From the NCBI RefSeq assembly GCF_012489685.1, contig NC_080042.1, positions 2,730,501 through 2,794,500 of the forward strand: a stretch of DNA of 64,000 nt, written 5' to 3'. The stretch is from Lotus japonicus. Lineage: Eukaryota > Streptophyta > Magnoliopsida > Fabales > Fabaceae. Position numbers and translations under genes: made by a program. The stretch's first letter is position 1, and each line of letters opens with the position of its first letter. Positions 1-64,000 of the stretch are shown piece after piece. The notes beneath the pieces are model-generated. The model was not told the origin of the DNA, ran no database searches, and saw only the letters and a program-made list of their open reading frames with translations.

Positions 1-325
1 TTTCATTGTGTGCTAACTTGCTTGTCTTTAGGTGTACGGTCATCCATCTGAAAAGGTTAGAGGGGAACTCTGCGACTGTGAGAAGTCGTAAGTGGTCTCT
101 GAATCGATGCATCATTAGAACAGTAACACTAACACTAACACTAATGCCAAAAAACGGCTCACTCATTCATAAGTGATAGGAGTTGGGTGAATACGTCACT
201 TGTGAAAGAGGGACGTCACATGGGTCCTTCCACTAATAAACTCTTTAACTCTTGCTTACAGACTATTTCCTTCTTTCACACTTGCATATTCTTCAACACT
301 AATTAGAGGTATAGGTTTCCATACT
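1..325. other. Non-coding left edge
   Basis: I see no gene or recognisable element here. A short run of tandem CTAACA-type hexamers lies near 126-142. Confidence 0.5.
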
Positions 326-333
326 ATAACTTG

Positions 334-999
334 TAGGGGTGCACATGGGTTGGGTCAACCCAATGAAACCATCCAACCCAATTCGATCCAATGATAAAAA
401 TGCGGGTTGGATTGAGCAAACAGGTCAATCGGATGAATTTTATTACGATACAATCATCTTTGGATCGGATATCGGATTCCATAATAATTCATCCAACCAT
501 ACCCGAAATCCAATCATACAATAATAATATATTATTTAATATATATTTTTAATAATTTTAACTTTTACCTAACCTACTAGTAGGGTATATATGTAATTTA
601 TGGAGACTTTTAGTCCTTCTACTAGAGTAATTTTTAAGAGACTTGGAGACTAATTTGTTTGTAATTACTTGTCATATTTAAAGACTTGAAGTACTTGTTT
701 AGTTATGTGTTGTTATATCGATGTGCATAGACGGTAGTTATGAACTTATGACGTAATTGCATGTTAGAGACTTGGACTACTTGTTTTTTAATATATTTCA
801 ATATTCCAGATTTATTTTTATTTTAATATAGAGATCCAATAAATCCATCCAAACTAACCCGAAGATTGTCAGTTTGGGTTGGTTTGGATTCATAGGTGAA
901 AATTCACGAAATCCAACCCAACCCAACCCAAACAACTTTAATCGGTTCGGATCCTGATTAACCTGGAAATCCATCCAACTCAACCTATGTGCAGCCCTA
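334..999. mobile_element. Non-autonomous hAT-type transposon with 8-bp TSD
   Basis: The ends are imperfect terminal inverted repeats: TAGGGGTGCACATGGGTTG on the left, and on the right a terminus whose reverse complement begins TAGGGCTGCACATAGGTTG. The 666-bp element is flanked by the identical octamer ATAACTTG at 326-333 and 1000-1007. An 8-bp duplication with TAGGGGTG-type ends is characteristic of hAT elements. The subterminal sequence is full of CCAACC/GGTTGG motifs on both sides. No transposase is encoded, so mobility would have needed an autonomous relative. The short open frames inside are not genes. Confidence 0.88.
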
Positions 1000-1108
1000 A
1001 TAACTTGCCAAAGAGGTTTTGTCCTTTTAAGAATACATGAAATATGTGACGGAGTTTTTAAACAAATTAAAAAAAAATGATTGGGGAAATTTTTATCAAG
1101 TGATAACC

Positions 1109-1540
1109 ATAAAAGTGAGATATTTTATTAGTGGAGGTTAAAAATCTCATGTAAACATTTTTCTTATACATTCTGTGTTTAGTAGTGGTTCACTCTAATT
1201 TCTCAAACTCATCCTCATGACATTCTCTCTTTCTTTTTAACAAACTTACATCACTACTCAACTCACTCTAACGCTCGCGGAGTCATGACGGTTATATCTT
1301 CTACTCACTTACCATGACACATCAAACAACCATGAAAATCATATGAACATCTATATACATGCTGGCATCAAAAGGATCAGGGCCACTGTTGTGCCACTGT
1401 CATCAAGGCAGAGGCAGGAATTTCAGAAGGGGTGAACTAAGATCTAAAAGAATATAATTCGTAAGAAAACTATTGATTCTTTCTTGTTGAATCCTCAAAG
1501 CTTTGGAAGGAGGTGGTTGGACAAATTATTCAACAGTTGA
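1109..1540 (+). repeat. Duplicated segment, copy A (partner at 15555-15960)
   Basis: This non-coding stretch is nearly identical to 15555-15960, sharing the run from AAGTGAGATATTTTATTAG to ATCCTCAAAGCTTT. Both copies precede a TNL/retroelement block, so this is the left part of a larger duplication. It has no gene. Confidence 0.85.
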
Positions 1541-1796
1541 TTGTGTTGGTTGCCCAACTTCAACTATATTTGAAACATTAATATCTAATTGAAGTTGGTA
1601 AAACAAATAAAGATCATGCTTCTTCATTATCTCTATATTTTCTCTTAAAGAAAGAGTTAATATTTTTTCCCCCTTCATTTTTTCAAGCTAATAAAATGAA
1701 ATAAACAATTAATTTCAAATCTATATCATTAACACTAACAATTTCATGAAAAAACAGCAAATCAAAGCAAAAACATAATAAGAAAGCAGCAGCCCA

Positions 1797-2290
1797 TTCA
1801 GAAGGCAGGTTGTCAAGGGAAGAAGATGAATAAATAATGCGCAGAGTCACCCCTTTGAACGTGCAACCAGTATTAGGCAGTTTAAACCTTACTGAAGAAC
1901 CGTCGCCTTTGAAGGTTATGCATTTAGTGTCACCAAGAAAAGGAAATCACGGTCACCAGATCCATCATCAGTCCATCCCTGTAGGATGAAGATTTAGAAA
2001 CAGTGCGTGCATTTTAAACTGTGACATTTTATTTTTCATTTTTATCCAGTAATAAAGCAAACATAGGGAATTCTATCATTTCAAAGAACTAGCGAGATAG
2101 ATAAACATGAAATTTCAAGACCATGATACTATACTCAATGCCAACATTAGGCACGTGAAAAACAAATAGAAAGTTAAAAAGACAGGTGAACTAAATTGAA
2201 TGTTTAATTTTTGTTGTAATAAAATATAGAAAATGAATAACCGTGGGAATTCAGATGATAGCAATTAGTGGGAAACTGGGAATAACAGAG
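1797..2290 (-). pseudogene. TNL C-terminal exon and intron fragment (copy 1)
   Basis: Positions 1797-2010 match the better preserved TNL last exon at 6880-7059, including the part encoding LKAVTLRIIYSSSLDNL. Positions 2010-2290 match the preceding intron at 7085-7400. Reading frames are broken and the rest of the gene is absent. The fragment would belong to the post-LRR domain of an intracellular immune receptor. It is decayed and not expected to make protein. Confidence 0.7.
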
Positions 2291-2610
2291 TTGCAGGGGT
2301 ATGATAGTCAGGGTTTCACAGCTTTACACAATTTGATTGGGAATGAAGATATACACAGAAATAAAGTGAGATGCAGGTGGAAGGGAGAATTGAGTAACTC
2401 AATGAATCAGGAGGAGTTAAATGTATCAGAGTATAGAATAAGCAATTCGAATTTTATCTTTTATTACAAGCTATGATGTCCTGATCTTTTTAGTATCTAT
2501 GTTAGTTATGCACATAGCTGCTATGTTAGAAGTTACTATTACATCACATCGTCTGCATTCTTTCGTGGTAAATCCTGTAATTCTAATTCATTTTTTGACT
2601 GGATCTGATT

Positions 2611-3000
2611 GTGAAAATGGTCTGGAAAAAAGAAGCATATCTCGCTTGGGAACAACAAGATACTATGCTGCTTTCATGGCTTCAATCTACTCTTTCTCCT
2701 AAAGTTTTAGTTAAAGCTATTGGTTGTCCTCATGTGTTTCATCTTTGGGATAAAATCCTTAGCAGTTTTCTTGCACAAACTGGAGACAAAGCTAGACAAT
2801 TAAGAACAGAGTTGTTTACAACAACGCTTGGAAGTAGTACAATTTCAGAGTTTCTTCAAAAAAAAATCTGTTGTTGCAGATCCAGTTTCTACTAGAGAAT
2901 ATGTAGATATCGTTCTTGAAGGATCGTCAGCTTATTATCAGTCCCTGGTTAATCTAGTTACTATGAGCAGTAAACTTGGACAACCTAGAAAATGTGTGTA
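2611..3000 (+). pseudogene. Ty1/copia gag (UBN2-type) remnant
   Basis: Translation gives copia gag motifs such as LAWEQQDTMLLSWLQSTLSP and VFHLWDKILSSF, then EYVDIVLEG and SLVNLVTM after a frameshift in an A-run near 2858. The family forms the virus-like particle shell of copia retrotransposons. Here the segment runs directly into gypsy reverse-transcriptase sequence at about 3000, so it is part of a chimeric remnant. The same join is found at 19223-19560. Confidence 0.75.
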
Positions 3001-3727
3001 GACTACAGGGCCTTAAACAAAGTAACAATCCAAGATAAATCTCAATTCCTGTAGTATATGAGTTATTACATGAGCTGTATGGTTCTCACTATTTCTAAAT
3101 TAGATTTAAAATATGGTATCATCAAATCAGGATGAAACCGGACGATATTGAGAAGACAACTTTCCAAACTCATAATGGGCATTTCGAGTATTTGGCGATA
3201 CATTTTGGCCTCATGAATGCCCCTATCAACTTTTCAATCCGCTATGAACGAGATTTTCAGACCACTCTTAAAGGAGATGGTGCTGGTGTTTTTCGATGAT
3301 ATTTTGGAGTTTAGTAAGACTTGGCATCAGCATCTAAAACACTTGGAATATGTACTCAAAGTGATACAGCAGAATCATTTCAAAGCTAACAGGTAAAAAA
3401 TGTCAATTTGGCCAGCAAACAATAGCTTATTTCGGTCCTTTGATATCAGGTAGAGGTGTTACCAGGGACCCTGAGAAGGTTAAGGCAGTTTATACAGTGG
3501 CCTATTCCACAGAATGTTTAGGGAGTCAGGATGCAAAACCTCTAACGGATTTGACAACAAAAGATGAGATGCACCCTTATACAACCAGAACATTGCAGAA
3601 ATTTATCATCTATGTACTCACATTTTATTTTTCTAAAACATCGGTATATATCCAAAAACAATGCAGAAATTTTCATTCGGGAAATAGTGAGGCTGCATGG
3701 ACTACCAAAATCAAAAGTTGGTGACAG
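3000..3727 (+). pseudogene. Ty3/gypsy RT and integrase remnant, part 1
   Basis: From about 2996 the frame reads CVDYRALNKVTIQDKSQFP, the start of the gypsy reverse-transcriptase palm. It is followed by degenerate pieces matching THNGHFEYLAIHFGLMNAP and VFFDDILEFSKTWHQHLKHL (around 3170-3350). The catalytic YVDD-type motif appears as FFDD. From about 3590 an integrase segment is visible (EIVRLHGLPKSKVGDRD, 3678-3730). Several stops and frameshifts are present. A TRIM element interrupts the integrase just after the DRD motif. Confidence 0.8.
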
Positions 3728-3991
3728 AGACGCTCCGCAGCCCCGGCGCCCACGCGGGCTGGCTGTGCACTAGCCCCACGACTAGTCCCGGGCGTCACCA
3801 CCCGCACCGCTCGTTTGCAGCTCAGAGAGCTGGTGGAAGGCTCTGATACCATTGATAAGAACCTTGGGAGAACCACACCACAAAAGCTAGCTGTTGTAGT
3901 TGGAGAGCCCAAGGCCTTATAAACCCCACATTAGAATCCCATACTTCCAATGTGGGACTCAAGTCCCATTCCTTGCAATGGGGTCCTAACA
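3728..3991 (-). mobile_element. TRIM element, one LTR missing, inside gypsy integrase
   Basis: Read on the minus strand, one LTR (3991-3853) begins TGTTAGGAC and ends CTTATCA. It is followed by a primer-binding site TGGTATCAGAGCC complementary to initiator Met-tRNA, then by a GC-rich internal segment (3840-3728). The second LTR is absent. LTR and internal region match the complete TRIM at 5068-5494. It splits a gypsy integrase reading frame, so it inserted later than that element. Confidence 0.8.
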
Positions 3992-4765
3992 GAGAGCAAC
4001 CTCGTGCTTGGGCCATATATTGATACCTTTGGCTGAGTTGTGGTACAAGACCACGTTTCATATATCTATGAACACGACACCAGTTGAAGTTGTATATGGG
4101 AGGAAGCCACCAACGATTCTGGAATTTATTCCAGGGAAACTCAGGTTGAGGCAGTACCTCGTGAGTTGGTGGATAGGCATGAAGTTCTTAGACAAGCTTA
4201 AATTTCATTTGAATAAAGCCCAAAATCAGATGAAGAAAAAAGCAGATAAACCAGATGGAAAAAAAAACATATAAACATCGGAGGGATGTGAATTTTGAAG
4301 TTGGAGAATGGGTTTTTTTAAGTTAAGGCTCATAGGCAGCAAACACTAGCAAGGAGGATTAACCAAAAATTAGCTCCTCATTTTGGTCCATAGAAAATTA
4401 CTGCAAGGGTGAGTGCAGTATCATATGAATTACAGCTGCCTAATACATCTAAAACTCACCCGGTATTCCATGTGTCATACCTAAAAAGGGCAGTAGGAAG
4501 TAATCCTGATATTCCTTCTTTACCGCAAGGCACGGATGCTGAATTGGGAGAAATGGTTGAACGAGAAAGGGTGCTAGGAGTAAGGAAAGTAAATAGACAC
4601 GGAGAAGATACTATGCAGCATTTAATACAGTGGAAAGTCCAATCAATGGAAGAAGCTTACTTGGGAAGTTCAACCTTCGAAGGTTGGGCATTTAGTGTCA
4701 CTAGGAAAAGAACAATCACAGTCGCCAGATCCAACATTAGTCTATCCCTGTTCAATGATGATTGA
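3992..4765 (+). pseudogene. Ty3/gypsy integrase C-terminus and chromodomain-region remnant
   Basis: The sequence reads LAELWYKTTFHISMNTTPVE, then VVYGRKPPTI, and later LKFHLNKAQNQMKKKADK (to 4260), typical of the integrase C-terminal region of chromovirus-type gypsy elements. At 4409-4680 it continues with LPNTSKTHPVFHVSYLKRAVG and a weak chromodomain-like segment ending LIQWKVQSMEEAYLGSSTFE. Frameshifts separate the pieces. From about 4680 the same frame runs into TNL-derived sequence, so the last residues are not retroelement. Confidence 0.75.
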
Positions 4766-4890
4766 AGATTTAGAAACAGTGCATGCATTTAACAGTCCAT
4801 CCAGACTAGAAGGACAATTTTCATTTTATTACTGTTACATTTGATTGGTAATTTTTATCCCGTAATAAAGTAAACATAGGGAAAACGGTT
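4680..4890 (-). pseudogene. TNL last-exon fragment (copy 2)
   Basis: This segment resembles 1915-2075 and 6990-7190, the start of the TNL last exon plus adjoining intron. It lies directly against the gypsy chromodomain remnant. This fits a retroelement remnant that once split, or was joined to, a TNL C-terminal exon. Confidence 0.6.
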
Positions 4891-5067
4891 GATAAAGTAA
4901 ATTGTAAACGGCTAGATAAATCAAAGTAAAAGCTTAAATTAAATGGCTTAAAGATGAAAAAAAAAAAGGCAGGAAATAAACAAAGGTAACGAAAGAGAAG
5001 GTAAGTACGGGAAATTTGTAATTAGATTTGATGATTTGGACGTGTGTTGTTAAAAGTAGTCATATTC

Positions 5068-5494
5068 TAATAAGAACCTTAGGAGAACCACACCACAAAA
5101 GCTAGTTGTTATAGTTGGAGAGCCCAAGGTCTTATAAACCCGATATTAGAATCCTATACTTCCAATGTGGGACTCAAGTCCCATACCTTGAAATTGGTTC
5201 CTAAAATCCTAGGACGCTCCGCAGCCCCGGCGCACACGTGGGCTGGCTGTGCACTAGCCCCTAGACTAGTCTTGGGCGAACACTGCAGTGCCAGCGTCAC
5301 CACCCGCGCCGCTCGTTTGTGGCTGAGAGACATGGTGGAAGACTCTGAAACCAATTGATAAGAACCTTAGGAGAACCACACCACAAAAGCTAGTTGTTGT
5401 AGTTGGAGAGCCCAATGCCTTATAAACCCCACATTAGAATCTCATACTTCCAATGTGGGACTCAAGTCTCATACCTTGAAATTGAGTCCTAACA
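5068..5494 (-). mobile_element. Complete TRIM (terminal-repeat retrotransposon in miniature)
   Basis: Minus-strand order: 5' LTR 5494-5356 (begins TGTTAGGACTC, ends CTTATCA), primer-binding site TGGTTTCAGAG at about 5353-5343, internal GC-rich segment without coding capacity, then 3' LTR 5205-5068. The LTRs are about 139 bp and similar but not identical. Flanking pentamers TATTC (5063-5067) and TATCC (5495-5499) are a near-match 5-bp TSD. With no gag or pol, such elements depend on enzymes from other retrotransposons. Confidence 0.85.
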
Positions 5495-6620
5495 TATCCC
5501 CTATTTATAGGGAGAGTTTCAGCTAATTATAATGGTTACAAGGCTTTCTAACCACTAACCCAAGTCCTTCACGCTTCCCCTTATAGTCATGGTATGATTT
5601 GAGCCTCTCACTCCTAGTCAGCTTGAAAACTATCTTCTTTAAGTATCGGTTGGTATCGCACTGTAACAACTATTCATAATTTCATATTATTAAGGAACAA
5701 TCTCAATCCAATTTCCAACGTGCCAAACCCTAGATTCAGAGTAAATATGTGGAAAGTATTCTCCCTCTAGACCCAAGTTTGATTACTTGTTCAAAAAATC
5801 CCTTCCAGGTGCAAAGCTGCTTCCTATCGGCTGGCCTGTTCAACTCGGCTACGGCTAACCTCCTTTGATCTGAATCGGCTTACTCCATATTGGCTTGAAT
5901 GTTTTGTAGCCTTTATCAAATGGTCAATATTTTGGTGCCAACATATACACAATTGGATTTGAAAGTGAAATGCTGCTTTATAGATTATTTAAAATGCCAC
6001 ATAATAAAATGCAAGGCTAACATGAACCTGGGGTGTCAAGACCCAATATCATGTATACTTTTTGACATTTTCACTTGTGGTTTTATGACCATAAGATTAC
6101 AATTTGATATACTCACCCTCACTTCTCTTTCATCCAAATTCCGCCTCTTCTCATATTCCTCTCTTCTTTTCTCCTCACATCTCCCTTGATATTTCTCACT
6201 CCTCTCTCTTTGTTTCTTTATCTCTTCAGGTGAAGGTGAAAGTTGGTGGTGAACAAACAATTAATAATAACTAATAAGGTTATCTAGTTAAGTAGGAGTA
6301 GTAAAATACGAGGAGGGAGGAGGTGAGCCCGCTTATGAGTGGTCAAATGAAATGATCAGTTTTTGACCGGTGTGTGTACAGGGTAGTGTAGGAATGTGGC
6401 ATATCGAAGTCTGAAAACCAGATATTAAATTTAGATGAACAAAACAGTAATATTTTACAAAATTAATCGCAGAACAACATATGCAAAAAATTGTATGAGA
6501 TTGAAGTGTAGATTTGGCACCTGATTAATTTCACTGCAATCTAAAACAAGCATGTGTGTGTCAGAATTGTTACCTGGAACTGGCATGGCAGAAGATTTCA
6601 TGGTCATCTTTAACCCAACA
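5495..6620. other. Non-coding spacer
   Basis: No supportable gene. The segment is AT-rich with a CT-rich tract at 6110-6230. The short open frames here have no recognisable domain. Confidence 0.5.
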
Positions 6621-6624
6621 TCTC

Positions 6625-8795
6625 TCAGATTTGACCCTTCTCTGACTCAGATGAAAACTCCATGTCGTTAGCTGAGTCACCATATATTAGATGGACTATT
6701 GTGCTCTTCACAGCAAATCGATGTCCAAAAAATATAGAAAACTCCACTTCATCACCAGGTTCAAGGTTTGACATCAATCCTTGCCACTCTTCATCTTCAA
6801 CAGCAGTTAATGTGTATCGTTTGTAGAGCTGAATGGTGGCCTTTGTATAATTTATCATCGAGACACTAAGAAGGTCACATTCAGAAGCCAGGTTATCAAG
6901 GGAAGATGAATAAATAATGCGCAGAGTCACCGCTTTCAACGTGCAACCGGTATTAGGAACTTTAAACCATACTGAGGAACTTTCATCTTTGAAGGTTCTG
7001 CATTTAGTATTACCAGGAAAAGAACAATCAAAGTAATCAGATCCATCATTAGTCCATCCCTGTAGAATGAAGATTGAAGATTATAAACAGTGCATGCATT
7101 TAACAATCTATCCACTAGAAGGACAATTTTCATTTTATCACTGTTACATTTGATTGGTAATTTTCATCCGGTAATAAAGCAAGCATAGAGAATTCATAAA
7201 TTTCAAAGAAATAGGGAGATATATAAGCATGAAATTTCAAGATCATTACAATGTATTCAATGCCAACCATTAGGCAAGAGGAAAATAAATGGCAAGTTAA
7301 AAACTCAGGCGAACTAAATTGCAAATTCAATTGAATTTATAATAAAATATGTAAATAAAATCACTAATAGTGAGAATTGAGATGATAGCAGTTAGCAGGC
7401 ATAAATCTGGATCATTGATTTCCTAAAAGTGAGCATGGTAAAAATCATGAGAACAACATAGACTATCATGCAAAATTGGAGGTATTCACATGTTACTGTA
7501 ATTATGGGAGTTAAAGTATCATTAGAAAGAACAAGGTACTAAATTCTACAAAACTGTCTTGTAAATGAAAAATCTATGTATCCTTTTATACAAATATTGA
7601 TAAGCCAAGAAATTTACAGAACTTCTGTCTAAGTTTAAGTTTGAAGTTTCTTAGTCTTTAAATATTGGGGAATGATGCATAGTGAGACATTACTACCGTG
7701 AAAACTGGGAGAGAGCAAGAGAGAGCGAAACCTGTGAAATACTGTTTGTAAGGGTATCAATGGCTTTGCTGCATTCTCCAGCTCGAATTACAAGAGAACT
7801 GGTAAATTTTCAGAGCTTGCAGTGTTAATGGAGTTCTGAAAATCAATTGATGTGTGTGTCTCATTATACGTTATCTGAGATGTGCTTGGTCTCAAATCCA
7901 AATGTGCACGATTCATGGCTGATAAACCAAGTGAAAGACTTTGAATTGATGGTGAAATGCTCCCAAAAACTTTATACAAAAGATTGCGTGGAGACATTAA
8001 ATTGAAAATTAGAGAAGGAAATACATGACTTGATAATCCTTTATAGCCGCCCAGACACACATGCTTGAGATTTTTTAACCTCACCAGAGAACGGGGCACC
8101 TCTGTGATTGCAGTGTCATCTGCAACAAGAATTGTCAGGGATTCCATTTGCATGATGTCCTCTTCCAACTTGTCAATTTTTGAACAGCCGGAAAGGTCAA
8201 GAGATTTCAGAGATTTGAGCTTATAGATACTTTTGGGAAGTTGACTGAGGGATTTACAGTCCTTCAAATTTAGCAGGATAAGATGTTTAAGATCTCCAAT
8301 TGTTGAGTGAACAATCAATAATTTTGGACAATCTTTAAGGATTATCTTTTCAAGATTTGGTAATCTTGAATAGTCAGGTGTTTTTGTCAAGTAATGGGAA
8401 TGACTCAGATTGAGAAATTTCAGCCTATCAAGAAACTGAAAAAAGAAAAAAAAAAGATGAATTAGATGCAAATTATTTTTTTTATCAAGAGGAAATGACA
8501 AATTTGTTTTAATCAATTACCTGTGGCTCCTCCCAGATTAGTTGCAGATTGCTATGCTTTAAGTCAATAGCAACTGATTTTTTCAGACAAAAGTTCCGAG
8601 GCATGTATCTTAAAGGAAATCCATGCCATCAGAGCCAGCACAAGTCTTTTGATAAATAATCAAAATCTCCAGTAAGTTTTACTTGACCAAGTTGAAGCAA
8701 TCTCAGTCTCCTCATCTCCTTAAACGCTTTAGTCTCGAAACATCTTCCTTGTTTTTTGGTAAGCTAAAAGCCAGACCCTTGATAGCTTTTGTTGC
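6625..8795 (-). pseudogene. 3' half of a TIR-NB-LRR resistance gene (copy 3), inactivated
   Basis: Three minus-strand exons with consensus splice sites are visible. Exon 8795-8521 starts after TTTTACAG with ATKAIKGLAFSLPKNK and ends CAG|GTAATT. Exon 8435-7732 holds LRRs (FLDRLKFLNLSHSHYLTKTP, LPNLEKIILKDCPKL, LKSLKSLDLSGCSKIDKL) and ends CACAG|GTTTCG. Exon 7059-6625 encodes the post-LRR domain (GWTNDGSDYFDCSFPGN to a stop after EKGQI). All exon junctions are phase 0. The copy is broken. A base is missing after KEDV in the first exon compared with the copy at 20475-20756, CTC TGA TGG replaces Leu-Cys-Trp, and a one-base deletion near 7803 shifts the end of the LRR exon. The TIR and NB exons are absent; a gypsy fragment lies where the NB2 exon would be expected. 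Confidence 0.85.
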
Positions 8796-8876
8796 CTGTA
8801 AAATCAAAAGCAAGATAAAATGAGAATGAATGAATATCTAGCGTAACAAAAGATGATGTAATGAACGAGAGCAATT

Positions 8877-9010
8877 TACAACAATAACTACAAAAGCCTT
8901 ATCCCACTAAGTGAGGTCGGCTATATGGATCACACTACGTCATTGAGCTCTATCAAATTTAGCCGATTATGAAGGATGTGATTGATAATGAGATCATCCT
9001 TAACAATATC
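8877..9010 (-). mobile_element. RTE-type LINE 3' end, short fragment
   Basis: The segment has a (TTG)n-like 3' tail on the minus strand and the motif TATAGCCGACCTCACTTAG, matching 20834-20970. It sits at the same place in the TNL intron in both copies, so the insertion predates the duplication. Confidence 0.6.
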
Positions 9011-9025
9011 TATCTATCTACACGC

Positions 9026-9027
9026 GC

Positions 9028-9058
<31 letters not shown>

Positions 9059-9072
9059 CATATATATATATC
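9026..9072. repeat. (TA)n microsatellite
   Basis: Alternating TA/CA tract at the edge of the gypsy gag fragment. Confidence 0.9.
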
Positions 9073-9090
9073 GAAGTATATGAGAAGGTG

Positions 9091-9898
9091 TGTCCAGGAT
9101 TTCCTTCCCCAACTTGTGAACCAGTGAAGTGCTAATGAAATTGTGTGTTGCTCCACTGTCTATCAATATCACAATTGGGATTCCTTGGATGAATCCCAAT
9201 AGTTTGATAGTTTGAGGTTTGTCCCTTGCCATTTGCCCCAACTGAAACAAGCTCATGGATCCCAGCTCACCATCCGACACCTCTTCCTCTTCATTGACTT
9301 CGACTGCTAACAGGTTGCCTGCTCCTTCAGAATCTTCTTCATCCTCCATGATCAAAACCCGCAATTGCTTGTCAGGACATTGGTGCATAGGATGGAAAGC
9401 TCCCCCGCACTTGAAACACAGACCTTTCTGCCTTCGCTCCATGAGTTCATTGTAAGAGAGGTGGGTAAAGCCTCTATCCTTTGGATTTGGACGCTTTTTC
9501 TCTGGTTGGGCTGATTTGTCCCCTCGAGGCCCATTACCTCCGGAACGCGGGTTATTGTAGCCCGATCCATTATTGGCCTCCTTGTTTCCCTTGACAAATA
9601 CCCAGTCGGAGCCCCGACTGGTTCCTGACCCATGGCCCCGATTGCCTCCAAAGGATGGGCGGGTCGGGCGCGCATGACCCGATCCATTATCGTCCATCGT
9701 CTCCCTCTCTACAGCTCGCGCGATCTGTAAGATCTTCATCCGACTCAAATCCGCCATCGTCACCATGCTCCGGACTCGTCCCCGGATTTCCCCCTTCAAT
9801 CCATGAAGGAAGTAGCCCAAGAACTGCTTCTCAGGCAGGCGCGGAATCTGCGCTGTCAGGTACTCAAAGGCCGTGATGTATTCTTCCACGGTGCCCCG
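9091..9898 (-). pseudogene. Ty3/gypsy gag to protease fragment
   Basis: An open frame from 9889 gives a gypsy gag C-terminal half (EEYITAFEYLTAQIPRLPEK, LKGEIRGRVRSM) and a Gly/Asn/Arg-rich linker. It then gives a CCHC zinc knuckle (CFKCGGAFHPMHQC), an acidic stretch and the retroviral-type aspartic protease start (ILIDSGATHNFIS). It ends abruptly near residue 275 in a TA repeat. Reverse transcriptase and integrase are missing. On the left it abuts CGAAGTATATGAGAAG, which in the other TNL copy (about 28463-28480) lies immediately next to the NB2 splice donor. The gag therefore sits where the NB2 exon should be. Higher GC than its surroundings suggests a fairly recent arrival. Confidence 0.85.
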
Positions 9899-11780
9899 TT
9901 ATATATATGTGTGTGTGTGTCTTTTCATCCTTATTTTTTTAATCAATAAACATATAAAAAGAAATCAAAGAAATAAAAGGAAGTAAAAAAAATGAAAATA
10001 TGTGAGAGTTTTAAACTGTGTAAATTATGTGAGGTAAATTTGATGTGTATTTAGATAATTTCAATATAGATTTTTAATTTTTGTTTCATGTGGAATGAAA
10101 GTAACTTTCCCCCTTAAGAGAGATAACCTCACAATGATATGGATATTCACGACTCGAACATAATTTCCCTCAAAGAAAGACATCTTATCCAAAAAGAAAG
10201 TAATTTTCATTTTTTTGGAGGTAACAATAGTTTTCATATAGAATAATTGTTGATTGAGCACAAAAATATAAAAAAATAGAAAATATAAACAGATTTTGGC
10301 TCGGGAAGTTTCAATTGAAGTCCTAGTATTGTGATTCGTGAAATACACGGAGATATTAATTTTTGTTTGTAATGTGTATTTTTTCATATTCTTAGTTATT
10401 TTTTATAGATTTATTAAAAGAAGAATTATAAATTAAAAGAATATAATTCATTTTAATTATAAGAATTGTTGAATCTGCTTCACACCGGTGCTATCATGCC
10501 TGAAGCCGATGAGTTTAGTGGAGGTTTCTGGGAGTTTATGCATCTTGGAGTTTTGACGGATCCGTTTTGCGTATTTTTTTTAAGTCAAGAAATTTTTTTA
10601 CTGAGATATCCAAATAACTTTACTATGGAATATGTATATGAATCTCACAGAGGAAAGAAGAGCTAACCTAGAATAAATTGGCGTCCTTGACTGGCCGAAT
10701 CCCAAAATAATTTGTACACTTGATATTTCCATTATTGCATATTGAGTTACTCTTAGTTGCAAGGTCTTCACAACTTAAACGTAAGCTAAGCTACTTAACG
10801 CTCAATTCCTAGTATGCTTCCGTCAAACATGGTTCTTTTCAACTGTGCACCCAATCTCAATCTTCATCATCAGCATCCCAAGTTTTTGGTCTTACACAGA
10901 TGAACTATCACAACTAAAATTTCTTCGTTATTTTCTTAGCTTAAGTACGCCACCATCGGGTCTGCGTATAAGCCTCAAAGTATACACACCAGTTGATTGC
11001 AAAATATTTTTGAAGTTAATAGTAGAAGTCTATAGATGACATTGATGAAGTAAGTTCAAGAGGAAGCGATAGAGGAGTGTTTTTATTGAATAATCTTCAA
11101 CTTTTTGGGTTTATTATTACTATTAATTATCAGTTGATTAGAACTTAAACAAATCAAAACTAATAAAATGTATCTTATGGAATTCCCTATATTTTTTAGT
11201 GATATTATATTTAATATTAATTTTCCTTATGAAATTTCATAACTAATATGAATTAAATAGTAATAAATTTTTTTAAAAATAACATTGAGTTTAATAGTAG
11301 AAAATTATATACTAACATTGATGGAGGCAGTTCAAAGGGAAATGGATAGGGATGGTTTTTATATTTTTTTCATCCCATGTTTGGGATATTTATTTTTGTA
11401 ATTATGTATCTTTTTATTTAATATTAAGTTTGTCGTTTTGAATTTCATAACTCATAAGAAATAAATAATAATAAATTTATTTAAAATAATTTTGAAGTTG
11501 ATAGTTGCTAAACAACTATTAACCTTGAAGTTGCTAAACAATTTTGTCCTATAGCATTTCATAGCTCATATGAATTACATAATAATAAATTTGTTTGAAA
11601 TAATTTTCATAAAGGACGGTTGAGATTAAAAGTTTGCTGAATATTGAAAGACTCTAATAAACCTCATTTGAAATAATGTTCACAATTACTTAAAAGCCCA
11701 TAGTTAAAAACAAACACATGAAACATTATTTATTAATAGACTATCTTACCCTTAAAGTTGCTAAACTTCTCCTTTATATT
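9899..11780. other. AT-rich intergenic sequence
   Basis: No convincing gene. Part of 10085-10220 resembles 58125-58215 (CACAATGATATGGATATTC versus CACAATGATGTGAATGTTT), a dispersed repeat. The stretches at 11450-11770, 13600-13760 and 13860-14035 share CTTACCCTTAAAGTTGC-type text and look like members of one AT-rich repeat family. Confidence 0.5.
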
Positions 11781-11782
11781 AT

Positions 11783-12160
11783 ATATAGATAGATATAGAT
11801 AGATAGATATAGATATAGATATAGATATAGATATAGATATAGATATAGATATAGATATAGATAGATATAGATAGATATAGATATAGATAGATATAGATAG
11901 ATATAGATATAGATATAGATATAGATATAGATATAGATAGATAGATATAGATAGATATAGATAGATATAGATAGATAGATATAGATATAGATATAGATAG
12001 ATATAGATAGATATAGATAGATAGATAGATATAGATATAGATATAGATATAGATATAGATATAGATAGATAGATATAGATATAGATAGATATAGATATAG
12101 ATATGGATATGGATAGATATAGATATAAATATAGATAGATTTAGATTTAGATATAGATAG
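11783..12160. repeat. Long ATAGAT/GATA microsatellite
   Basis: About 380 bp of interspersed TATAGA and TAGA units, degenerate towards the right end (ATGGATATGG, TTTAGA). It follows CTCCTTTATATTATATATAG. The same leader precedes the shorter array at 14034. Confidence 0.97.
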
Positions 12161-14030
12161 ACAATTCAGATAATAATGTGCTTAAAACTATTTTAACATT
12201 TTTCTTACTCATATAAAATAGTCATCGTTACTAATTGTCTTATGACAACTACAATATCATTTAAAGAATAATAAGATCCATGTTTAAATTCATTACGAAT
12301 GAAATGAAAGAAAGAAAAAATTTAAATTGAAAATGAAATATCAAACAACAATAATCACCAATAAAAAATTACAAAGTTGATTTTTAAAGCTACTAAAACT
12401 ATAAAAACGAAGAAATGAATTTAAATTGAAACCGAAAGTTAGTATTTAAATAACATTTAATCTATTTATCTTATGATTGAGTTATAGAATAAAAAAATTA
12501 AGATTCAAATAATTTAACTTGAATGTCATTCATCTTCAATTTCAATCAAAAATTAAGGATTTCATTTCAATAGGGAAATGAAAAAAAATGAAGTACACTC
12601 GACCAATAGAATTGATAGATAAAAGAAATAAGAAGGCATAACAAAACCGAAAATTGAAAAAATAATGTAAAATTAGTGCATTGTAGTGTAAGTGACACCT
12701 AAAAATGACAAAAAATAAATCAAACCTAAGGTATTGAAAGAGAAGAAGAACGATGAAGATGACAACACCACATAAAGTGAAATAAAATAAAGATGACTTT
12801 CATTCAGTAGACCGAGTTGACAATCAAACAATTAAAAAGTACAACAGATGCAAGAAACTTTCATATTTTAAAGATAGTATATTGGAAAAACAGAAACAAT
12901 AACAATAAAACCCGAAAGAAGAAAAAATTGAAATGAAATCAATTAAATGTAAAATAAGAGCAAATACTTCATTGTGTTAGATTAGAAAAAAAAAAAAAAA
13001 ATCATTTGGTCGATTTAGTTGATAATGAAAATGCGAAAAAAAAGTAACAAACTTACTTTAACTGAAGATTGAACTGTCAAAGAAATGGAAGCAACATCCT
13101 AAAATTGTGCATGAAAAACAATGAAACACAAATAAAGAAATGAAAAATGAGAAAACGGAATAGAAGTTAAGAAAATATCATAATAATGTTATTAATCCAT
13201 AGAGAACTCTTACCGGATGGACGATGATGATGGAGAAGAACATCAATGCTTAAGAATAAAAAATGATGATGAAGAAGAAGTGGTTGATAAAAAAGAAGAG
13301 ATGAAGTAGAAAATGTTCTAACCTGACATAAGATCTTCTTGTGTAGGGATGGAGCTATTGGAGAATCCAAATGTGAGAGATTTCTTCCAAATGAACAGAG
13401 GTTATGGAGATCAAGATGGGAAAGATGAAAGGAATATGAAAGTGGAATGGAAAGGTGTTTCATATATGTGAGAAAAAGGAAGAGACTCTTGATATTTTTG
13501 TAACCACATTCAATAGTTACAAAAGCAACAAAGAAAATAACCAAGAATGTGAAAAGGTTTCTCAAAGGGTTTTGTAAGAAAATGATGTACGGTTAGGATT
13601 AGAAGCAAACAACGGTCAAGATTGATTTCATAATTAATTATTCACAAATTTACATATATGCCCATGAAAAAATATTCACTCATGTGCATTGATTCATTGA
13701 GTTACTATCTTACCCTTAAAGTTGCAAAAAATCCTCCAACTTCCCTTTTAAAGGATTATTAATATTAATTAAGATTGAATTAATAATTCAATAAATGAAA
13801 ACTAAGTATGTTTGCCCTATGGAATTCCATAACTAATAACATCTACATAATAATAAGTTCATTTAAAATTGTAAGGACGATCAAGATCAAAACTAATCAA
13901 CGGTCATGATTGATTTCCAAAAAATTATTCTACAAAATTACATAAAGACTCATGGTAAAATATTCATTCATGAGTCATAGTTTATTGCATGACTATTTTA
14001 CCCCCCTTGTTGCCAAACTTTACTTTTATA
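12161..14030. other. AT-rich intergenic sequence
   Basis: Purine-rich, highly AT-rich DNA without recognisable genes. The open frame at 13167-13565 on the minus strand has no domain and low-complexity composition, so I do not call it. Confidence 0.5.
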
Positions 14031-14033
14031 TAA

Positions 14034-14152
14034 TATATAGATATAGATATAGATATAGATATAGATATAGATAGATAGATAGATAGATATAGATAGATAT
14101 AGATATAGATAGATATAGATAGATATAGATAGATAGATATAGATATAGATAA
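14034..14152. repeat. ATAGAT microsatellite, second array
   Basis: About 120 bp of the same repeat type as 11783-12160, preceded by a related AT-rich leader. Confidence 0.95.
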
Positions 14153-14175
14153 ATGAATAAGATTTTGTCATATAA

Positions 14176-14320
14176 ACTACTTGCCACAACAACCACCAGT
14201 ACTCCTGCCACCATCGTCGTTGCTGACATCGCTACCACCACCTCAACCACCACCAATTCCACACCCATAATAACCACCACTCACTGCCACCACCACCACC
14301 CTTCGCCACCGTCCAGGGTT
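14176..14320. repeat. CAC/ACC trinucleotide-rich tract
   Basis: Low-complexity CCACCA-rich sequence. Open frames here are by-products of the repeat. Confidence 0.8.
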
Positions 14321-14640
14321 GTGTAATAACTTAGACCATGGAAGCAAGTGTCGTGGGCCCAACAAAATTGTACATATATAATATATACTACTGAGACTTG
14401 AGAAAGGTTGTAGAACCATAAAAAAATGAGTTATCTTAATTGCAACGTGAGAATTAGGAAGTGCAACGTAGAAGTACAATTTTAACAATTATTAGTAATA
14501 GTGTTTTATATTAACAAATTCAAAAAATTCAAAAAAATAAACTAATACATAAAATATCTGTTCTTTTTAGATATTCAAAATTGAAAATTTATTTGTGTTT
14601 ATTCATAACCATTATGTTTTGGTGACTTATATATGGATAG

Positions 14641-14642
<2 letters not shown>

Positions 14643-14679
<37 letters not shown>
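14643..14679. repeat. (TA)n microsatellite
   Basis: About 18 uninterrupted TA units. Confidence 0.95.
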
Positions 14680-14683
<4 letters not shown>

Positions 14684-15554
14684 TTTGTTATTCACTCATT
14701 GTTTCTTCTCTCTATTTTTTTCCACGGTAGCTAATTTGAAGTGAATTTTCAAAAAATGTTGTAAAATCTCTTATTGTTTCATTCCTTGAATTTCAGGTTC
14801 TATTAAAACTTTATGTTCTTTTCCAAATATACATATTTCCTATAAAATTTTATTGAGAAAAAACATGGGCATAGTTTATTGTCAAAGTTGACTAATTTTG
14901 TATTACATATGCATGATTTCATAAAAAAAAAAGATTTACTATCTATATTCACGATTTAAAAACATTATTTTAAAAAAATTATTATTATTTGTTAATATCA
15001 ACTTACATTTTTGGAAAATCATGGATTGGTTAGAAATAATATATTTTTTCAAAAATAATTCATTATATTTTACACAAATATTATTTTTCAACCTTTCAAC
15101 AGACGTCATGGTGAGTATCTCATCACGAATCTTTGAGTGTATCGTTTTGCTCTCTCACTTGTCTCAAGCGCTCTGCTTCTGTCATGATGATAAGTTTTGA
15201 TGTTATGGTGTGTTTTTTTTAGATGAGTATTTTAAATTTAACTTCCCTTTGTTATCATTCAAACTTGTCTAAAATATTTGGGGGTCGTTCGCCTGTTCCT
15301 CTTGGTATGTTGCCAGAATAAATGAAAAAAAATTAGTCCAGTGCATATAGCTAAAAGATAAAAAATTACTTAACTCTAGATATCTAGAAGATTTTGCTAT
15401 GATATAAAATAGCTCTAAAGATGAAAATAAATGGTAACACTAATTTTACCTCCTGATTTTACAATTTTTTAAATTAGCCTTTTTATTTTGAATTTTTTTA
15501 AAAAAGTGTAATCAATTAATTAAATTAATATTTGTTGTCTGATTTAATTATTTT
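14680..15554. other. AT-rich intergenic sequence
   Basis: Nothing recognisable. No open frame with domain similarity. Confidence 0.45.
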
Positions 15555-16352
15555 TAAGTGAGATATTTTATTAGTGGAGGTTAAAAATCTCATGTAAACA
15601 TTTTTCTTTTACATTCTGTGTTTAGCAATGGTTCACTCTTATTTCTCAAACTCATCCTCATGACATTCTCTCTTTCTTTTTAACAAACTTATATCACTAC
15701 TCAACTCACTCTAACGTTCTCGGAGTCATGACGGTTATATCTTCTACTCACTTACCAGGACACATATCAAATAACCATGAAAATCATATACACATCTATA
15801 TACATGTCGTCATCAAAAGGAGCAGGGCCACTGTCATCATGGCAGAGGCATGAATTTCATAAGGGGTGGACTAAGATCTAAAGGAATATAATTTATAAGA
15901 AAGCTATTGGTTCTTTCTTGTTCAATCCTCAAAGCTTTTGAAGGAGTTCGTTGGATAAGTTATCGTGAAACAGTGCATGCATTTTATGTTGTGACATTTT
16001 ATTTTTCATTTCACTAAACTCAATGACAACATTAGGCACGTGAAAAACAAATAGAAAGTTAAAAAGACAGGTGAACTAAATTGAATGTTTAATTTTTGGT
16101 GTAATAAAATATAGAAAATGAATAACAGTGGGAATTCAGATGATAGCAATTAGTGGGAATAACAGAGTTGCAGGGGTATGATAGTCAGGGTTTCACATCT
16201 TTACACAATTTGATTGGGAATGAAGATATACACAGAAACAAAGTGAGATGCGGGGGGGGGGGAGAATTGAGTAACTCAATGAATCAGGAGGACTTAAATG
16301 TATCAGAGTATATAATAGGCAATTCGAATTTTATCTTTTATAACAAGCTATG
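15555..16352 (+). repeat. Duplicated segment, copy B
   Basis: Positions 15555-15960 match 1109-1540, and 15965-16352 match parts of 2000-2476, with deletions relative to copy A (1545-1997 and 2046-2130 have no counterpart). A run of 11 G (16252-16262) replaces the mixed GGTGGAAGGG of copy A. Confidence 0.85.
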
Positions 16353-16368
16353 ATGTCCTATTCTTTTT

Positions 16369-18184
16369 TTATTTTTTATATTAATGGGGCAAAAGCCTAG
16401 AAAAAACAAGAACAACTAGGAAATAAGTATGGGGAAATAAATTCCAACTACATCATCTCGAAGCAAAGGAAACAGAGAAGGGGGGGCATTATCTTGACAG
16501 AAAACTATCCCAGGAGGAGAATGTCCAAGTCTAGCTAAGTGGTCAGCGCATCGATTGGCTTCCCGATAGATCCATTTGAAGCTGACCTCCCAACTTTGAT
16601 TGACTAGGAATTGTATGTCTCGAATTAAGTCAGCACAAGGGTGGCCAAGAGGGCACTTCACTGTAATGAGATCATGAGCAGTCTTTGAATTCATTTCAAC
16701 AATGAGTTTGCTCACCTCTATCGTTGTGGCAAGTCTGAGGCCTTTGAGAACCCCCCATAATTCAGCTCTTACTGATCCGCATAGCCTAGGGAAGAGTAGA
16801 AACCTGATATAATTTTCCTATAACCATCTCTAATCAATCCCCCACAAGCTGCTCGTTGATCTTCTTGGAAGACTGAACCATTTGTATTGTGTTTTAATAT
16901 CCCAGGCTTAGGACATCCCCATGCTATAAGACATTCATTTGATTTAATCTTGACAGGTCTATCAGGTATCAACAGATTTTTAACCACTTGATTTGCAAAA
17001 CTATTAATCATAACTGTTATGGCCTCAGGAAGGGCAGTTCGATTATTGAATAAGATCACGCCGATCTTTCCAAAGATGCCATATGGTAGTTGCAAAAAGA
17101 AGGGGCCAGCTAATTCCACAAACCTGGACAAAGTCTTTTTCCAAGTTGGAGCAAAGCCAGTCCGTGATACCCATACTAAAGAAGCTGCTCCAGCTATCTT
17201 CATCAATCATCCCTTCCCACACATCCTTAACCTGATCACAGTCTCTTAAGGAATTCAAGGTAGTTTCCTCTGTTGAATTGCATCTGGGGCAAAGATCCTC
17301 ATCTGTCATCTTCCTCTTTTTCCTTTCACTGTTTGTTAGAAGGCAGTTATGTCCAGCTTTCCAAAGGAAATATTGGACCTGAGGAGGTCCTCTGTGATTC
17401 CAAATGACCTTAAACAACTTTTGGGGTTCCTCACTATGAGGTTTGCGCAGGATATGGAATATGGACTTGAGGGTGAATTTTCCATCCTCGCTATATCTCC
17501 AATAGGGCTGGTCGTCTCCCCTCTCTATGCTTGGAGGGTTAACTGAGCGAATTCTGGAGCAGACCTCAAGAGGGAGGGCTTGGGAAAGAATCTCCCAATT
17601 CCACTCACCATTTGATGTAAAGCAGGTCACTAGAAGGTCAGCAGCCCACTCATTCGGGAGGTCTTCTGGCAGGAACTCTATCAGGGAATCCATGAGTCCT
17701 TCCAAAATGAGGTGGAAATACCATTACTGAGCGTCCATTTGGTTCCCTACTCCACAAAGGTCCAGACTCTGCAAATCCCTTTCCATGTGGGTGAATCAGC
17801 AGACTTGAAAGAAGGGGGTTGTCTAAAACCTATATTAAACTTGAATTTGGCACGAAGTATATGGGTCCAGAGAAGGCTACTATCAGATATGACACTCCAA
17901 GCTAATTTAACCATATAAGCTTGGTTAAGGGTATGAAGATCTCGGAAACCAAGTCCCCCTTGGTCCTTTGGAGAGCAAATAGATTCTCACTTGATAAGAT
18001 GGCATCGTCTTGCATCTACTGAAGAACCCCAAATAAAATCCTGACACAATTTCTCAATATCTTTACAAACATTGAGAGGGATGGGGGATGTTTGCATGAC
18101 GTAGGCAGGTAAGCTGAGAAGGCAAGATTATGCTAGGGACACTCTTCCAGCAAAGGTGAGGGTGTTTACCTTCCAACCTGAAAA
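16369..18184 (-). mobile_element. 5'-truncated L1 LINE
   Basis: Minus-strand coding pieces are the C-terminal part of an L1 ORF2. The distal reverse-transcriptase segment is at about 18180-17720 (IEKLCQDFIWGSS, GGLGFRDLHTLNQAY). The zinc-binding RVT region is at 17705-17043 (WNHRGPPQVQYFLWKAGHN, DLCPRCNSTEETTLN). A degenerate RNase H is at 17206-16416 (LKHNTNGSVFQEDQRAACGG, ending FKWIYREANRCADHLARLGH). The poly(A) tail is the T-rich run at 16361-16380. The sequence is absent from copy A at 2476-2491. Imperfect TSDs ATGTCCTATTCTTTTT (16353-16368) and ATGTCATGTTCTTTTT (18185-18200) flank it. Confidence 0.88.
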
Positions 18185-18378
18185 TGTCATGTTCTTTTTA
18201 GTATCTTAGTTATGCCAGCAAATGATTGCACATAGCTGCTAAGTTAGCAGTTAGTATTACATCACATCGTCTACATTCTTTCGTGGTAAATCCTGTAATT
18301 CTAATTCATTTTTTGACTGAATCTGATTGTGAAAATGGTTTGGAAAAATGAAGCATATCTCGCTTGGGAACAACAAGA

Positions 18379-19222
18379 TTTCTTTTTTGATAAGCAATAA
18401 GAAGTATATTGAAATGAAGTACAAGGGGTACTTCAACCCAATACAAGAAGAGGAAAAAGAGAAAAAACAGAAGAAAAAAAAAAACACATATACATCGAGC
18501 AAGAGCCATCTACATTCTAAACTACCCTTCCCAACCCCTCCTTGGAAAAAAGACTTAAGAAAAGTGACCTCATTAAAACCTTACTAGGAAAAACCCCCTT
18601 GGAAAAACCTAGTAAAGGAAAAAGAGTACCGATTTTCCTAAGTCAAGAGGAAATTTCCAAGGAGAATTACATATAAGAGTCTAGCCCACCAATCCTAAGT
18701 TGCAACAACAGTAGCATCCATTATGAAAGTCCAGCAAAGACTTCTTTCCAATTTATACAACAAGTGATCAGCAAAACAAGTCTCTTGCACACAAAGACTT
18801 CTGAAAATTAATCATGTCCCTACACCACGCAGCTTCCAAATCTGGATTAAAAATGGAGCCAACTTGTCACGTGCCAACTGCAAGATACAATGCAACTTGC
18901 AGTAGAAGTAAAATGCAACTAGAGTGTAATCATTCATGATTACGTAGCCCTCAAAATCCCTCTGATAGTCCAGCATCAAAAAACATGATCACCACTTCAA
19001 AAAATTCAAGAGCCCAGCAAAAACTCTTGGATACACTTATGCTAACATATCCCTGAAATAAGATATTAGTCATGACACAACAAGAACAGTACAGAGGTAA
19101 AAGATTTAAATTAACCAGTGCAGAAATCACAGAGTTTGATCCCCTTTAAAAAGTTCACCAACAAAAGATCACAGCAGCTAGATTTGGTTAATGCAGGCAC
19201 AAGGATCTGATAACCATTCCGA
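18379..19222 (-). mobile_element. Non-coding retroelement-like insertion
   Basis: This block interrupts the copia gag remnant between AACAACAAGAT and ACTATGCTGC, which are adjacent in copy A at 2655-2672. On the minus strand it ends TATTGCTTATCAAAAAAG, a poly(A)-like tail typical of a LINE or SINE 3' end. I see no coding domain. It is probably the 3'-UTR part of a LINE or an unrecognised SINE-like unit. Confidence 0.55.
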
Positions 19223-20100
19223 CATAGATACTATGCTGCGCTTCAATCTACTCTTTCTCCTAAAGTTTTAGTTAAAGCTATTGGTTGTCCTCATGTGTTT
19301 CATCTTTGGGATAAAATCCTTAGCAGTTTTCTTGCACAAACTGAAGCCAAAGCTAGACAATTAAGACCAGAATTGTTTACAACAAGGCTTAGAAATAGTA
19401 CAATTTCAGAATTTCTTCAAAAAAGTTTCTGTGTTGTTACAGATCCAGTTTCTACTAGAGAATATGTAGATATCGTTCTTGAGGGATTGTCAGCTTATTA
19501 TCAGTCCCTGGTTAATCTAGTTACTATGAGCAGTAAACTTGGACAACCTAGAAAATGTGTGTAGACTACAGGGCCTTAAACAAAGTAACAATCCAAGATA
19601 AATCTCAATTCCTGTAGTATATGAGTTATTACATGAGCTGTATGGTTCTCACTATTTCTAAATTAGATTTAAAATATGGTATCATCAAATCAGGATGAAA
19701 CCGGACGATATTGAGAAGACAACTTTCCAAACTCATAATGGGCATTTCGAGTATTTGGCGATACATTTTGGCCTCATGAATGCCCCTATCAACTTTTCAA
19801 TCTGCTATGAACGAGATTTTCAGACCACTCTTAAAGGAGATGGTGCTGGTGTTTTTCGATGATATTTTGGAGTTTAGTAAGACTTGGCATCAGCATCTAA
19901 AACACTTGGAATCTGTACTCAAAGTGATACAGCAGAATCATTTCAAAGCTAACAGGTTAAAAACGTCAATTTGGCCAGCAAACTATAGCTTATACAGTGG
20001 TCTATTCCACAGAATGTTAAGGGAGTCAGGATTTCTGGGCTTGATAGGTTATTATCGCAAGTTTGTAGTTGGATATAGGAAAGTTGCAAAACCTCTTAAA
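19223..20100 (+). pseudogene. Chimeric copia gag / gypsy RT remnant, copy B
   Basis: Copia gag residues (VFHLWDKILSSFLAQTEAKA to EYVDIVLEGLSAYYQSLVNL) run to about 19560, then gypsy RT (CVDYRALNKVTIQDKSQFP, MPLSTFQSAMNEIFRPLLKE, VFFDDILEFSKTWHQHLKHL). It keeps an RT/RNase H stretch, GLIGYYRKFVVGYRKVAKPL (20038-20097), that copy A has lost, while copy A keeps 3431-3489. At 20100 it is fused directly to a TNL LRR exon. Confidence 0.82.
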
Positions 20101-20397
20101 GGATTCCATTTGCATGATGTCCTCATCCAACTTGTCAATTTTTGAACAGCTGGAAAGGTCAAGAGATTTCAGAGATTTGAGCTTATAGATACTTTCGGGA
20201 AGTTGACTGAGGGATTTACAGTCCTTCAAATTTAGCAGGATAAGATGTTTAAGATCTCCAATTGTTGAGTGAACAATCAATAATTTTGGACAATCTTTAA
20301 GGATTATCTTTTCAAGATTTGGTAATCTTGAAAAGTCAGGTGTTTTTGTCAAGTAATGGGAATGACTCAGATTGAGAAATTTCAGCCTATCAAGCAA
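20101..20397 (-). pseudogene. TNL LRR exon, truncated (major TNL locus)
   Basis: The exon begins after a TTTTTCAG acceptor with LLDRLKFLNLSHSHYL and carries LRRs closely matching the exon at 7732-8435. It stops at about 20101 in IMQMESF, where gypsy sequence begins, so the rest of the LRR domain and the C-terminal exon are gone. LRRs of TNL proteins contribute to effector recognition and autoinhibition. Loss of this part would remove receptor function. Confidence 0.85.
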
Positions 20398-20474
20398 CTG
20401 AAAAAAAAAGATGAATTAGATGCCAATTATTATGTTTATCAAGAGGAACTGACAAATTTGTTTTAATTAATTAC

Positions 20475-20756
20475 CTGCGGCTCCGGCTCCTTCCAGACTA
20501 ATTGCAGATTGCTGTGCTTTAAGTCAATAGCTACTGATTTTTTCACACAAAAGTTCTGAGGCATGTATCTTAAAGGAAATCCATGCCAACAGAGCCAGCA
20601 CAAGTCTTTTGATAAATAATCAAAATCTCCAGTAAGTTTTACATGACCAAGGTGAAGCAATCTCAGTCTCTTCATCTCCTTAAAAGCTTTAGTCTCGAAA
20701 ACATCATCCTTGTTTTTTGGTAAGCTAAAAGCCAGACCCTTGACAGCTTTTGTTGC
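20475..20756 (-). CDS. TNL exon after NB2 (start of LRR region)
   Basis: The exon lies between TTTTACAG at its start and CAG|GTAATT at its end, both phase 0. It encodes ATKAVKGLAFSLPKNKDDVF through CWHGFPLRYMPQNF and DLKHSNLQLVWKEPEPQ, the usual first LRR exon of legume TNLs. Unlike the copy at 8521-8795 it is fully open. It belongs with the NB2 exon at 28488-29599 and the truncated LRR exon at 20101-20397. The gene as a whole is not intact. Confidence 0.8.
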
Positions 20757-20833
20757 CTGTAAAATCAAAAGCAAGATAAAATGAGAATGAATATCTTGCG
20801 TAACCAAAGACGATGTAATGAACGAGAGCAATT

Positions 20834-21440
20834 TACAACAACAACTACAAAAGCCATATCTCACTAAGTGAGGTCGGCTATATGGATCACACTACGTTAT
20901 TGAGCTCGATCAAAAACTAAATTATGAGGGATGTTATTGATAATGAGTTCATCCTTAACAATATCTTTCTTTGTTCTTTTTGGCCTCCCTCTACATCTCT
21001 ATGCAGGTCTAAAAACCATAGTATCACTATCAACCCTTCTCATTGGTGCTTCCATAGGTCTTCTTTGTACATGTCCATACCATCTTAACGAGTTTTCCAT
21101 CAGCTTCTCCGTGATAGGCCTCACTCCAATATCTTCTCGAATCCGCTCATTTCACATTTTATCCTTTTTAGTCATCCATCTTAATATTCTCATTTATGCT
21201 ACTCCAACTTTTCTCTCATGTTAAAGCCCAACATTCCCTACCATAGAGTATAACAGGTCTTATAACGATTGCGTAAAATTTTCCTTTAAGCTTGATAAGT
21301 ACTTTGCGATCACAGATAACTCCTGATGCTTTCCTCCACTATAACCACCCAGCATGTGTAACATCTTTATCAATTTCCCCATTATCTTGTATAATCGATC
21401 CAAGACACCTTAAACTACGAACCTCGAGGTATGATGTCGT
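20834..21440 (-). mobile_element. 5'-truncated RTE-clade LINE
   Basis: The minus strand reads degenerate C-terminal RTE polymerase text: LRCLGSIIQDNGEIDKDVTH near 21400, VIRPVILYGRECWAL near 21240, IREDIGVRPITEKLMENSLR near 21120 and WYGHVQRRPMEAP near 21060. It ends in a (TTG)n tail at 20834-20850, diagnostic of plant RTE elements. It sits in the intron between the NB2 and LRR exons and is also present, shortened, at 8877-9010. Confidence 0.8.
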
Positions 21441-21620
21441 TTTCAAGTTTTAAAACGAGAGCAATATAGCAAAGTTTAAAATATGAGAACCAAAGGTTAC
21501 AATAAAAAGATAGGAAACTATATTAAGTAACAAAGAAACATATTTTTTCTTTTTAATTTATGATAAATTGATAAGTACACTTTATGGTTTTTTTTTTTTT
21601 GAAGTCAATATGTATATTCA

Positions 21621-24600
21621 TTAAGAAATAGAAGAATCAGCTGCCAAGCTAAGAAGAATCCCTACTGGAGGGTCTCCCCACCAAGAGCAGTTTGGATACA
21701 AATGACAATCAGCAGCTAACGCATGGGCCACCCTATTGGTGCTCCTGCCTTCAAAAATAAAGTCAAATTTAGTAAAAGTAGGAACTAAACTTAAACAATC
21801 ATCTATAATATGCTGTAAAATAGGAAAACTATGTGGGCTCTTGAAAGCTTCTACAAGCTGCTTGCAATCTGAAGAGAAAATAAGCTGGTCCAGGTTCCAA
21901 TCCAAAGCCTTTTGCACACTCCATCTGAAGCAAAGAGCTTCTGCCAAGAGGGGGTCCATACGATGATCCACATACTGAGTTGCTGCTGCTTGAAACACAC
22001 CTTCTGCATTTCTCACCACTAACCCATACCCTGTACCCTCCTTGCCAGACCAACCTGCATCAATGTTGATCTTCAAAAAACCCTCACTTGGAGGAGACCA
22101 GCTGGCCTGCTCATGCCTTTGAGTCCCTTTGACAGCTTGGTGTTCCAGCCAATCTCTTCTCACTGATAAAGCCATATTCAATATCTGTTGACTCTCAGGC
22201 CTAACTTTGTTAAAAACCATGTCATTCCTTGCCCTCCAAATCCCCCACACCATCATTACAAAGTTTTCAAAATCATCAGCAGGCAAGGCACTCTTTAAGT
22301 GTTGAATCCAAGCTTCTATGCCATCAGCAAAATCTCCTGACCTTAATGCCAAATGGGAAGACCACCAAAACCTTCTAGACCAGTCACAATTCATGAACAG
22401 ATGAGATGCAGTCTCCACTAAACAATCCTGACACAGAGGGCAACAAGGTTCAAGTTCCACTTTCCTCTTCTTAAGGTTCTCTTGGCATGGTAAAGCATTA
22501 TGCAACAACCTGAAAAGAAAATGCTGCACCTTTTTGGGAATTCTAAGCTTCCACACAAAATTAGTTTCTGGTTTCCTTCTGGAGGAGGACACTTCGTTCA
22601 GACATTGAAGCTGCATCAGCCTGCTGTAAGCAGATTTAACAGTGAACAACCCTGATGAAGTAAAGTTCCAGAAAACAGAATCCTCCCTGTTAGCCCAGGA
22701 AAGTGGAATTCTCAGTATCTTGCTGGCCTCAGCTGAATGAAAAATGTTCTCAACCAGGGTCCTATCCCACGATCTAGTGTTAACATCAATCAGGTCCTCA
22801 ACTCGAGCATCAGCGGGAAGCACTCTGACAGGACTTAAAACCTTTCCAGCACCTTGCCCAGGAATCCATTCATCACTCCAAACTCTGATTGACTTGCCAT
22901 TACCCACCCTCCACCTTAACCCATCCCTAATGACATCCCTCGCAGCACATATGCTCCTCCAGGAATAACTTGGCCTAAAACCAACAGAAGCCTCCATAAT
23001 AGAAGATCTAGGGAAGTATCTGGCTTTGAGACACTTGAAAAGTAAAGAGTCTTCTCTATGCATTAGTCTCCAGACCTGCTTAGCCAAAATTGCCTCATTA
23101 AACTTCTTCAGATCTCTGAACCCAAGACCACCACTGTGTTTAGGTTTACACAAGTTAGCCCATCGCATCCAATGAATTTTCCTTTCATCCCTTTGCTGGC
23201 CCCACCAAAAATTTGCCATTTGAGCTTCCATAGCATAACACACACCCTCAGAAATTTTGAAGCAACTCATAATGTAAATTGGGATAGCTTGAGCAATGGA
23301 TTTGAGAAGGATTTCCATACCAGCTCTAGACAAAGTTTTCTCTTTCCAGCCCTTCAGCTTTTTAGACACCCTCTCTTGAATGTTCAGAAATATGCGCTTC
23401 TTGGATCTACCAATGACTGTGGGTAATCCTAAGTATTTATCATGAGCTTCAACTGCCGTTACTCCCATCCTATCCCGGATTTGAATTTTAGTCGTATCTT
23501 GCACGTTTTGGCTAAAAGAAAGCTCAGTCTTTTCAAAGTTCACCCTCTGACCCGAAGCTGCCTCATACTCCTGAATAGTAGCCAGCACACTCTCTGCCTC
23601 AATCAGATTAGCCCTCATGAAAAGAAGACTGTCGTCAGCGAAAAATAAATGTGAAATTCTTGGGGCAGCTCTAGCTATACTAATCCCATGCATTTTATCC
23701 ATCAACACTTGATCCTCAATTAATCCAGCAAAAACCTCCGCGCATAGAATAAAGAGGTAAGGAGACAAAGGGTCTCCTTGCCTCAAACCTCGCTCCGGCT
23801 GAAACCAATCTCTCGGTTTACCATTCAAGAGAATTGCATAGCGGACAGTACTAACACAATTCAGAATCAGGGAGATTACATGCCTCGGAAAACCCATCAC
23901 CACTAAGACCTCTTTCAAAAACTCCCACTCTATCCTATCATAAGCCTTAGACATATCTAACTTTAAGGCCATCCACCCCTTTTTTCCAGTCTTCTTCTTT
24001 TTCATCGCATGAAACACTTCCATTCCGATCAACGCATTATCCGTTATCAGTCTCCCAGGAATAAAAGCGCTTTGAGTCTCCCCAACCAGATCTGGCAAAA
24101 TGGATTTAAGCCTATTTGCAATGCACTTAGTAACTATTTTCATCAGCACATTGCAAAGGCTAATAGGGCGTAACTCCTTTGGAGATTGCGGCTTATTAAC
24201 CTTGGGAATCAAGCATATAAATGTCTCATTTATCTCAGCCACTCCCTTCCCATGATTGAGCACTTCCAACACATGATCAGTAACCGCACCACCAACCAGA
24301 CCCCAGAAATGGTGATAAAACAACGCTGGCAGTCCATCAGGTCCAGGGGACTTCAGGGGATGCATTTGGTCAATTGAATATTTAACTTCCTCCTTAGTAA
24401 ATGGCTTCCCCAAATGATCCACCATCTTCTGATTAAGTTCACATCTGACTTTCCTGCAAGTATCTTGAATATGTTGAGGTTGGGACGAAGAGAAGACTTG
24501 CTGAAAATGACTTTGGATCACTTGTTGCACAGCAGAATCCCCAAACACCCAATCACCACTTTCATTCTTCATCTTCTTTATCTGGTTATGCTTCTGTCTT

Positions 24601-25709
24601 TGAGAGGCTTTTTTGTGGAAGAAAGAAGTATTCTTATCCCCATCCTTTAACCATAGGGCTCTCGATCTCTGGCGCCAATACAACTCTTCCTTAAGCAACA
24701 AACCATTGAAATCCTTCTGAGCAACTTTCTTCTTCTCTAAATTCACAGCTGATGGGGGAAGCTTCTCCAACCTGGCCACTTCCCTCTCCTTTTGCTGAAC
24801 TTGCTGCATCAAATTCCCCTTATCTTTACCAAAGAAGGACATAACCTCTTGTACAGCCTTCACCCTCTCAATGCAGCTCGCACCAGGCCTAAACCAAGCA
24901 TTATTAACAGCCTCATCACACCCCTCTGTTTTGAGCCAGATCTCTTCGAATCTGAAAATTTTTTCCCTTTTATCCTCCAGCTCAGTCCTTCCTAGAACAT
25001 GATTGACAGAGATCACCAAAGCTGAATGATCTGAGCCATACTTTCCTCTGTGCTCAACTGAGACAGAAATAGCAGCATCCAGAAGACATTTACTAACCAA
25101 ACAACGGTCCAGCCTTTCCCTAACATTCTGGTCGCCTTCCCTACCATTGTCCCAAGTAAAAGGGAAACCCGAGAAGCCTGCATCAACGAGCTCACACTCC
25201 TCAATCACTTCTCTGAATTGTCCCATCTGAACCATGTTACCTGGTCTGCCTCCATTCTTCTCATCTAGACCACAGATCAGATTGAAATCACCCACACACA
25301 CCCAGCCACCCCTGCAAGCTTCCTTCAGAGCTCGAATAAGCTCTATGGTCTTATGTTTATTCACATCCTCAGGAAACCCATAGATACCAGAGAAAAACCA
25401 AGTAAAATCCCAGGCATCCACGATCTCAGCACAAATATGATTGATGGAGAACGAAGTTACCCTCACCTCCAAACTATTTCTCCACAGTAAAGCAACACCA
25501 CCTGCCCTGCCCCTACCTCTTTCATCACATCCCACTGCTAAACCATACTCAAACCCAACCTTCTTTTTTGTAGTTTCAAATTCCATTTCTGATTGCTTAG
25601 TCTCCATTAAGAAGACCAATTGGGGATTTTCTTTCTTGATGAGCCTTGACAAGGCTCTCACTGCCAATGGATTCCCCAATCCACGGCAGTTCCACGATAT
25701 GCACCTCAT
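21621..25709 (-). CDS. L1 ORF2: endonuclease / reverse transcriptase / RNase H
   Basis: This 1362-residue protein carries out target-primed reverse transcription of L1 RNA. Residues 1-235 are an APE-type endonuclease (ISWNCRGLGNP, METK, CVGDFNLICGLDEKNGG, SDHSALVI). The central reverse transcriptase has SAFIPGRLITDNALIGMEVF, KLDMSKAYDRIEWEFL, RGLRQGDPLSPYLF and the catalytic FADDSLLF. A zinc-binding RVT domain follows (WKLRIPKKVQHFLFRLLHN, CCPLCQDCLVETASHLFMNC). The C-terminus is an RNase H-like domain (INIDAGWSGKEGTGYGLVVR, AEALCFRWSV, IFSSDCKQLVEAF) with the acidic residues in place. The start ATG overlaps, as ATGA, a stop codon in the frame that continues the ORF1 tail. I see no internal stop, so the enzyme may be functional. 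Confidence 0.95.
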   Translation of the reverse strand: MRCISWNCRGLGNPLAVRALSRLIKKENPQLVFLMETKQSEMEFETTKKKVGFEYGLAVGCDERGRGRAGGVALLWRNSLEVRVTSFSINHICAEIVDAWDFTWFFSGIYGFPEDVNKHKTIELIRALKEACRGGWVCVGDFNLICGLDEKNGGRPGNMVQMGQFREVIEECELVDAGFSGFPFTWDNGREGDQNVRERLDRCLVSKCLLDAAISVSVEHRGKYGSDHSALVISVNHVLGRTELEDKREKIFRFEEIWLKTEGCDEAVNNAWFRPGASCIERVKAVQEVMSFFGKDKGNLMQQVQQKEREVARLEKLPPSAVNLEKKKVAQKDFNGLLLKEELYWRQRSRALWLKDGDKNTSFFHKKASQRQKHNQIKKMKNESGDWVFGDSAVQQVIQSHFQQVFSSSQPQHIQDTCRKVRCELNQKMVDHLGKPFTKEEVKYSIDQMHPLKSPGPDGLPALFYHHFWGLVGGAVTDHVLEVLNHGKGVAEINETFICLIPKVNKPQSPKELRPISLCNVLMKIVTKCIANRLKSILPDLVGETQSAFIPGRLITDNALIGMEVFHAMKKKKTGKKGWMALKLDMSKAYDRIEWEFLKEVLVVMGFPRHVISLILNCVSTVRYAILLNGKPRDWFQPERGLRQGDPLSPYLFILCAEVFAGLIEDQVLMDKMHGISIARAAPRISHLFFADDSLLFMRANLIEAESVLATIQEYEAASGQRVNFEKTELSFSQNVQDTTKIQIRDRMGVTAVEAHDKYLGLPTVIGRSKKRIFLNIQERVSKKLKGWKEKTLSRAGMEILLKSIAQAIPIYIMSCFKISEGVCYAMEAQMANFWWGQQRDERKIHWMRWANLCKPKHSGGLGFRDLKKFNEAILAKQVWRLMHREDSLLFKCLKARYFPRSSIMEASVGFRPSYSWRSICAARDVIRDGLRWRVGNGKSIRVWSDEWIPGQGAGKVLSPVRVLPADARVEDLIDVNTRSWDRTLVENIFHSAEASKILRIPLSWANREDSVFWNFTSSGLFTVKSAYSRLMQLQCLNEVSSSRRKPETNFVWKLRIPKKVQHFLFRLLHNALPCQENLKKRKVELEPCCPLCQDCLVETASHLFMNCDWSRRFWWSSHLALRSGDFADGIEAWIQHLKSALPADDFENFVMMVWGIWRARNDMVFNKVRPESQQILNMALSVRRDWLEHQAVKGTQRHEQASWSPPSEGFLKINIDAGWSGKEGTGYGLVVRNAEGVFQAAATQYVDHRMDPLLAEALCFRWSVQKALDWNLDQLIFSSDCKQLVEAFKSPHSFPILQHIIDDCLSLVPTFTKFDFIFEGRSTNRVAHALAADCHLYPNCSWWGDPPVGILLSLAADSSIS

Positions 25710-25884
25710 TGCTCCTGGTGGGGCTGATCAACAGCCTCCACCTGAATAAAATTGCAAAGCCTTTTACAGCCACTGTTGCCCTCAACTATCACATCAACCA
25801 ACATAGGATCATCACTCATCTCTATCTTCCTTTTGACAGAACTCCCCCTACTCAGAGAATGAGCCACCGCCACACGCTCCCTTG

Positions 25885-27270
25885 TCACTTTTTTCCACTT
25901 TGGCTTTCCACCCTTCTTCTTTGCCCTCCCCCCTTGCTTCCAGACAATAGAACGCTAAGCAAATTTGGAGAGGAACCTCCCACATCAGGCTCACCTTCCT
26001 CTGTCAGAAACTCACCCCCCTTCTTCAGCACCCCCACCTCCTCTACCTTGTTCACCACCTCAGCGGAAATCCCAGACACGGTTACCATAGATTTACCAGC
26101 TATTGGTGTCAAGACAACACCATCAGCCGGGTCATCCTTGTTTTCAATGTTCTCTTTCCCCCTCAACTTCATCAGGCAAGAGCTTCCTCCACCTTCAAGT
26201 CCAGAAGGAGATTTCCTAATTATCTCGGACACCACAGAGCTTTGAATATTCTCAATACTCGCCAGAACATCACCCACTCGTCCCTTCCTTGAGTCCCCCA
26301 CACCCACACCCACCACTTCACCCCCTTGCTTCCCCTGCACTCTTTCCCCAGCTGGCACCAAAGACTTCCTTTGATCCACATTCACCTTCGAGAGGGAAGA
26401 CACAAGAACATCTACCAGCACATTCGGATCCACCTTCTGGGCTACCTTAGACGCAACCCCCTCAGACTTTGGCCCTTCCTCAGCAGCCTCATGAACGCCA
26501 CCAGCGGAGAAAGTACCTCTAACTCCCGATATCACATTAGGTCGCAGATGTGGTGCACGCAGCCACGTACCAAACGGAAAGATCTGAGCACCCTCCTCCT
26601 CCAGATCACCTTCCCAATTATCACAATCTTTCAGAACATGATCTAAACCTCCACATCCATAACAGAAATTGAGCAATCGCTCATACTGGAACCAAACTTT
26701 AATCAAATCCAAACCCGATCTGGCAATCATCTTACCCCTCTTGATAGGAATCCTTGTATCCACACTGGCTCTAACCCTCAGGAAAGAACCCAGGCGATGA
26801 TCATCTGACTTGTCCCACTCAATAAAACCACCGAGAAAATCTCCGATCGATCTAGCGAATGCCTCCGATTTGAGCGCCAGCGGTAGATCCTGAACTCGCA
26901 CCCAGATCGGTACCTTATTAAGAGGCACTTCGGATGGAGCCAACTGCGGATCTAGAACTTGGAGAACCACCAGAAATTTGTCAAAATGCCATGGCCCTTG
27001 TCTCAGCACCCACTCTCTATCCTTCCCATCGAAGAAACGAAAGACAAAGAGATTGCGACCCACATCCCGGACCTCCACACCTCTCTTCACCTTCCAGATC
27101 TGCGCCATCGTGCTCTTGAAGGCCCGAACGTTAAAGCTTCCTTGCGTCAGGAGCTTCCCCGCCAGCCAGAAATCACTCACAGAGTCCAATCCCGAACCAT
27201 CGTCCACCGTCGGAACCAGGAGAGGCTCAGCCTCTTCTCCCTCAAGTATCACACTCTTCCCTCGATCCAT
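25885..27270 (-). CDS. L1 ORF1: DUF4283 / zinc-knuckle RNA-binding protein, probably frameshifted
   Basis: I choose the ATG at 27270 (MDRGKSVILEGEEAEP), where similarity to plant L1 ORF1 starts. The open frame extends 43 codons further upstream into hydrophobic UTR-like text. The N-terminal DUF4283 region (FNVRAFKSTMAQIWKVKRGV, WVLRQGPWHFDKFLVVLQ, PIWVRVQDLPLALKSEAFA) precedes a CCHC knuckle (CYGCGGLDHVLKDC) and a low-complexity tail. The frame stops at 25885. A +1 frame from just upstream stays open to 25706 with a basic tail (KPKWKKVTRERVAVAH) typical of the family. A one-base loss in the six-G run at 25928-25933 would explain this. The protein would coat L1 RNA. Confidence 0.85.
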   Translation of the reverse strand: MDRGKSVILEGEEAEPLLVPTVDDGSGLDSVSDFWLAGKLLTQGSFNVRAFKSTMAQIWKVKRGVEVRDVGRNLFVFRFFDGKDREWVLRQGPWHFDKFLVVLQVLDPQLAPSEVPLNKVPIWVRVQDLPLALKSEAFARSIGDFLGGFIEWDKSDDHRLGSFLRVRASVDTRIPIKRGKMIARSGLDLIKVWFQYERLLNFCYGCGGLDHVLKDCDNWEGDLEEEGAQIFPFGTWLRAPHLRPNVISGVRGTFSAGGVHEAAEEGPKSEGVASKVAQKVDPNVLVDVLVSSLSKVNVDQRKSLVPAGERVQGKQGGEVVGVGVGDSRKGRVGDVLASIENIQSSVVSEIIRKSPSGLEGGGSSCLMKLRGKENIENKDDPADGVVLTPIAGKSMVTVSGISAEVVNKVEEVGVLKKGGEFLTEEGEPDVGGSSPNLLSVLLSGSKGGGQRRRVESQSGKK

Positions 27271-27550
27271 GCTATTTTTGGTATTTTTTGAGATTAGGAA
27301 ATAAAGAGCAAAAAAACTGACACGGAAACAGAAAGCAAACAAAAGAAACCCACACCGGGGTAGGAAAACCAAGATGAGACTTGGAAGAAAGACTCTCACT
27401 ACGTCATCTGCTAGAAACCCTAGCAGAACTCAGAAGGAGAGATAGAGTACACTTTATGGTTTATTCAATATATTGGAACTCTTTTTCCTTTCCATAATGA
27501 GCATTAAAATTTATGAAACAATTTATCTGTCTATCTATTTCCGCGCGCAC

Positions 27551-27554
27551 ACGA

Positions 27555-27585
<31 letters not shown>
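27551..27585. repeat. (CA)n(TA)n microsatellite
   Basis: Compound dinucleotide tract directly left of the long-TIR element. Confidence 0.9.
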
Positions 27586-28445
27586 GGGGAATGCTAACTT
27601 ACTCCCACTTGATTTTGTGAAGGAGTAAGTTAGCATCCAACACCTTTTCTTTTGTACAGAACGTGTCCCTCACTTTTTCTTTTTTAAATAGTTGAGTAAT
27701 GGTTTTTGTGTAATTTTGTACAATGCTTGTACTGTTTTCTCTCTCCTTATTAACATCTTCCCTTTCTATGAGATCTTCTCTTTCTCTAATGGCTTCTCTG
27801 ATGGCTTCCATGTTCAACCCTCCACCGGAATCACAACGATGAAGCTGCCAGCAGAGTGGGCGAGGCAGTGGTGGGCGACAGGGATGGTACCGGCGGCGGG
27901 ATGGTGAACTGGCAGAATGGGCTGGATGTTTTTAGTTCCCTTTCTCTTGTCAATAATAATATATTTTGACTTTTCATCTTGTCAACTGGGAGAAGTAAAA
28001 AATGCCCAGACTTTAAAACTGGTTGGGCAAGGTGGGTGTATCATGAATTGGGGAAAACGTCAGAGAGAAGAATGAGAATTTTGAAACCGAAATTGTAGAA
28101 ACCAAATCTGTATTTGCAGAAACAAGAATGAACAGAGGAAGGGGGTTTTACTTTTTGCTAATAAATAAAAATTGATTTGGTTCTTGGAGGAAGAAATTTG
28201 AAAACGGGCAATGAGTTGTTGCAGAGAAGTGGCAGCATTGAAGGAAGAAGTTGAAGATAGAGAAAGGTTGAAGAGAGAGAAAATTTGTGTTTAAAATTAA
28301 ATAAGTTTGATAAACAAAATTACATAAATAACCCCGCTTTAATTGTTTTAAGGAAAGAGATTTGGAGTTTTTGGTCCAAAAGAAAAGGTGTTGGGTGCTA
28401 ACTTACTCCTTCACAAAATCAAGTGGGAGTAAGTTAGCATTCCCC
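27586..28445. mobile_element. Long-TIR MITE in TNL intron
   Basis: Both ends carry an inverted repeat of about 72 bp beginning GGGGAATGCTAACTTACTCC, with only about two mismatches. The interior (860 bp in total) is non-coding. No clean TSD can be assigned because the flanks are TA-rich, so the superfamily is open; the long TIRs suggest a Mutator-like element. The right end is about 42 bp from the NB2 splice donor at 28487. Confidence 0.85.
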
Positions 28446-28487
28446 ATATCCTATATATGTATATCGAAGTATATGAGAAGTTCTTAC

Positions 28488-29599
28488 AGTGTTGCTGGTC
28501 AATGGTCATCACATCAACTACATCATCATGAAACCATAATCGGCTGCGCTCCTCCGGCTGCTCAGGTGGCATCTCACGAATAATCTCTCGTCCCATTACT
28601 TTGAGCAAATCATGCATTTCAAGCTTATTATTCTTGTCAACTTTTACAAGGTTTCGCTCTATGAGGACAGTAATCCCGATTTCTGCATGAAGTCCACATC
28701 CATCTAAAATCTGTGTAACATAGTTTCTGCCCTTCCCTATAAAGAAACAACATATTTCAAGGAATATATCTTTCTCCATTTCATCACTTAAACCATCATA
28801 GCTTAATTTTAATTTCTTCTGTATTTGATCATTGGGAATCAGTTCAAGTTTCGATAATGTACTTTCCCACTCAGCAATTTTCCTTCCAAACAAATAAGAA
28901 CCAAGAACTTCAAGGGTTAGTGGTAGTCTTCCAGAGTAAGCAACAACCCTTCTTGAGAGTTCAAAGAAATCTGCTGTTGGAGCAACTTGCTTAAATGCAT
29001 GCCAACTAAAAAGCTCAAGAGACTCACTTTCATCCATTTCTTGGGTTCTGTATATATGAACCACTTGAAGAACATTGAGTAAATGCTCATCTCTAGTTGT
29101 GATGATTAACCTACTTCCTTGACCAAACCATTCACGACTTCCACACAGAGCATTTAGTTGGTCCAAACTATTTATATCATCAAGTACAACAAGTGCCCTC
29201 TTATGGCAAAGTCTTTCCTTTATTATTGTTTTTCCCAATTCAATGCTATGTAATTTCATCCTTCTAGTTCTCAATATGCCTGAAAGAAGTTGTTCTTGCA
29301 AAGAAACTCGGCCATCATCTTGGTCCCAAGCTTCCCTTATATTTGAAAGGAAGCTTTTACCTTCAAAATTCTGATTAATTTCATTGTAAATGGCTTTGGC
29401 AATGGTTGTTTTACCACTTCCTCCCATTCCCAAGATTCCAACTATGCGAACCTCATTTGATTTACCACTTAATAATTGAATCATGTCCTGCACACTAGAT
29501 TCCACTCCCACTGGGTGATCAGCAACAAGTAAGTATGCGCTGTCGTCTAGTCTTGTGGTAACAGTTTTGAGAATATCACCAATCATCTCGATTTCAGTT
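28488..29599 (-). CDS. TNL NB2 (NB-ARC) exon
   Basis: The exon starts after TATTTGACAG with TEIEMIGDILKTVTTRLDDS. It encodes a complete NB-ARC nucleotide switch: P-loop GMGGSGKTTIAKAIY, kinase-2 RALVVLDDI, RNBS-B GSRLIITTRDEHLL, a GLPL variant SGRLPLTLEVLGSYL, RNBS-D IFLEICCFFIGKG and MHDLLKVMGREIIRE. The domain binds ADP or ATP and drives oligomerisation of the receptor in the cytoplasm. Its 5' splice phase matches the TIR2 exon at 32419-33674. Near the 3' end a 7-bp tandem duplication (TGACCAT/TGACCAG around 28494-28507) shifts the frame before the ACT|GTAAGA donor. Spliced to the next exon it would be out of frame. Confidence 0.9.
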
Positions 29600-30329
29600 C
29601 TGTCAAATACATAAATTACCAATGAGATAAAATAATCATCTATTAGTAATTCTTACTATTAACATTGCCATCAATCAAAAAGGGGAGAGGAATTTAGAGT
29701 AGAACTTTATCAGAAACAAAATAAAAAACTTGAAATTGAATTTAGAAGCAAGTTTTGGTTATATCTTTAGTTTAGGACTAAGTTTACATTCTGCCAATTA
29801 TTTGAACTCTGATCTCTACCGTGATGATGACCCAACTGTTCAGAATACAGGTGGACAATCATAGAGAGGATTCATCAGATATAAACTAGAATAATTAATT
29901 CAGTAGCTTTTATTTTTTATTCAGTAGATGGACACCATACTGGTAACCTCTCATAGACTACTAATGACCATAGTCATCAAATACGCCATAGTCAGAGTAT
30001 ATACTCTAAGTTAGTTTCAGTTAGACTAATTGTACGAAGCTGTTTAGTGTTTGTAAGTCTCTGTTAGTTCACTACAGGCTACACTATAAATATATGTGTC
30101 GTAACTATCTTGACAGTTAAGAAATCAATGATAATAATTCTGTTATTCAGTTACACTTTTTCTCTCTCTCTCTCTCTCCCCCCCCTATAAGGCTACTTTA
30201 ATAATTCTGTTAAGTCTTAACCTTAAGGCTGGTGCTTATTAAGGTTCCACTTCTTTTTCCTCTCCTTTTGATTCATCACATTCTCTAACTCTACCCAATT
30301 TACTTCAGATTCCTGCCATCACAAAAAAT
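29600..30329. other. TNL intron sequence with (TC)n tract
   Basis: AT-rich intron between the NB2 and TIR2 exons. A (TC)n run followed by C-rich sequence lies at 30161-30186. No other feature. Confidence 0.6.
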
Positions 30330-30915
30330 CTAATGACCGTTAGTCGGTTAGCTAGAGATAATTGTGTCTTTTTTGAATTCCATTCTAATGATCGTTTTGT
30401 GCAATCTCAGGTCTCTAAACAGATTCTGCTTTCATGGAAAGGCTGGTCCTGGTGGGCTCTACTATTTTCCAGGTTATTTGTCGCCTTCTTCTACTTTGTC
30501 TTCTTTTTCCTCATTACCCATTGTAAATACATTTTCCACTAATAACTCCTTTTCTATTTGGCCTAATAGACTAGGAAACCCTAGGGGTGATGTTTTGAAG
30601 AATGATCTATCCTTTTGTAATATACACATACCATTTAAATCAATACAAGATTTTTGTTCTGCTTGTCTTGGCAATGCACATAGACAGTCTTCTCATTTGT
30701 CCACTACAGAATGTCATAAACCTCTTGAATTGGTGTTTTGTGACTTGTGGGGTCCTGCCCCTTGCACTTCCAGCAGTGGCTTTACCTATTATTAGTCTTT
30801 TGTTGATGCATACTCTCATTTTACATGGCTATACGCCTATACCTTCTAAAGACAACGTCTGAAACTTTTTCAATTTTTAAACAATTTAAAGCAATGGCTG
30901 ACCTGGAGTTCAATG
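30330..30915 (+). pseudogene. Ty1/copia fragment: GAG-pre-integrase to integrase start
   Basis: Broken frames read GLYYFPGYLSPSSTLSSFSS, FCSACLGNAHRQSSHLSTTE, then LELVFCDLWGPAP and SSGFTYY, the zinc-binding and first catalytic segment of a copia integrase. It lies antisense to the TNL in its intron. Confidence 0.8.
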
Positions 30916-30924
30916 CTAAAATAA

Positions 30925-31095
30925 GTCCCACATTGGCTAGTGATTTTGCATAGATAGCCTTTATAACGGGTAGAGAAACCCTCAACTCTTGAGCTAGCTT
31001 TTAGGTTGAGTCAGAACCTATCCTAGATTTGTTTGTTGGTGTAGACCTCCCTTATTTGGGCCACCACGCAGATGTCCAGTCCTACACACTTTCCT
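30925..31095 (+). mobile_element. TRIM-like remnant
   Basis: GTCCCACATTGGCTAG, CCTCAACTCTTGAGCTAGCTT and the following CTATCCTAGATTTG match the LTR and internal region of the TRIM at 44078-44430 in inverted orientation. Only one LTR and part of the interior remain, inside the copia debris. Confidence 0.65.
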
Positions 31096-31099
31096 CTCC

Positions 31100-31565
31100 C
31101 CAGCAGCTCCTAGCACGTTCACTGACATTTCAGCTTCTTCTGGAACATAACAGATTCTTATGGGAAATGGTCAGGTACTCCCAATTCAGTCCATAGGTTT
31201 TACATCCATACTTTCTACTTTTAACACAAATACTTTTTTAATTCTTAAAAACTTTTACTTGTTCCTTCCTTATGCCTTGTTAAATCACAAGACACTTCTG
31301 AAATTTTACTCCAAGGAAGTGTTAGTGATGATGGTTTATACTCATTTGATGGGAAGCTTTCTTCTCCTTCTCAATGTGCAGTTTCTGCTTCCACTACTCA
31401 TCCATCTTCTTTTTCTACTTCTTTGAACTCTTCTGTACATACTACTTATAAGGACTCTGAATCTTATATTGGAAATTCTATCTATGATTAGTGGCATTGC
31501 AGATTAGGGCACCCTCATCATGAGGTTCTTAAGCAAGTTCTATCTCAATGTAATGCCTCATTATC
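31100..31565 (+). pseudogene. Ty1/copia fragment: region upstream of integrase
   Basis: MGNGQVLPIQSIGFTSILST and LGHPHHEVLKQVLSQCNA (after WHCR) are copia protease-to-GAG-pre-integrase motifs, with several frameshifts. This region should precede the piece at 30330-30915, so the copia debris is rearranged or comes from two copies. Confidence 0.75.
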
Positions 31566-32418
31566 TACGGAAAGCATAGTATGGGCTAAAGCCGAGCCCC
31601 ATGATTGGTATGGAAGGTACACCCAGATTATGGTATCATACTCTCTCTAAAAAACATTTACTATGAAAAACTAACACTTCTTATGATTATGGTATCTCTG
31701 TTTTTATTGTTTTGAATCTGTATAATATAAATACATGAAACAATTCACATTATAGTCTCATATATGATATATCTCTCTCCTTACCTTTCCTCAATGCTCT
31801 ACTCTCTCATGCAACTTGTTACATTCTTTGAGGAATCTGACTCCTTTATTTTTTCTAAGAATCCTGTTGTGTATGAGATTCTCCTTGTTCGTTAGTTCCT
31901 TTAGTTGGTCCTTCTAATAAAATGAAGCCTTTTCTCACCTTACGCAAATATATCAGAATTTCTTGTGAGCATATGCACCTATTAATCAATTCCTATTGTA
32001 GAACTTTTAACTACATGATGCTACCTATGTTGCTATTTGTAAAGATATTTCCTTCAAGTCTAATCGTTAACAATCAACATGTTTAAATGATTTCAGATAC
32101 CATTGTTTGTCTTCCCTATATTTTGTCATTTTGCTCTTATTTGTACTGCTTATACTACAAATGATACACAACCCATCTCATGTGGCGATAGACAATTGAA
32201 GCTGGTTCTTATGTTCATTTAAAACTCTATCATAAGGTGACATTGAATCAAAAATAAAATTGGCCTCAATAGAAAAATTGATTGATTGTCTAACAGCATG
32301 ATTTGTGGAAAAAAACAACAATCTTAAATATTAGTTGGACTATGGTGATGCATTCTCACATGTTTAAAAGAGTACTTTTGTTTGCCTCTTTCTACAAATG
32401 AAAGAAAATATTGATTAC
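31566..32418. other. TNL intron sequence
   Basis: AT-rich, no coding signal seen. It ends at the TIR2 exon donor. Confidence 0.5.
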
Positions 32419-33674
32419 CTGTAATTATTTAGATTCCACCCAGACAAGTTTGCAGCTTCAGTGAGTGCTCTTTTCCATCTGTTAATCATATATCTCGAAG
32501 CTGAGCTTCTCTGCACAAGTCCTTCCAGTGCTTTTCCAAAAGATCCAATTTGGTTGCGTACTTCTGATGGTTCCACACCGTAGAATACAGGTAGAACTTC
32601 TTGACCAATAGCTCTATGACACTCCATGATTTTCTCCAGCTCTTGTAGGCACCATATTGAATTTGCATAGTGTTCTGAAAAAATGATTATAGAAACCCTA
32701 GAGTCTTCAATTTCTTGCAACAATGAGGATGAGATATTTTCTCCCCTTTTAAGTTTGTCATCCATATAAACCTCAATACCTGCATTTCGTAAAGTGGCAT
32801 ACAGATGAGAAGTGAAAGATCTGCGAGTGTCTTGACCTCGGAAGCTCAGGAACACATTATGGATCCATTTGGACTTTGGCTTTAAATGATTCAATTCTTT
32901 TCCCATCTCTTGTACCAAATCATGCATGTCAAACTTGTTATACTGGTCAACTTTTAGAAGGCCTCGTTGAATGAGTGTACTTATCCCAGTTTCTGCAGCA
33001 AGTCCACTTCCATTTAATAATTGTGTTATATTGTGTCTGTCCATTCCCATATAGAAACAAGCTATTTCAATGAATATTTTTTTCTCATTATCATCAAGAA
33101 AATCATAGCTCAGTTTTAGTATATTTAGCACCACATTACTTCGACTTCTTTTAAGTAGCTTCAGTATACTTTTCCATTCTGATGCTGTTCTGTCAAGTAA
33201 CAACGAGCCCAACACTTCGAGAGCTAGTGGCAGTCCTCCACAGTAAGAAATTGCCTTTATTGAGAGTTTAATCAAATCATCGGTAGGACTATATTGCTTA
33301 AATGTAAGCCAACTAAAAAGCTCAAGTGACTTACTTGTGTCCATTCCCTTCATTTCATATACAACGTTCCATTCAAAGAGATCAAATACTTTCTTTTCTC
33401 TGGCTGTAATCATTATTATACTCCCAACACCAAGACTTCCACGACTTCCAAATAATGATGATATCAGTTGGTCTGTGTTACTCACATCATCAAGTACTAC
33501 AAGTACCCTTTTATGAGCTAATATTTTCTTCATTTCCGTGTTGTGAACTGTTGATGTCATGTCTGTGGTACTATTGATGTCAGAAAGAAGTTGTTTTCGT
33601 AGATAATATTCACCATTATCCTGCTTCCATACATCCTTAATATTCACCATTATCCTGCTTCCATACATCCTTAA
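32419..33674 (-). CDS. TNL exon encoding partial NB1 fused to TIR2
   Basis: One uninterrupted exon encodes the C-terminal part of a first NB-ARC, then a complete second TIR domain. NB1 has kinase-2 RVLVVLDDVSN, RNBS-B GSIIMITAREKK, GLPL CGGLPLALEVLGSLLL, IFIEIACFYMGM and FDMHDLVQEMGKEL. TIR2 (from 32867) runs KWIHNVFLSFRGQDTRRSF, KLKRGENISSSLLQEIEDSR, SIWCLQELEKIMECHRAIGQ and PVFYGVEPSEVRNQIGSFGK. The Glu of CLQEL, catalytic in plant TIR NADases, is present. The exon ends LSGWNLNNY-AG|GTAATC, and its phase fits the NB2 exon. The P-loop half of NB1 is lost at a junction with transposon-like sequence at 33674. A TIR-NB-TIR-NB-LRR layout is known in legumes (from memory). Confidence 0.9.
33607..33674. 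repeat. 34-bp tandem duplication at the truncated NB1 end
   Basis: Two identical 34-bp units (33607-33640 and 33641-33674, each beginning TATTCACCATTATCC) duplicate the codons for the NIKDVWKQDN region at the TNL/transposon junction. Confidence 0.95.
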
Positions 33675-34015
33675 GGTTGCCAGCACAAAGGGAACAACAA
33701 ATTACCCTCCCCATCCAAAAACAGATACACGCCGTCCTTCACACAACCTATCCTGAAGAAATTTTCTTTAAATTCCTTTTATGACCCTAAGAAAGGCATT
33801 AGCAGTCTCTTCGTTCTAATACCCTGAACAGAAACCTGAGATATGTACTTCCCAAGACTCACATTAAAAAAAGAAAAGAAGGGAGCCACGGTGGGCTCAA
33901 TACCCATATGTCTACTATTAGGATGAAGTTGGGAGGGAGCGACGTTCAAAATTCTCAAAATCTCACATTCGAGTGAGGAAAGAGGGGAGCGGACTGATAA
34001 GGTCAAATTTACCAT
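33675..34015 (-). pseudogene. Putative gypsy-type transposon protein fragment (PF04195-like)
   Basis: The minus frame reads LECEILRILNVAPSQLHPNS, FFSFFNVSLGKYISQVSVQG, a stop, then KEFKENFFRIGCVKDGVYLF and GNLLFPLCWQP. This resembles the plant 'putative gypsy type transposon' domain. It directly replaces the missing P-loop half of NB1. The family assignment is from memory of motif order and is moderate. Confidence 0.55.
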
Positions 34016-34511
34016 GTTTTCTATTAATCTTTAGGCAATTATCCTTTGTATCTACGAGAAAATTCTTGTAAATTGACTCTTTTTTGGTTTGAATGAGTAG
34101 AATTGTGAAATTTGATATAGAATGTGTTTTATACATGATTCCAATCTCAATTTGAGTTGTAGAGATGAAGATTTGAGAGGAAAATGTTTGTACAAGAAGC
34201 TTAGAAATGAAAAAACTTGTTTAGCCTCTCAAAAACCCGCTCAACACCTTAAAAGTATGAAAGGAGAGCTTGAATATGCCAAAAACACGCTAAGCGCCTA
34301 GAATGGGGCGCTTACTTGTCCAGATCTGATTCTTATAAAATGTGAATATCAGTCAAAGAAAGGGATATATCACGCAAAACAGAAAGAAAAAAGCTCAAAG
34401 GAGAGCAAGGAAAGAAGAAGTTCTATGGTTCCAAAAGCTTCCATCGACCTGGAGGCATGCCGAGGACGGCACGGAATTGGCAATTCTTCTCAGTTCTCTT
34501 AGTAAGCTATC
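34016..34511. other. Retroelement-flank sequence
   Basis: No gene. The text around 34200-34511 and 39264-39330 was continuous before the copia insertion and looks like non-coding retroelement sequence. Confidence 0.4.
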
Positions 34512-34739
34512 TGTCAATGAGGATATCTGCAATTAATGATTGTTTCCTATTTTATGTTTGAGAAATTAGGAAATAGAATCAAGAATATTCCTATTTGAAT
34601 GTACAGAATTAGACTTCCTAATTTAGGTTGTGCAAATTAGGAATTAGGGTTAATTAGTCATTATTGCTTGTAAATGTAATTGTATTATATATAGAAGAGA
34701 ATAGAATCAGAGAAGGCATCAAGCCAATTATTCTTGACA
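34512..34739 (+). repeat. Copia 5' LTR
   Basis: 228 bp. It contains a TATA-like TATTATATATAG near 34684-34695 likely to drive element transcription. Confidence 0.95.
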
Positions 34740-35024
34740 TGGTATCACGAGTCTTCTCACTTCTCTTGTGCCGTTTCCTTGTGTGCTAAGAGCGACACGC
34801 TCTTGCTTCTCCTATCCGTATCAACATCGTGCCTCCTTCGTGGTTCATCTTGGCTCTCTGGTTCGTTGCTCTGATTCTGGTTCGTGTTGTGCTGTTGTAG
34901 CCCATCCTGGTTCGTTGCTTTTATTCCTGGTTCGCTGCTCTGTTTCTTTTCTTGCTGTTCTGTTTCTGGAACGTTGCTGTTTTTTTTGTGCTATCTTGTT
35001 TCTGGTCAGTTTGCTTTGCTCCTC

Positions 35025-35825
35025 ATGGCTTCCGAAAAGACTTTTGAAAACTTCTGTGTCCGCTTTACGGGCAAAAATTATGGCGCTTGGGAGTTTCAGT
35101 TCCAAATGTTCGTGAAAGGGAAAGGCCTTTGGGACGATCATGTAGCTCAGTCCACTGCTCCGGCAGAGAAAACGACATTGGCGGCGTGGCAAACAAAGGA
35201 CGCCCAAGTTATAACCTGGATTCTGGCTTCTGTTGAACCTCACATGATCAATAACTTACGTGCTTTCTCTACTGCTAAAGATATGTGGGACTATCTGAAG
35301 CGTATTTACAATCAGGACAATGTTGCCAAACGGTTCCAGTTGGAGCTCGACATTGCTAACTATCGTCAGGGAAATCTCTCTATCCAGGACTATTACTCCG
35401 GGTTCCTTACTCTTTGGGCTGATCATTCAGCTATCTTACACGCTGATGTTTCTAAAGATTCACTCACTGCTGTCCAAAAAGTTTATCAGATTAGCCAACG
35501 GGACCAATTTCTCATGAAGCTTCGACCTGAATTTGAAGCTGTGCGTGCTGCTTTGCTGAACAGGAATCCAGCCCCTTCCTTGGACGTGTGTCTTGCAGAA
35601 TTACTTCGAGAAGAGCAGCGTCTTCTGACCTTATCCCGTGATGACTTTGTTGCTGATCCTGTCTCTGTTGCCTACGCTGCCCAAAGTAAAGGCAAAGGTC
35701 GTGATATGCGCCAAGTTCAATGCTTTTCTTGCAAGCAATTTGGTCATCTTGCTCGGAATTGCAGTAAGAAATTTTGCAACTATTGTAAGCAACAGGGTCA
35801 CATCCTCGCAGATTGCCCAACTTGA
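35025..35825 (+). CDS. Copia Gag
   Basis: I choose the ATG at 35025 (MASEKTFENFCVRFTGKNYG). The upstream open frame is leader-like hydrophobic text. The capsid part (LDDKNYG-like start, WDYLKRIYNQDNVAKRFQLE, DYYSGFLTLWADHSAI) is the UBN2/retrotran_gag family. The C-terminus has two zinc knuckles, CFSCKQFGHLARNC and CNYCKQQGHILADC. The frame ends in a single TGA at 35823-35825, and the same frame then stays open through Pol. Gag assembles virus-like particles carrying the element RNA. Confidence 0.93.
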   Translation: MASEKTFENFCVRFTGKNYGAWEFQFQMFVKGKGLWDDHVAQSTAPAEKTTLAAWQTKDAQVITWILASVEPHMINNLRAFSTAKDMWDYLKRIYNQDNVAKRFQLELDIANYRQGNLSIQDYYSGFLTLWADHSAILHADVSKDSLTAVQKVYQISQRDQFLMKLRPEFEAVRAALLNRNPAPSLDVCLAELLREEQRLLTLSRDDFVADPVSVAYAAQSKGKGRDMRQVQCFSCKQFGHLARNCSKKFCNYCKQQGHILADCPT

Positions 35826-38800
35826 CCCCCGCGGAAGCCGTTGCATGCCTTACACGCCACTACAACTTCTCTGGACCAGACTTCTGCTCCTACAACTTCT
35901 AGTGCTGCTTCCTTGACTCCCGAGGCCGTACAACAAATGGTACTCGCAGCTCTTTCTGCCTTGGGCCTTCAAGGTAAGTCCAAACCTACATCTCAACCTT
36001 GGTTTGTTGATTCTGGGGCCTTTAACCACATGACTGGTTCCCTTGAAAAATTGCACAATGTTCACACTTATCATGGCACCCAAAATATCCAAATTGCTGA
36101 TGGTAATACTCTTTCTATTTCTGTTGTTGGAGACATCAATTCCTCCTTTCGAGATGTGTTTGTTTCCCCAGGGCTTGTTTCCAATTTGATTTCCGTTGGA
36201 CAATTGGTCGATAACAATTGTAATGTTAATTTCTCTCGTGATGGTTGTTCTGTGCAGGATCAGGCGTCGGGGAAAGTGATCGCGAGGGGGCCTAAAGTGG
36301 GCAGACTATTTCCTCTCCAGTTTTCTCTGTCGAATATTTTGTCTTTTGCTTGTAATGGTGTCCCAAATAAGTATGAGGACTGGCATAGAAAATTGGGTCA
36401 CCCAAACTCAGTTGTTTTAGCTCATTTATTGAAATCTGGATTGTTGAGTAATAAAATTGTTATTCCTAATTCTGCATTTGATTGTTCTGTGTGCAAACTT
36501 GCTAAAAGCAAGACTCTTCCCTTTCCCTCTATAGCTCATTGTGCCAATAAATGTTTTGATCTTATTCATAGTGATGTTTGGGGTATGTCACCGGTCTTGT
36601 CTCATGCAAAGTATAAATACTTTGTAACCTTTATTGATGACTATAGCCGGTTTACATGGATCTATTTTCTCCGCTCTAAATCTGATGTCTTTTGTATGTT
36701 TAAACAGTTTTTGGCATATATAGAGACTCAGTTTGACACAGGTATCAAGGTTTTGCGTACTGATTCTGGTGGGGAATATATTTCTCACAACTTTCAAGAG
36801 TACTTGCGGCAGAAGGGGATTCTTTCACAACGTTCTTGTCCATATACGCCGCAGCAAAATGGCGTTGCAGAACGCAAAAATCGGCACTTGCTTGATGTTA
36901 CCCGAACATTACTGCTTCAAGCCTCTGTTCCTTCTCAATTCTGGGTTGAAGCTTTGTCTGCGGCTGTATACTTGATCAACCGCCTCCCATCTCAGGTTTT
37001 GGCTTTTGATTCTCCTTTCTTTCGTCTCTATAACACACAGCCAAGTTATGATGACCTTCACACGTTTGGGTGTGTCTGCTTTGTTCACTTGCCACCTCTA
37101 GAGCGTCATAAACTCGGCGCGCAATCTGTGCAATGTGCCTTTATGGGTTATTCTCCTAATCAAAAGGGATTTTTGTGTTATGATGTCATTGCTCAACGCA
37201 TGCGCATTTCTAGAAATGTGGTTTTCTTTGATTATCAATATTATTTTCCATGTTTTCCTTCTGATTCTAACAGTTTTGTTCCTCTTCATACCTTTGCTGA
37301 TGTTCCTCGTCCTATAGAACGTTTTAAACCTGGACAGGTGTATACTAGACGACCTCCTACTTTGCCCCCTCCCGATGCTGATCCTCCGCCTGAACCAGCA
37401 CCAGTTACACTGCGTCGATCCACTCGCCTGCATCGAACACCTGATAGGTATGGATGGGAGCCTACTTCTCTTACTGCTACTTTATCTAGTATCCCTATTC
37501 CCACATGTTATTCGCAGGCTGTTAAGGACATGCGTTGGGTAAAGGCCGTGCAAGATGAGCTACAAGCACTTCAGGAGAATTTCACTTGGGACATAGTCCC
37601 TTGCCCTCTTGGTGTTAAACCCATTGGTTGCAAATGGGTGTACTCTGTGAAGTTAAATTCTGATGGTTATCTCAATCGTTATAAGGCCCGGTTGGTTGCT
37701 TTGGGTAACAAACAAGAATACGGGGTGGATTATGATGAGACCTTTGCACCTGTGGCAAAGATGACCACTGTCCGCACAATCCTTTCTATTGCTGCCTCTA
37801 AAGGTTGGTCCCTATATCAAATGGATGTGAAGAATGCATTTCTTCATGGTGATTTAGCAGAAGATATTTTTATGAAACCTCCTCCAGGCTTGTTTTCTTC
37901 CTCTAAAGGCGTGTGCAAACTCAAGCGTTCTTTATATGGCTTGCGGCAGGCTCCTCGGGCATGGTTTGAGAAATTTCGGTCTACCCTTCTTGGATTCTCT
38001 TTTTCTCAGAGCCAATATGATTCCTCCTTATTCATTCATCACACGTCCGCTGGTATTGTTCTTCTTCTCATTTATGTTGATGACATGATCATTACTGGCT
38101 CTGATCAAGCGTCCATACAACTACTTAAACAGCAGCTTCAAGCTTCCTTTCACATGAAGGATCTTGGGTATCTTCACTATTTCTTGGGGCTTGAGGTTCA
38201 TTCTGACTCCAAAGGTATTTTTCTCAATCAGCACAAGTATACTGAGGACTTAGTTTCTTTGGCTGGTCTTCAATCTGCTGTCCCTGTGGATACTCCTCTT
38301 GAAGTTAATGTCAAATATCATCGTGATGAGGGTGAACTTTTGCCTGATCCTTTATTGTATCGTCAATTGGTGGGAAGTCTTAACTATTTGACTATTACAC
38401 GTCCAGATATTTCCTTTGTAGTACAACAAGTTAGTCAATTCATGCACACTCCTCGTCATCTTCACTTGGCTGCTGTTCGTCGCATCATTCGCTATTTGAA
38501 AGGAACTTCTTATCAAGGATTATTTTTTCCGGCCAGTACATCTCTTACTTTGCTTGCCTATAGTGATGCTGATTGGGCAGGTTGTGCTGATACACAAAGG
38601 TCGGTGTCCGGTTGGTGCATGTTCCTTGGTCCGGCCTTAATTTCTTGGAAGAGCAAAAAGCAAGCCCGCGTTTCCAAGTCATCCACTGAGTCTGAATATC
38701 GAGCTATGTCCACTGCTTGCTCTGAAATAACTTGGCTTCGTGGTTTATTGGCTGAACTCGGATTCCCTCAAATCAATGCTACGCCTCTCCATGCTGACAA

Positions 38801-39044
38801 CACAAGCGCTATTCAGATTGCTACTAATCCAGTTTTTCATGAGCGCACTAAGCATATTGAAGTGGATTGTCACTCCATTCGTGAGGCTCTTGATGATCAT
38901 GTTATCTCTCTTCCTCATGTCTCCTCGCAGCTTCAGCTTGCAGATATCTTCACTAAAGCGGTTCCTCGTGCCCGTCACCAGTTTCTTCTTAGAAAATTGA
39001 TGCTTCTTGACAAACCGCATCAATTTGAGGGGGGATGTCAATGA
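35826..39044 (+). CDS. Copia Pol: protease, integrase, RT, RNase H
   Basis: The frame is continuous with Gag except for one UGA. Order: protease WFVDSGAFNHMTGS; GAG-pre-integrase WHRKLGHPNSVVLAHLLKSG with CSVCKLAKS; integrase LIHSDVWG, VLRTDSGGEYIS and QNGVAERKNRHLLD (D,D,E); reverse transcriptase KWVYSVKLNSDG, YQMDVKNAFLHGDL, LYGLRQAPRAWFEKF and YVDDMIITGSD; RNase H AYSDADWAGCADTQRSVSG, STESEYRAMS, HADNTSAIQIA and KHIEVDCHSIREAL. No other stop is seen. There is no good ATG at the start, so expression would need readthrough of the UGA or loss of that stop. Confidence 0.94.
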   Translation, partial: PPRKPLHALHATTTSLDQTSAPTTSSAASLTPEAVQQMVLAALSALGLQGKSKPTSQPWFVDSGAFNHMTGSLEKLHNVHTYHGTQNIQIADGNTLSISVVGDINSSFRDVFVSPGLVSNLISVGQLVDNNCNVNFSRDGCSVQDQASGKVIARGPKVGRLFPLQFSLSNILSFACNGVPNKYEDWHRKLGHPNSVVLAHLLKSGLLSNKIVIPNSAFDCSVCKLAKSKTLPFPSIAHCANKCFDLIHSDVWGMSPVLSHAKYKYFVTFIDDYSRFTWIYFLRSKSDVFCMFKQFLAYIETQFDTGIKVLRTDSGGEYISHNFQEYLRQKGILSQRSCPYTPQQNGVAERKNRHLLDVTRTLLLQASVPSQFWVEALSAAVYLINRLPSQVLAFDSPFFRLYNTQPSYDDLHTFGCVCFVHLPPLERHKLGAQSVQCAFMGYSPNQKGFLCYDVIAQRMRISRNVVFFDYQYYFPCFPSDSNSFVPLHTFADVPRPIERFKPGQVYTRRPPTLPPPDADPPPEPAPVTLRRSTRLHRTPDRYGWEPTSLTATLSSIPIPTCYSQAVKDMRWVKAVQDELQALQENFTWDIVPCPLGVKPIGCKWVYSVKLNSDGYLNRYKARLVALGNKQEYGVDYDETFAPVAKMTTVRTILSIAASKGWSLYQMDVKNAFLHGDLAEDIFMKPPPGLFSSSKGVCKLKRSLYGLRQAPRAWFEKFRSTLLGFSFSQSQYDSSLFIHHTSAGIVLLLIYVDDMIITGSDQASIQLLKQQLQASFHMKDLGYLHYFLGLEVHSDSKGIFLNQHKYTEDLVSLAGLQSAVPVDTPLEVNVKYHRDEGELLPDPLLYRQLVGSLNYLTITRPDISFVVQQVSQFMHTPRHLHLAAVRRIIRYLKGTSYQGLFFPASTSLTLLAYSDADWAGCADTQRSVSGWCMFLGPALISWKSKKQARVSKSSTESEYRAMSTACSEITWLRGLLAELGFPQINATPLHADNTSAIQIATNPVFHERTKHIEVDCHSIREALDDHVISLPHVSSQLQLADIFTKAVPRARHQFLLRKLMLLDKPHQFEGGCQ

Positions 39045-39263
39045 GGATATCTGCAATTAATGATTGTTTCCTATTTTATGTTTGAGAAATTAGGAAATAG
39101 AATCAAGAATATTCCTATTTGAATGTACAGAATTAGACTTCCTAATTTAGGTTGTGCAAATTAGGAATTAGGGTTAATTAGTCATTATTGCTTGTAAATG
39201 TAATTGTATTATATATAGAAGAGAATAGAATCAGAGAAGGCATCAAGCCAATTATTCTTGACA
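39036..39263 (+). repeat. Copia 3' LTR
   Basis: Identical to the 5' LTR. The Pol stop codon lies just inside its 5' edge. Confidence 0.95.
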
Positions 39264-39680
39264 CTATCTAGCATCTATGTCAATGGATAACTAAGCTTTT
39301 CTTTGGTGGGATTGAGGGTAATACTTCGCTTTAATGTATTCATCTTAGTACTTACATATATGGATCTATTTTATCTCTTGATTCCAATGATATGATCTTG
39401 TTCTTAATGCTTATTTTAGCTTGATCAACTAAAACTTGATTTGAGATTTGATGTGTGATTGAAAACTACATATTTGAATTGGATTTAAGTTGTATTATCT
39501 AATAATTCTAATTTATAGACATAGAGTTAGGTTTGTTAGTCGTTGAACATCTGAACCTATTACGTTTTGCTTTGTTAGTTATGCGAGACATCGACAATTA
39601 GGAAAGTGAACCGTTTATCTACTCATGTAAGAAATTAATGAGTAAATAAGAACTGGTGTGATGAAATCAAGAATAGAATA

Positions 39681-39903
39681 GGTCCTATGTGTTGAACTAT
39701 AGGATACACGAGAGTTGATGTGTGAACCCTAACAGGTTTCTCAATTTGTTTTAAATTCTGTTTTATTCTTGCTTGTTTTACTTTTTCATGAGTTATTGAT
39801 CAATCATCAAAATAACAAACAATCTTGGAATCCATTGTTTAAGTAATTTTTCTAAAGTACGACGTTGTGTTTTCAATTCCCTGTAGACGATAAAAACCCT
39901 TTA
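39681..39903 (+). repeat. Direct repeat unit 1 (about 225 bp)
   Basis: Matches 40297-40530 with moderate divergence. Shared text includes ATGTGTTGAACTATAG, GAGAGTTGATGTGTGAACC and GTTGTGTTTTCAATTCCCTG. It looks like ends of old LTRs or a local duplication. No coding capacity. Confidence 0.85.
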
Positions 39904-40296
39904 CTATACTACAATCGAAATACAAAAACATTGCTTTAGTTGGTTAACTAGAGAAATTGTGAATATAGTATATAGTTTTCTTATCTGTGATTATCTTGTC
40001 TACGGACTTTCTTGGCTAGGTTGTATTCTCACTTTGTGTATGTGAGGTAAAACTTCAGCTCATCAACTATTGTTCGATTCCGAGATCGAAGCTACAGTTA
40101 GGAGAAACAACAAGACAAAGAAGAGGAAACAGTTAGCTAAGCAAAGAAAGGAGCAAGAAACATCATCTTCTTTAATCTCTTCGGAAAACCAAGAACATGA
40201 CAAGAATTGCTAAACCTGCAGGAAATAAAAGGACGTGAAGTCGGGTTGGTGCGGTTGATGTATGCCAATCTGTTTGCAGGTTTGGATCATATAATA

Positions 40297-40530
40297 GGTC
40301 ATATGTGTTGAACTATAGAATACATGAGAGTTGATGTGTGAACCCTAATCTCAATAGTTTTCTCAATCTGTTTTAAATTCATTTTTACTCTTGCTTGTTT
40401 TAATTTTTCATTTGTTATTGATCGGTAATCAAAACAACACTCAAACAATCTTGGAATCCATTGCTTAAGTAATTTTGTTAAAGAGCGGCGTTGTGTTTTC
40501 AATTCCCTGTGGGCGATTAAAAACCTTAGC
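40297..40530 (+). repeat. Direct repeat unit 2
   Basis: Partner of 39681-39903, same orientation, about 390 bp downstream. Confidence 0.85.
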
Positions 40531-42360
40531 TATACTACAATTGAGTTTTGAGGAATTCAAAAGTTAGAATAGTAAAAAAAAACTCTCATCACGGACCCCC
40601 AGTTTGGATAACAAGGTATGGTGCGAGGAATCGCGATAACTACGCTTTCATCCTCGCTACTTAAACTATACGACCTGCTAAAATTAGCCACACTCTATGC
40701 AGGTTCATACACCGACATGAAGTTCTCATCCCTTCTCGCGATAGATGAATAACCCTCCAGAATGGAAGAGGTGATTTCCCCTTGAACACTCTCAACTATC
40801 AAGCTATATTTTTGTTAATAACTACAATGATGGAGATTAGAGTCCACCTTACTATTGGAAATTCAGAGAATAGAGAGAGCGATTAAGAGAGGGAGAGGAT
40901 AGGGAAGTTGTATTATTATTATTTAATATCTAAAAGATTACAAAACATGTTGTGCCGTCATAGAATTTGGACTGGATGGTCAGGTCCCTACCGGAAGGCT
41001 AGGCTATCCTTTGAAGATTTGGTTGGACAGGTGAAGTCTGGGCCTACATGCTAGAAGACTAATGTAAAAGCTCACTTAACTACGAAGACATTCAACCACA
41101 AATGAGGAAGCAAACCCACCGCTAATCACGCGCTTGGTCAAAGTTCATGACTCCTGCTGACCAACACAGCCTAGCACCAAGTCAGACGACCATGTGATAA
41201 AGTGTGTCCATGATGGACGGGATTGGACCGCAGTCAACCGACATTATAATGATTACGCTCCATTGTCGGGCATGATTGGTCCACTGTAATGAATATGTCA
41301 ATTAGGGTTTGGAGGTCGACCTGCTATAAAAGGAAGACCTCCGCCCTTCTATGAGATCATCTTTTACCTACTGAAATAACACTCTAAGTCTTTTACTCAT
41401 ATGTTTAGCTCTTAGGGTTTATATCACAACACATGTCCTTTATAGAATACCACTAACAAACTAATCTAAACCTACTTAACTTGTAAGTTAAATAACCTTG
41501 ACTAATTATCTAATCTGATATCTCTAATATTTAATCTTATACCTCTAACTTACAAAACAGATATTTGAATTATATTCTAAACACTTACGCGCGGGGACAA
41601 AGGGAAAGATTTCATCGCTCAAAGAAGAGGTTAACGACGAACAAGAGCCTCTCAAGAAATTGGAATCCGAAGATTCCTGAGCAATATTGGGAAGATTAGA
41701 AACCCTAAACAATTCATTATAACATAGAAGAAACGGAAAAGAAAACTTACCGACAAGAAGAAGCGATGAAGAAATCCGCTGATAGCAAAATCTTCAAAAG
41801 ATCTCAATAATCAAGAAGTTGGCGAACAAAGAGAGGAAATCAAGGAAAGAGTTGAATCGTCAATCCCCTCTTTTAAAACCAAAACCCCTTTATATTGTAT
41901 ATTTTCCCGTCCACACTATTAAGCTTACCAAACACATCAAACACAAATGGGTTACCCGCTAAAAGCCAATAAGCGTAGGTTTAAGGGATTGGAGGGTTGT
42001 GTGTCTACCGAGCTATTGTCGGTAGTAGCCCAGCCTAAATGTTGACCTTCACAGGAGACTCCATTAATTGGGTAGCCCAACCCTAAAAGATGTTCAGCAT
42101 GAGCGAACCAGAGGTGTGTGAAACACGGGATTAAATAGTCGTCTGTAACCCTCATATCTATAATCAATCAGTATGCTATTAATTGACTAATATACCACAT
42201 AACATAACTCTAAAACATAAAGTCCAAAAGGTAATATTAACCCTACAAAGCCTAAAGACAACAAACCTCATGCATTTTCATTGTAACTCTAATCATGGGA
42301 GCTAAGTTGTGTGTTTGTCACAATATCTAACCCTAAAGTTTTGGGGAGAACACTTTTTAA
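40531..42360. other. Intergenic, with an LTR-like stretch at about 40975-41430
   Basis: No gene seen. Positions 41325-41420 hold CTATAAAAGGAAGACCTCC followed by a short leader, resembling the promoter and R region of a retrotransposon LTR. No coding region accompanies it. The rest is unassigned AT-rich sequence. Confidence 0.4.
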
Positions 42361-43181
42361 GGCTTAAATATGTTTGAGGTCTCTGACTGTGTAAGAGAAA
42401 TCAAATTGGGTCCTTGGAAAAAAAATTCTTTTAAATGTTATCTTTGAGAAAATTTGTAATCAAACGTGTCATCAATTTGGACCAATCAACCGTCCACTTA
42501 GCGAGCCTGGTCAGCTGAGGTGACACGTGGACTTTTTCTTATCAGGTTTAGTCCATAAAAATATTTTAATCACACATAATCCTTTATCTTCCCTTAAAAA
42601 AATTAATCTTTTTCCTCTTTCACCTTCATCTTGTTCTTCCTTCTTTAAATTCATCAAAATTGACGTGAGACTAACACCAAATATTAATCCCTTTCATGAA
42701 TATTAATATGTTAAAGTAATCCCTTTCATGAATATCTATATGTTAAAGTTAGTGATTTAGGAATCGAAAGAACATTTAAACCCTACAATCTGATTCATCA
42801 CTTTACAGATTTCTGAATTTTTGTCTATTGATTTCAGCATTTTTTTTAATCAAAACGTTAGTGAGTTTTTTTATTTGAGGGTTTTGATCTAGGTAAAATT
42901 TAAGGTAGAAGATGGGAGAAGAGAATGAAGGTAAAAGAGGAAGAAGATGAAAGTTTTTTTTTTTTGAAAGGGGCATGGAGGATTAGATGTGATTAAAATA
43001 ATTTTAAGGGACTAAAACTGATTAAAAAAATGTCTGCGTGGTCACCTCAACTGACTAGACTTGCTACATAGATGGTTGACAGGTCAAAATTGATGACACG
43101 TATGCATAAGACTTAATTTGATTAACAATGACTCAATTTGATTCCTGTTACAAAGTGAGAGATCTCAAACATATGCAGGGA
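42361..43181. mobile_element. Long-TIR MITE (Mutator-like) abutting TIR1
   Basis: The left arm from 42361 (GGCTTAAATATGTTTGAGGTC) is inverted at the right end (reverse complement CATATGTTTGAGATCTC from about 43176). The inverted similarity extends about 200 bp, including GTGTCATCAATTT and GAGGTGAC. The right terminus lacks the outermost bases and no TSD is evident. It ends a few bases from the TIR1 frame. Confidence 0.75.
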
Positions 43182-43186
43182 CAGAT

Positions 43187-43663
43187 TCATGTGTAACAAC
43201 AAAGGCTGAGAATTAGGATCAGGAACGGGAAGCAACGGTGAAAGGAAGCAACTTCAAACAGGGCCCTTCTCCAAGTCAGAACGGTGTCTTCATCCACCGA
43301 TGTTTTCTTGAGCATTCGTTGAAACTCTTCTCCAAACCTCCCTTTTTGCATGCGCACATCCCACAAATCAACACCAAAGAATACGGGGAAAACCACTTGA
43401 CCCGTGGCTCTGTGGCACTCCATGATCTTTTCCAGCACCTCCAGACACTCCCTAGAACCACCGTAGTACTCGGCGAAAACAACGACGGAAACCCTTGACC
43501 ATTCGATTTCTCGCCGCAGCGAATTCCAATTCACACTCCGAATCGCGTCTTTGTTGTCGAAGCAGGTTGGGATTCCGGACGATGTTAGGTGATTGTGGAG
43601 AATGGAAACGAAAGGCTCCACCCCAACGTCCTCCAAAGTGAAGCTTATGAAAACTCGGCCCAT
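43187..43663 (-). pseudogene. Isolated TIR-domain exon (TIR1)
   Basis: The 158-residue frame MGRVFISFTLEDVGVEPFVS, then SVNWNSLRREIEWSRVSVVV, SRECLEVLEKIMECHRATGQ and VFPVFFGVDLWDVRMQKGRF is a TIR domain, the usual first exon of a TNL. It is on the same strand as NB1-TIR2 and 9.5 kb upstream, so it may be its original N-terminus. The RGED-type motif is degenerate (FTLEDVG). The position of the catalytic Glu (CLxEL) is Val76 (CLEVL). The usual exon end (AANLSGW) is missing; after SFHRCF the frame runs into non-TNL text. It is either a decayed exon or a catalytically dead TIR-only frame. Confidence 0.8.
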
Positions 43664-43707
43664 CGTTTTGGAATTTTCGATGTTGGTCGTCGTCTATGAT
43701 GAAGCAG

Positions 43708-43970
43708 GGGAGTTGGGTTTGGAGCCCCACCCCTTAGGCTTTGCACCCCACTAAAATAGATACGGAATTTAAATTTTCGTATCAATACGGAAAATAAAAT
43801 TCCGTATCTGTTTTAGTATATAATGAGTGGTTGAAAATGTGACACGCATGCTTAAATACAGTACGGAATTTTAAGTTCTGTATTCAATATGGAGAATACG
43901 GAACTTTAAATTCCGTATTTGATAAAGTGGGGTGTCAAGCCCCATAGGTGGGGTGCCAAACCCAACTCCC
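43708..43970. mobile_element. Mutator-type MITE with 9-bp TSD upstream of TIR1
   Basis: Inverted termini GGGAGTTGGGTTTGG (about 44 bp with gaps) bound a 263-bp element. The flanking nonamers ATGAAGCAG (43699-43707 and 43971-43979) are identical. The interior has four TACGGAA/TTCCGTA motifs in opposing orientations. It begins 45 bp before the TIR1 ATG. Confidence 0.92.
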
Positions 43971-44077
43971 ATGAAGCAGTTGAGGAAGACATGGATTGAA
44001 ATTTGAAAGGTATGGGAGGAATTGAGTTCAATGGTATGAAGATCACAGTACCATAAATAAGTGACAAGTAAATGCAT

Positions 44078-44430
44078 TATTAGAAATTAGGAGGCCTATA
44101 CTCAACCACAAAAGCTAGCTTAAGAGTTGAGGTTTGTACAATCCTTATAAAGGCAATCTATGCTCTATCGCTAGTCAATGTGGGACTTCTAACACACCCC
44201 CTCACGTCCAGGACTGAACAACCTGGAACGTGGGAACAACAACGACGGGTGCCCCAAATATGGGAAGTCTCCACAACAAATAACAAATGGATCTAGGATA
44301 GGCTCTGATACCATATTAGAAATTGGGATGCCTATACTCAACCACAAAAGCTAGCTCAAGAGTTGAGGTTTGCACAACCCTTATAAATGCTATCTATGCT
44401 CTATCTCTAGCCAATGTGGGACTTCTAACA
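44078..44430 (-). mobile_element. Complete TRIM with perfect 5-bp TSD
   Basis: Two 117-bp LTRs at 44078-44194 and 44314-44430 flank a 119-bp interior. Minus-strand order is LTR (TGTTAGAAGTCCCACATTG to CTAATA), primer-binding site TGGTATCAGAGCC at 44313-44301, interior, polypurine GAGGGGG, then LTR. TSD TGCAT lies at 44073-44077 and 44431-44435. It has no coding capacity. Confidence 0.95.
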
Positions 44431-44547
44431 TGCATGCTTCCAAATTCCAATCAACAAGTCAACCTGAACCAAGTCAAGCCAGACGACTTGGAAGTCCATA
44501 AGTTTCATCAGCGTGTGTCGCTGGATGCCTGGATCTTTGAGTAATGA

Positions 44548-44800
44548 TATATACACACCTCATCTTTTAAACACTTCATTTTCACCTATTTTTGTTTCTA
44601 CCTCTCTCCTCTTATCATCTATCACATCTCATACTTTCTCTCTCATACTTTTTCTTTTCTTCCTATCTCTCTCCTCCTCCACCTCCTTCCACCTCAAAAT
44701 GAGGTGTGAAGAAATCATAATTCCTGGATCTTTCTCCTCTGCTTCAATTATTATAGAGTCACACCCACTTTTTTTCATGTGGGTCTGTGAGTTTTAAGTG
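44548..44800. repeat. Dispersed CT-rich repeat
   Basis: Resembles 59560-59730 (ATCTATCACATCTC, CTCCACCTCC, AATGAGGTGTGAAGA) and, inverted, 45890-46060. A repeat family without evident termini here. Confidence 0.55.
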
Positions 44801-44865
44801 TTGTTAACAGTAGGAAAGGGGAAGACTTTTCAGCTGAAGAGGAGGGGACGACTAGAGGAGGGGAG

Positions 44866-45823
44866 GACAAATGTTATTGGTGTTACCCGTCATTTATTCA
44901 TATCACCTTTAAATTTGTAAAAGGCTTAATTGCAACTTTGGTCCCTGACATTTACCAATTTCACGATTTTAGTCCCCCACCCAATTTAATTACACGGATG
45001 GTCCCTGATTTTGCTGGTCGTCTGCAACATTGGTCCTACCGTTTATTTGTTAACGGAGTAGGTTTACGTGGATGGTCACTTAGCTCATGTGGAAGTCGAA
45101 TTGGAGAGAGAAAGAGACCAGCAACTGATTTAACCTTCTTTCTCGCCTCAAGGGACTCGTTCATTCTTTATATCTTCCCTTTTCGCTCAATATCAAGCGC
45201 TTCGAAACATCTTCCTCACGGTGCTCTGTTTTTTAAGGAGGAAGAGGGTAGAATATGACCGTTGCAGGTCTCACGTGCTTCCCTCTCTCTTCAGTCCTTC
45301 TTTCTCTCTCTAATTGGACATCCACGTAAGCCTCATCTGTTAACAAATAAACGACAGGACCAACGTTGTAGACAGACAGCAAAGTCAGGGACCATCAGTG
45401 TAATTAAATTAGGTGGAGGACTAAAATCGTGGAATTGGTAAACGTTAGGGACCAAAGTTGCAATTAAGCCTTTGTAAAATCTAAAAGATTCACTTTAAAG
45501 TCTGTCTAATTGCAAAAGAGGCATATGGTAAATTATGATGAGCTTTCCTGCGAGTGGAATGGCAACCTCGACGGAGCGAGCTGGGCGACGTCGACCAAAG
45601 CGACGGTGAGAAACGTAGAGCGATAGAGAAATGTATGGAGATGGGTATGGATATGGATGATGTGAGTGATGGTAGAATAAGAAAGGAGGAGGGAGGATGG
45701 CAAGTAGTGAGTGTTGGTGGTGGAAAATTGAGGTGGGTATTTTTTCATTAAGCGTATTTTCACAACTTTAAGGGAGATATAATTAGATGCGGGGGTGACA
45801 CCAATAACAATGTCCAACCCTTA
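44866..45823. mobile_element. Outer long-TIR element containing a nested MITE
   Basis: GGACAAATGTTATTGGTGTTACCC at the left is inverted at the right (GGGTGACACCAATAACAATGTCC, near 45793-45816), with similarity over about 58 bp. The left TIR is split by the MITE 44923-45470. The interior at 45545-45750 is GC-richer than the flanks and might be captured sequence, but I recognise no gene. TSD not resolved. Confidence 0.6.
44923..45470. mobile_element. Mutator-type MITE, 9-bp TSD, about 150-bp TIRs
   Basis: Termini GGCTTAATTGCAACTTTGG are inverted at both ends, with similarity over about 150 bp. Perfect TSD TTTGTAAAA lies at 44914-44922 and 45471-45479. Non-coding, 548 bp. Confidence 0.93.
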
Positions 45824-47582
45824 AATTTGAAGGAATTTAATAAAACAACTAAATAAGGGTGTTAGAGATTTTGGAGGCTTTTTATAAATATGATAGGGAA
45901 ATGAAAGAAATGATAAATATGATAGGTTATGAGATAGGGGAAAAAAGATATATAGAAAAAATGAGTAAAAATGTGATGGAAAATAAACAGAGGTGTGAAC
46001 AAATTAAAACTTTTTTCATTTCTTTTTCACTCTAAATGGATGAGAAAATGAGGTGTGAATAAAATATTAATATTTGTTTATGGTGCATAAGGTGGGGAAA
46101 AGAGTAGAAAAGAAAAAGATGAAATACAAGTTGTGATAGATTACGTGTGATAAAAAAAAGGTAATAAAAAAAATGAGGGTAAATAGTAGGAAAAAACAAT
46201 ATAAGAATTAAGAAAAATTTTTTTTTTTTGTTTTTTAAAAACCATAATTATTTTCTATGGATGGTAAAACTCTCACTACCAAGTATTTAAAACAGTTGAT
46301 CTACGCGGTTGGTAGTAAAATGACAATATGAGATAACTTCATTAAATTTAAAAACAAAACTCAAACTTATTTAATGTATAAATATGGATAAGTGGGTGCA
46401 AATGCTAACATGAAAAGGATTTTCTTTCCTTCTTAAGACGCTCTTTTGCCTTCAATAGAAGGTAAGAAATTGTTTACCTCATGTAAGGGTTGCCAGAGTA
46501 ATTATGAAAGAGATATAAAAGTGTGGTTTTGACTAGTTATTTGAGTTAATTTAGAGTTTTTTTTTCTTACAAACGTACAAGCCTTTATGACCAAAACAAA
46601 TTTCTTTACCAAATAGAATTAAGCTTATAAGTTATATAACCTATGGGTTATTATTTTTCCCTAATTTTCGATGCAATTTTCAGAGAAAAACTAAAGACCC
46701 TAGTGGGCTAACAAACAGAAGTAACTAGGGTTGCTCGAAGAGAACTCCTAAAACATCTGCTAGCAAGAGAGGGTCCATTCCATTTTGCAAGGAAATCTAC
46801 TCAATTTTCTTGGCAGATTGGAAGAGTAGCCTCCTTAACAAACTAGGGCAGATGTGTCCGACTTTTATTTTTATTGAAGGATGGACTTAAACCCTCCCTT
46901 CTTTGACAGTCCTACCCTCATCACATACACACTCTTCTTCTCCATGAAACTCATATATGTTGTTTCATCATCTCTTCAATATTTGAGCAATCATCCCCTA
47001 CTCATCTCTTCATCTTCTACATTTGAGCAACCATCCACCTACTCATATCTTCCTATTCTTCATCTTGTGTAGCCATATTCTTTGTTGAGTTTAAGCAACC
47101 ATTTTCTTCGTCTGTTCATCTCTTCGAGCAACCATCTGCGACCAAGGTTAACCTTCGTTATAGAAAACAAATTTCTAGAAATTTTTAAATCCTGAAAATA
47201 AAAAATTCGATAATCTATTTTTGAACTTCTTTTTAAGGTAGTTTCGGAAACTAATTTCTAGTAAGTATTTGAATGTATCATTATGGAAACTAGTTTCCAA
47301 TAAGGTTAAGAATGTATAAGTGTCAGAAACAAGTTTCTAGAAGGGTTAAATCATTAAATTAGTCCTATGTTTAAAATGTAATCATTACTAAAATGTCACA
47401 AAAATGTCTAAAGTTTCATTCCAACAGGCAATCCGTGAGTAAGTCATATAAACCTCTAGTGATAAAACCTTAACCAAGGTTTACAACAAGCACTGGCCTT
47501 GAATAGAGCTTTCGTCATTCTAAGGTCATTGCATGCCAGAAGAGACAACAAGGATTTGTAATGATATTTCTAAATGACTTAC
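45824..47582. other. AT-rich intergenic sequence
   Basis: No gene. Around 47160-47345 a motif of the type GGAAACTAGTTTCC/GAAAC-AATTTCTAG recurs four times at 40-90 bp spacing. Confidence 0.45.
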
Positions 47583-47905
47583 TATTAAGGTCCTATATTA
47601 ACTAGAGATATGGCAAAGTCTTCTTCATAAATGGTAGGGATATGCTCACCCCCAAAACTAGCTTTTACACTTTTATGAGAGTTAGGTCCATACCTGAATT
47701 CTAAAATGGTATCAGGTCAATCTAAGATCCGTTATTCGGTCACCCACATATATCCAGTTCTGCAAACTTCAGACTCCAGATCTCAATCCTGGGCATGAAA
47801 GAGATGTGTTAAGGTCCACGTTGTCTACAAATGTGATCAGACTAGTTCTTATATATGGCAGGTTAATCTTCGCCCCTAAGTTAAGACAGATCAGCAAAGC
47901 GCCAG
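47583..47905 (+). mobile_element. Probable TRIM remnant
   Basis: An LTR-like stretch starting ATTAAGGTCC and containing CCCCAAAACTAGCTTTTACA is followed by TGGTATCAGGTCAATCTAAG at 47708 (primer-binding site). A second TGTTAAGGTCC copy starts at about 47807. Diverged; termini approximate. Confidence 0.5.
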
Positions 47906-48785
47906 CAACAAGAACAAAGCCCAAAACCAATTGGGCAACACCTATGTATTTTGCAAAATAATTTCACTAACCCAACCCAAACCTACTTGAACAAAATCAT
48001 GTTAGTTCTGGTTAGGGGATGCATATATTTGACGAGGTTTTTATTAATTTTAGAAATATCAAAGAAATAAAATAAAATAGGGAGACCTTTAGATTCTATA
48101 TATATTTACATATCTTTAAATTTTTTCCAAGTATTAATATAAATTGAAAATGAAAAGTGAAAAGGGGAAAAATTATAAAAAGTTTAATCAGATTGGATTC
48201 GATCTGGCTCTGAGTTGAGTGACCTGATAAATAATCGACCAGATAATGGTCGGGTTACAATATCCTTGACCTGATTTATCTCGACTACTTAAACCAACGC
48301 ACATTTGTTTTGTTTGGATTCGGTCAGGTTAGTCAGATTCACATTCTAATTATTTTTACAAGTCTAATCAGACTGATCTTGTAAAAGAACTTGTGATCAC
48401 TCCTACCCAACCCTCATTGCCATTGCCACATTCGAATCATCTTTACAAGTCTAATCAGACTGATCTTGTACCAGTAGTATAAAACTAGTACCTGACCCGG
48501 AATATTTTTATAAAAAAGCATAAATAAATGTATAACGTTTTATAACACATCTAAATAATCACATTAGTTAAGAAATACAGGGTTAAGTTAGTCCCAGACC
48601 ATTTCTCAATTCTAAAAACGTTAATGATACTATCTCTCCTCTCTTTTCTACCCTTTCCCATAATTTCAAGATGATATGTTAGAGCCTAATAAACAAGGGA
48701 GATTATTAGCAGCCATATTAAAATAATCAGGAAAATGAAACGTCACTAGAATGGCTATCGCACTACTACTTTCTATGTGACAAAA
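47906..48785. other. Intergenic, with a short duplicated motif
   Basis: A 29-bp direct repeat, starting TTTACAAGTCTAATCAGAC, is at about 48355 and 48442. The CAACCCAAACC/GGTCGGGTT-rich text may be an old hAT-type remnant. Confidence 0.4.
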
Positions 48786-48890
48786 TCTGCAAGGCATCAT
48801 AGAGTTTGTACCAGATTGCTATGTCCAGTCAAAGCTTGCAACATTTTAACCACCCACATTTCATCTTCTAGTGCAATTTCAGTGTTCTCG
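48786..48890 (-). pseudogene. Fragment resembling a CDPK-related kinase (CRK) exon
   Basis: The minus strand reads LEDEMWVVKMLQALTGHSNL then VQ, and after one extra base YDA. This matches the kinase N-lobe segment around ALTGHSNLVQFYDA of CRK/CDPK-type kinases. The flanking exons are not seen and the frame is shifted by one base, so this is a relic. Confidence 0.4.
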
Positions 48891-50220
48891 GGCATTAAAA
48901 ATAGTGAAAATGATAGCATTGTTTCAATCTTCTTACCATTCCATCTCTGATTTGAATTTAGTGTATATAGATAATAGATAATAGCATAATAGCACACTTG
49001 CTCTCCAAAATAGAAGTCTGTAATATCTTTCATTCCTACCTTATCACTAAACACTAAACAGAATAAAAATAAAAAACCAAAGGCATCTGATAGTCCTTAT
49101 GTATTAGGTAAATTATTATGATAAAATCTTTAGCTGAATTTATGGCCAACAGAATATGAATTGGGGATACTAACCCCATGGTATAGAAGTCATATAAGCA
49201 TCATAAATAAATAGTTCTATCTTTAGATGCAAAACCTGATCTGACATCCAGGCTTTCCCTTGAACTTGCAATCAAATGCCCTATTGTCTGCACAAAATAA
49301 TTGATGCATGTAAGATATAAAAGGAAGTGAACAATAGAAAAAACAAGGGGAGTGGGGGGCAGGATTAACCTTAGCTTTTCAGGGTGACCTTTAACACAAC
49401 CTGCTGAGAACCATAAAATCCATCGCTCTCTGCCTTGGTCTTACCCCCCTTCCTATGGGTTATTAATCAAAAAAAAAGTCAGAAGGCAAACAATGTGAAG
49501 TATCAGATATCTGTAATCTGTAGCATTGCAAGCATGGTACGATTCAAATTTTATCATTCATGTGCAATAATAAATGGCAGCTCATGTCAGATAATACTTT
49601 CTCAATTTCAGAAACACTCATTCAAAATTTATTGAAATCATAAAATCATAAAACATGATTCCCAACAACCTGAAAGTAAATTATGAATTATCCAGTATCA
49701 CAACTATAAGAAGACCTTGTGATTTAAAAACCACAAAGAAAACAATGTCTAACTTATTATTGCAAGCAAGTTACTTCATACTTGACAATTTAAAAAAATT
49801 CAAAGGTCACATTTGGTTCATCAGAATGACATGTCAAATTTAATTATCAATCCTTCTGACATGTTACGTGTGACTAAGACAGAAATAACTTTTCCACTGC
49901 ATCCCTATTGTTAGTGTAATAAAATAAAATCAATAGCATAAAGTAAAAAAAAAAACTACACATTGACAAGAACCTCACAAGTAAATTTCGTGTTACAGAT
50001 TTCTAAAGGAGAGAAGATAGATAAGGGAGATTATTAACCTGATCAAGAAGGAGATATTTGATAGTTATAGAGTTCCAGGTAAAAAAAGTGATAAACTGCT
50101 TTCCTAGCCAGGGAGAACTTTCCACATTGTAAGTCTCCAAGCCAAAGCATGCTAGATGTAAGCTGGAAGAGTCAGCTCAATGTTTATGGTAACAGAGTTC
50201 AACAGGAAAAACAAGAGATA
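48891..50220. other. Intergenic / possible 3' UTR region of the PPR gene
   Basis: No coding domain recognised. AT-rich sequence downstream of the minus-strand PPR gene. Confidence 0.4.
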
Positions 50221-52494
50221 TTAGGCACTTGCTGAAGCATATGAATGCTTTCCACCATCAGGTAACAGGCCATCCTTGGCCATTTCAGTTAGCACATTCA
50301 AAACAGTATCCATGTTACCTTCTTTGAAGTTAATTTCAACAAGTGCTTTAGGTAGCTCAGAATCATTAAGAGTACAGCTCATCAATATGTTTTGAATTAC
50401 GCAACTTAGCTCATCGTTCATTCCTTCACTAGATAAAGCTTTAATAAGAGCAATTACAGTCACCATATGAGAAACAAAACCACAATGCACCATCTCCATG
50501 TACATATTGTATGCCTTGCGAACATTACCACATCTACAATGTCCATGAATCATTAAATTATAAACTGTTCCATCAGGCTTATAATCCCTTTGAAGCATTG
50601 TGCTAAAAACTCTGCCTGCTTCATTCATTAAACCCTTCATACAGAAACCTTTGACAAGCCCTACCACACTCTTAAACTCATTATTACTGCAGTTCTCTAT
50701 CAGAGTATCATATGTTACATCAGTGGGTATAGACTCGTCATAAAACAACTTCAGAAGAAGCTTCTTAGCTTCTCTTGTCCTAGCTTTCTTATTAAGTCCA
50801 TTAATAAGCACACTATAGGTAACTATATCAGGCAAAAAGCCCTTCTGTATCATTTCATCATGCAAATGAAGAGCCTTACTCAACTCACCTTCAGCACAAT
50901 ATGCATTCATCAAGCTAGTATAAGTAACCTCATCCGGCGACAGGCCCCCGCGCAACATCTCTCGGAAGAGATCAAAAGCTTCTGGCAGTTTTCGCTCCTG
51001 GCAAAGGCCTTGTATAAGCGACGAATACGTGACAGCATCAGGCAAGATGCCCTTTTCAACCATCTCCACCTTCATTTCAAAGGCCTTCCCTAGCTCCCGG
51101 TTTCGGCAAAACCCGGATATAACAGTGCTATAACTAACAACATCGGGGCACAAACCCCTCTCAACCATGCCCCTCAAAATCCCCACAGCCTCCTCAACCC
51201 TCCCCAAAAAGCAATACCCATGAACAAGCGCGTTGTAAGTAACAACCGAGGGCGAAAACCCATTAACAATCATCTCACTCAAAACCTTATAAGCCTCATT
51301 CATCAACCCCTGCTGGCAGAATCCATCAATCAAAGTCGTGTAAGTCCTCTCATTGGGACTCAGCCCCCTCACGCGCATCTGAAACAAAAGCTCCACAGCA
51401 CGATTCAGATTCTTAACCTTACACATGCCACTTATCAATGTGGTGTAAGTAACAACATTGGGAGATAACCCCTTACCAGCCATCTCATGAAGAAGCACAA
51501 GCCCCTGGTGGAAATTCCCTTCTTTACAGAACCCATTCACAAGCGTGTTGTAAGTGACACAATCAGGAGCCAAACCCTTCCTATTCATCTCCTCAACCAC
51601 CTCATGAGCCTCTCTCATTTTCCCTTCCGCGCAAAATCCGTTAATAACCGCATTGAACGAACGCAAATTCGGCTCCACACCCTTCTCCGCCATTGCTCTC
51701 AACAACCCAAACGCTTCCCCCACCTTCTTCTCCTTGCAACTCGCCGCGATCAGCGTATTATACGTAACCACATTGGGCGAACACCCTTTCGCCTCCATCT
51801 CCCGCATGAGGCCAAACCCCAATTCCAATTTCCCGGCGGCGGCGAAGCCCCGGATCATGACATTGTAAGTATAAACATTCGGCGACACACCGTTCCGGAC
51901 CATGTCCCGGAACACGCGCTCGGCATCCGAGATGGAGGCCCGATGCCTCAGGATCGAGTCGAGGATTGAATTGTAGGACAAGACGCCGGGGGAGAAGCCG
52001 TGGCGGAGGGCGAGGTCGACGGTGTGGAGGGCCCTGTCAACGAGGTTGATTCGGGAGTAGGATTTGATGACCAGGTCGAAGACGGCGGAGGAGGAGCGGC
52101 ATTTGTGGTAGGAGTCATTGAGGAGGTGGAAGACGACGGCGCCGGTGGTGTCGTTTAGGGTTCCGGCGAGGTCTTCGGCGAGGGATTGAGCGGTTTTGAA
52201 GAGGTGGAAGCGGGTGAGGAGGTGGAGGGCGAGGGATTTGCAATGTGGGGTGAAGAAAGCGTGGGGTTGGGCCCAGTTAAGGAAGTTGAGGAGGGCGGCG
52301 GGTTGGTTGAGGTGGGAGCTGAGGAGGAGGTGGGAGGCGGCTTCAGGGGTGAAGTGAGGGGTTAGTGAGGGGAGGTTTTGAGGGTGGCGTTTTAGGTATG
52401 TGATTGCTTTCTCCGCCAGAAGGGTGGCGGTGGATGAGCCACGGTGATGACGGAGGAGCTTCATTGGGTTGGGACTCCGGCAACGACGATGCAA
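50221..52494 (-). CDS. EMB2745: P-class pentatricopeptide repeat protein, probable EMB2745 orthologue
   Basis: This is an intronless 757-residue frame, typical of plant PPR genes. After a basic, Ser/Leu-rich N-terminus (MHRRCRSPNPMKLLRHHRGS) suited to organelle targeting, about 15 consecutive 35-residue PPR motifs run from roughly residue 135 to 710 (for example SPNVVTYTTLISGMCKVKNL and LPDIVTYSVLINGLNKKART). P-class PPRs bind organelle RNA one base per repeat and affect its stability, splicing or translation. The C-terminal third (LLLKLFYDESIPTDVTYDTL, ENCSNNEFKSVVGLVKGFCM) matches my memory of Arabidopsis At5g39710/EMB2745, needed for embryo development. There is no E/DYW domain. The frame looks intact. 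A Mutator-type element starts 126 bp upstream of the ATG. Confidence 0.9.
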   Translation of the reverse strand: MHRRCRSPNPMKLLRHHRGSSTATLLAEKAITYLKRHPQNLPSLTPHFTPEAASHLLLSSHLNQPAALLNFLNWAQPHAFFTPHCKSLALHLLTRFHLFKTAQSLAEDLAGTLNDTTGAVVFHLLNDSYHKCRSSSAVFDLVIKSYSRINLVDRALHTVDLALRHGFSPGVLSYNSILDSILRHRASISDAERVFRDMVRNGVSPNVYTYNVMIRGFAAAGKLELGFGLMREMEAKGCSPNVVTYNTLIAASCKEKKVGEAFGLLRAMAEKGVEPNLRSFNAVINGFCAEGKMREAHEVVEEMNRKGLAPDCVTYNTLVNGFCKEGNFHQGLVLLHEMAGKGLSPNVVTYTTLISGMCKVKNLNRAVELLFQMRVRGLSPNERTYTTLIDGFCQQGLMNEAYKVLSEMIVNGFSPSVVTYNALVHGYCFLGRVEEAVGILRGMVERGLCPDVVSYSTVISGFCRNRELGKAFEMKVEMVEKGILPDAVTYSSLIQGLCQERKLPEAFDLFREMLRGGLSPDEVTYTSLMNAYCAEGELSKALHLHDEMIQKGFLPDIVTYSVLINGLNKKARTREAKKLLLKLFYDESIPTDVTYDTLIENCSNNEFKSVVGLVKGFCMKGLMNEAGRVFSTMLQRDYKPDGTVYNLMIHGHCRCGNVRKAYNMYMEMVHCGFVSHMVTVIALIKALSSEGMNDELSCVIQNILMSCTLNDSELPKALVEINFKEGNMDTVLNVLTEMAKDGLLPDGGKHSYASASA

Positions 52495-52620
52495 TGAACT
52501 AACATGCTCCTTTGCAGGGGTGTTGATTTTAATACCACCTCATCCATTTTCATACCATTGGAAATGCTGTTGCACTTTTTACATTCCACTGGTTAATGTG
52601 CCAAATTAAACAAATTAAAC

Positions 52621-53838
52621 GAGTAAATAGTCAAGTTGGTCCCTGAATGTGTCCACCGACTTTAACTTCGTCCCTAAACTTTAAAAATGACGCCCGTGAT
52701 CCCTAAATGTGGCAAAACTTCTTCACAGTAGTCTCTGGGTTAAAAATAGTTGACGGACGCTAACGGACTGCTGACATGAATTTTGTTTTTGTCAAAGGTG
52801 ATGCTTATGTGTCATTTGAACCCAGAAAATAATAAAATAAAATAGTTAAATAAAAAAATAAACAACTTTACCCTATTCTCCTGTGTATTAAATCATAATA
52901 AATGAAGACATATAGGTTCAAATCAATCTCAAGATATAAACTTTCTCCATTCACAAATGAAAAAAAGTAAAAAATAGCAAACTTCGAATTCAATTGGGGG
53001 AACAAAATTTCTTATTCATGGGAGGAAAATGGAAAGAAATACCACAAAAAAAAGTCAATTCCTATTCTTTGCAATTCTCAGAAGCCCCTTTCTTTGCCTG
53101 TGATTTTCAATTCCTCTACCTGTGTCACGGTTTAAAACCTCCATGTATTAGCATAGTCACCACTTTTGCTCTCGGGATCACACAGACACACACTATAGCT
53201 GCTCAAGAAACCTTCATTTAAACAAAAACGAAAAGTCTATCTAATTTCCATTCTTCATCTGTGAAAAAAAAGGTGAAAGCTTCATCAAGCTTTTCAACCT
53301 AGATCGGATGAGAAAGCTTTAGATCTGGCCTCAGCACCATGAAAACTAGAACCCACAACAATTACCTCCTCTTCTTCTCATCACGCGCAGTTCTCTGGTT
53401 GAAGTACTACGCTTCTTTATTTTCTGATTCAAGCTTTGTGCTCTTTCCTTTCTTTGTTGTCTGATTGAAGCTTCTTCATGTCTGGTTGAAGTACTGCTTC
53501 AGGCTTCTTCGTCTGCTTGCGTGATTCGCTGTTTCTGCAATTTTGGATTTTATCACCTATGATTTGGGGTTCTTCACTTCTGCAATTTAGGAATTTCAAT
53601 TTTGTTTTTTTATTTAACTATTTTATTATTTTCTGGGTTCAAATGCCACATAAGCATCACCCTTGACGGAAAAAAATTCCATGTCAGCTTTCCGTTAACG
53701 TCCGTCAACTTGTTTTAACCCAGGGACTACTATGAAGGAGTTTTGCCACATTTAAGGACCACGGACGTCATTTTTAAAGTTTAAGGACGAAGTTGAAGTC
53801 GGTGGACACATTCAGGGACCAACTTGGCTATTTACCCC
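52621..53838. mobile_element. Mutator-like element (1.2 kb) with 9-bp TSD
   Basis: Inverted termini GAGTAAATAGTCAAGTTGG / GGGGTAAATAGCCAAGTTGG extend about 240 bp. The TSD AAATTAAAC is perfect (52612-52620 and 53839-53847). The interior (about 52870-53610) lacks transposase. It sits in the promoter region of the PPR gene. Confidence 0.93.
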
Positions 53839-53847
53839 AAATTAAAC

Positions 53848-54239
53848 AAAACACTTTTCAAAGTTGGAGGGTTTGTTCCGTACGTGTTAATAAGTATGAT
53901 AGTAGTATTAGTTTATACTTTAACATTTTAAGGTTGTTGCACAAGTATTAAAAAATAGCAATTAATTTTCTTGTTTTATTAAAATTACTATGTAATTTCC
54001 TATTATACCATTTATCTCTCTTATTAATTCTAACTTTTCAAGTTTTCTACCACCAATAAATGAAGGGTACAATTGGTAAAGTATAATTAATGCTCTCTTG
54101 AATTTGTAAAGTGGCAGATAATTAAGAACAAAATTCGGCTAGAAATACTGTCAGTTATTTTGAAAACGAAGGAGTAATTTATAAGTTTATCCATCAATCT
54201 ACTCTTATATGTCACTTCCTAAGACAATGTCTAATCTTT
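53848..54239. other. AT-rich intergenic sequence
   Basis: Nothing recognised. Confidence 0.4.
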
Positions 54240-54542
54240 TGGACAAGTAGAAGACAAAACACAATTTTGCTGCTAACTGCTTAAGCATAATACATTGTTG
54301 TTGGATTGTGCTGCACACAACTACTATGGGTGAAACATCAATTAGAGGATTACAACATCTTTGAGAAGAACATCCATTTATATTGTGACAACACAAGTGC
54401 AATCAAGATCTCAAAGAATTCAACCCAGCTTTCACGAACGATGCATATTAAGATCGAGCATCATCATGTCTCTAAGCGAGATATTGATATGTCCCATGTC
54501 AAAACTGATGATCATCTTGTGGTATCTTCACTCAGCCTCTGA
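54240..54542 (+). pseudogene. Ty1/copia RNase H C-terminal fragment
   Basis: The frame reads LLWVKHQLEDYNIFEKNIHL, then YCDNTSAIKISKNSTQLSRT, MHIKIEHHHVSKRDID and VKTDDHLV, the end of a copia RNase H. The final ADIFTKPL-type motif is degraded. Confidence 0.85.
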
Positions 54543-56680
54543 TCGAGAAGAAATTTAGTTTTCTAAGGGAAAGTATAAGGATGTCTCCATTTGCATAACA
54601 ATCATATGCATCGTCTACACTACAAAGTGTTGAAGACATTGTCTGCTGACCCAGTGTTTAGATTTTCATCGTCTATAGTATCCAGAAATCATTGCAAAGG
54701 TCAAACATCCACATATGTCAGCTCTATGACATGATATAGGAAAAAGTAACATAAGAAAGGGGGATTTGAATTGTGTTCAAATAAAACTTGAGTTTTTCAA
54801 ACGATTAGAAGTTTATGAAATATTTTTCGCAATCGTTTGGTGCAGCAGATATAAAAGTAAGAGAGTAAACGATAAGCACACAACAATATATCATGGTTCA
54901 CCCATAAACGATGGGGTCACGTCCAGTCCTTGGCTTCACCAAGATTTCACTAAACAAGTTTGAAGGACTTATCCTACAACAAGTAATCGACAAGACTCCT
55001 CCCAACTAAGTATTCTACAAGACTTATCCTAACAAGTATTAGACAAGACTTCTACCAACTTCAACTATTGTTAAGGACTTCTCCTAAGATCTTTTTCAAG
55101 ATTGTTTGGCTCTACAAGATTCTCTTCTCACAAGAGGGATAGTGGAAATGGGTAAGCACGGGAACTACAAAGTTTTTGAGTGAATTTGACTCTAGAGTAT
55201 ACTTTGTATTCTTGATCTAGAGAGAGTTGGAAATAAAGATTTGACTCTTAGGTATTTCTCTCAGACGAAGAGGACTTTTATTTCTTGCTTGTTGAAGAAT
55301 ATTTTAGACTCAAATGAAAATTCTAGCTCAATTTCTTACTTCTGAAAATCTTCAAGTCCTCCTTTTATACTTCAAGAGCTTCTAGGGTTTGTTGAGAGCC
55401 GTTAGTGCGTGTAGAGAATCTTGAGTACTAGTCGTTGGATCAAACGGTCTTCTTATAAGGTGCATTAAATGCATTGTGTACTTTGCTGAAGCAAAATGCT
55501 ACAAAGTGTATCTTGTCGGTTGGTTCGTAGCATAAGCAGCAATGTTCCAGTCCTTTAGTGAGAGAAAGATGAACCTTTGATGGTGACAACGTTATCCTTG
55601 TTTCCTTGTCCTTGTTAAATATCACGTGATTCTTTACACTTGACTTTATCCTCAAGAATATCAAAGAGCTTTCAATTTGAATGTGTCGCTCTTTCTCTAG
55701 ACATTGGTTCCATTGGTCAGGTTACAGGATAAACGATAAATAGCTTCATGAGTGTGTGGTCTTCTCTTCTGACGGATGATTAATTTTGCTTGGACGGATC
55801 TTGTATAGTTTGTCCTGAAGTTTTGATTGTACCTATATAGATGATCATTGATTCTTGTATTGTATGGACCGTCTTTTATCTTGATCAATTTACTCTTCTC
55901 TTGCTCAGACGATCTGGCTGGTTTGACTTTCTTTGCCTGTATAGTCTCTCTTGAGCGTCTTCTTACTTTGACATTTCTAGTACATGACTGACACGTCTTC
56001 TCGCATTGTCTTGTACTATATCATCAGACGATGGGGATGTGAAGCATAGAAGTTATTTCCTGAATTATAATTTACATGAAATATTTAACTACTTATGCTC
56101 TTGAAAATTGTTATGATTCAAAATATGATTAACGATCTTATGAATGCTTCTTGATTAGCATATAAGCATCAACTAATTAAGTACCATCAACCTCTCGTAA
56201 AATGATGTTCGGCATATGAACCTTTAGTATCAGAGTATGTTCAACACACATAACTTTCAAGCTAGACTTCTACGATACTTGTCCTTGGTCATTGACTTCT
56301 TAAGAAACGAGCTATCATCAGCATATGTTTTACTTAAGAAACAATCTTCGTATCTTGAGAGAAAGTACTAGAACGGACATCCTTCTTTCATATTAATCTG
56401 TATGTTAAAATAAAGGGCCTTCTACACGATTCAACATCTGATTTGGACTTGATAGATTTCTTCTACGAATATCCTCTTTAATTAAGCATAGGTTCTTCAT
56501 TTAGAAAGTCTTCTAAGAAAGCTTTCTTGCTAAAGCATAGTTCAAATAAAATACTACAAAAAGTTAAATATCAATAGATTGTTATCATCGAAACAAAGAG
56601 TGTGGTCATATTCTGGATCCAACAAAATTTTATCTTTGTAGTGGGCGCAGTATCATGATTGTCAAAGAAACAAGTTGCAC
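54543..56680. other. LTR-like and unassigned sequence
   Basis: The stretch after the copia RNase H remnant (from about 54730, including GGTTCACCCATAAACGATGG) looks like a decayed LTR or downstream region of the same element, with no partner LTR found. No gene is supported. Confidence 0.4.
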
Positions 56681-56681
56681 G

Positions 56682-56843
56682 CTCATAAAAACTAGAGCTT
56701 TTCAAAAGATAAAACTGTAAAACTTATTTCAACATGTCAAAATACAAATTAAACAAGCAACTCTCATAAAAACTAAAGATTTTCAAAACATGAAAATGTA
56801 GCATTTATTTCAACATATATCAAAATACAAATTAAACAAGCAA
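56682..56843 (+). repeat. 81-bp tandem duplication
   Basis: Two imperfect units (56682-56762 and 56763-56843) share CTCATAAAAACTA and CAAAATACAAATTAAACAAG. They lie just beyond the 3' end of the phytocyanin-like gene. Confidence 0.9.
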
Positions 56844-57058
56844 CTCTTCCAATACTTGTTCAAGTACAAGCTTTTAACAATGTATCGGATTGCATTACAA
56901 TTTGCAAAGTAAATTAAATTCATCAAAATCAACTAAAAATTAAACTACAAGCTTAATTATTCTCCCATAAGCTTGAAACATATATAGATGAAAACAGAAA
57001 CTAGAACAAGCCACAATAGTGCTTGGAGGAGCTAGCTTGTTGCTGCGGCATAAAAATT

Positions 57059-57739
57059 TCACGGCCAAGACCAGAAGGGACGAAGCATTGGCATCACAGC
57101 GAATTTCATTGTCCCATTGTTGCAGTGGAAGCCGTTTCTCTCGCCACAACCGAAAAAGTGAGGTTGCCACTTCTTCAACACAAACTTGAAGCCTTCACCT
57201 CCTCCTTGAGTGGGATTTGCTAGCATTCTAGCCCTTTTAATATCACACTTCATAAAGCTATAGAAATCTTTAAACATGTAAACGCTGTGTGGGAAAGTGG
57301 AGGCATTTGGAGCTTCAAACTTGAAAACTGCACAAATATATCAATTCATATAAATATTTTAGCTAAGTTAGCATCATTAATCATTAGCAATAATTAAGCT
57401 GACAATGACATGCATATATGCAAAAATGAATGAGGAGGAGTTATGTCCTCAAGAAAATTGACCTAGAGTATCATTGAGGTAAAATGGAGCACTCTTGATA
57501 GCCCAGTCAGAGTAATTGTAGCCGAAGTGCCAATGCTCAGAACCACCAACAAGTATCTGCTTTGGCTGTTGTTGTTGTTGTTGTTCTGTTTTGTTATTGT
57601 AGTTGTGATTTCCAAATCTGGACCACCAATCAGTGTAGTTGAAACCAGAGGACCACTCCTTGTTGGCCATGCTCACTGCAAACATTGAAACAGTTATAAC
57701 TAGCATCATGATAAGTCCCTGTGCGAATTTCACAGCCAT
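57059..57739 (-). CDS. Secreted phytocyanin-like copper protein (two exons)
   Basis: Exons 57739-57463 and 57327-57059 join in frame (CTCTAG|GTCAAT donor, TTTGTGCAG|TTTTC acceptor) to give 181 residues. Residues 1-25 are a signal peptide (MAVKFAQGLIMMLVITVSMF). A six-Gln run lies at 53-58. The cupredoxin domain starts at GGSEHWHFGYNYSDWA. Likely copper ligands are His106 (FPHSVYMF), Cys153 (FFGCGE), His160 (GFHC) and Met166. Cys120 and Cys161 could form the usual disulfide. I see no GPI-type hydrophobic tail, so it is probably apoplastic. It belongs to the plant plastocyanin-like (Cu_bind_like) family, whose partners are largely unknown. The gene has its own TATA box and appears intact. Confidence 0.88.
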
Positions 57740-57848
57740 GGTATTGGTATATGTTCCTATAGTCTCTCCGATTTGATTTAATGTAAGCTAGGGAGTATTG
57801 TGTATGATGAGTTGTGGTTTGGTGAGCATGTTTGGAGATGAAGAGGGC

Positions 57849-57856
57849 TTATATAG
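57849..57856 (-). promoter_or_regulatory. TATA box of the phytocyanin-like gene
   Basis: CTATATAAGC on the minus strand, about 110 bp upstream of the ATG, at a normal distance for transcription start plus a short leader. Confidence 0.7.
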
Positions 57857-58420
57857 GGAGAGTGAAGGGAGCGTGAGACATGAAAATCATGGAATTGTTG
57901 TGATGGTGGAAAATGGCCAAATTAATGTTGGTGGGTAATTGGGTATTGGAAATATATGGAACCTAGCCTCTGTAGGATTTTCCCGCAAAGACTGAAGTCA
58001 ACTTTTCCTCCACGTCTAACTTCTTTCAATTTGTGTAATGTAATTCAATTGGTTTTCTAGAAAAGTTGTGTAAGCAACCTATTTAATTGGAAGTAGATTT
58101 CTAAAATTTTAAGTTTTAACTTATTTATAGATAAAAACCTCGTGGGGAGAGTTAGCCCTACAATGATGTGAATGTTTCTGGCTTGAAGATGATTGGTTCC
58201 AAACGAGGAACCTGTCTTACACCAAAAGTGTTGATTAAAATAACTACAACTTATTTTTAAAAAGGACGTATACACAAATAGCATTTAGCAACTAATTTAG
58301 ATTGAGAGGTAAATCGATAAATGTGTAAAGAAAGTTTTTTTAATTAAATTTATTATAGTTTACCTAGTAATTTTAAAAAGTGATAGTATTTTAACACGTC
58401 CCTTTTACCTATTTAATTAG

Positions 58421-59397
58421 GGGTTCATTTAGTGTACACAAGGATTTCCTTGTGCAAGGTTACACAAATCTAGGATGACCTCTTATTATAGGTCCATCCG
58501 GTTAAATAATTTTTTTATAAAAAGTTTTTTTTTTTTTTTTAAGTTCTGTCTCCATCTCCTCTTCACCACCCTCAACCACCTTGCCCTCAGCCCCAACCAC
58601 CACCACCATACCTTCTTCTCTCCTCTCCCTCCCAACTTCAATGGTTTTTCACGTAGATCTCGTTCCCTGCAGCCCCAATCAACCATCGACCACCACATCC
58701 CTCTGCAAAGCCTTCACCACCACCCGCAACAAACCCCAGACCCGAGTTCCTCCGTCACCGCATTCGGCAGATCTGAGCTCCTCCCCCGTCACACTCCCGT
58801 CTTCCCCTTCATTGAAGTTGTGTGCCATCCATCTTCAGAACCGCCACGAACTGCCATGTCACCATCAAAAAATCCCCACGAATCGCCGCGCTTGAAGCTG
58901 CTCCGTCACACGTCGAAGTCGCGCGCCGCCCTCCTCATCTGGGTTTTTCTCAATCGTTTCTTTATGTTTCTTTGTCCCTCGTTTACTCTTCTGTCTTTTC
59001 TGGCAACGTTGATGCTTGACAAGGGAAGGTGATGAAGCTTTGTTACTTGGAAGGAATAAGATAAGATCAAAGGTTGAGAGTGATGAATAACTTTTGCTGA
59101 ATGAAGACAAAATCATTTTTTCTCTGTATGTGCCAGCAATTCTTGTACAATGGCTGCTTTAATATGGGACAAAGTATTTTTAACCGTATTGATGGTGGTG
59201 ATCGGTGGGGAGGGAGAAGATCCGGTGGCGGTGGTGGCCATGTCAGCGGTGGATGGTGTGGAGGTTGAGGGGAGGTAGAAAGTAAATATATATTTTAAAT
59301 TAAAAAAAGAGTGACCTGCTAAGAAACTGTGATAGGAGGTTAAACTATGTTTGTGCAACTTTTCACAAAATAAAACTTGTGTACACTAAATGAACCC
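58421..59397. mobile_element. Pack-MULE-like element with 9-bp TSD
   Basis: Inverted termini GGGTTCATTTAGTGTACACA extend about 50 bp imperfectly. The TSD TTTAATTAG is perfect (58412-58420 and 59398-59406). The interior at 58540-59030 is much more C/G-rich than the flanks and holds a long open frame (58475-59032, rich in Pro, Ser and His). This composition jump is what a captured host gene fragment would give. I do not recognise the donor gene and do not call the frame a CDS. Confidence 0.9.
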
Positions 59398-59406
59398 TTT
59401 AATTAG

Positions 59407-59735
59407 TGTAAAATATTATGTCATTATTCTCAAACCTGAGAATTTAATGTGAATCACCCATAGTAGAGGTGATGGGACCACATCACAATCATGCGGTGGT
59501 GGTCTTGTTGGTCTAAGAAAAATTTTAGATTTCATAGTGTACCTATAAAAAACACTTCAACGCTCAAGTCATTGTTCTTTTCCACTCCTTTTACATCTTC
59601 ATTTCTATTTAATTTTCTTTTCTCTATCAATTAAATCACCTATCACATCTTTACTTTCTCTCCTTTCTTTCTATCTCTTTCTTCCTCCACCTCTCCACAC
59701 CTCAAAAATGAAATGTGAAGATATAATTATTCTTG
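59407..59735. other. Intergenic with dispersed CT-rich repeat
   Basis: Positions 59560-59730 resemble 44560-44730. No gene. Confidence 0.5.
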
Positions 59736-59935
59736 TTTGCGGATAAGGGAGGTTTTCAACCCCCGCGAGTAACTTAGCGGGGGTTTTGAAAAAATCCCGA
59801 AGTTACACCCCCCACAAATTATTAGCGGCGTTTTTTAGCAAACCCTGGTACCTGCATATGCATTTAGCGGGGGTTTTAAACCTCCCTTATCCGCAAGCTT
59901 TTTTTAACGGGAGTTTTCAACCTCCCTTAAATGCA
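59736..59935. repeat. Inverted GCGGGGGTTTT repeats, CACTA-like subterminal array
   Basis: TTTGCGGATAAGGGAGGTTT at 59739 is inverted at about 59882-59901. Between and after them GCGGGGGTTTT and AACCTCCCTT recur in both orientations. Such arrays are typical of CACTA transposon subterminal regions, but no CACTA end or transposase is seen. Confidence 0.6.
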
Positions 59936-60084
59936 AGAGATTATTTACAGCTTTAAACCTCCCTTGGCTACTTATTTTTAACATCATTTAATTGTGGAGT
60001 TTACTTGTTAACCATTTAAAGAGGTTTTCTAAACATCCTACAAATATTAATATTTAAATGCACATAATATGAATTAATAAAGCT

Positions 60085-62763
60085 CTATTGCTCTTGATAA
60101 GAAAACAAAAAATTGCTCTGGATAAGAGTAACAATACAGCATAAAGAAAGAAATACCAAAAGATATTTGATTGACTCTACAAGTAAAGATTGAAAAGAAG
60201 TAGCAGCCACCTTAGAATCTTGCTTCTCTTCCCTTCCTTTTGCGCAGCTCCTGTTTGCTTTCTTGCATTTATCCTGCAAATCATTCTCAGTAATTTCAAT
60301 CTGCTTCATAATATATAAAAAGTTACTAAAAATGAGATTCAAGGAGAACATTTCATTCTGCAACTGCCAAAATTATCCTCAGTCCATGGAAAACAAATTT
60401 CATAGCATACTTATTCATGATCTCATAGGAAGAAAAAAAATACAAAAGCTCACTTCTCCCACCCCTTGTGCAGAATTAGTAGCATAACCTCAGACATTCA
60501 AACAAAAATTGACATATAGCAAGCAAAATGTGAGGAAAAAATGAACTAGCAATAGATTGAAAATCAAATCATACAAATTTGTAAACCGTAATCGGCACAT
60601 ATTTCCCGTATAAAACAAAATTCATGAAATTCTCAAAGGATACAAATTTCCCATTACTCTGTCAAGATGAATATTCCAAACTGAAAAATATAGACAATTA
60701 AGTTCCGCTCGGTTTTCTTTGGAGTTTGGATTTTCTTTTCTTCTCTTACATGCTTTGCTTCTTTTCTTCTTCCCATTTCATTATGGGGTAGGGGTTGGTA
60801 AAAAGGCTAGATAGATACATTATACAACACCTCATCAATCATCATCTAAATATCAAGCATAAATGTATCATGAACCAACCTGAATAACATTTCTAACTTG
60901 CTTGGTTGCCCATCCAAATAGAGTAGTACCAATTAGGAAAGAAATCAATGATATATTTTGGAGAGTACTCCATACAACCTGAAAATGAAAGCTTGAGAAA
61001 CTGAGATTATAGCAGGAAACTTTCTAGAAACCTGACAGATAAGTAACAACAGTAGAAAGTAGAAACAAAGAGAGAAAACTTACATCCACCAATTTCCCTG
61101 TTTGAGTCTCTGAAAGATAAAACAGAGTTAAGTAAAGAACCTGTAGAATATTAAGGATAAGAAGCATGTGTTTATTGGATGCACTACTGGTCTTAATTTC
61201 TTTCATTCTCAAGGTATATGATATTGCTTACAGCATAGGTAGTCTTTTCTTGCACGATATATCTTGTCTTGTCAGCTATTGCTTACAGCATAGGTCGATA
61301 CACATCTTCTATAACAGGTAAAAAAAAAAAGAAGGAAAAGAAAGTAAGCTTAAAATGTAAATTTAGTTGGAGAACCACTCTAGCCAAATTTAATAACTGA
61401 CAAATCCTACAAATTGAGCTAAAATTAGCAGAGACTAGAGAAGAAGGGGCAAGTGATTGTATCCTAAGATGGACATAAGATGAACTACACACCAAAAATC
61501 TAACCTTCTCAAAGCATGTATCTCATTTTTCTAGAGAAATTACACTAAACCACTTCAAAAGTCCATCTTCTAAAGTGTCATGATCTTATTTATGTATAAA
61601 TCATGCTATGATTATGAACACAGTTTTCTCTGAAGCATCCTAGGCCTTTCTTTATTTCCTTTTCAACTTTGTCAGTTACTATTTTCACTCATTCAAATAT
61701 CAAAACCAATCCATTCATTTATTTTTTGATATTCTCTTTTCCCATTCTATCTAGTATAAATATATTTCCACATCCCTCACTCATTGCCACCCCCCATAAC
61801 AACTCTCATTCTTGCCTGCTCTTATCTTCCTAGAAGTAACTACCCTCACCAATGTTTCAGAACTTCATCCTACTTCACTAGTTTAAATGAACTCCAAATA
61901 GATGCTTCATTCTCTAACCTATATAGTTCATACACTTTAGACAACGAAACATGTCTAGGATAAAAAATATACAACCTATGGCTATCCTCAACTTTCTCGC
62001 ATGATCTATAAATACTTCAACCTTCACTGTTACACTGTCCCTTTGAAATGCAATTTACATGTGAATCTGGATAAAAACAAAACGAATTGATACAAACAAC
62101 CACTGAAGATTGAAGATTGAAGAAGAAAGAAAACTGATGTCATTGAAGTAGATGCACTCCAGAACAAGGATCATAGGAATCTGGTCTATATTATTTTTAC
62201 TGTGTAATGCACACAGGCTAAGATGCGAATTAGTCATAAACTCATAATGCACCTCTAAAAGCATATACATATTCCATTCAGCAGTATTTATTTCTCCCAA
62301 GGAAGATTTGAAAAAGATATATGGTTTAAGAAGAAAGTGTTCAAATGGCGAAATTAAATTTCACCAAACAGTCAGTTTAGTAAGCTTTATTATATAAATG
62401 AGTTAAGCTCAAGTTTTGCAGGCTAACCATTAAAAGCTCATTAATATCTTGTGTGTATGTTTTGTTTTGATAAGCAATGAGTACTATATCTTGTGTGTAT
62501 GTAAGTTAGAGAGAGAGGGGGGAGATGGCAAGAGAGATAATAATTTCAGATAAGAAAAAGGGAATAGATAATAATTTATTCCAAGATTGTTAAGAAAATA
62601 TGACACATACCTATTGCTTCAACATTCCAAGATGGTGTACTCACGGGTTTCTTCGACGGTGGGGCTTTTTGAGAGACTTCAGGAGCTGATTGTGAAGAAG
62701 CTTCAATTGATGATCCAGACGCTGATTTTTGTGGGTTGTGGAAACGCTTGAACCTTGGCATGA
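60085..62763 (-). CDS. Hypothetical small membrane protein, at least four exons
   Basis: Splice sites and phases agree for exons 62763-62611 (MPRFKRFHNPQKSASGSSIE to WNVEAI-G), 61109-61084 (26-bp micro-exon, ETQTGKLVD) and 60978-60880 (VVWSTLQNISLISFLIGTTL, ending ATKQVRNVIQ). A last exon starts at about 60296 (IEITENDLQDKCKKANRSCA) and stays open to a stop at 60085. It carries a second hydrophobic stretch near its end (YLLVFLSLCCIVTLI). The N-terminus is Ser/Pro-rich. The first ATG lies two bases inside an exon, so an upstream 5' exon is likely. I do not recognise the family. The last exon boundary is uncertain because a GTATTT donor occurs near 60160. Confidence 0.55.
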
Positions 62764-63404
62764 CTGCATAAATAAAGCAAAAACCAAAAATAGCAAGCAA
62801 CAAAATGATAAATAGCTCAAAATGATAGTACCAACCAGTTCCCAATAACAGTATAAAAAAAAATTCTGCTTCATAAAATATTGAAATGATAAGGAAAATA
62901 TGTTCTTGTAGTGCAATAGAGATTGCCTTGAAACTTATTCCTGCCTAAAACACAGTTAAAAGGAGAAAACAAGCCATTAAACATCAACAAGAACAAGCTC
63001 TTATGGAGAGCAAGCAAAACATAATACCATCACTGTTTATAGAAATATAAAATAGAGATATGCAGCTATAAGGGATAATCCCATTTATACTGGCTACAAA
63101 CATCACCAACACAAGACTTGGTAAAGTAAACATAAATACTAGTGTGCAATGTTCTTCTAAAACAGAATATGCAGCTGATGTCAATGCCAGATGCTGATAT
63201 CAAACAGAATAAATGATTTTATACTATTCACTTTGTATCTAATATAGGAATTTTAGTAGCTAAAAGAGGTTCCCCCATTCAGATTCAACTTGAGTAGTTA
63301 ATTGAAAAATTGGGATTTGGCATTATGCAATAGTAAAGCAAAACAGATGATGCATTAACTTTAGTGATTCTTAAAATGAAGCTAAAAGCAGAGTGGTATA
63401 TACG
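62764..63404. other. Intron or spacer
   Basis: No coding signal that continues the exon at 63405-63523. Confidence 0.4.
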
Positions 63405-63523
63405 GAATGCAATTGACAGGACAAGATTCTATTGCCTCTTCCATTTTGTGTTCAGAATCAGCCCACTGAGCAACATCCCTTGCTCTTCCATAAGTTGATA
63501 AAGTCGAAGACAGGAAAGCAGAA
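63405..63523 (-). CDS. Exon resembling the ferredoxin-like region of a plastid DnaJ protein
   Basis: The exon lies between GTGTAG and ATTCC|GTATAT. It reads RSAFLSSTLSTYGRARDVAQ then WADSEHKMEEAIESCPVNCI. This resembles the 4Fe-4S ferredoxin-like segment ending in CPVDCI of plant DJC76-type J-proteins of the chloroplast (from memory). I find neither the expected following segment (ERSDLAALEF-type) nor the J domain in the window. Upstream exons could lie beyond 64000, or this may be a relic. Confidence 0.45.
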
Positions 63524-63636
63524 CGGCTACACGAGCATGAAACATAAAAAGATTATCAGCTGCTCTAAACATCAGTTAGCACAACAAATTGGAACAAGTA
63601 GTATAATGTAATGCCAAACTAGAACTCCCTAAGAAG

Positions 63637-63829
63637 CAGTGTTATCAAATAGCGGTTATAGCGGTTCTATGCCGCTATAGCGTAGCGGATTTTTGGCTTA
63701 TCGCGACGCCGCTATTGCCCGCTATAGCGCGCTATTCCCGCTATTTCCGCTATTCGCTGCCAAATAGCGGCCGAAATAGCGGATTTTTGGCTCACCGCGA
63801 TGGTCCACGATCGCGATTTGATAACACTG
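63637..63829. mobile_element. hAT-type MITE with 8-bp TSD
   Basis: Termini CAGTGTTATCAAATAGCG and, inverted, CAGTGTTATCAAATCGCG bound 193 bp. The TSD CTAAGAAG is identical on both sides (63629-63636 and 63830-63837). The interior is built from GCTAT/ATAGC repeats in both orientations and is far more GC-rich than the flanks. Confidence 0.93.
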
Positions 63830-63847
63830 CTAAGAAGTAAGAATCTG

Positions 63848-64000
63848 AAAGAACTGCCTAAACTTCCTGAATGCTAAAACCAGAACTGCCTAAATTTCTT
63901 GAATTCCCAAAGCCTGAGCTACCAAAGGTTAATGTTCCTGAATTGCCAAAACCTAGAGTTCTCAAAGCCAGAACTGCCTATGTTTCATGTTCCTGAATTG
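63848..64000 (+). pseudogene. PELPK-repeat cell-wall protein fragment
   Basis: The plus strand reads KELPKLPE, then after a stop and frame change PELPKFLEFPKPELPKVNVP and ELPKPRVLK, before a further stop. The PELPK pentapeptide repeat is characteristic of PELPK1-type proline-rich cell-wall proteins. The reading frame is interrupted and the copy is cut by the window edge, so it is probably a relic. Confidence 0.6.

Follow-up and report, generated by a model that had tools for sequence, protein, structure and literature searches.

The closest described systems are plant resistance receptors of the TIR-NB-TIR-NB-LRR (TNTNL) class. Both RPP2A and RPP2B of Arabidopsis are needed for resistance (PMC4246468), RPP2A (At4g19500) being described as a resistance TNTNL that needs RPP2B in two further papers (PMC2175511, PMC3782705). 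Arabidopsis has two recorded TNTNL genes, RPP2A among them (PMC2175511, PMC4008172), and TNTNL genes are also recorded in Medicago (PMC3782705). RPP2A is likened here to our locus by class description. The cotton receptor GhRVD1, studied as a TIR-TIR-NB-LRR protein (PMC12856790), also has two TIR domains per receptor but no NB-ARC between them. The canonical TNLs RPP1, Roq1 and RUN1 match in sequence over the TIR, NB-ARC and winged-helix domains; unlike TNTNL proteins, they carry one module per chain. None of the titles and abstracts found in the literature covered, outside which most subscription papers lie, concerned the legume NB1-TIR2 junction.

The locus described here lies in a window of 64,000 nucleotides of the Lotus japonicus genome (contig NC_080042.1). 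It is a broken copy of this already known kind of gene. Its domain order is that of the Lotus japonicus RUN1-like isoform X2 (P0001, 1481 aa) and of P0004 and P0007, a group with the same 24-residue type of junction and 61-90% identity by domain, and the same order is found in long proteins of Gastrolobium and Crotalaria. P0001 has a P-loop in NB1, the catalytic Glu in TIR1 and continuous LRR and post-LRR regions, whereas the window copy is without these. We regard it as very probable that the locus as a whole is the decayed remnant of a TNTNL gene of one legume subgroup.

Architecture of the locus

Two TIR and two NB-ARC domains follow each other on the minus strand in the order T-N-T-N, the first NB-ARC being incomplete. 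In Pfam profile searches, the ORF 33701-32418 matched NB-ARC (E 3e-19, profile positions 76-247 of 248), WHD_ROQ1 (E 4.5e-19) and TIR (E 1.3e-46). No stop separates these domains, and the original prediction of an NB1 running straight into a full TIR2 within one exon is thereby borne out. NB1 (32883..33656) has the kinase-2, GLPL and MHD motifs, as had been claimed; it is not a full domain, however, its P-loop being absent and the profile match beginning only at position 76. TIR2 (32419..32861) is complete and ends at a phase-2 donor. It keeps the catalytic Glu in the column of RUN1 E100 (WCLQEL), as expected of a plant TIR NADase, and is a predicted enzyme. The NB2 exon (28488..29599; NB-ARC E 1.8e-27) carries P-loop, kinase-2 and MHD motifs and ends in phase 1. 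The predicted in-frame joining of TIR2 to NB2 also held: the donor at 32419 (ACAG|GTAATC) and the acceptor at 29599 (TGACAG|AACTG) are canonical, and NB2 is read in frame across the junction. P0001 aligns with the NB1-TIR2 stretch at 83% identity over 415 columns, so the arrangement is not due to chance. By domain, identity to P0001 is 81% for NB1 (203/252 columns), 87% for TIR2 (124/142) and 90% for NB2 (290/322).

TIR1 was found upstream on the same strand, as anticipated (ORF 43693-43187, TIR E 1.8e-29). The TIR1 exon (43247..43663) has no recognisable 3′ end. It has diverged more than any other part, with 61% identity to the TIR1 of P0001 (84/137 columns). The codon at 43438-43436 is GTG, placing Val at the position of the catalytic Glu. 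When aligned with RUN1, the catalytic column (that of E100) holds Glu in 6o0w, Ala in 7s2z (titled E100A) and Val in the window TIR1.

The 5′ end of NB1 is ragged. An exon start at 33674 had been proposed, yet this base is preceded by CC instead of AG, and an exact 34-bp tandem duplication begins with it (33607..33674, minus strand; copies from 33674 and 33640). A splice acceptor at this position is thus ruled out. The interval 33651-33900 contains 18 possible AG acceptors, so another exon start is possible, but none of them would supply a P-loop. In the alignment of P0001 to the window, residues 193-245 (about 53, including the P-loop) were matched by NB2 alone. Five P-loop queries taken from relatives all found NB2, which served as a positive control, and none found an NB1 P-loop in 33600-43300. 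Their other matches were the known NB1 start, the duplicated 34-bp copy and the end of TIR1, together with a weak alignment of the P0002 query at 33728-33600 (E 2e-4) which passes through a stop codon and is taken as chance. The idea that a P-loop exon lies hidden in the stretch from TIR1 to NB1 was abandoned, the search having returned only known parts and this single weak match.

The path predicted from NB2 to 20756 turned out to be out of frame. The linker exon before the LRR (20475..20756, minus strand, placed by P0001 alignment and frame) needs phase 0 and NB2 ends in phase 1; the join reads ...TIDQQHCNKSCQGSGF (NKSCQGSGF, then stop). In P0001 three residues (NNT) stand between VVDMMT and ATIAVKG; in the window, 16 bases are found there ahead of the NB2 donor. 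If the Lotus splice site is the same, the frame was thus lost where NB2 ends. The first LRR exon (20101..20397, minus strand; Pfam and P0001 alignment) is truncated: its match to P0001 ends at 20101, where the frame enters other sequence and reaches a stop. At this end the opposite strand carries sequence resembling a reverse transcriptase (ORF 19780-20142, RVT_1 in Pfam). NB2 was therefore not found in frame with a full LRR.

Transposable elements separate these parts. A complete Copia LTR retrotransposon (34512..39263, plus strand; Pfam, LTRs and target duplication) lies between TIR1 and NB1 and is young, since its 228-bp LTRs are identical and the CTATC target duplication flanks it on both sides. 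Just upstream of the NB1 remnant is a weakly matched gypsy-type fragment (33782..34030, minus strand; PF04195, E 6.3e-05, below the gathering score). Within the intron after NB2, self-comparison revealed an inverted-repeat pair of 87-91 bp (92.3%) enclosing an 890-bp stretch (27571..28464, unstranded), which begins 24 bases into the intron and looks like a small DNA transposon. The same intron holds a LINE retrotransposon with two long ORFs (21621..27429, minus strand; ORFs and Pfam).

Legume relatives with the same junction

The original prediction had suggested looking among legume proteomes for an NB-ARC followed directly by a TIR, and such proteins were found. A homology search found 2877 proteins, of which the best 120 were analysed; because the NB1-TIR2 stretch was scored within a longer query, the search favours proteins with NB then TIR. 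NB preceded TIR in 113 of the best 120, and in 98 the gap was at most 30 residues. Judged by name, 97 of these 98 short-junction proteins come from legumes, several species contributing many proteins each, and the remaining one from Quillaja saponaria, likewise in the Fabales. The distance from MHD to the start of TIR2 was 23-30 residues in 94 of the 98; the other four gave -8 (an alignment artefact), 33, 42 and 44. In the window NB1 leads directly into TIR2 with a spacing of 24, and its subgroup shows 23-25 in all 14 proteins and exactly 24 in 12 of them. Other subgroups have their own values: 27 in 7/7 of a Medicago-Trifolium-Vicia set, 28 in 9/11 of another set and 29-33 in 5/5 of an Acacia and Neltuma set. 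An MHD motif running into a TIR is usual in legume proteins of this class and not special to the window gene. One annotated protein, P0006 of Stylosanthes scabra (1847 residues), contains three TIR-NB modules in a row.

A second search, with an elm protein as query (best 120 of 6428), added 96 further proteins. NB preceded TIR in 75 of them, and the 23-30 spacing occurred in only 4 of the 75, all four legumes by name. Three further short rows (Nymphaea 32, Gossypium 1, Phaseolus -5) reflect NB matches that stop short of the MHD motif. The breakpoint lies further downstream in apple (45), Lycium (64) and Linum (71), and also in elm and Capsicum. As both searches are ranked lists, short junctions may also exist outside the Fabales.

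The common breakpoint had suggested a single old fusion for all short-junction proteins, an idea contradicted by the NB tree and by the AU test. The NB tree comprised 127 rows: 47 of 77 NB1/NB2 pairs, 31 other NB domains and the two from the window. On this tree the NB1 state needs 8 changes, at least 6 of which are forced by starred branches. With a 60-row subset, the AU test rejected a single NB1 clade (log-likelihood 413.6 lower, p 2.3e-61). In the TIR tree, of 146 rows but few columns, both TIR1 (8 changes) and TIR2 (9 changes) are split. In some cases, for example the Medicago-Trifolium-Vicia set with spacing 27 and one Acacia protein, NB1 groups with the NB2 of its own proteins. Rejection of one NB1 clade across legumes implies that the fusion arose repeatedly or that modules were exchanged; these trees would fit either several fusions at almost identical points or a single fusion with later module exchange.

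The window domains have clear neighbours. NB1 falls within a 15-row NB1 set (SH-aLRT 97) and NB2 within a 15-row NB2 set (93); with one other row, both form a 31-row set (90) drawn from Lotus, Gastrolobium, Crotalaria, Acacia, Neltuma and Prosopis. TIR1 and four further TIR1s make up a five-row set (99), the nearest by path being those of P0001, P0007, P0002 and P0003. The nearest to TIR2 is the TIR2 of P0001, outside any starred set. Together with domain order and identity to P0001, the placement of NB1 and NB2 upholds the TNTNL ancestry that had been proposed.

Differing conservation of modules 1 and 2

The W, RG, SH, P-loop and MHD motifs have recognised roles in TIR/NB-ARC receptors. To compare the modules, 45 well-covered blocks were used out of 67 complete four-domain blocks, 22 being dropped. 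In TIR2 the catalytic Glu is kept in all 45, the W in 44, RG in 43 and SH in 39; the corresponding counts in TIR1 are 41, 14, 5 and 3. Among all short-junction proteins that have a TIR ahead of NB1, irrespective of coverage, the TIR1 Glu is seen in 55 of 71. Mean pairwise identity over the 45 blocks is 0.38 for TIR1, 0.45 for NB1, 0.59 for TIR2 and 0.63 for NB2. In random disjoint pairs, which are not independent phylogenetically, TIR1 was less identical than TIR2 in 98.6% and NB1 less than NB2 in 99.2%. The third MHD residue is D in 28/94 NB1 and 56/94 NB2 domains. The NB1 P-loop reads GK in 82/98 proteins and GTTT in 2/98, with no residue aligned in 14/98. Retention of the TIR1 Glu in 41/45 and of most NB1 P-loops indicates that module 1 is relaxed but not free, which argues against its being dead.

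NB1 reads MHV in 15 of the 98 proteins, a change that is autoactivating when made in other receptors. These natural MHV domains are found in P0037, P0054, P0059, P0060, P0063, P0066, P0067 and P0069, and further in P0075, P0078, P0079, P0080, P0083, P0087 and P0098.

On sequence grounds, the relatives are asymmetric, with a diverged TIR1-NB1 and a canonical TIR2-NB2. We infer from this conservation that TIR2-NB2-LRR would be their working receptor: the LRR and post-LRR regions would most likely sense, NB2 would act as the nucleotide switch and TIR2 as the NADase, while the diverged TIR1-NB1 module at the N terminus may have a modifying role. The intra-chain regulatory role raised in the original prediction found its only support in this unequal conservation. 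An AlphaFold2 model of Lotus P0007 (37 sequences) reached pLDDT 77.3 and pTM 0.48; given this pTM, its domain placement was not used. The best structural matches of the model were RPP1, followed by Roq1 and WRR4A.

Taken jointly, these observations allow a broader reading, which we put forward as speculative and rather unlikely. Repeatedly in legumes, the winged helix of a first module would have become joined to a second TIR-NB-LRR module, at a spacing nearly constant per lineage. Module 1 would then have drifted, TIR1 losing the RG loop and SH surface, and NB1 keeping its P-loop while often losing the MHD aspartate, with MHV in some proteins. It would now serve as a built-in partner, set and not switched, that pairs with TIR2 or restrains it in cis. 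If so, the present locus, with a broken module 1 and LRR beside a TIR2-NB2 that remains open, would offer a natural experiment to tell whether module 1 acts as a brake or is needed as a partner. The locus itself carries little weight, being another decayed resistance gene in a transposon-rich cluster. Its relatives matter more, for their recurring fusion, lineage-constant spacing and one diverged beside one canonical module; they offer natural material for asking why two TIRs are present in a receptor, and whether TIR1 serves as a decoy, a cis partner or a brake.

A relic or a shortened protein

A TIR-NB unit would have undergone duplication in the ancestor of the subgroup, and the first exon of the downstream TIR-NB-LRR copy would have become joined to the upstream copy immediately behind the winged helix of the latter; this would account for NB1 and TIR2 sharing one exon at nearly fixed spacing. 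The window copy has lost the TIR1-NB1 joint together with the P-loop, shows a frameshift before the LRR and a truncated LRR, and carries transposon insertions, changes that make a full receptor unlikely. Lacking two defining features, the NB1 P-loop and a continuous LRR, it is probably a relic and not a working member. The working receptor originally envisaged is not upheld, the Val at the catalytic position of TIR1 adding to these defects. That missing pieces of an intact, complete receptor sit in unrecognised exons is very improbable: TIR2, NB2 and the canonical splice sites between them are intact, but the five queries that all found NB2 gave no P-loop in 33600-43300, the linker exon does not continue the frame of NB2 and the LRR is truncated. 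Still less credence, in fact next to none, attaches to NB1 and TIR2 having been joined at this locus only, by local deletion or assembly error. The neighbourhood is indeed full of duplications and insertions; nevertheless, equal junction and spacing occur in Lotus, Gastrolobium, Crotalaria and other proteins, and the 98 short-gap proteins among the best 120 matches run counter to a local deletion with no intact relative.

The best argument against a relic is the open frame of 781 codons from the first in-frame ATG of the NB1 remnant (33650) to the end of NB2, which old neutral decay does not favour and which leaves room for a shortened protein. Moreover, a cryptic acceptor or donor could restore the frame, AG dinucleotides being present near 33674. 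Transcription starting near NB1 could at most yield a predicted protein of 791 residues, its frame stopping 10 residues into the next exon. This product, a P-loop-less NB1 fragment with TIR2 and NB2 and without the LRR, might act like a truncated TIR-NB adaptor or decoy. The motifs kept in TIR2 and NB2 would suit such a protein, as would P0013, P0020 and P0021, which are annotated from inside NB1 after the P-loop, although these starts may be annotation artefacts. However, the flanks are transposon-like and recent decay explains the open frame equally well, and we consider a shortened working protein, adaptor or decoy included, improbable beside the relic.

Self-comparison and P0001 alignment also revealed a second copy of the linker, LRR and post-LRR region (6667..8799, minus strand), with a frame change and a stop in its linker exon and an LRR frame change near 7804. 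Its stretch 8139-9015 is 92.9% identical to 20101-20970. More widely, 1113-3430 with 8139-9015 and 15556-19993 with 20101-20970 form colinear stretches of 88-96% identity. These two blocks are a segmental duplication, in which fragments of retroelements accompany the gene's LRR end. Elsewhere in the window, the ORF 50221-52539 (minus strand) encodes a PPR protein of 772 residues, best matched among the matches listed by Sesbania bispinosa (82%). A short frame at 57449-57787 (minus strand), with no Pfam match at 0.01, repeats HWxFGYNYSDW-like words which we take to resemble plant phytocyanins.
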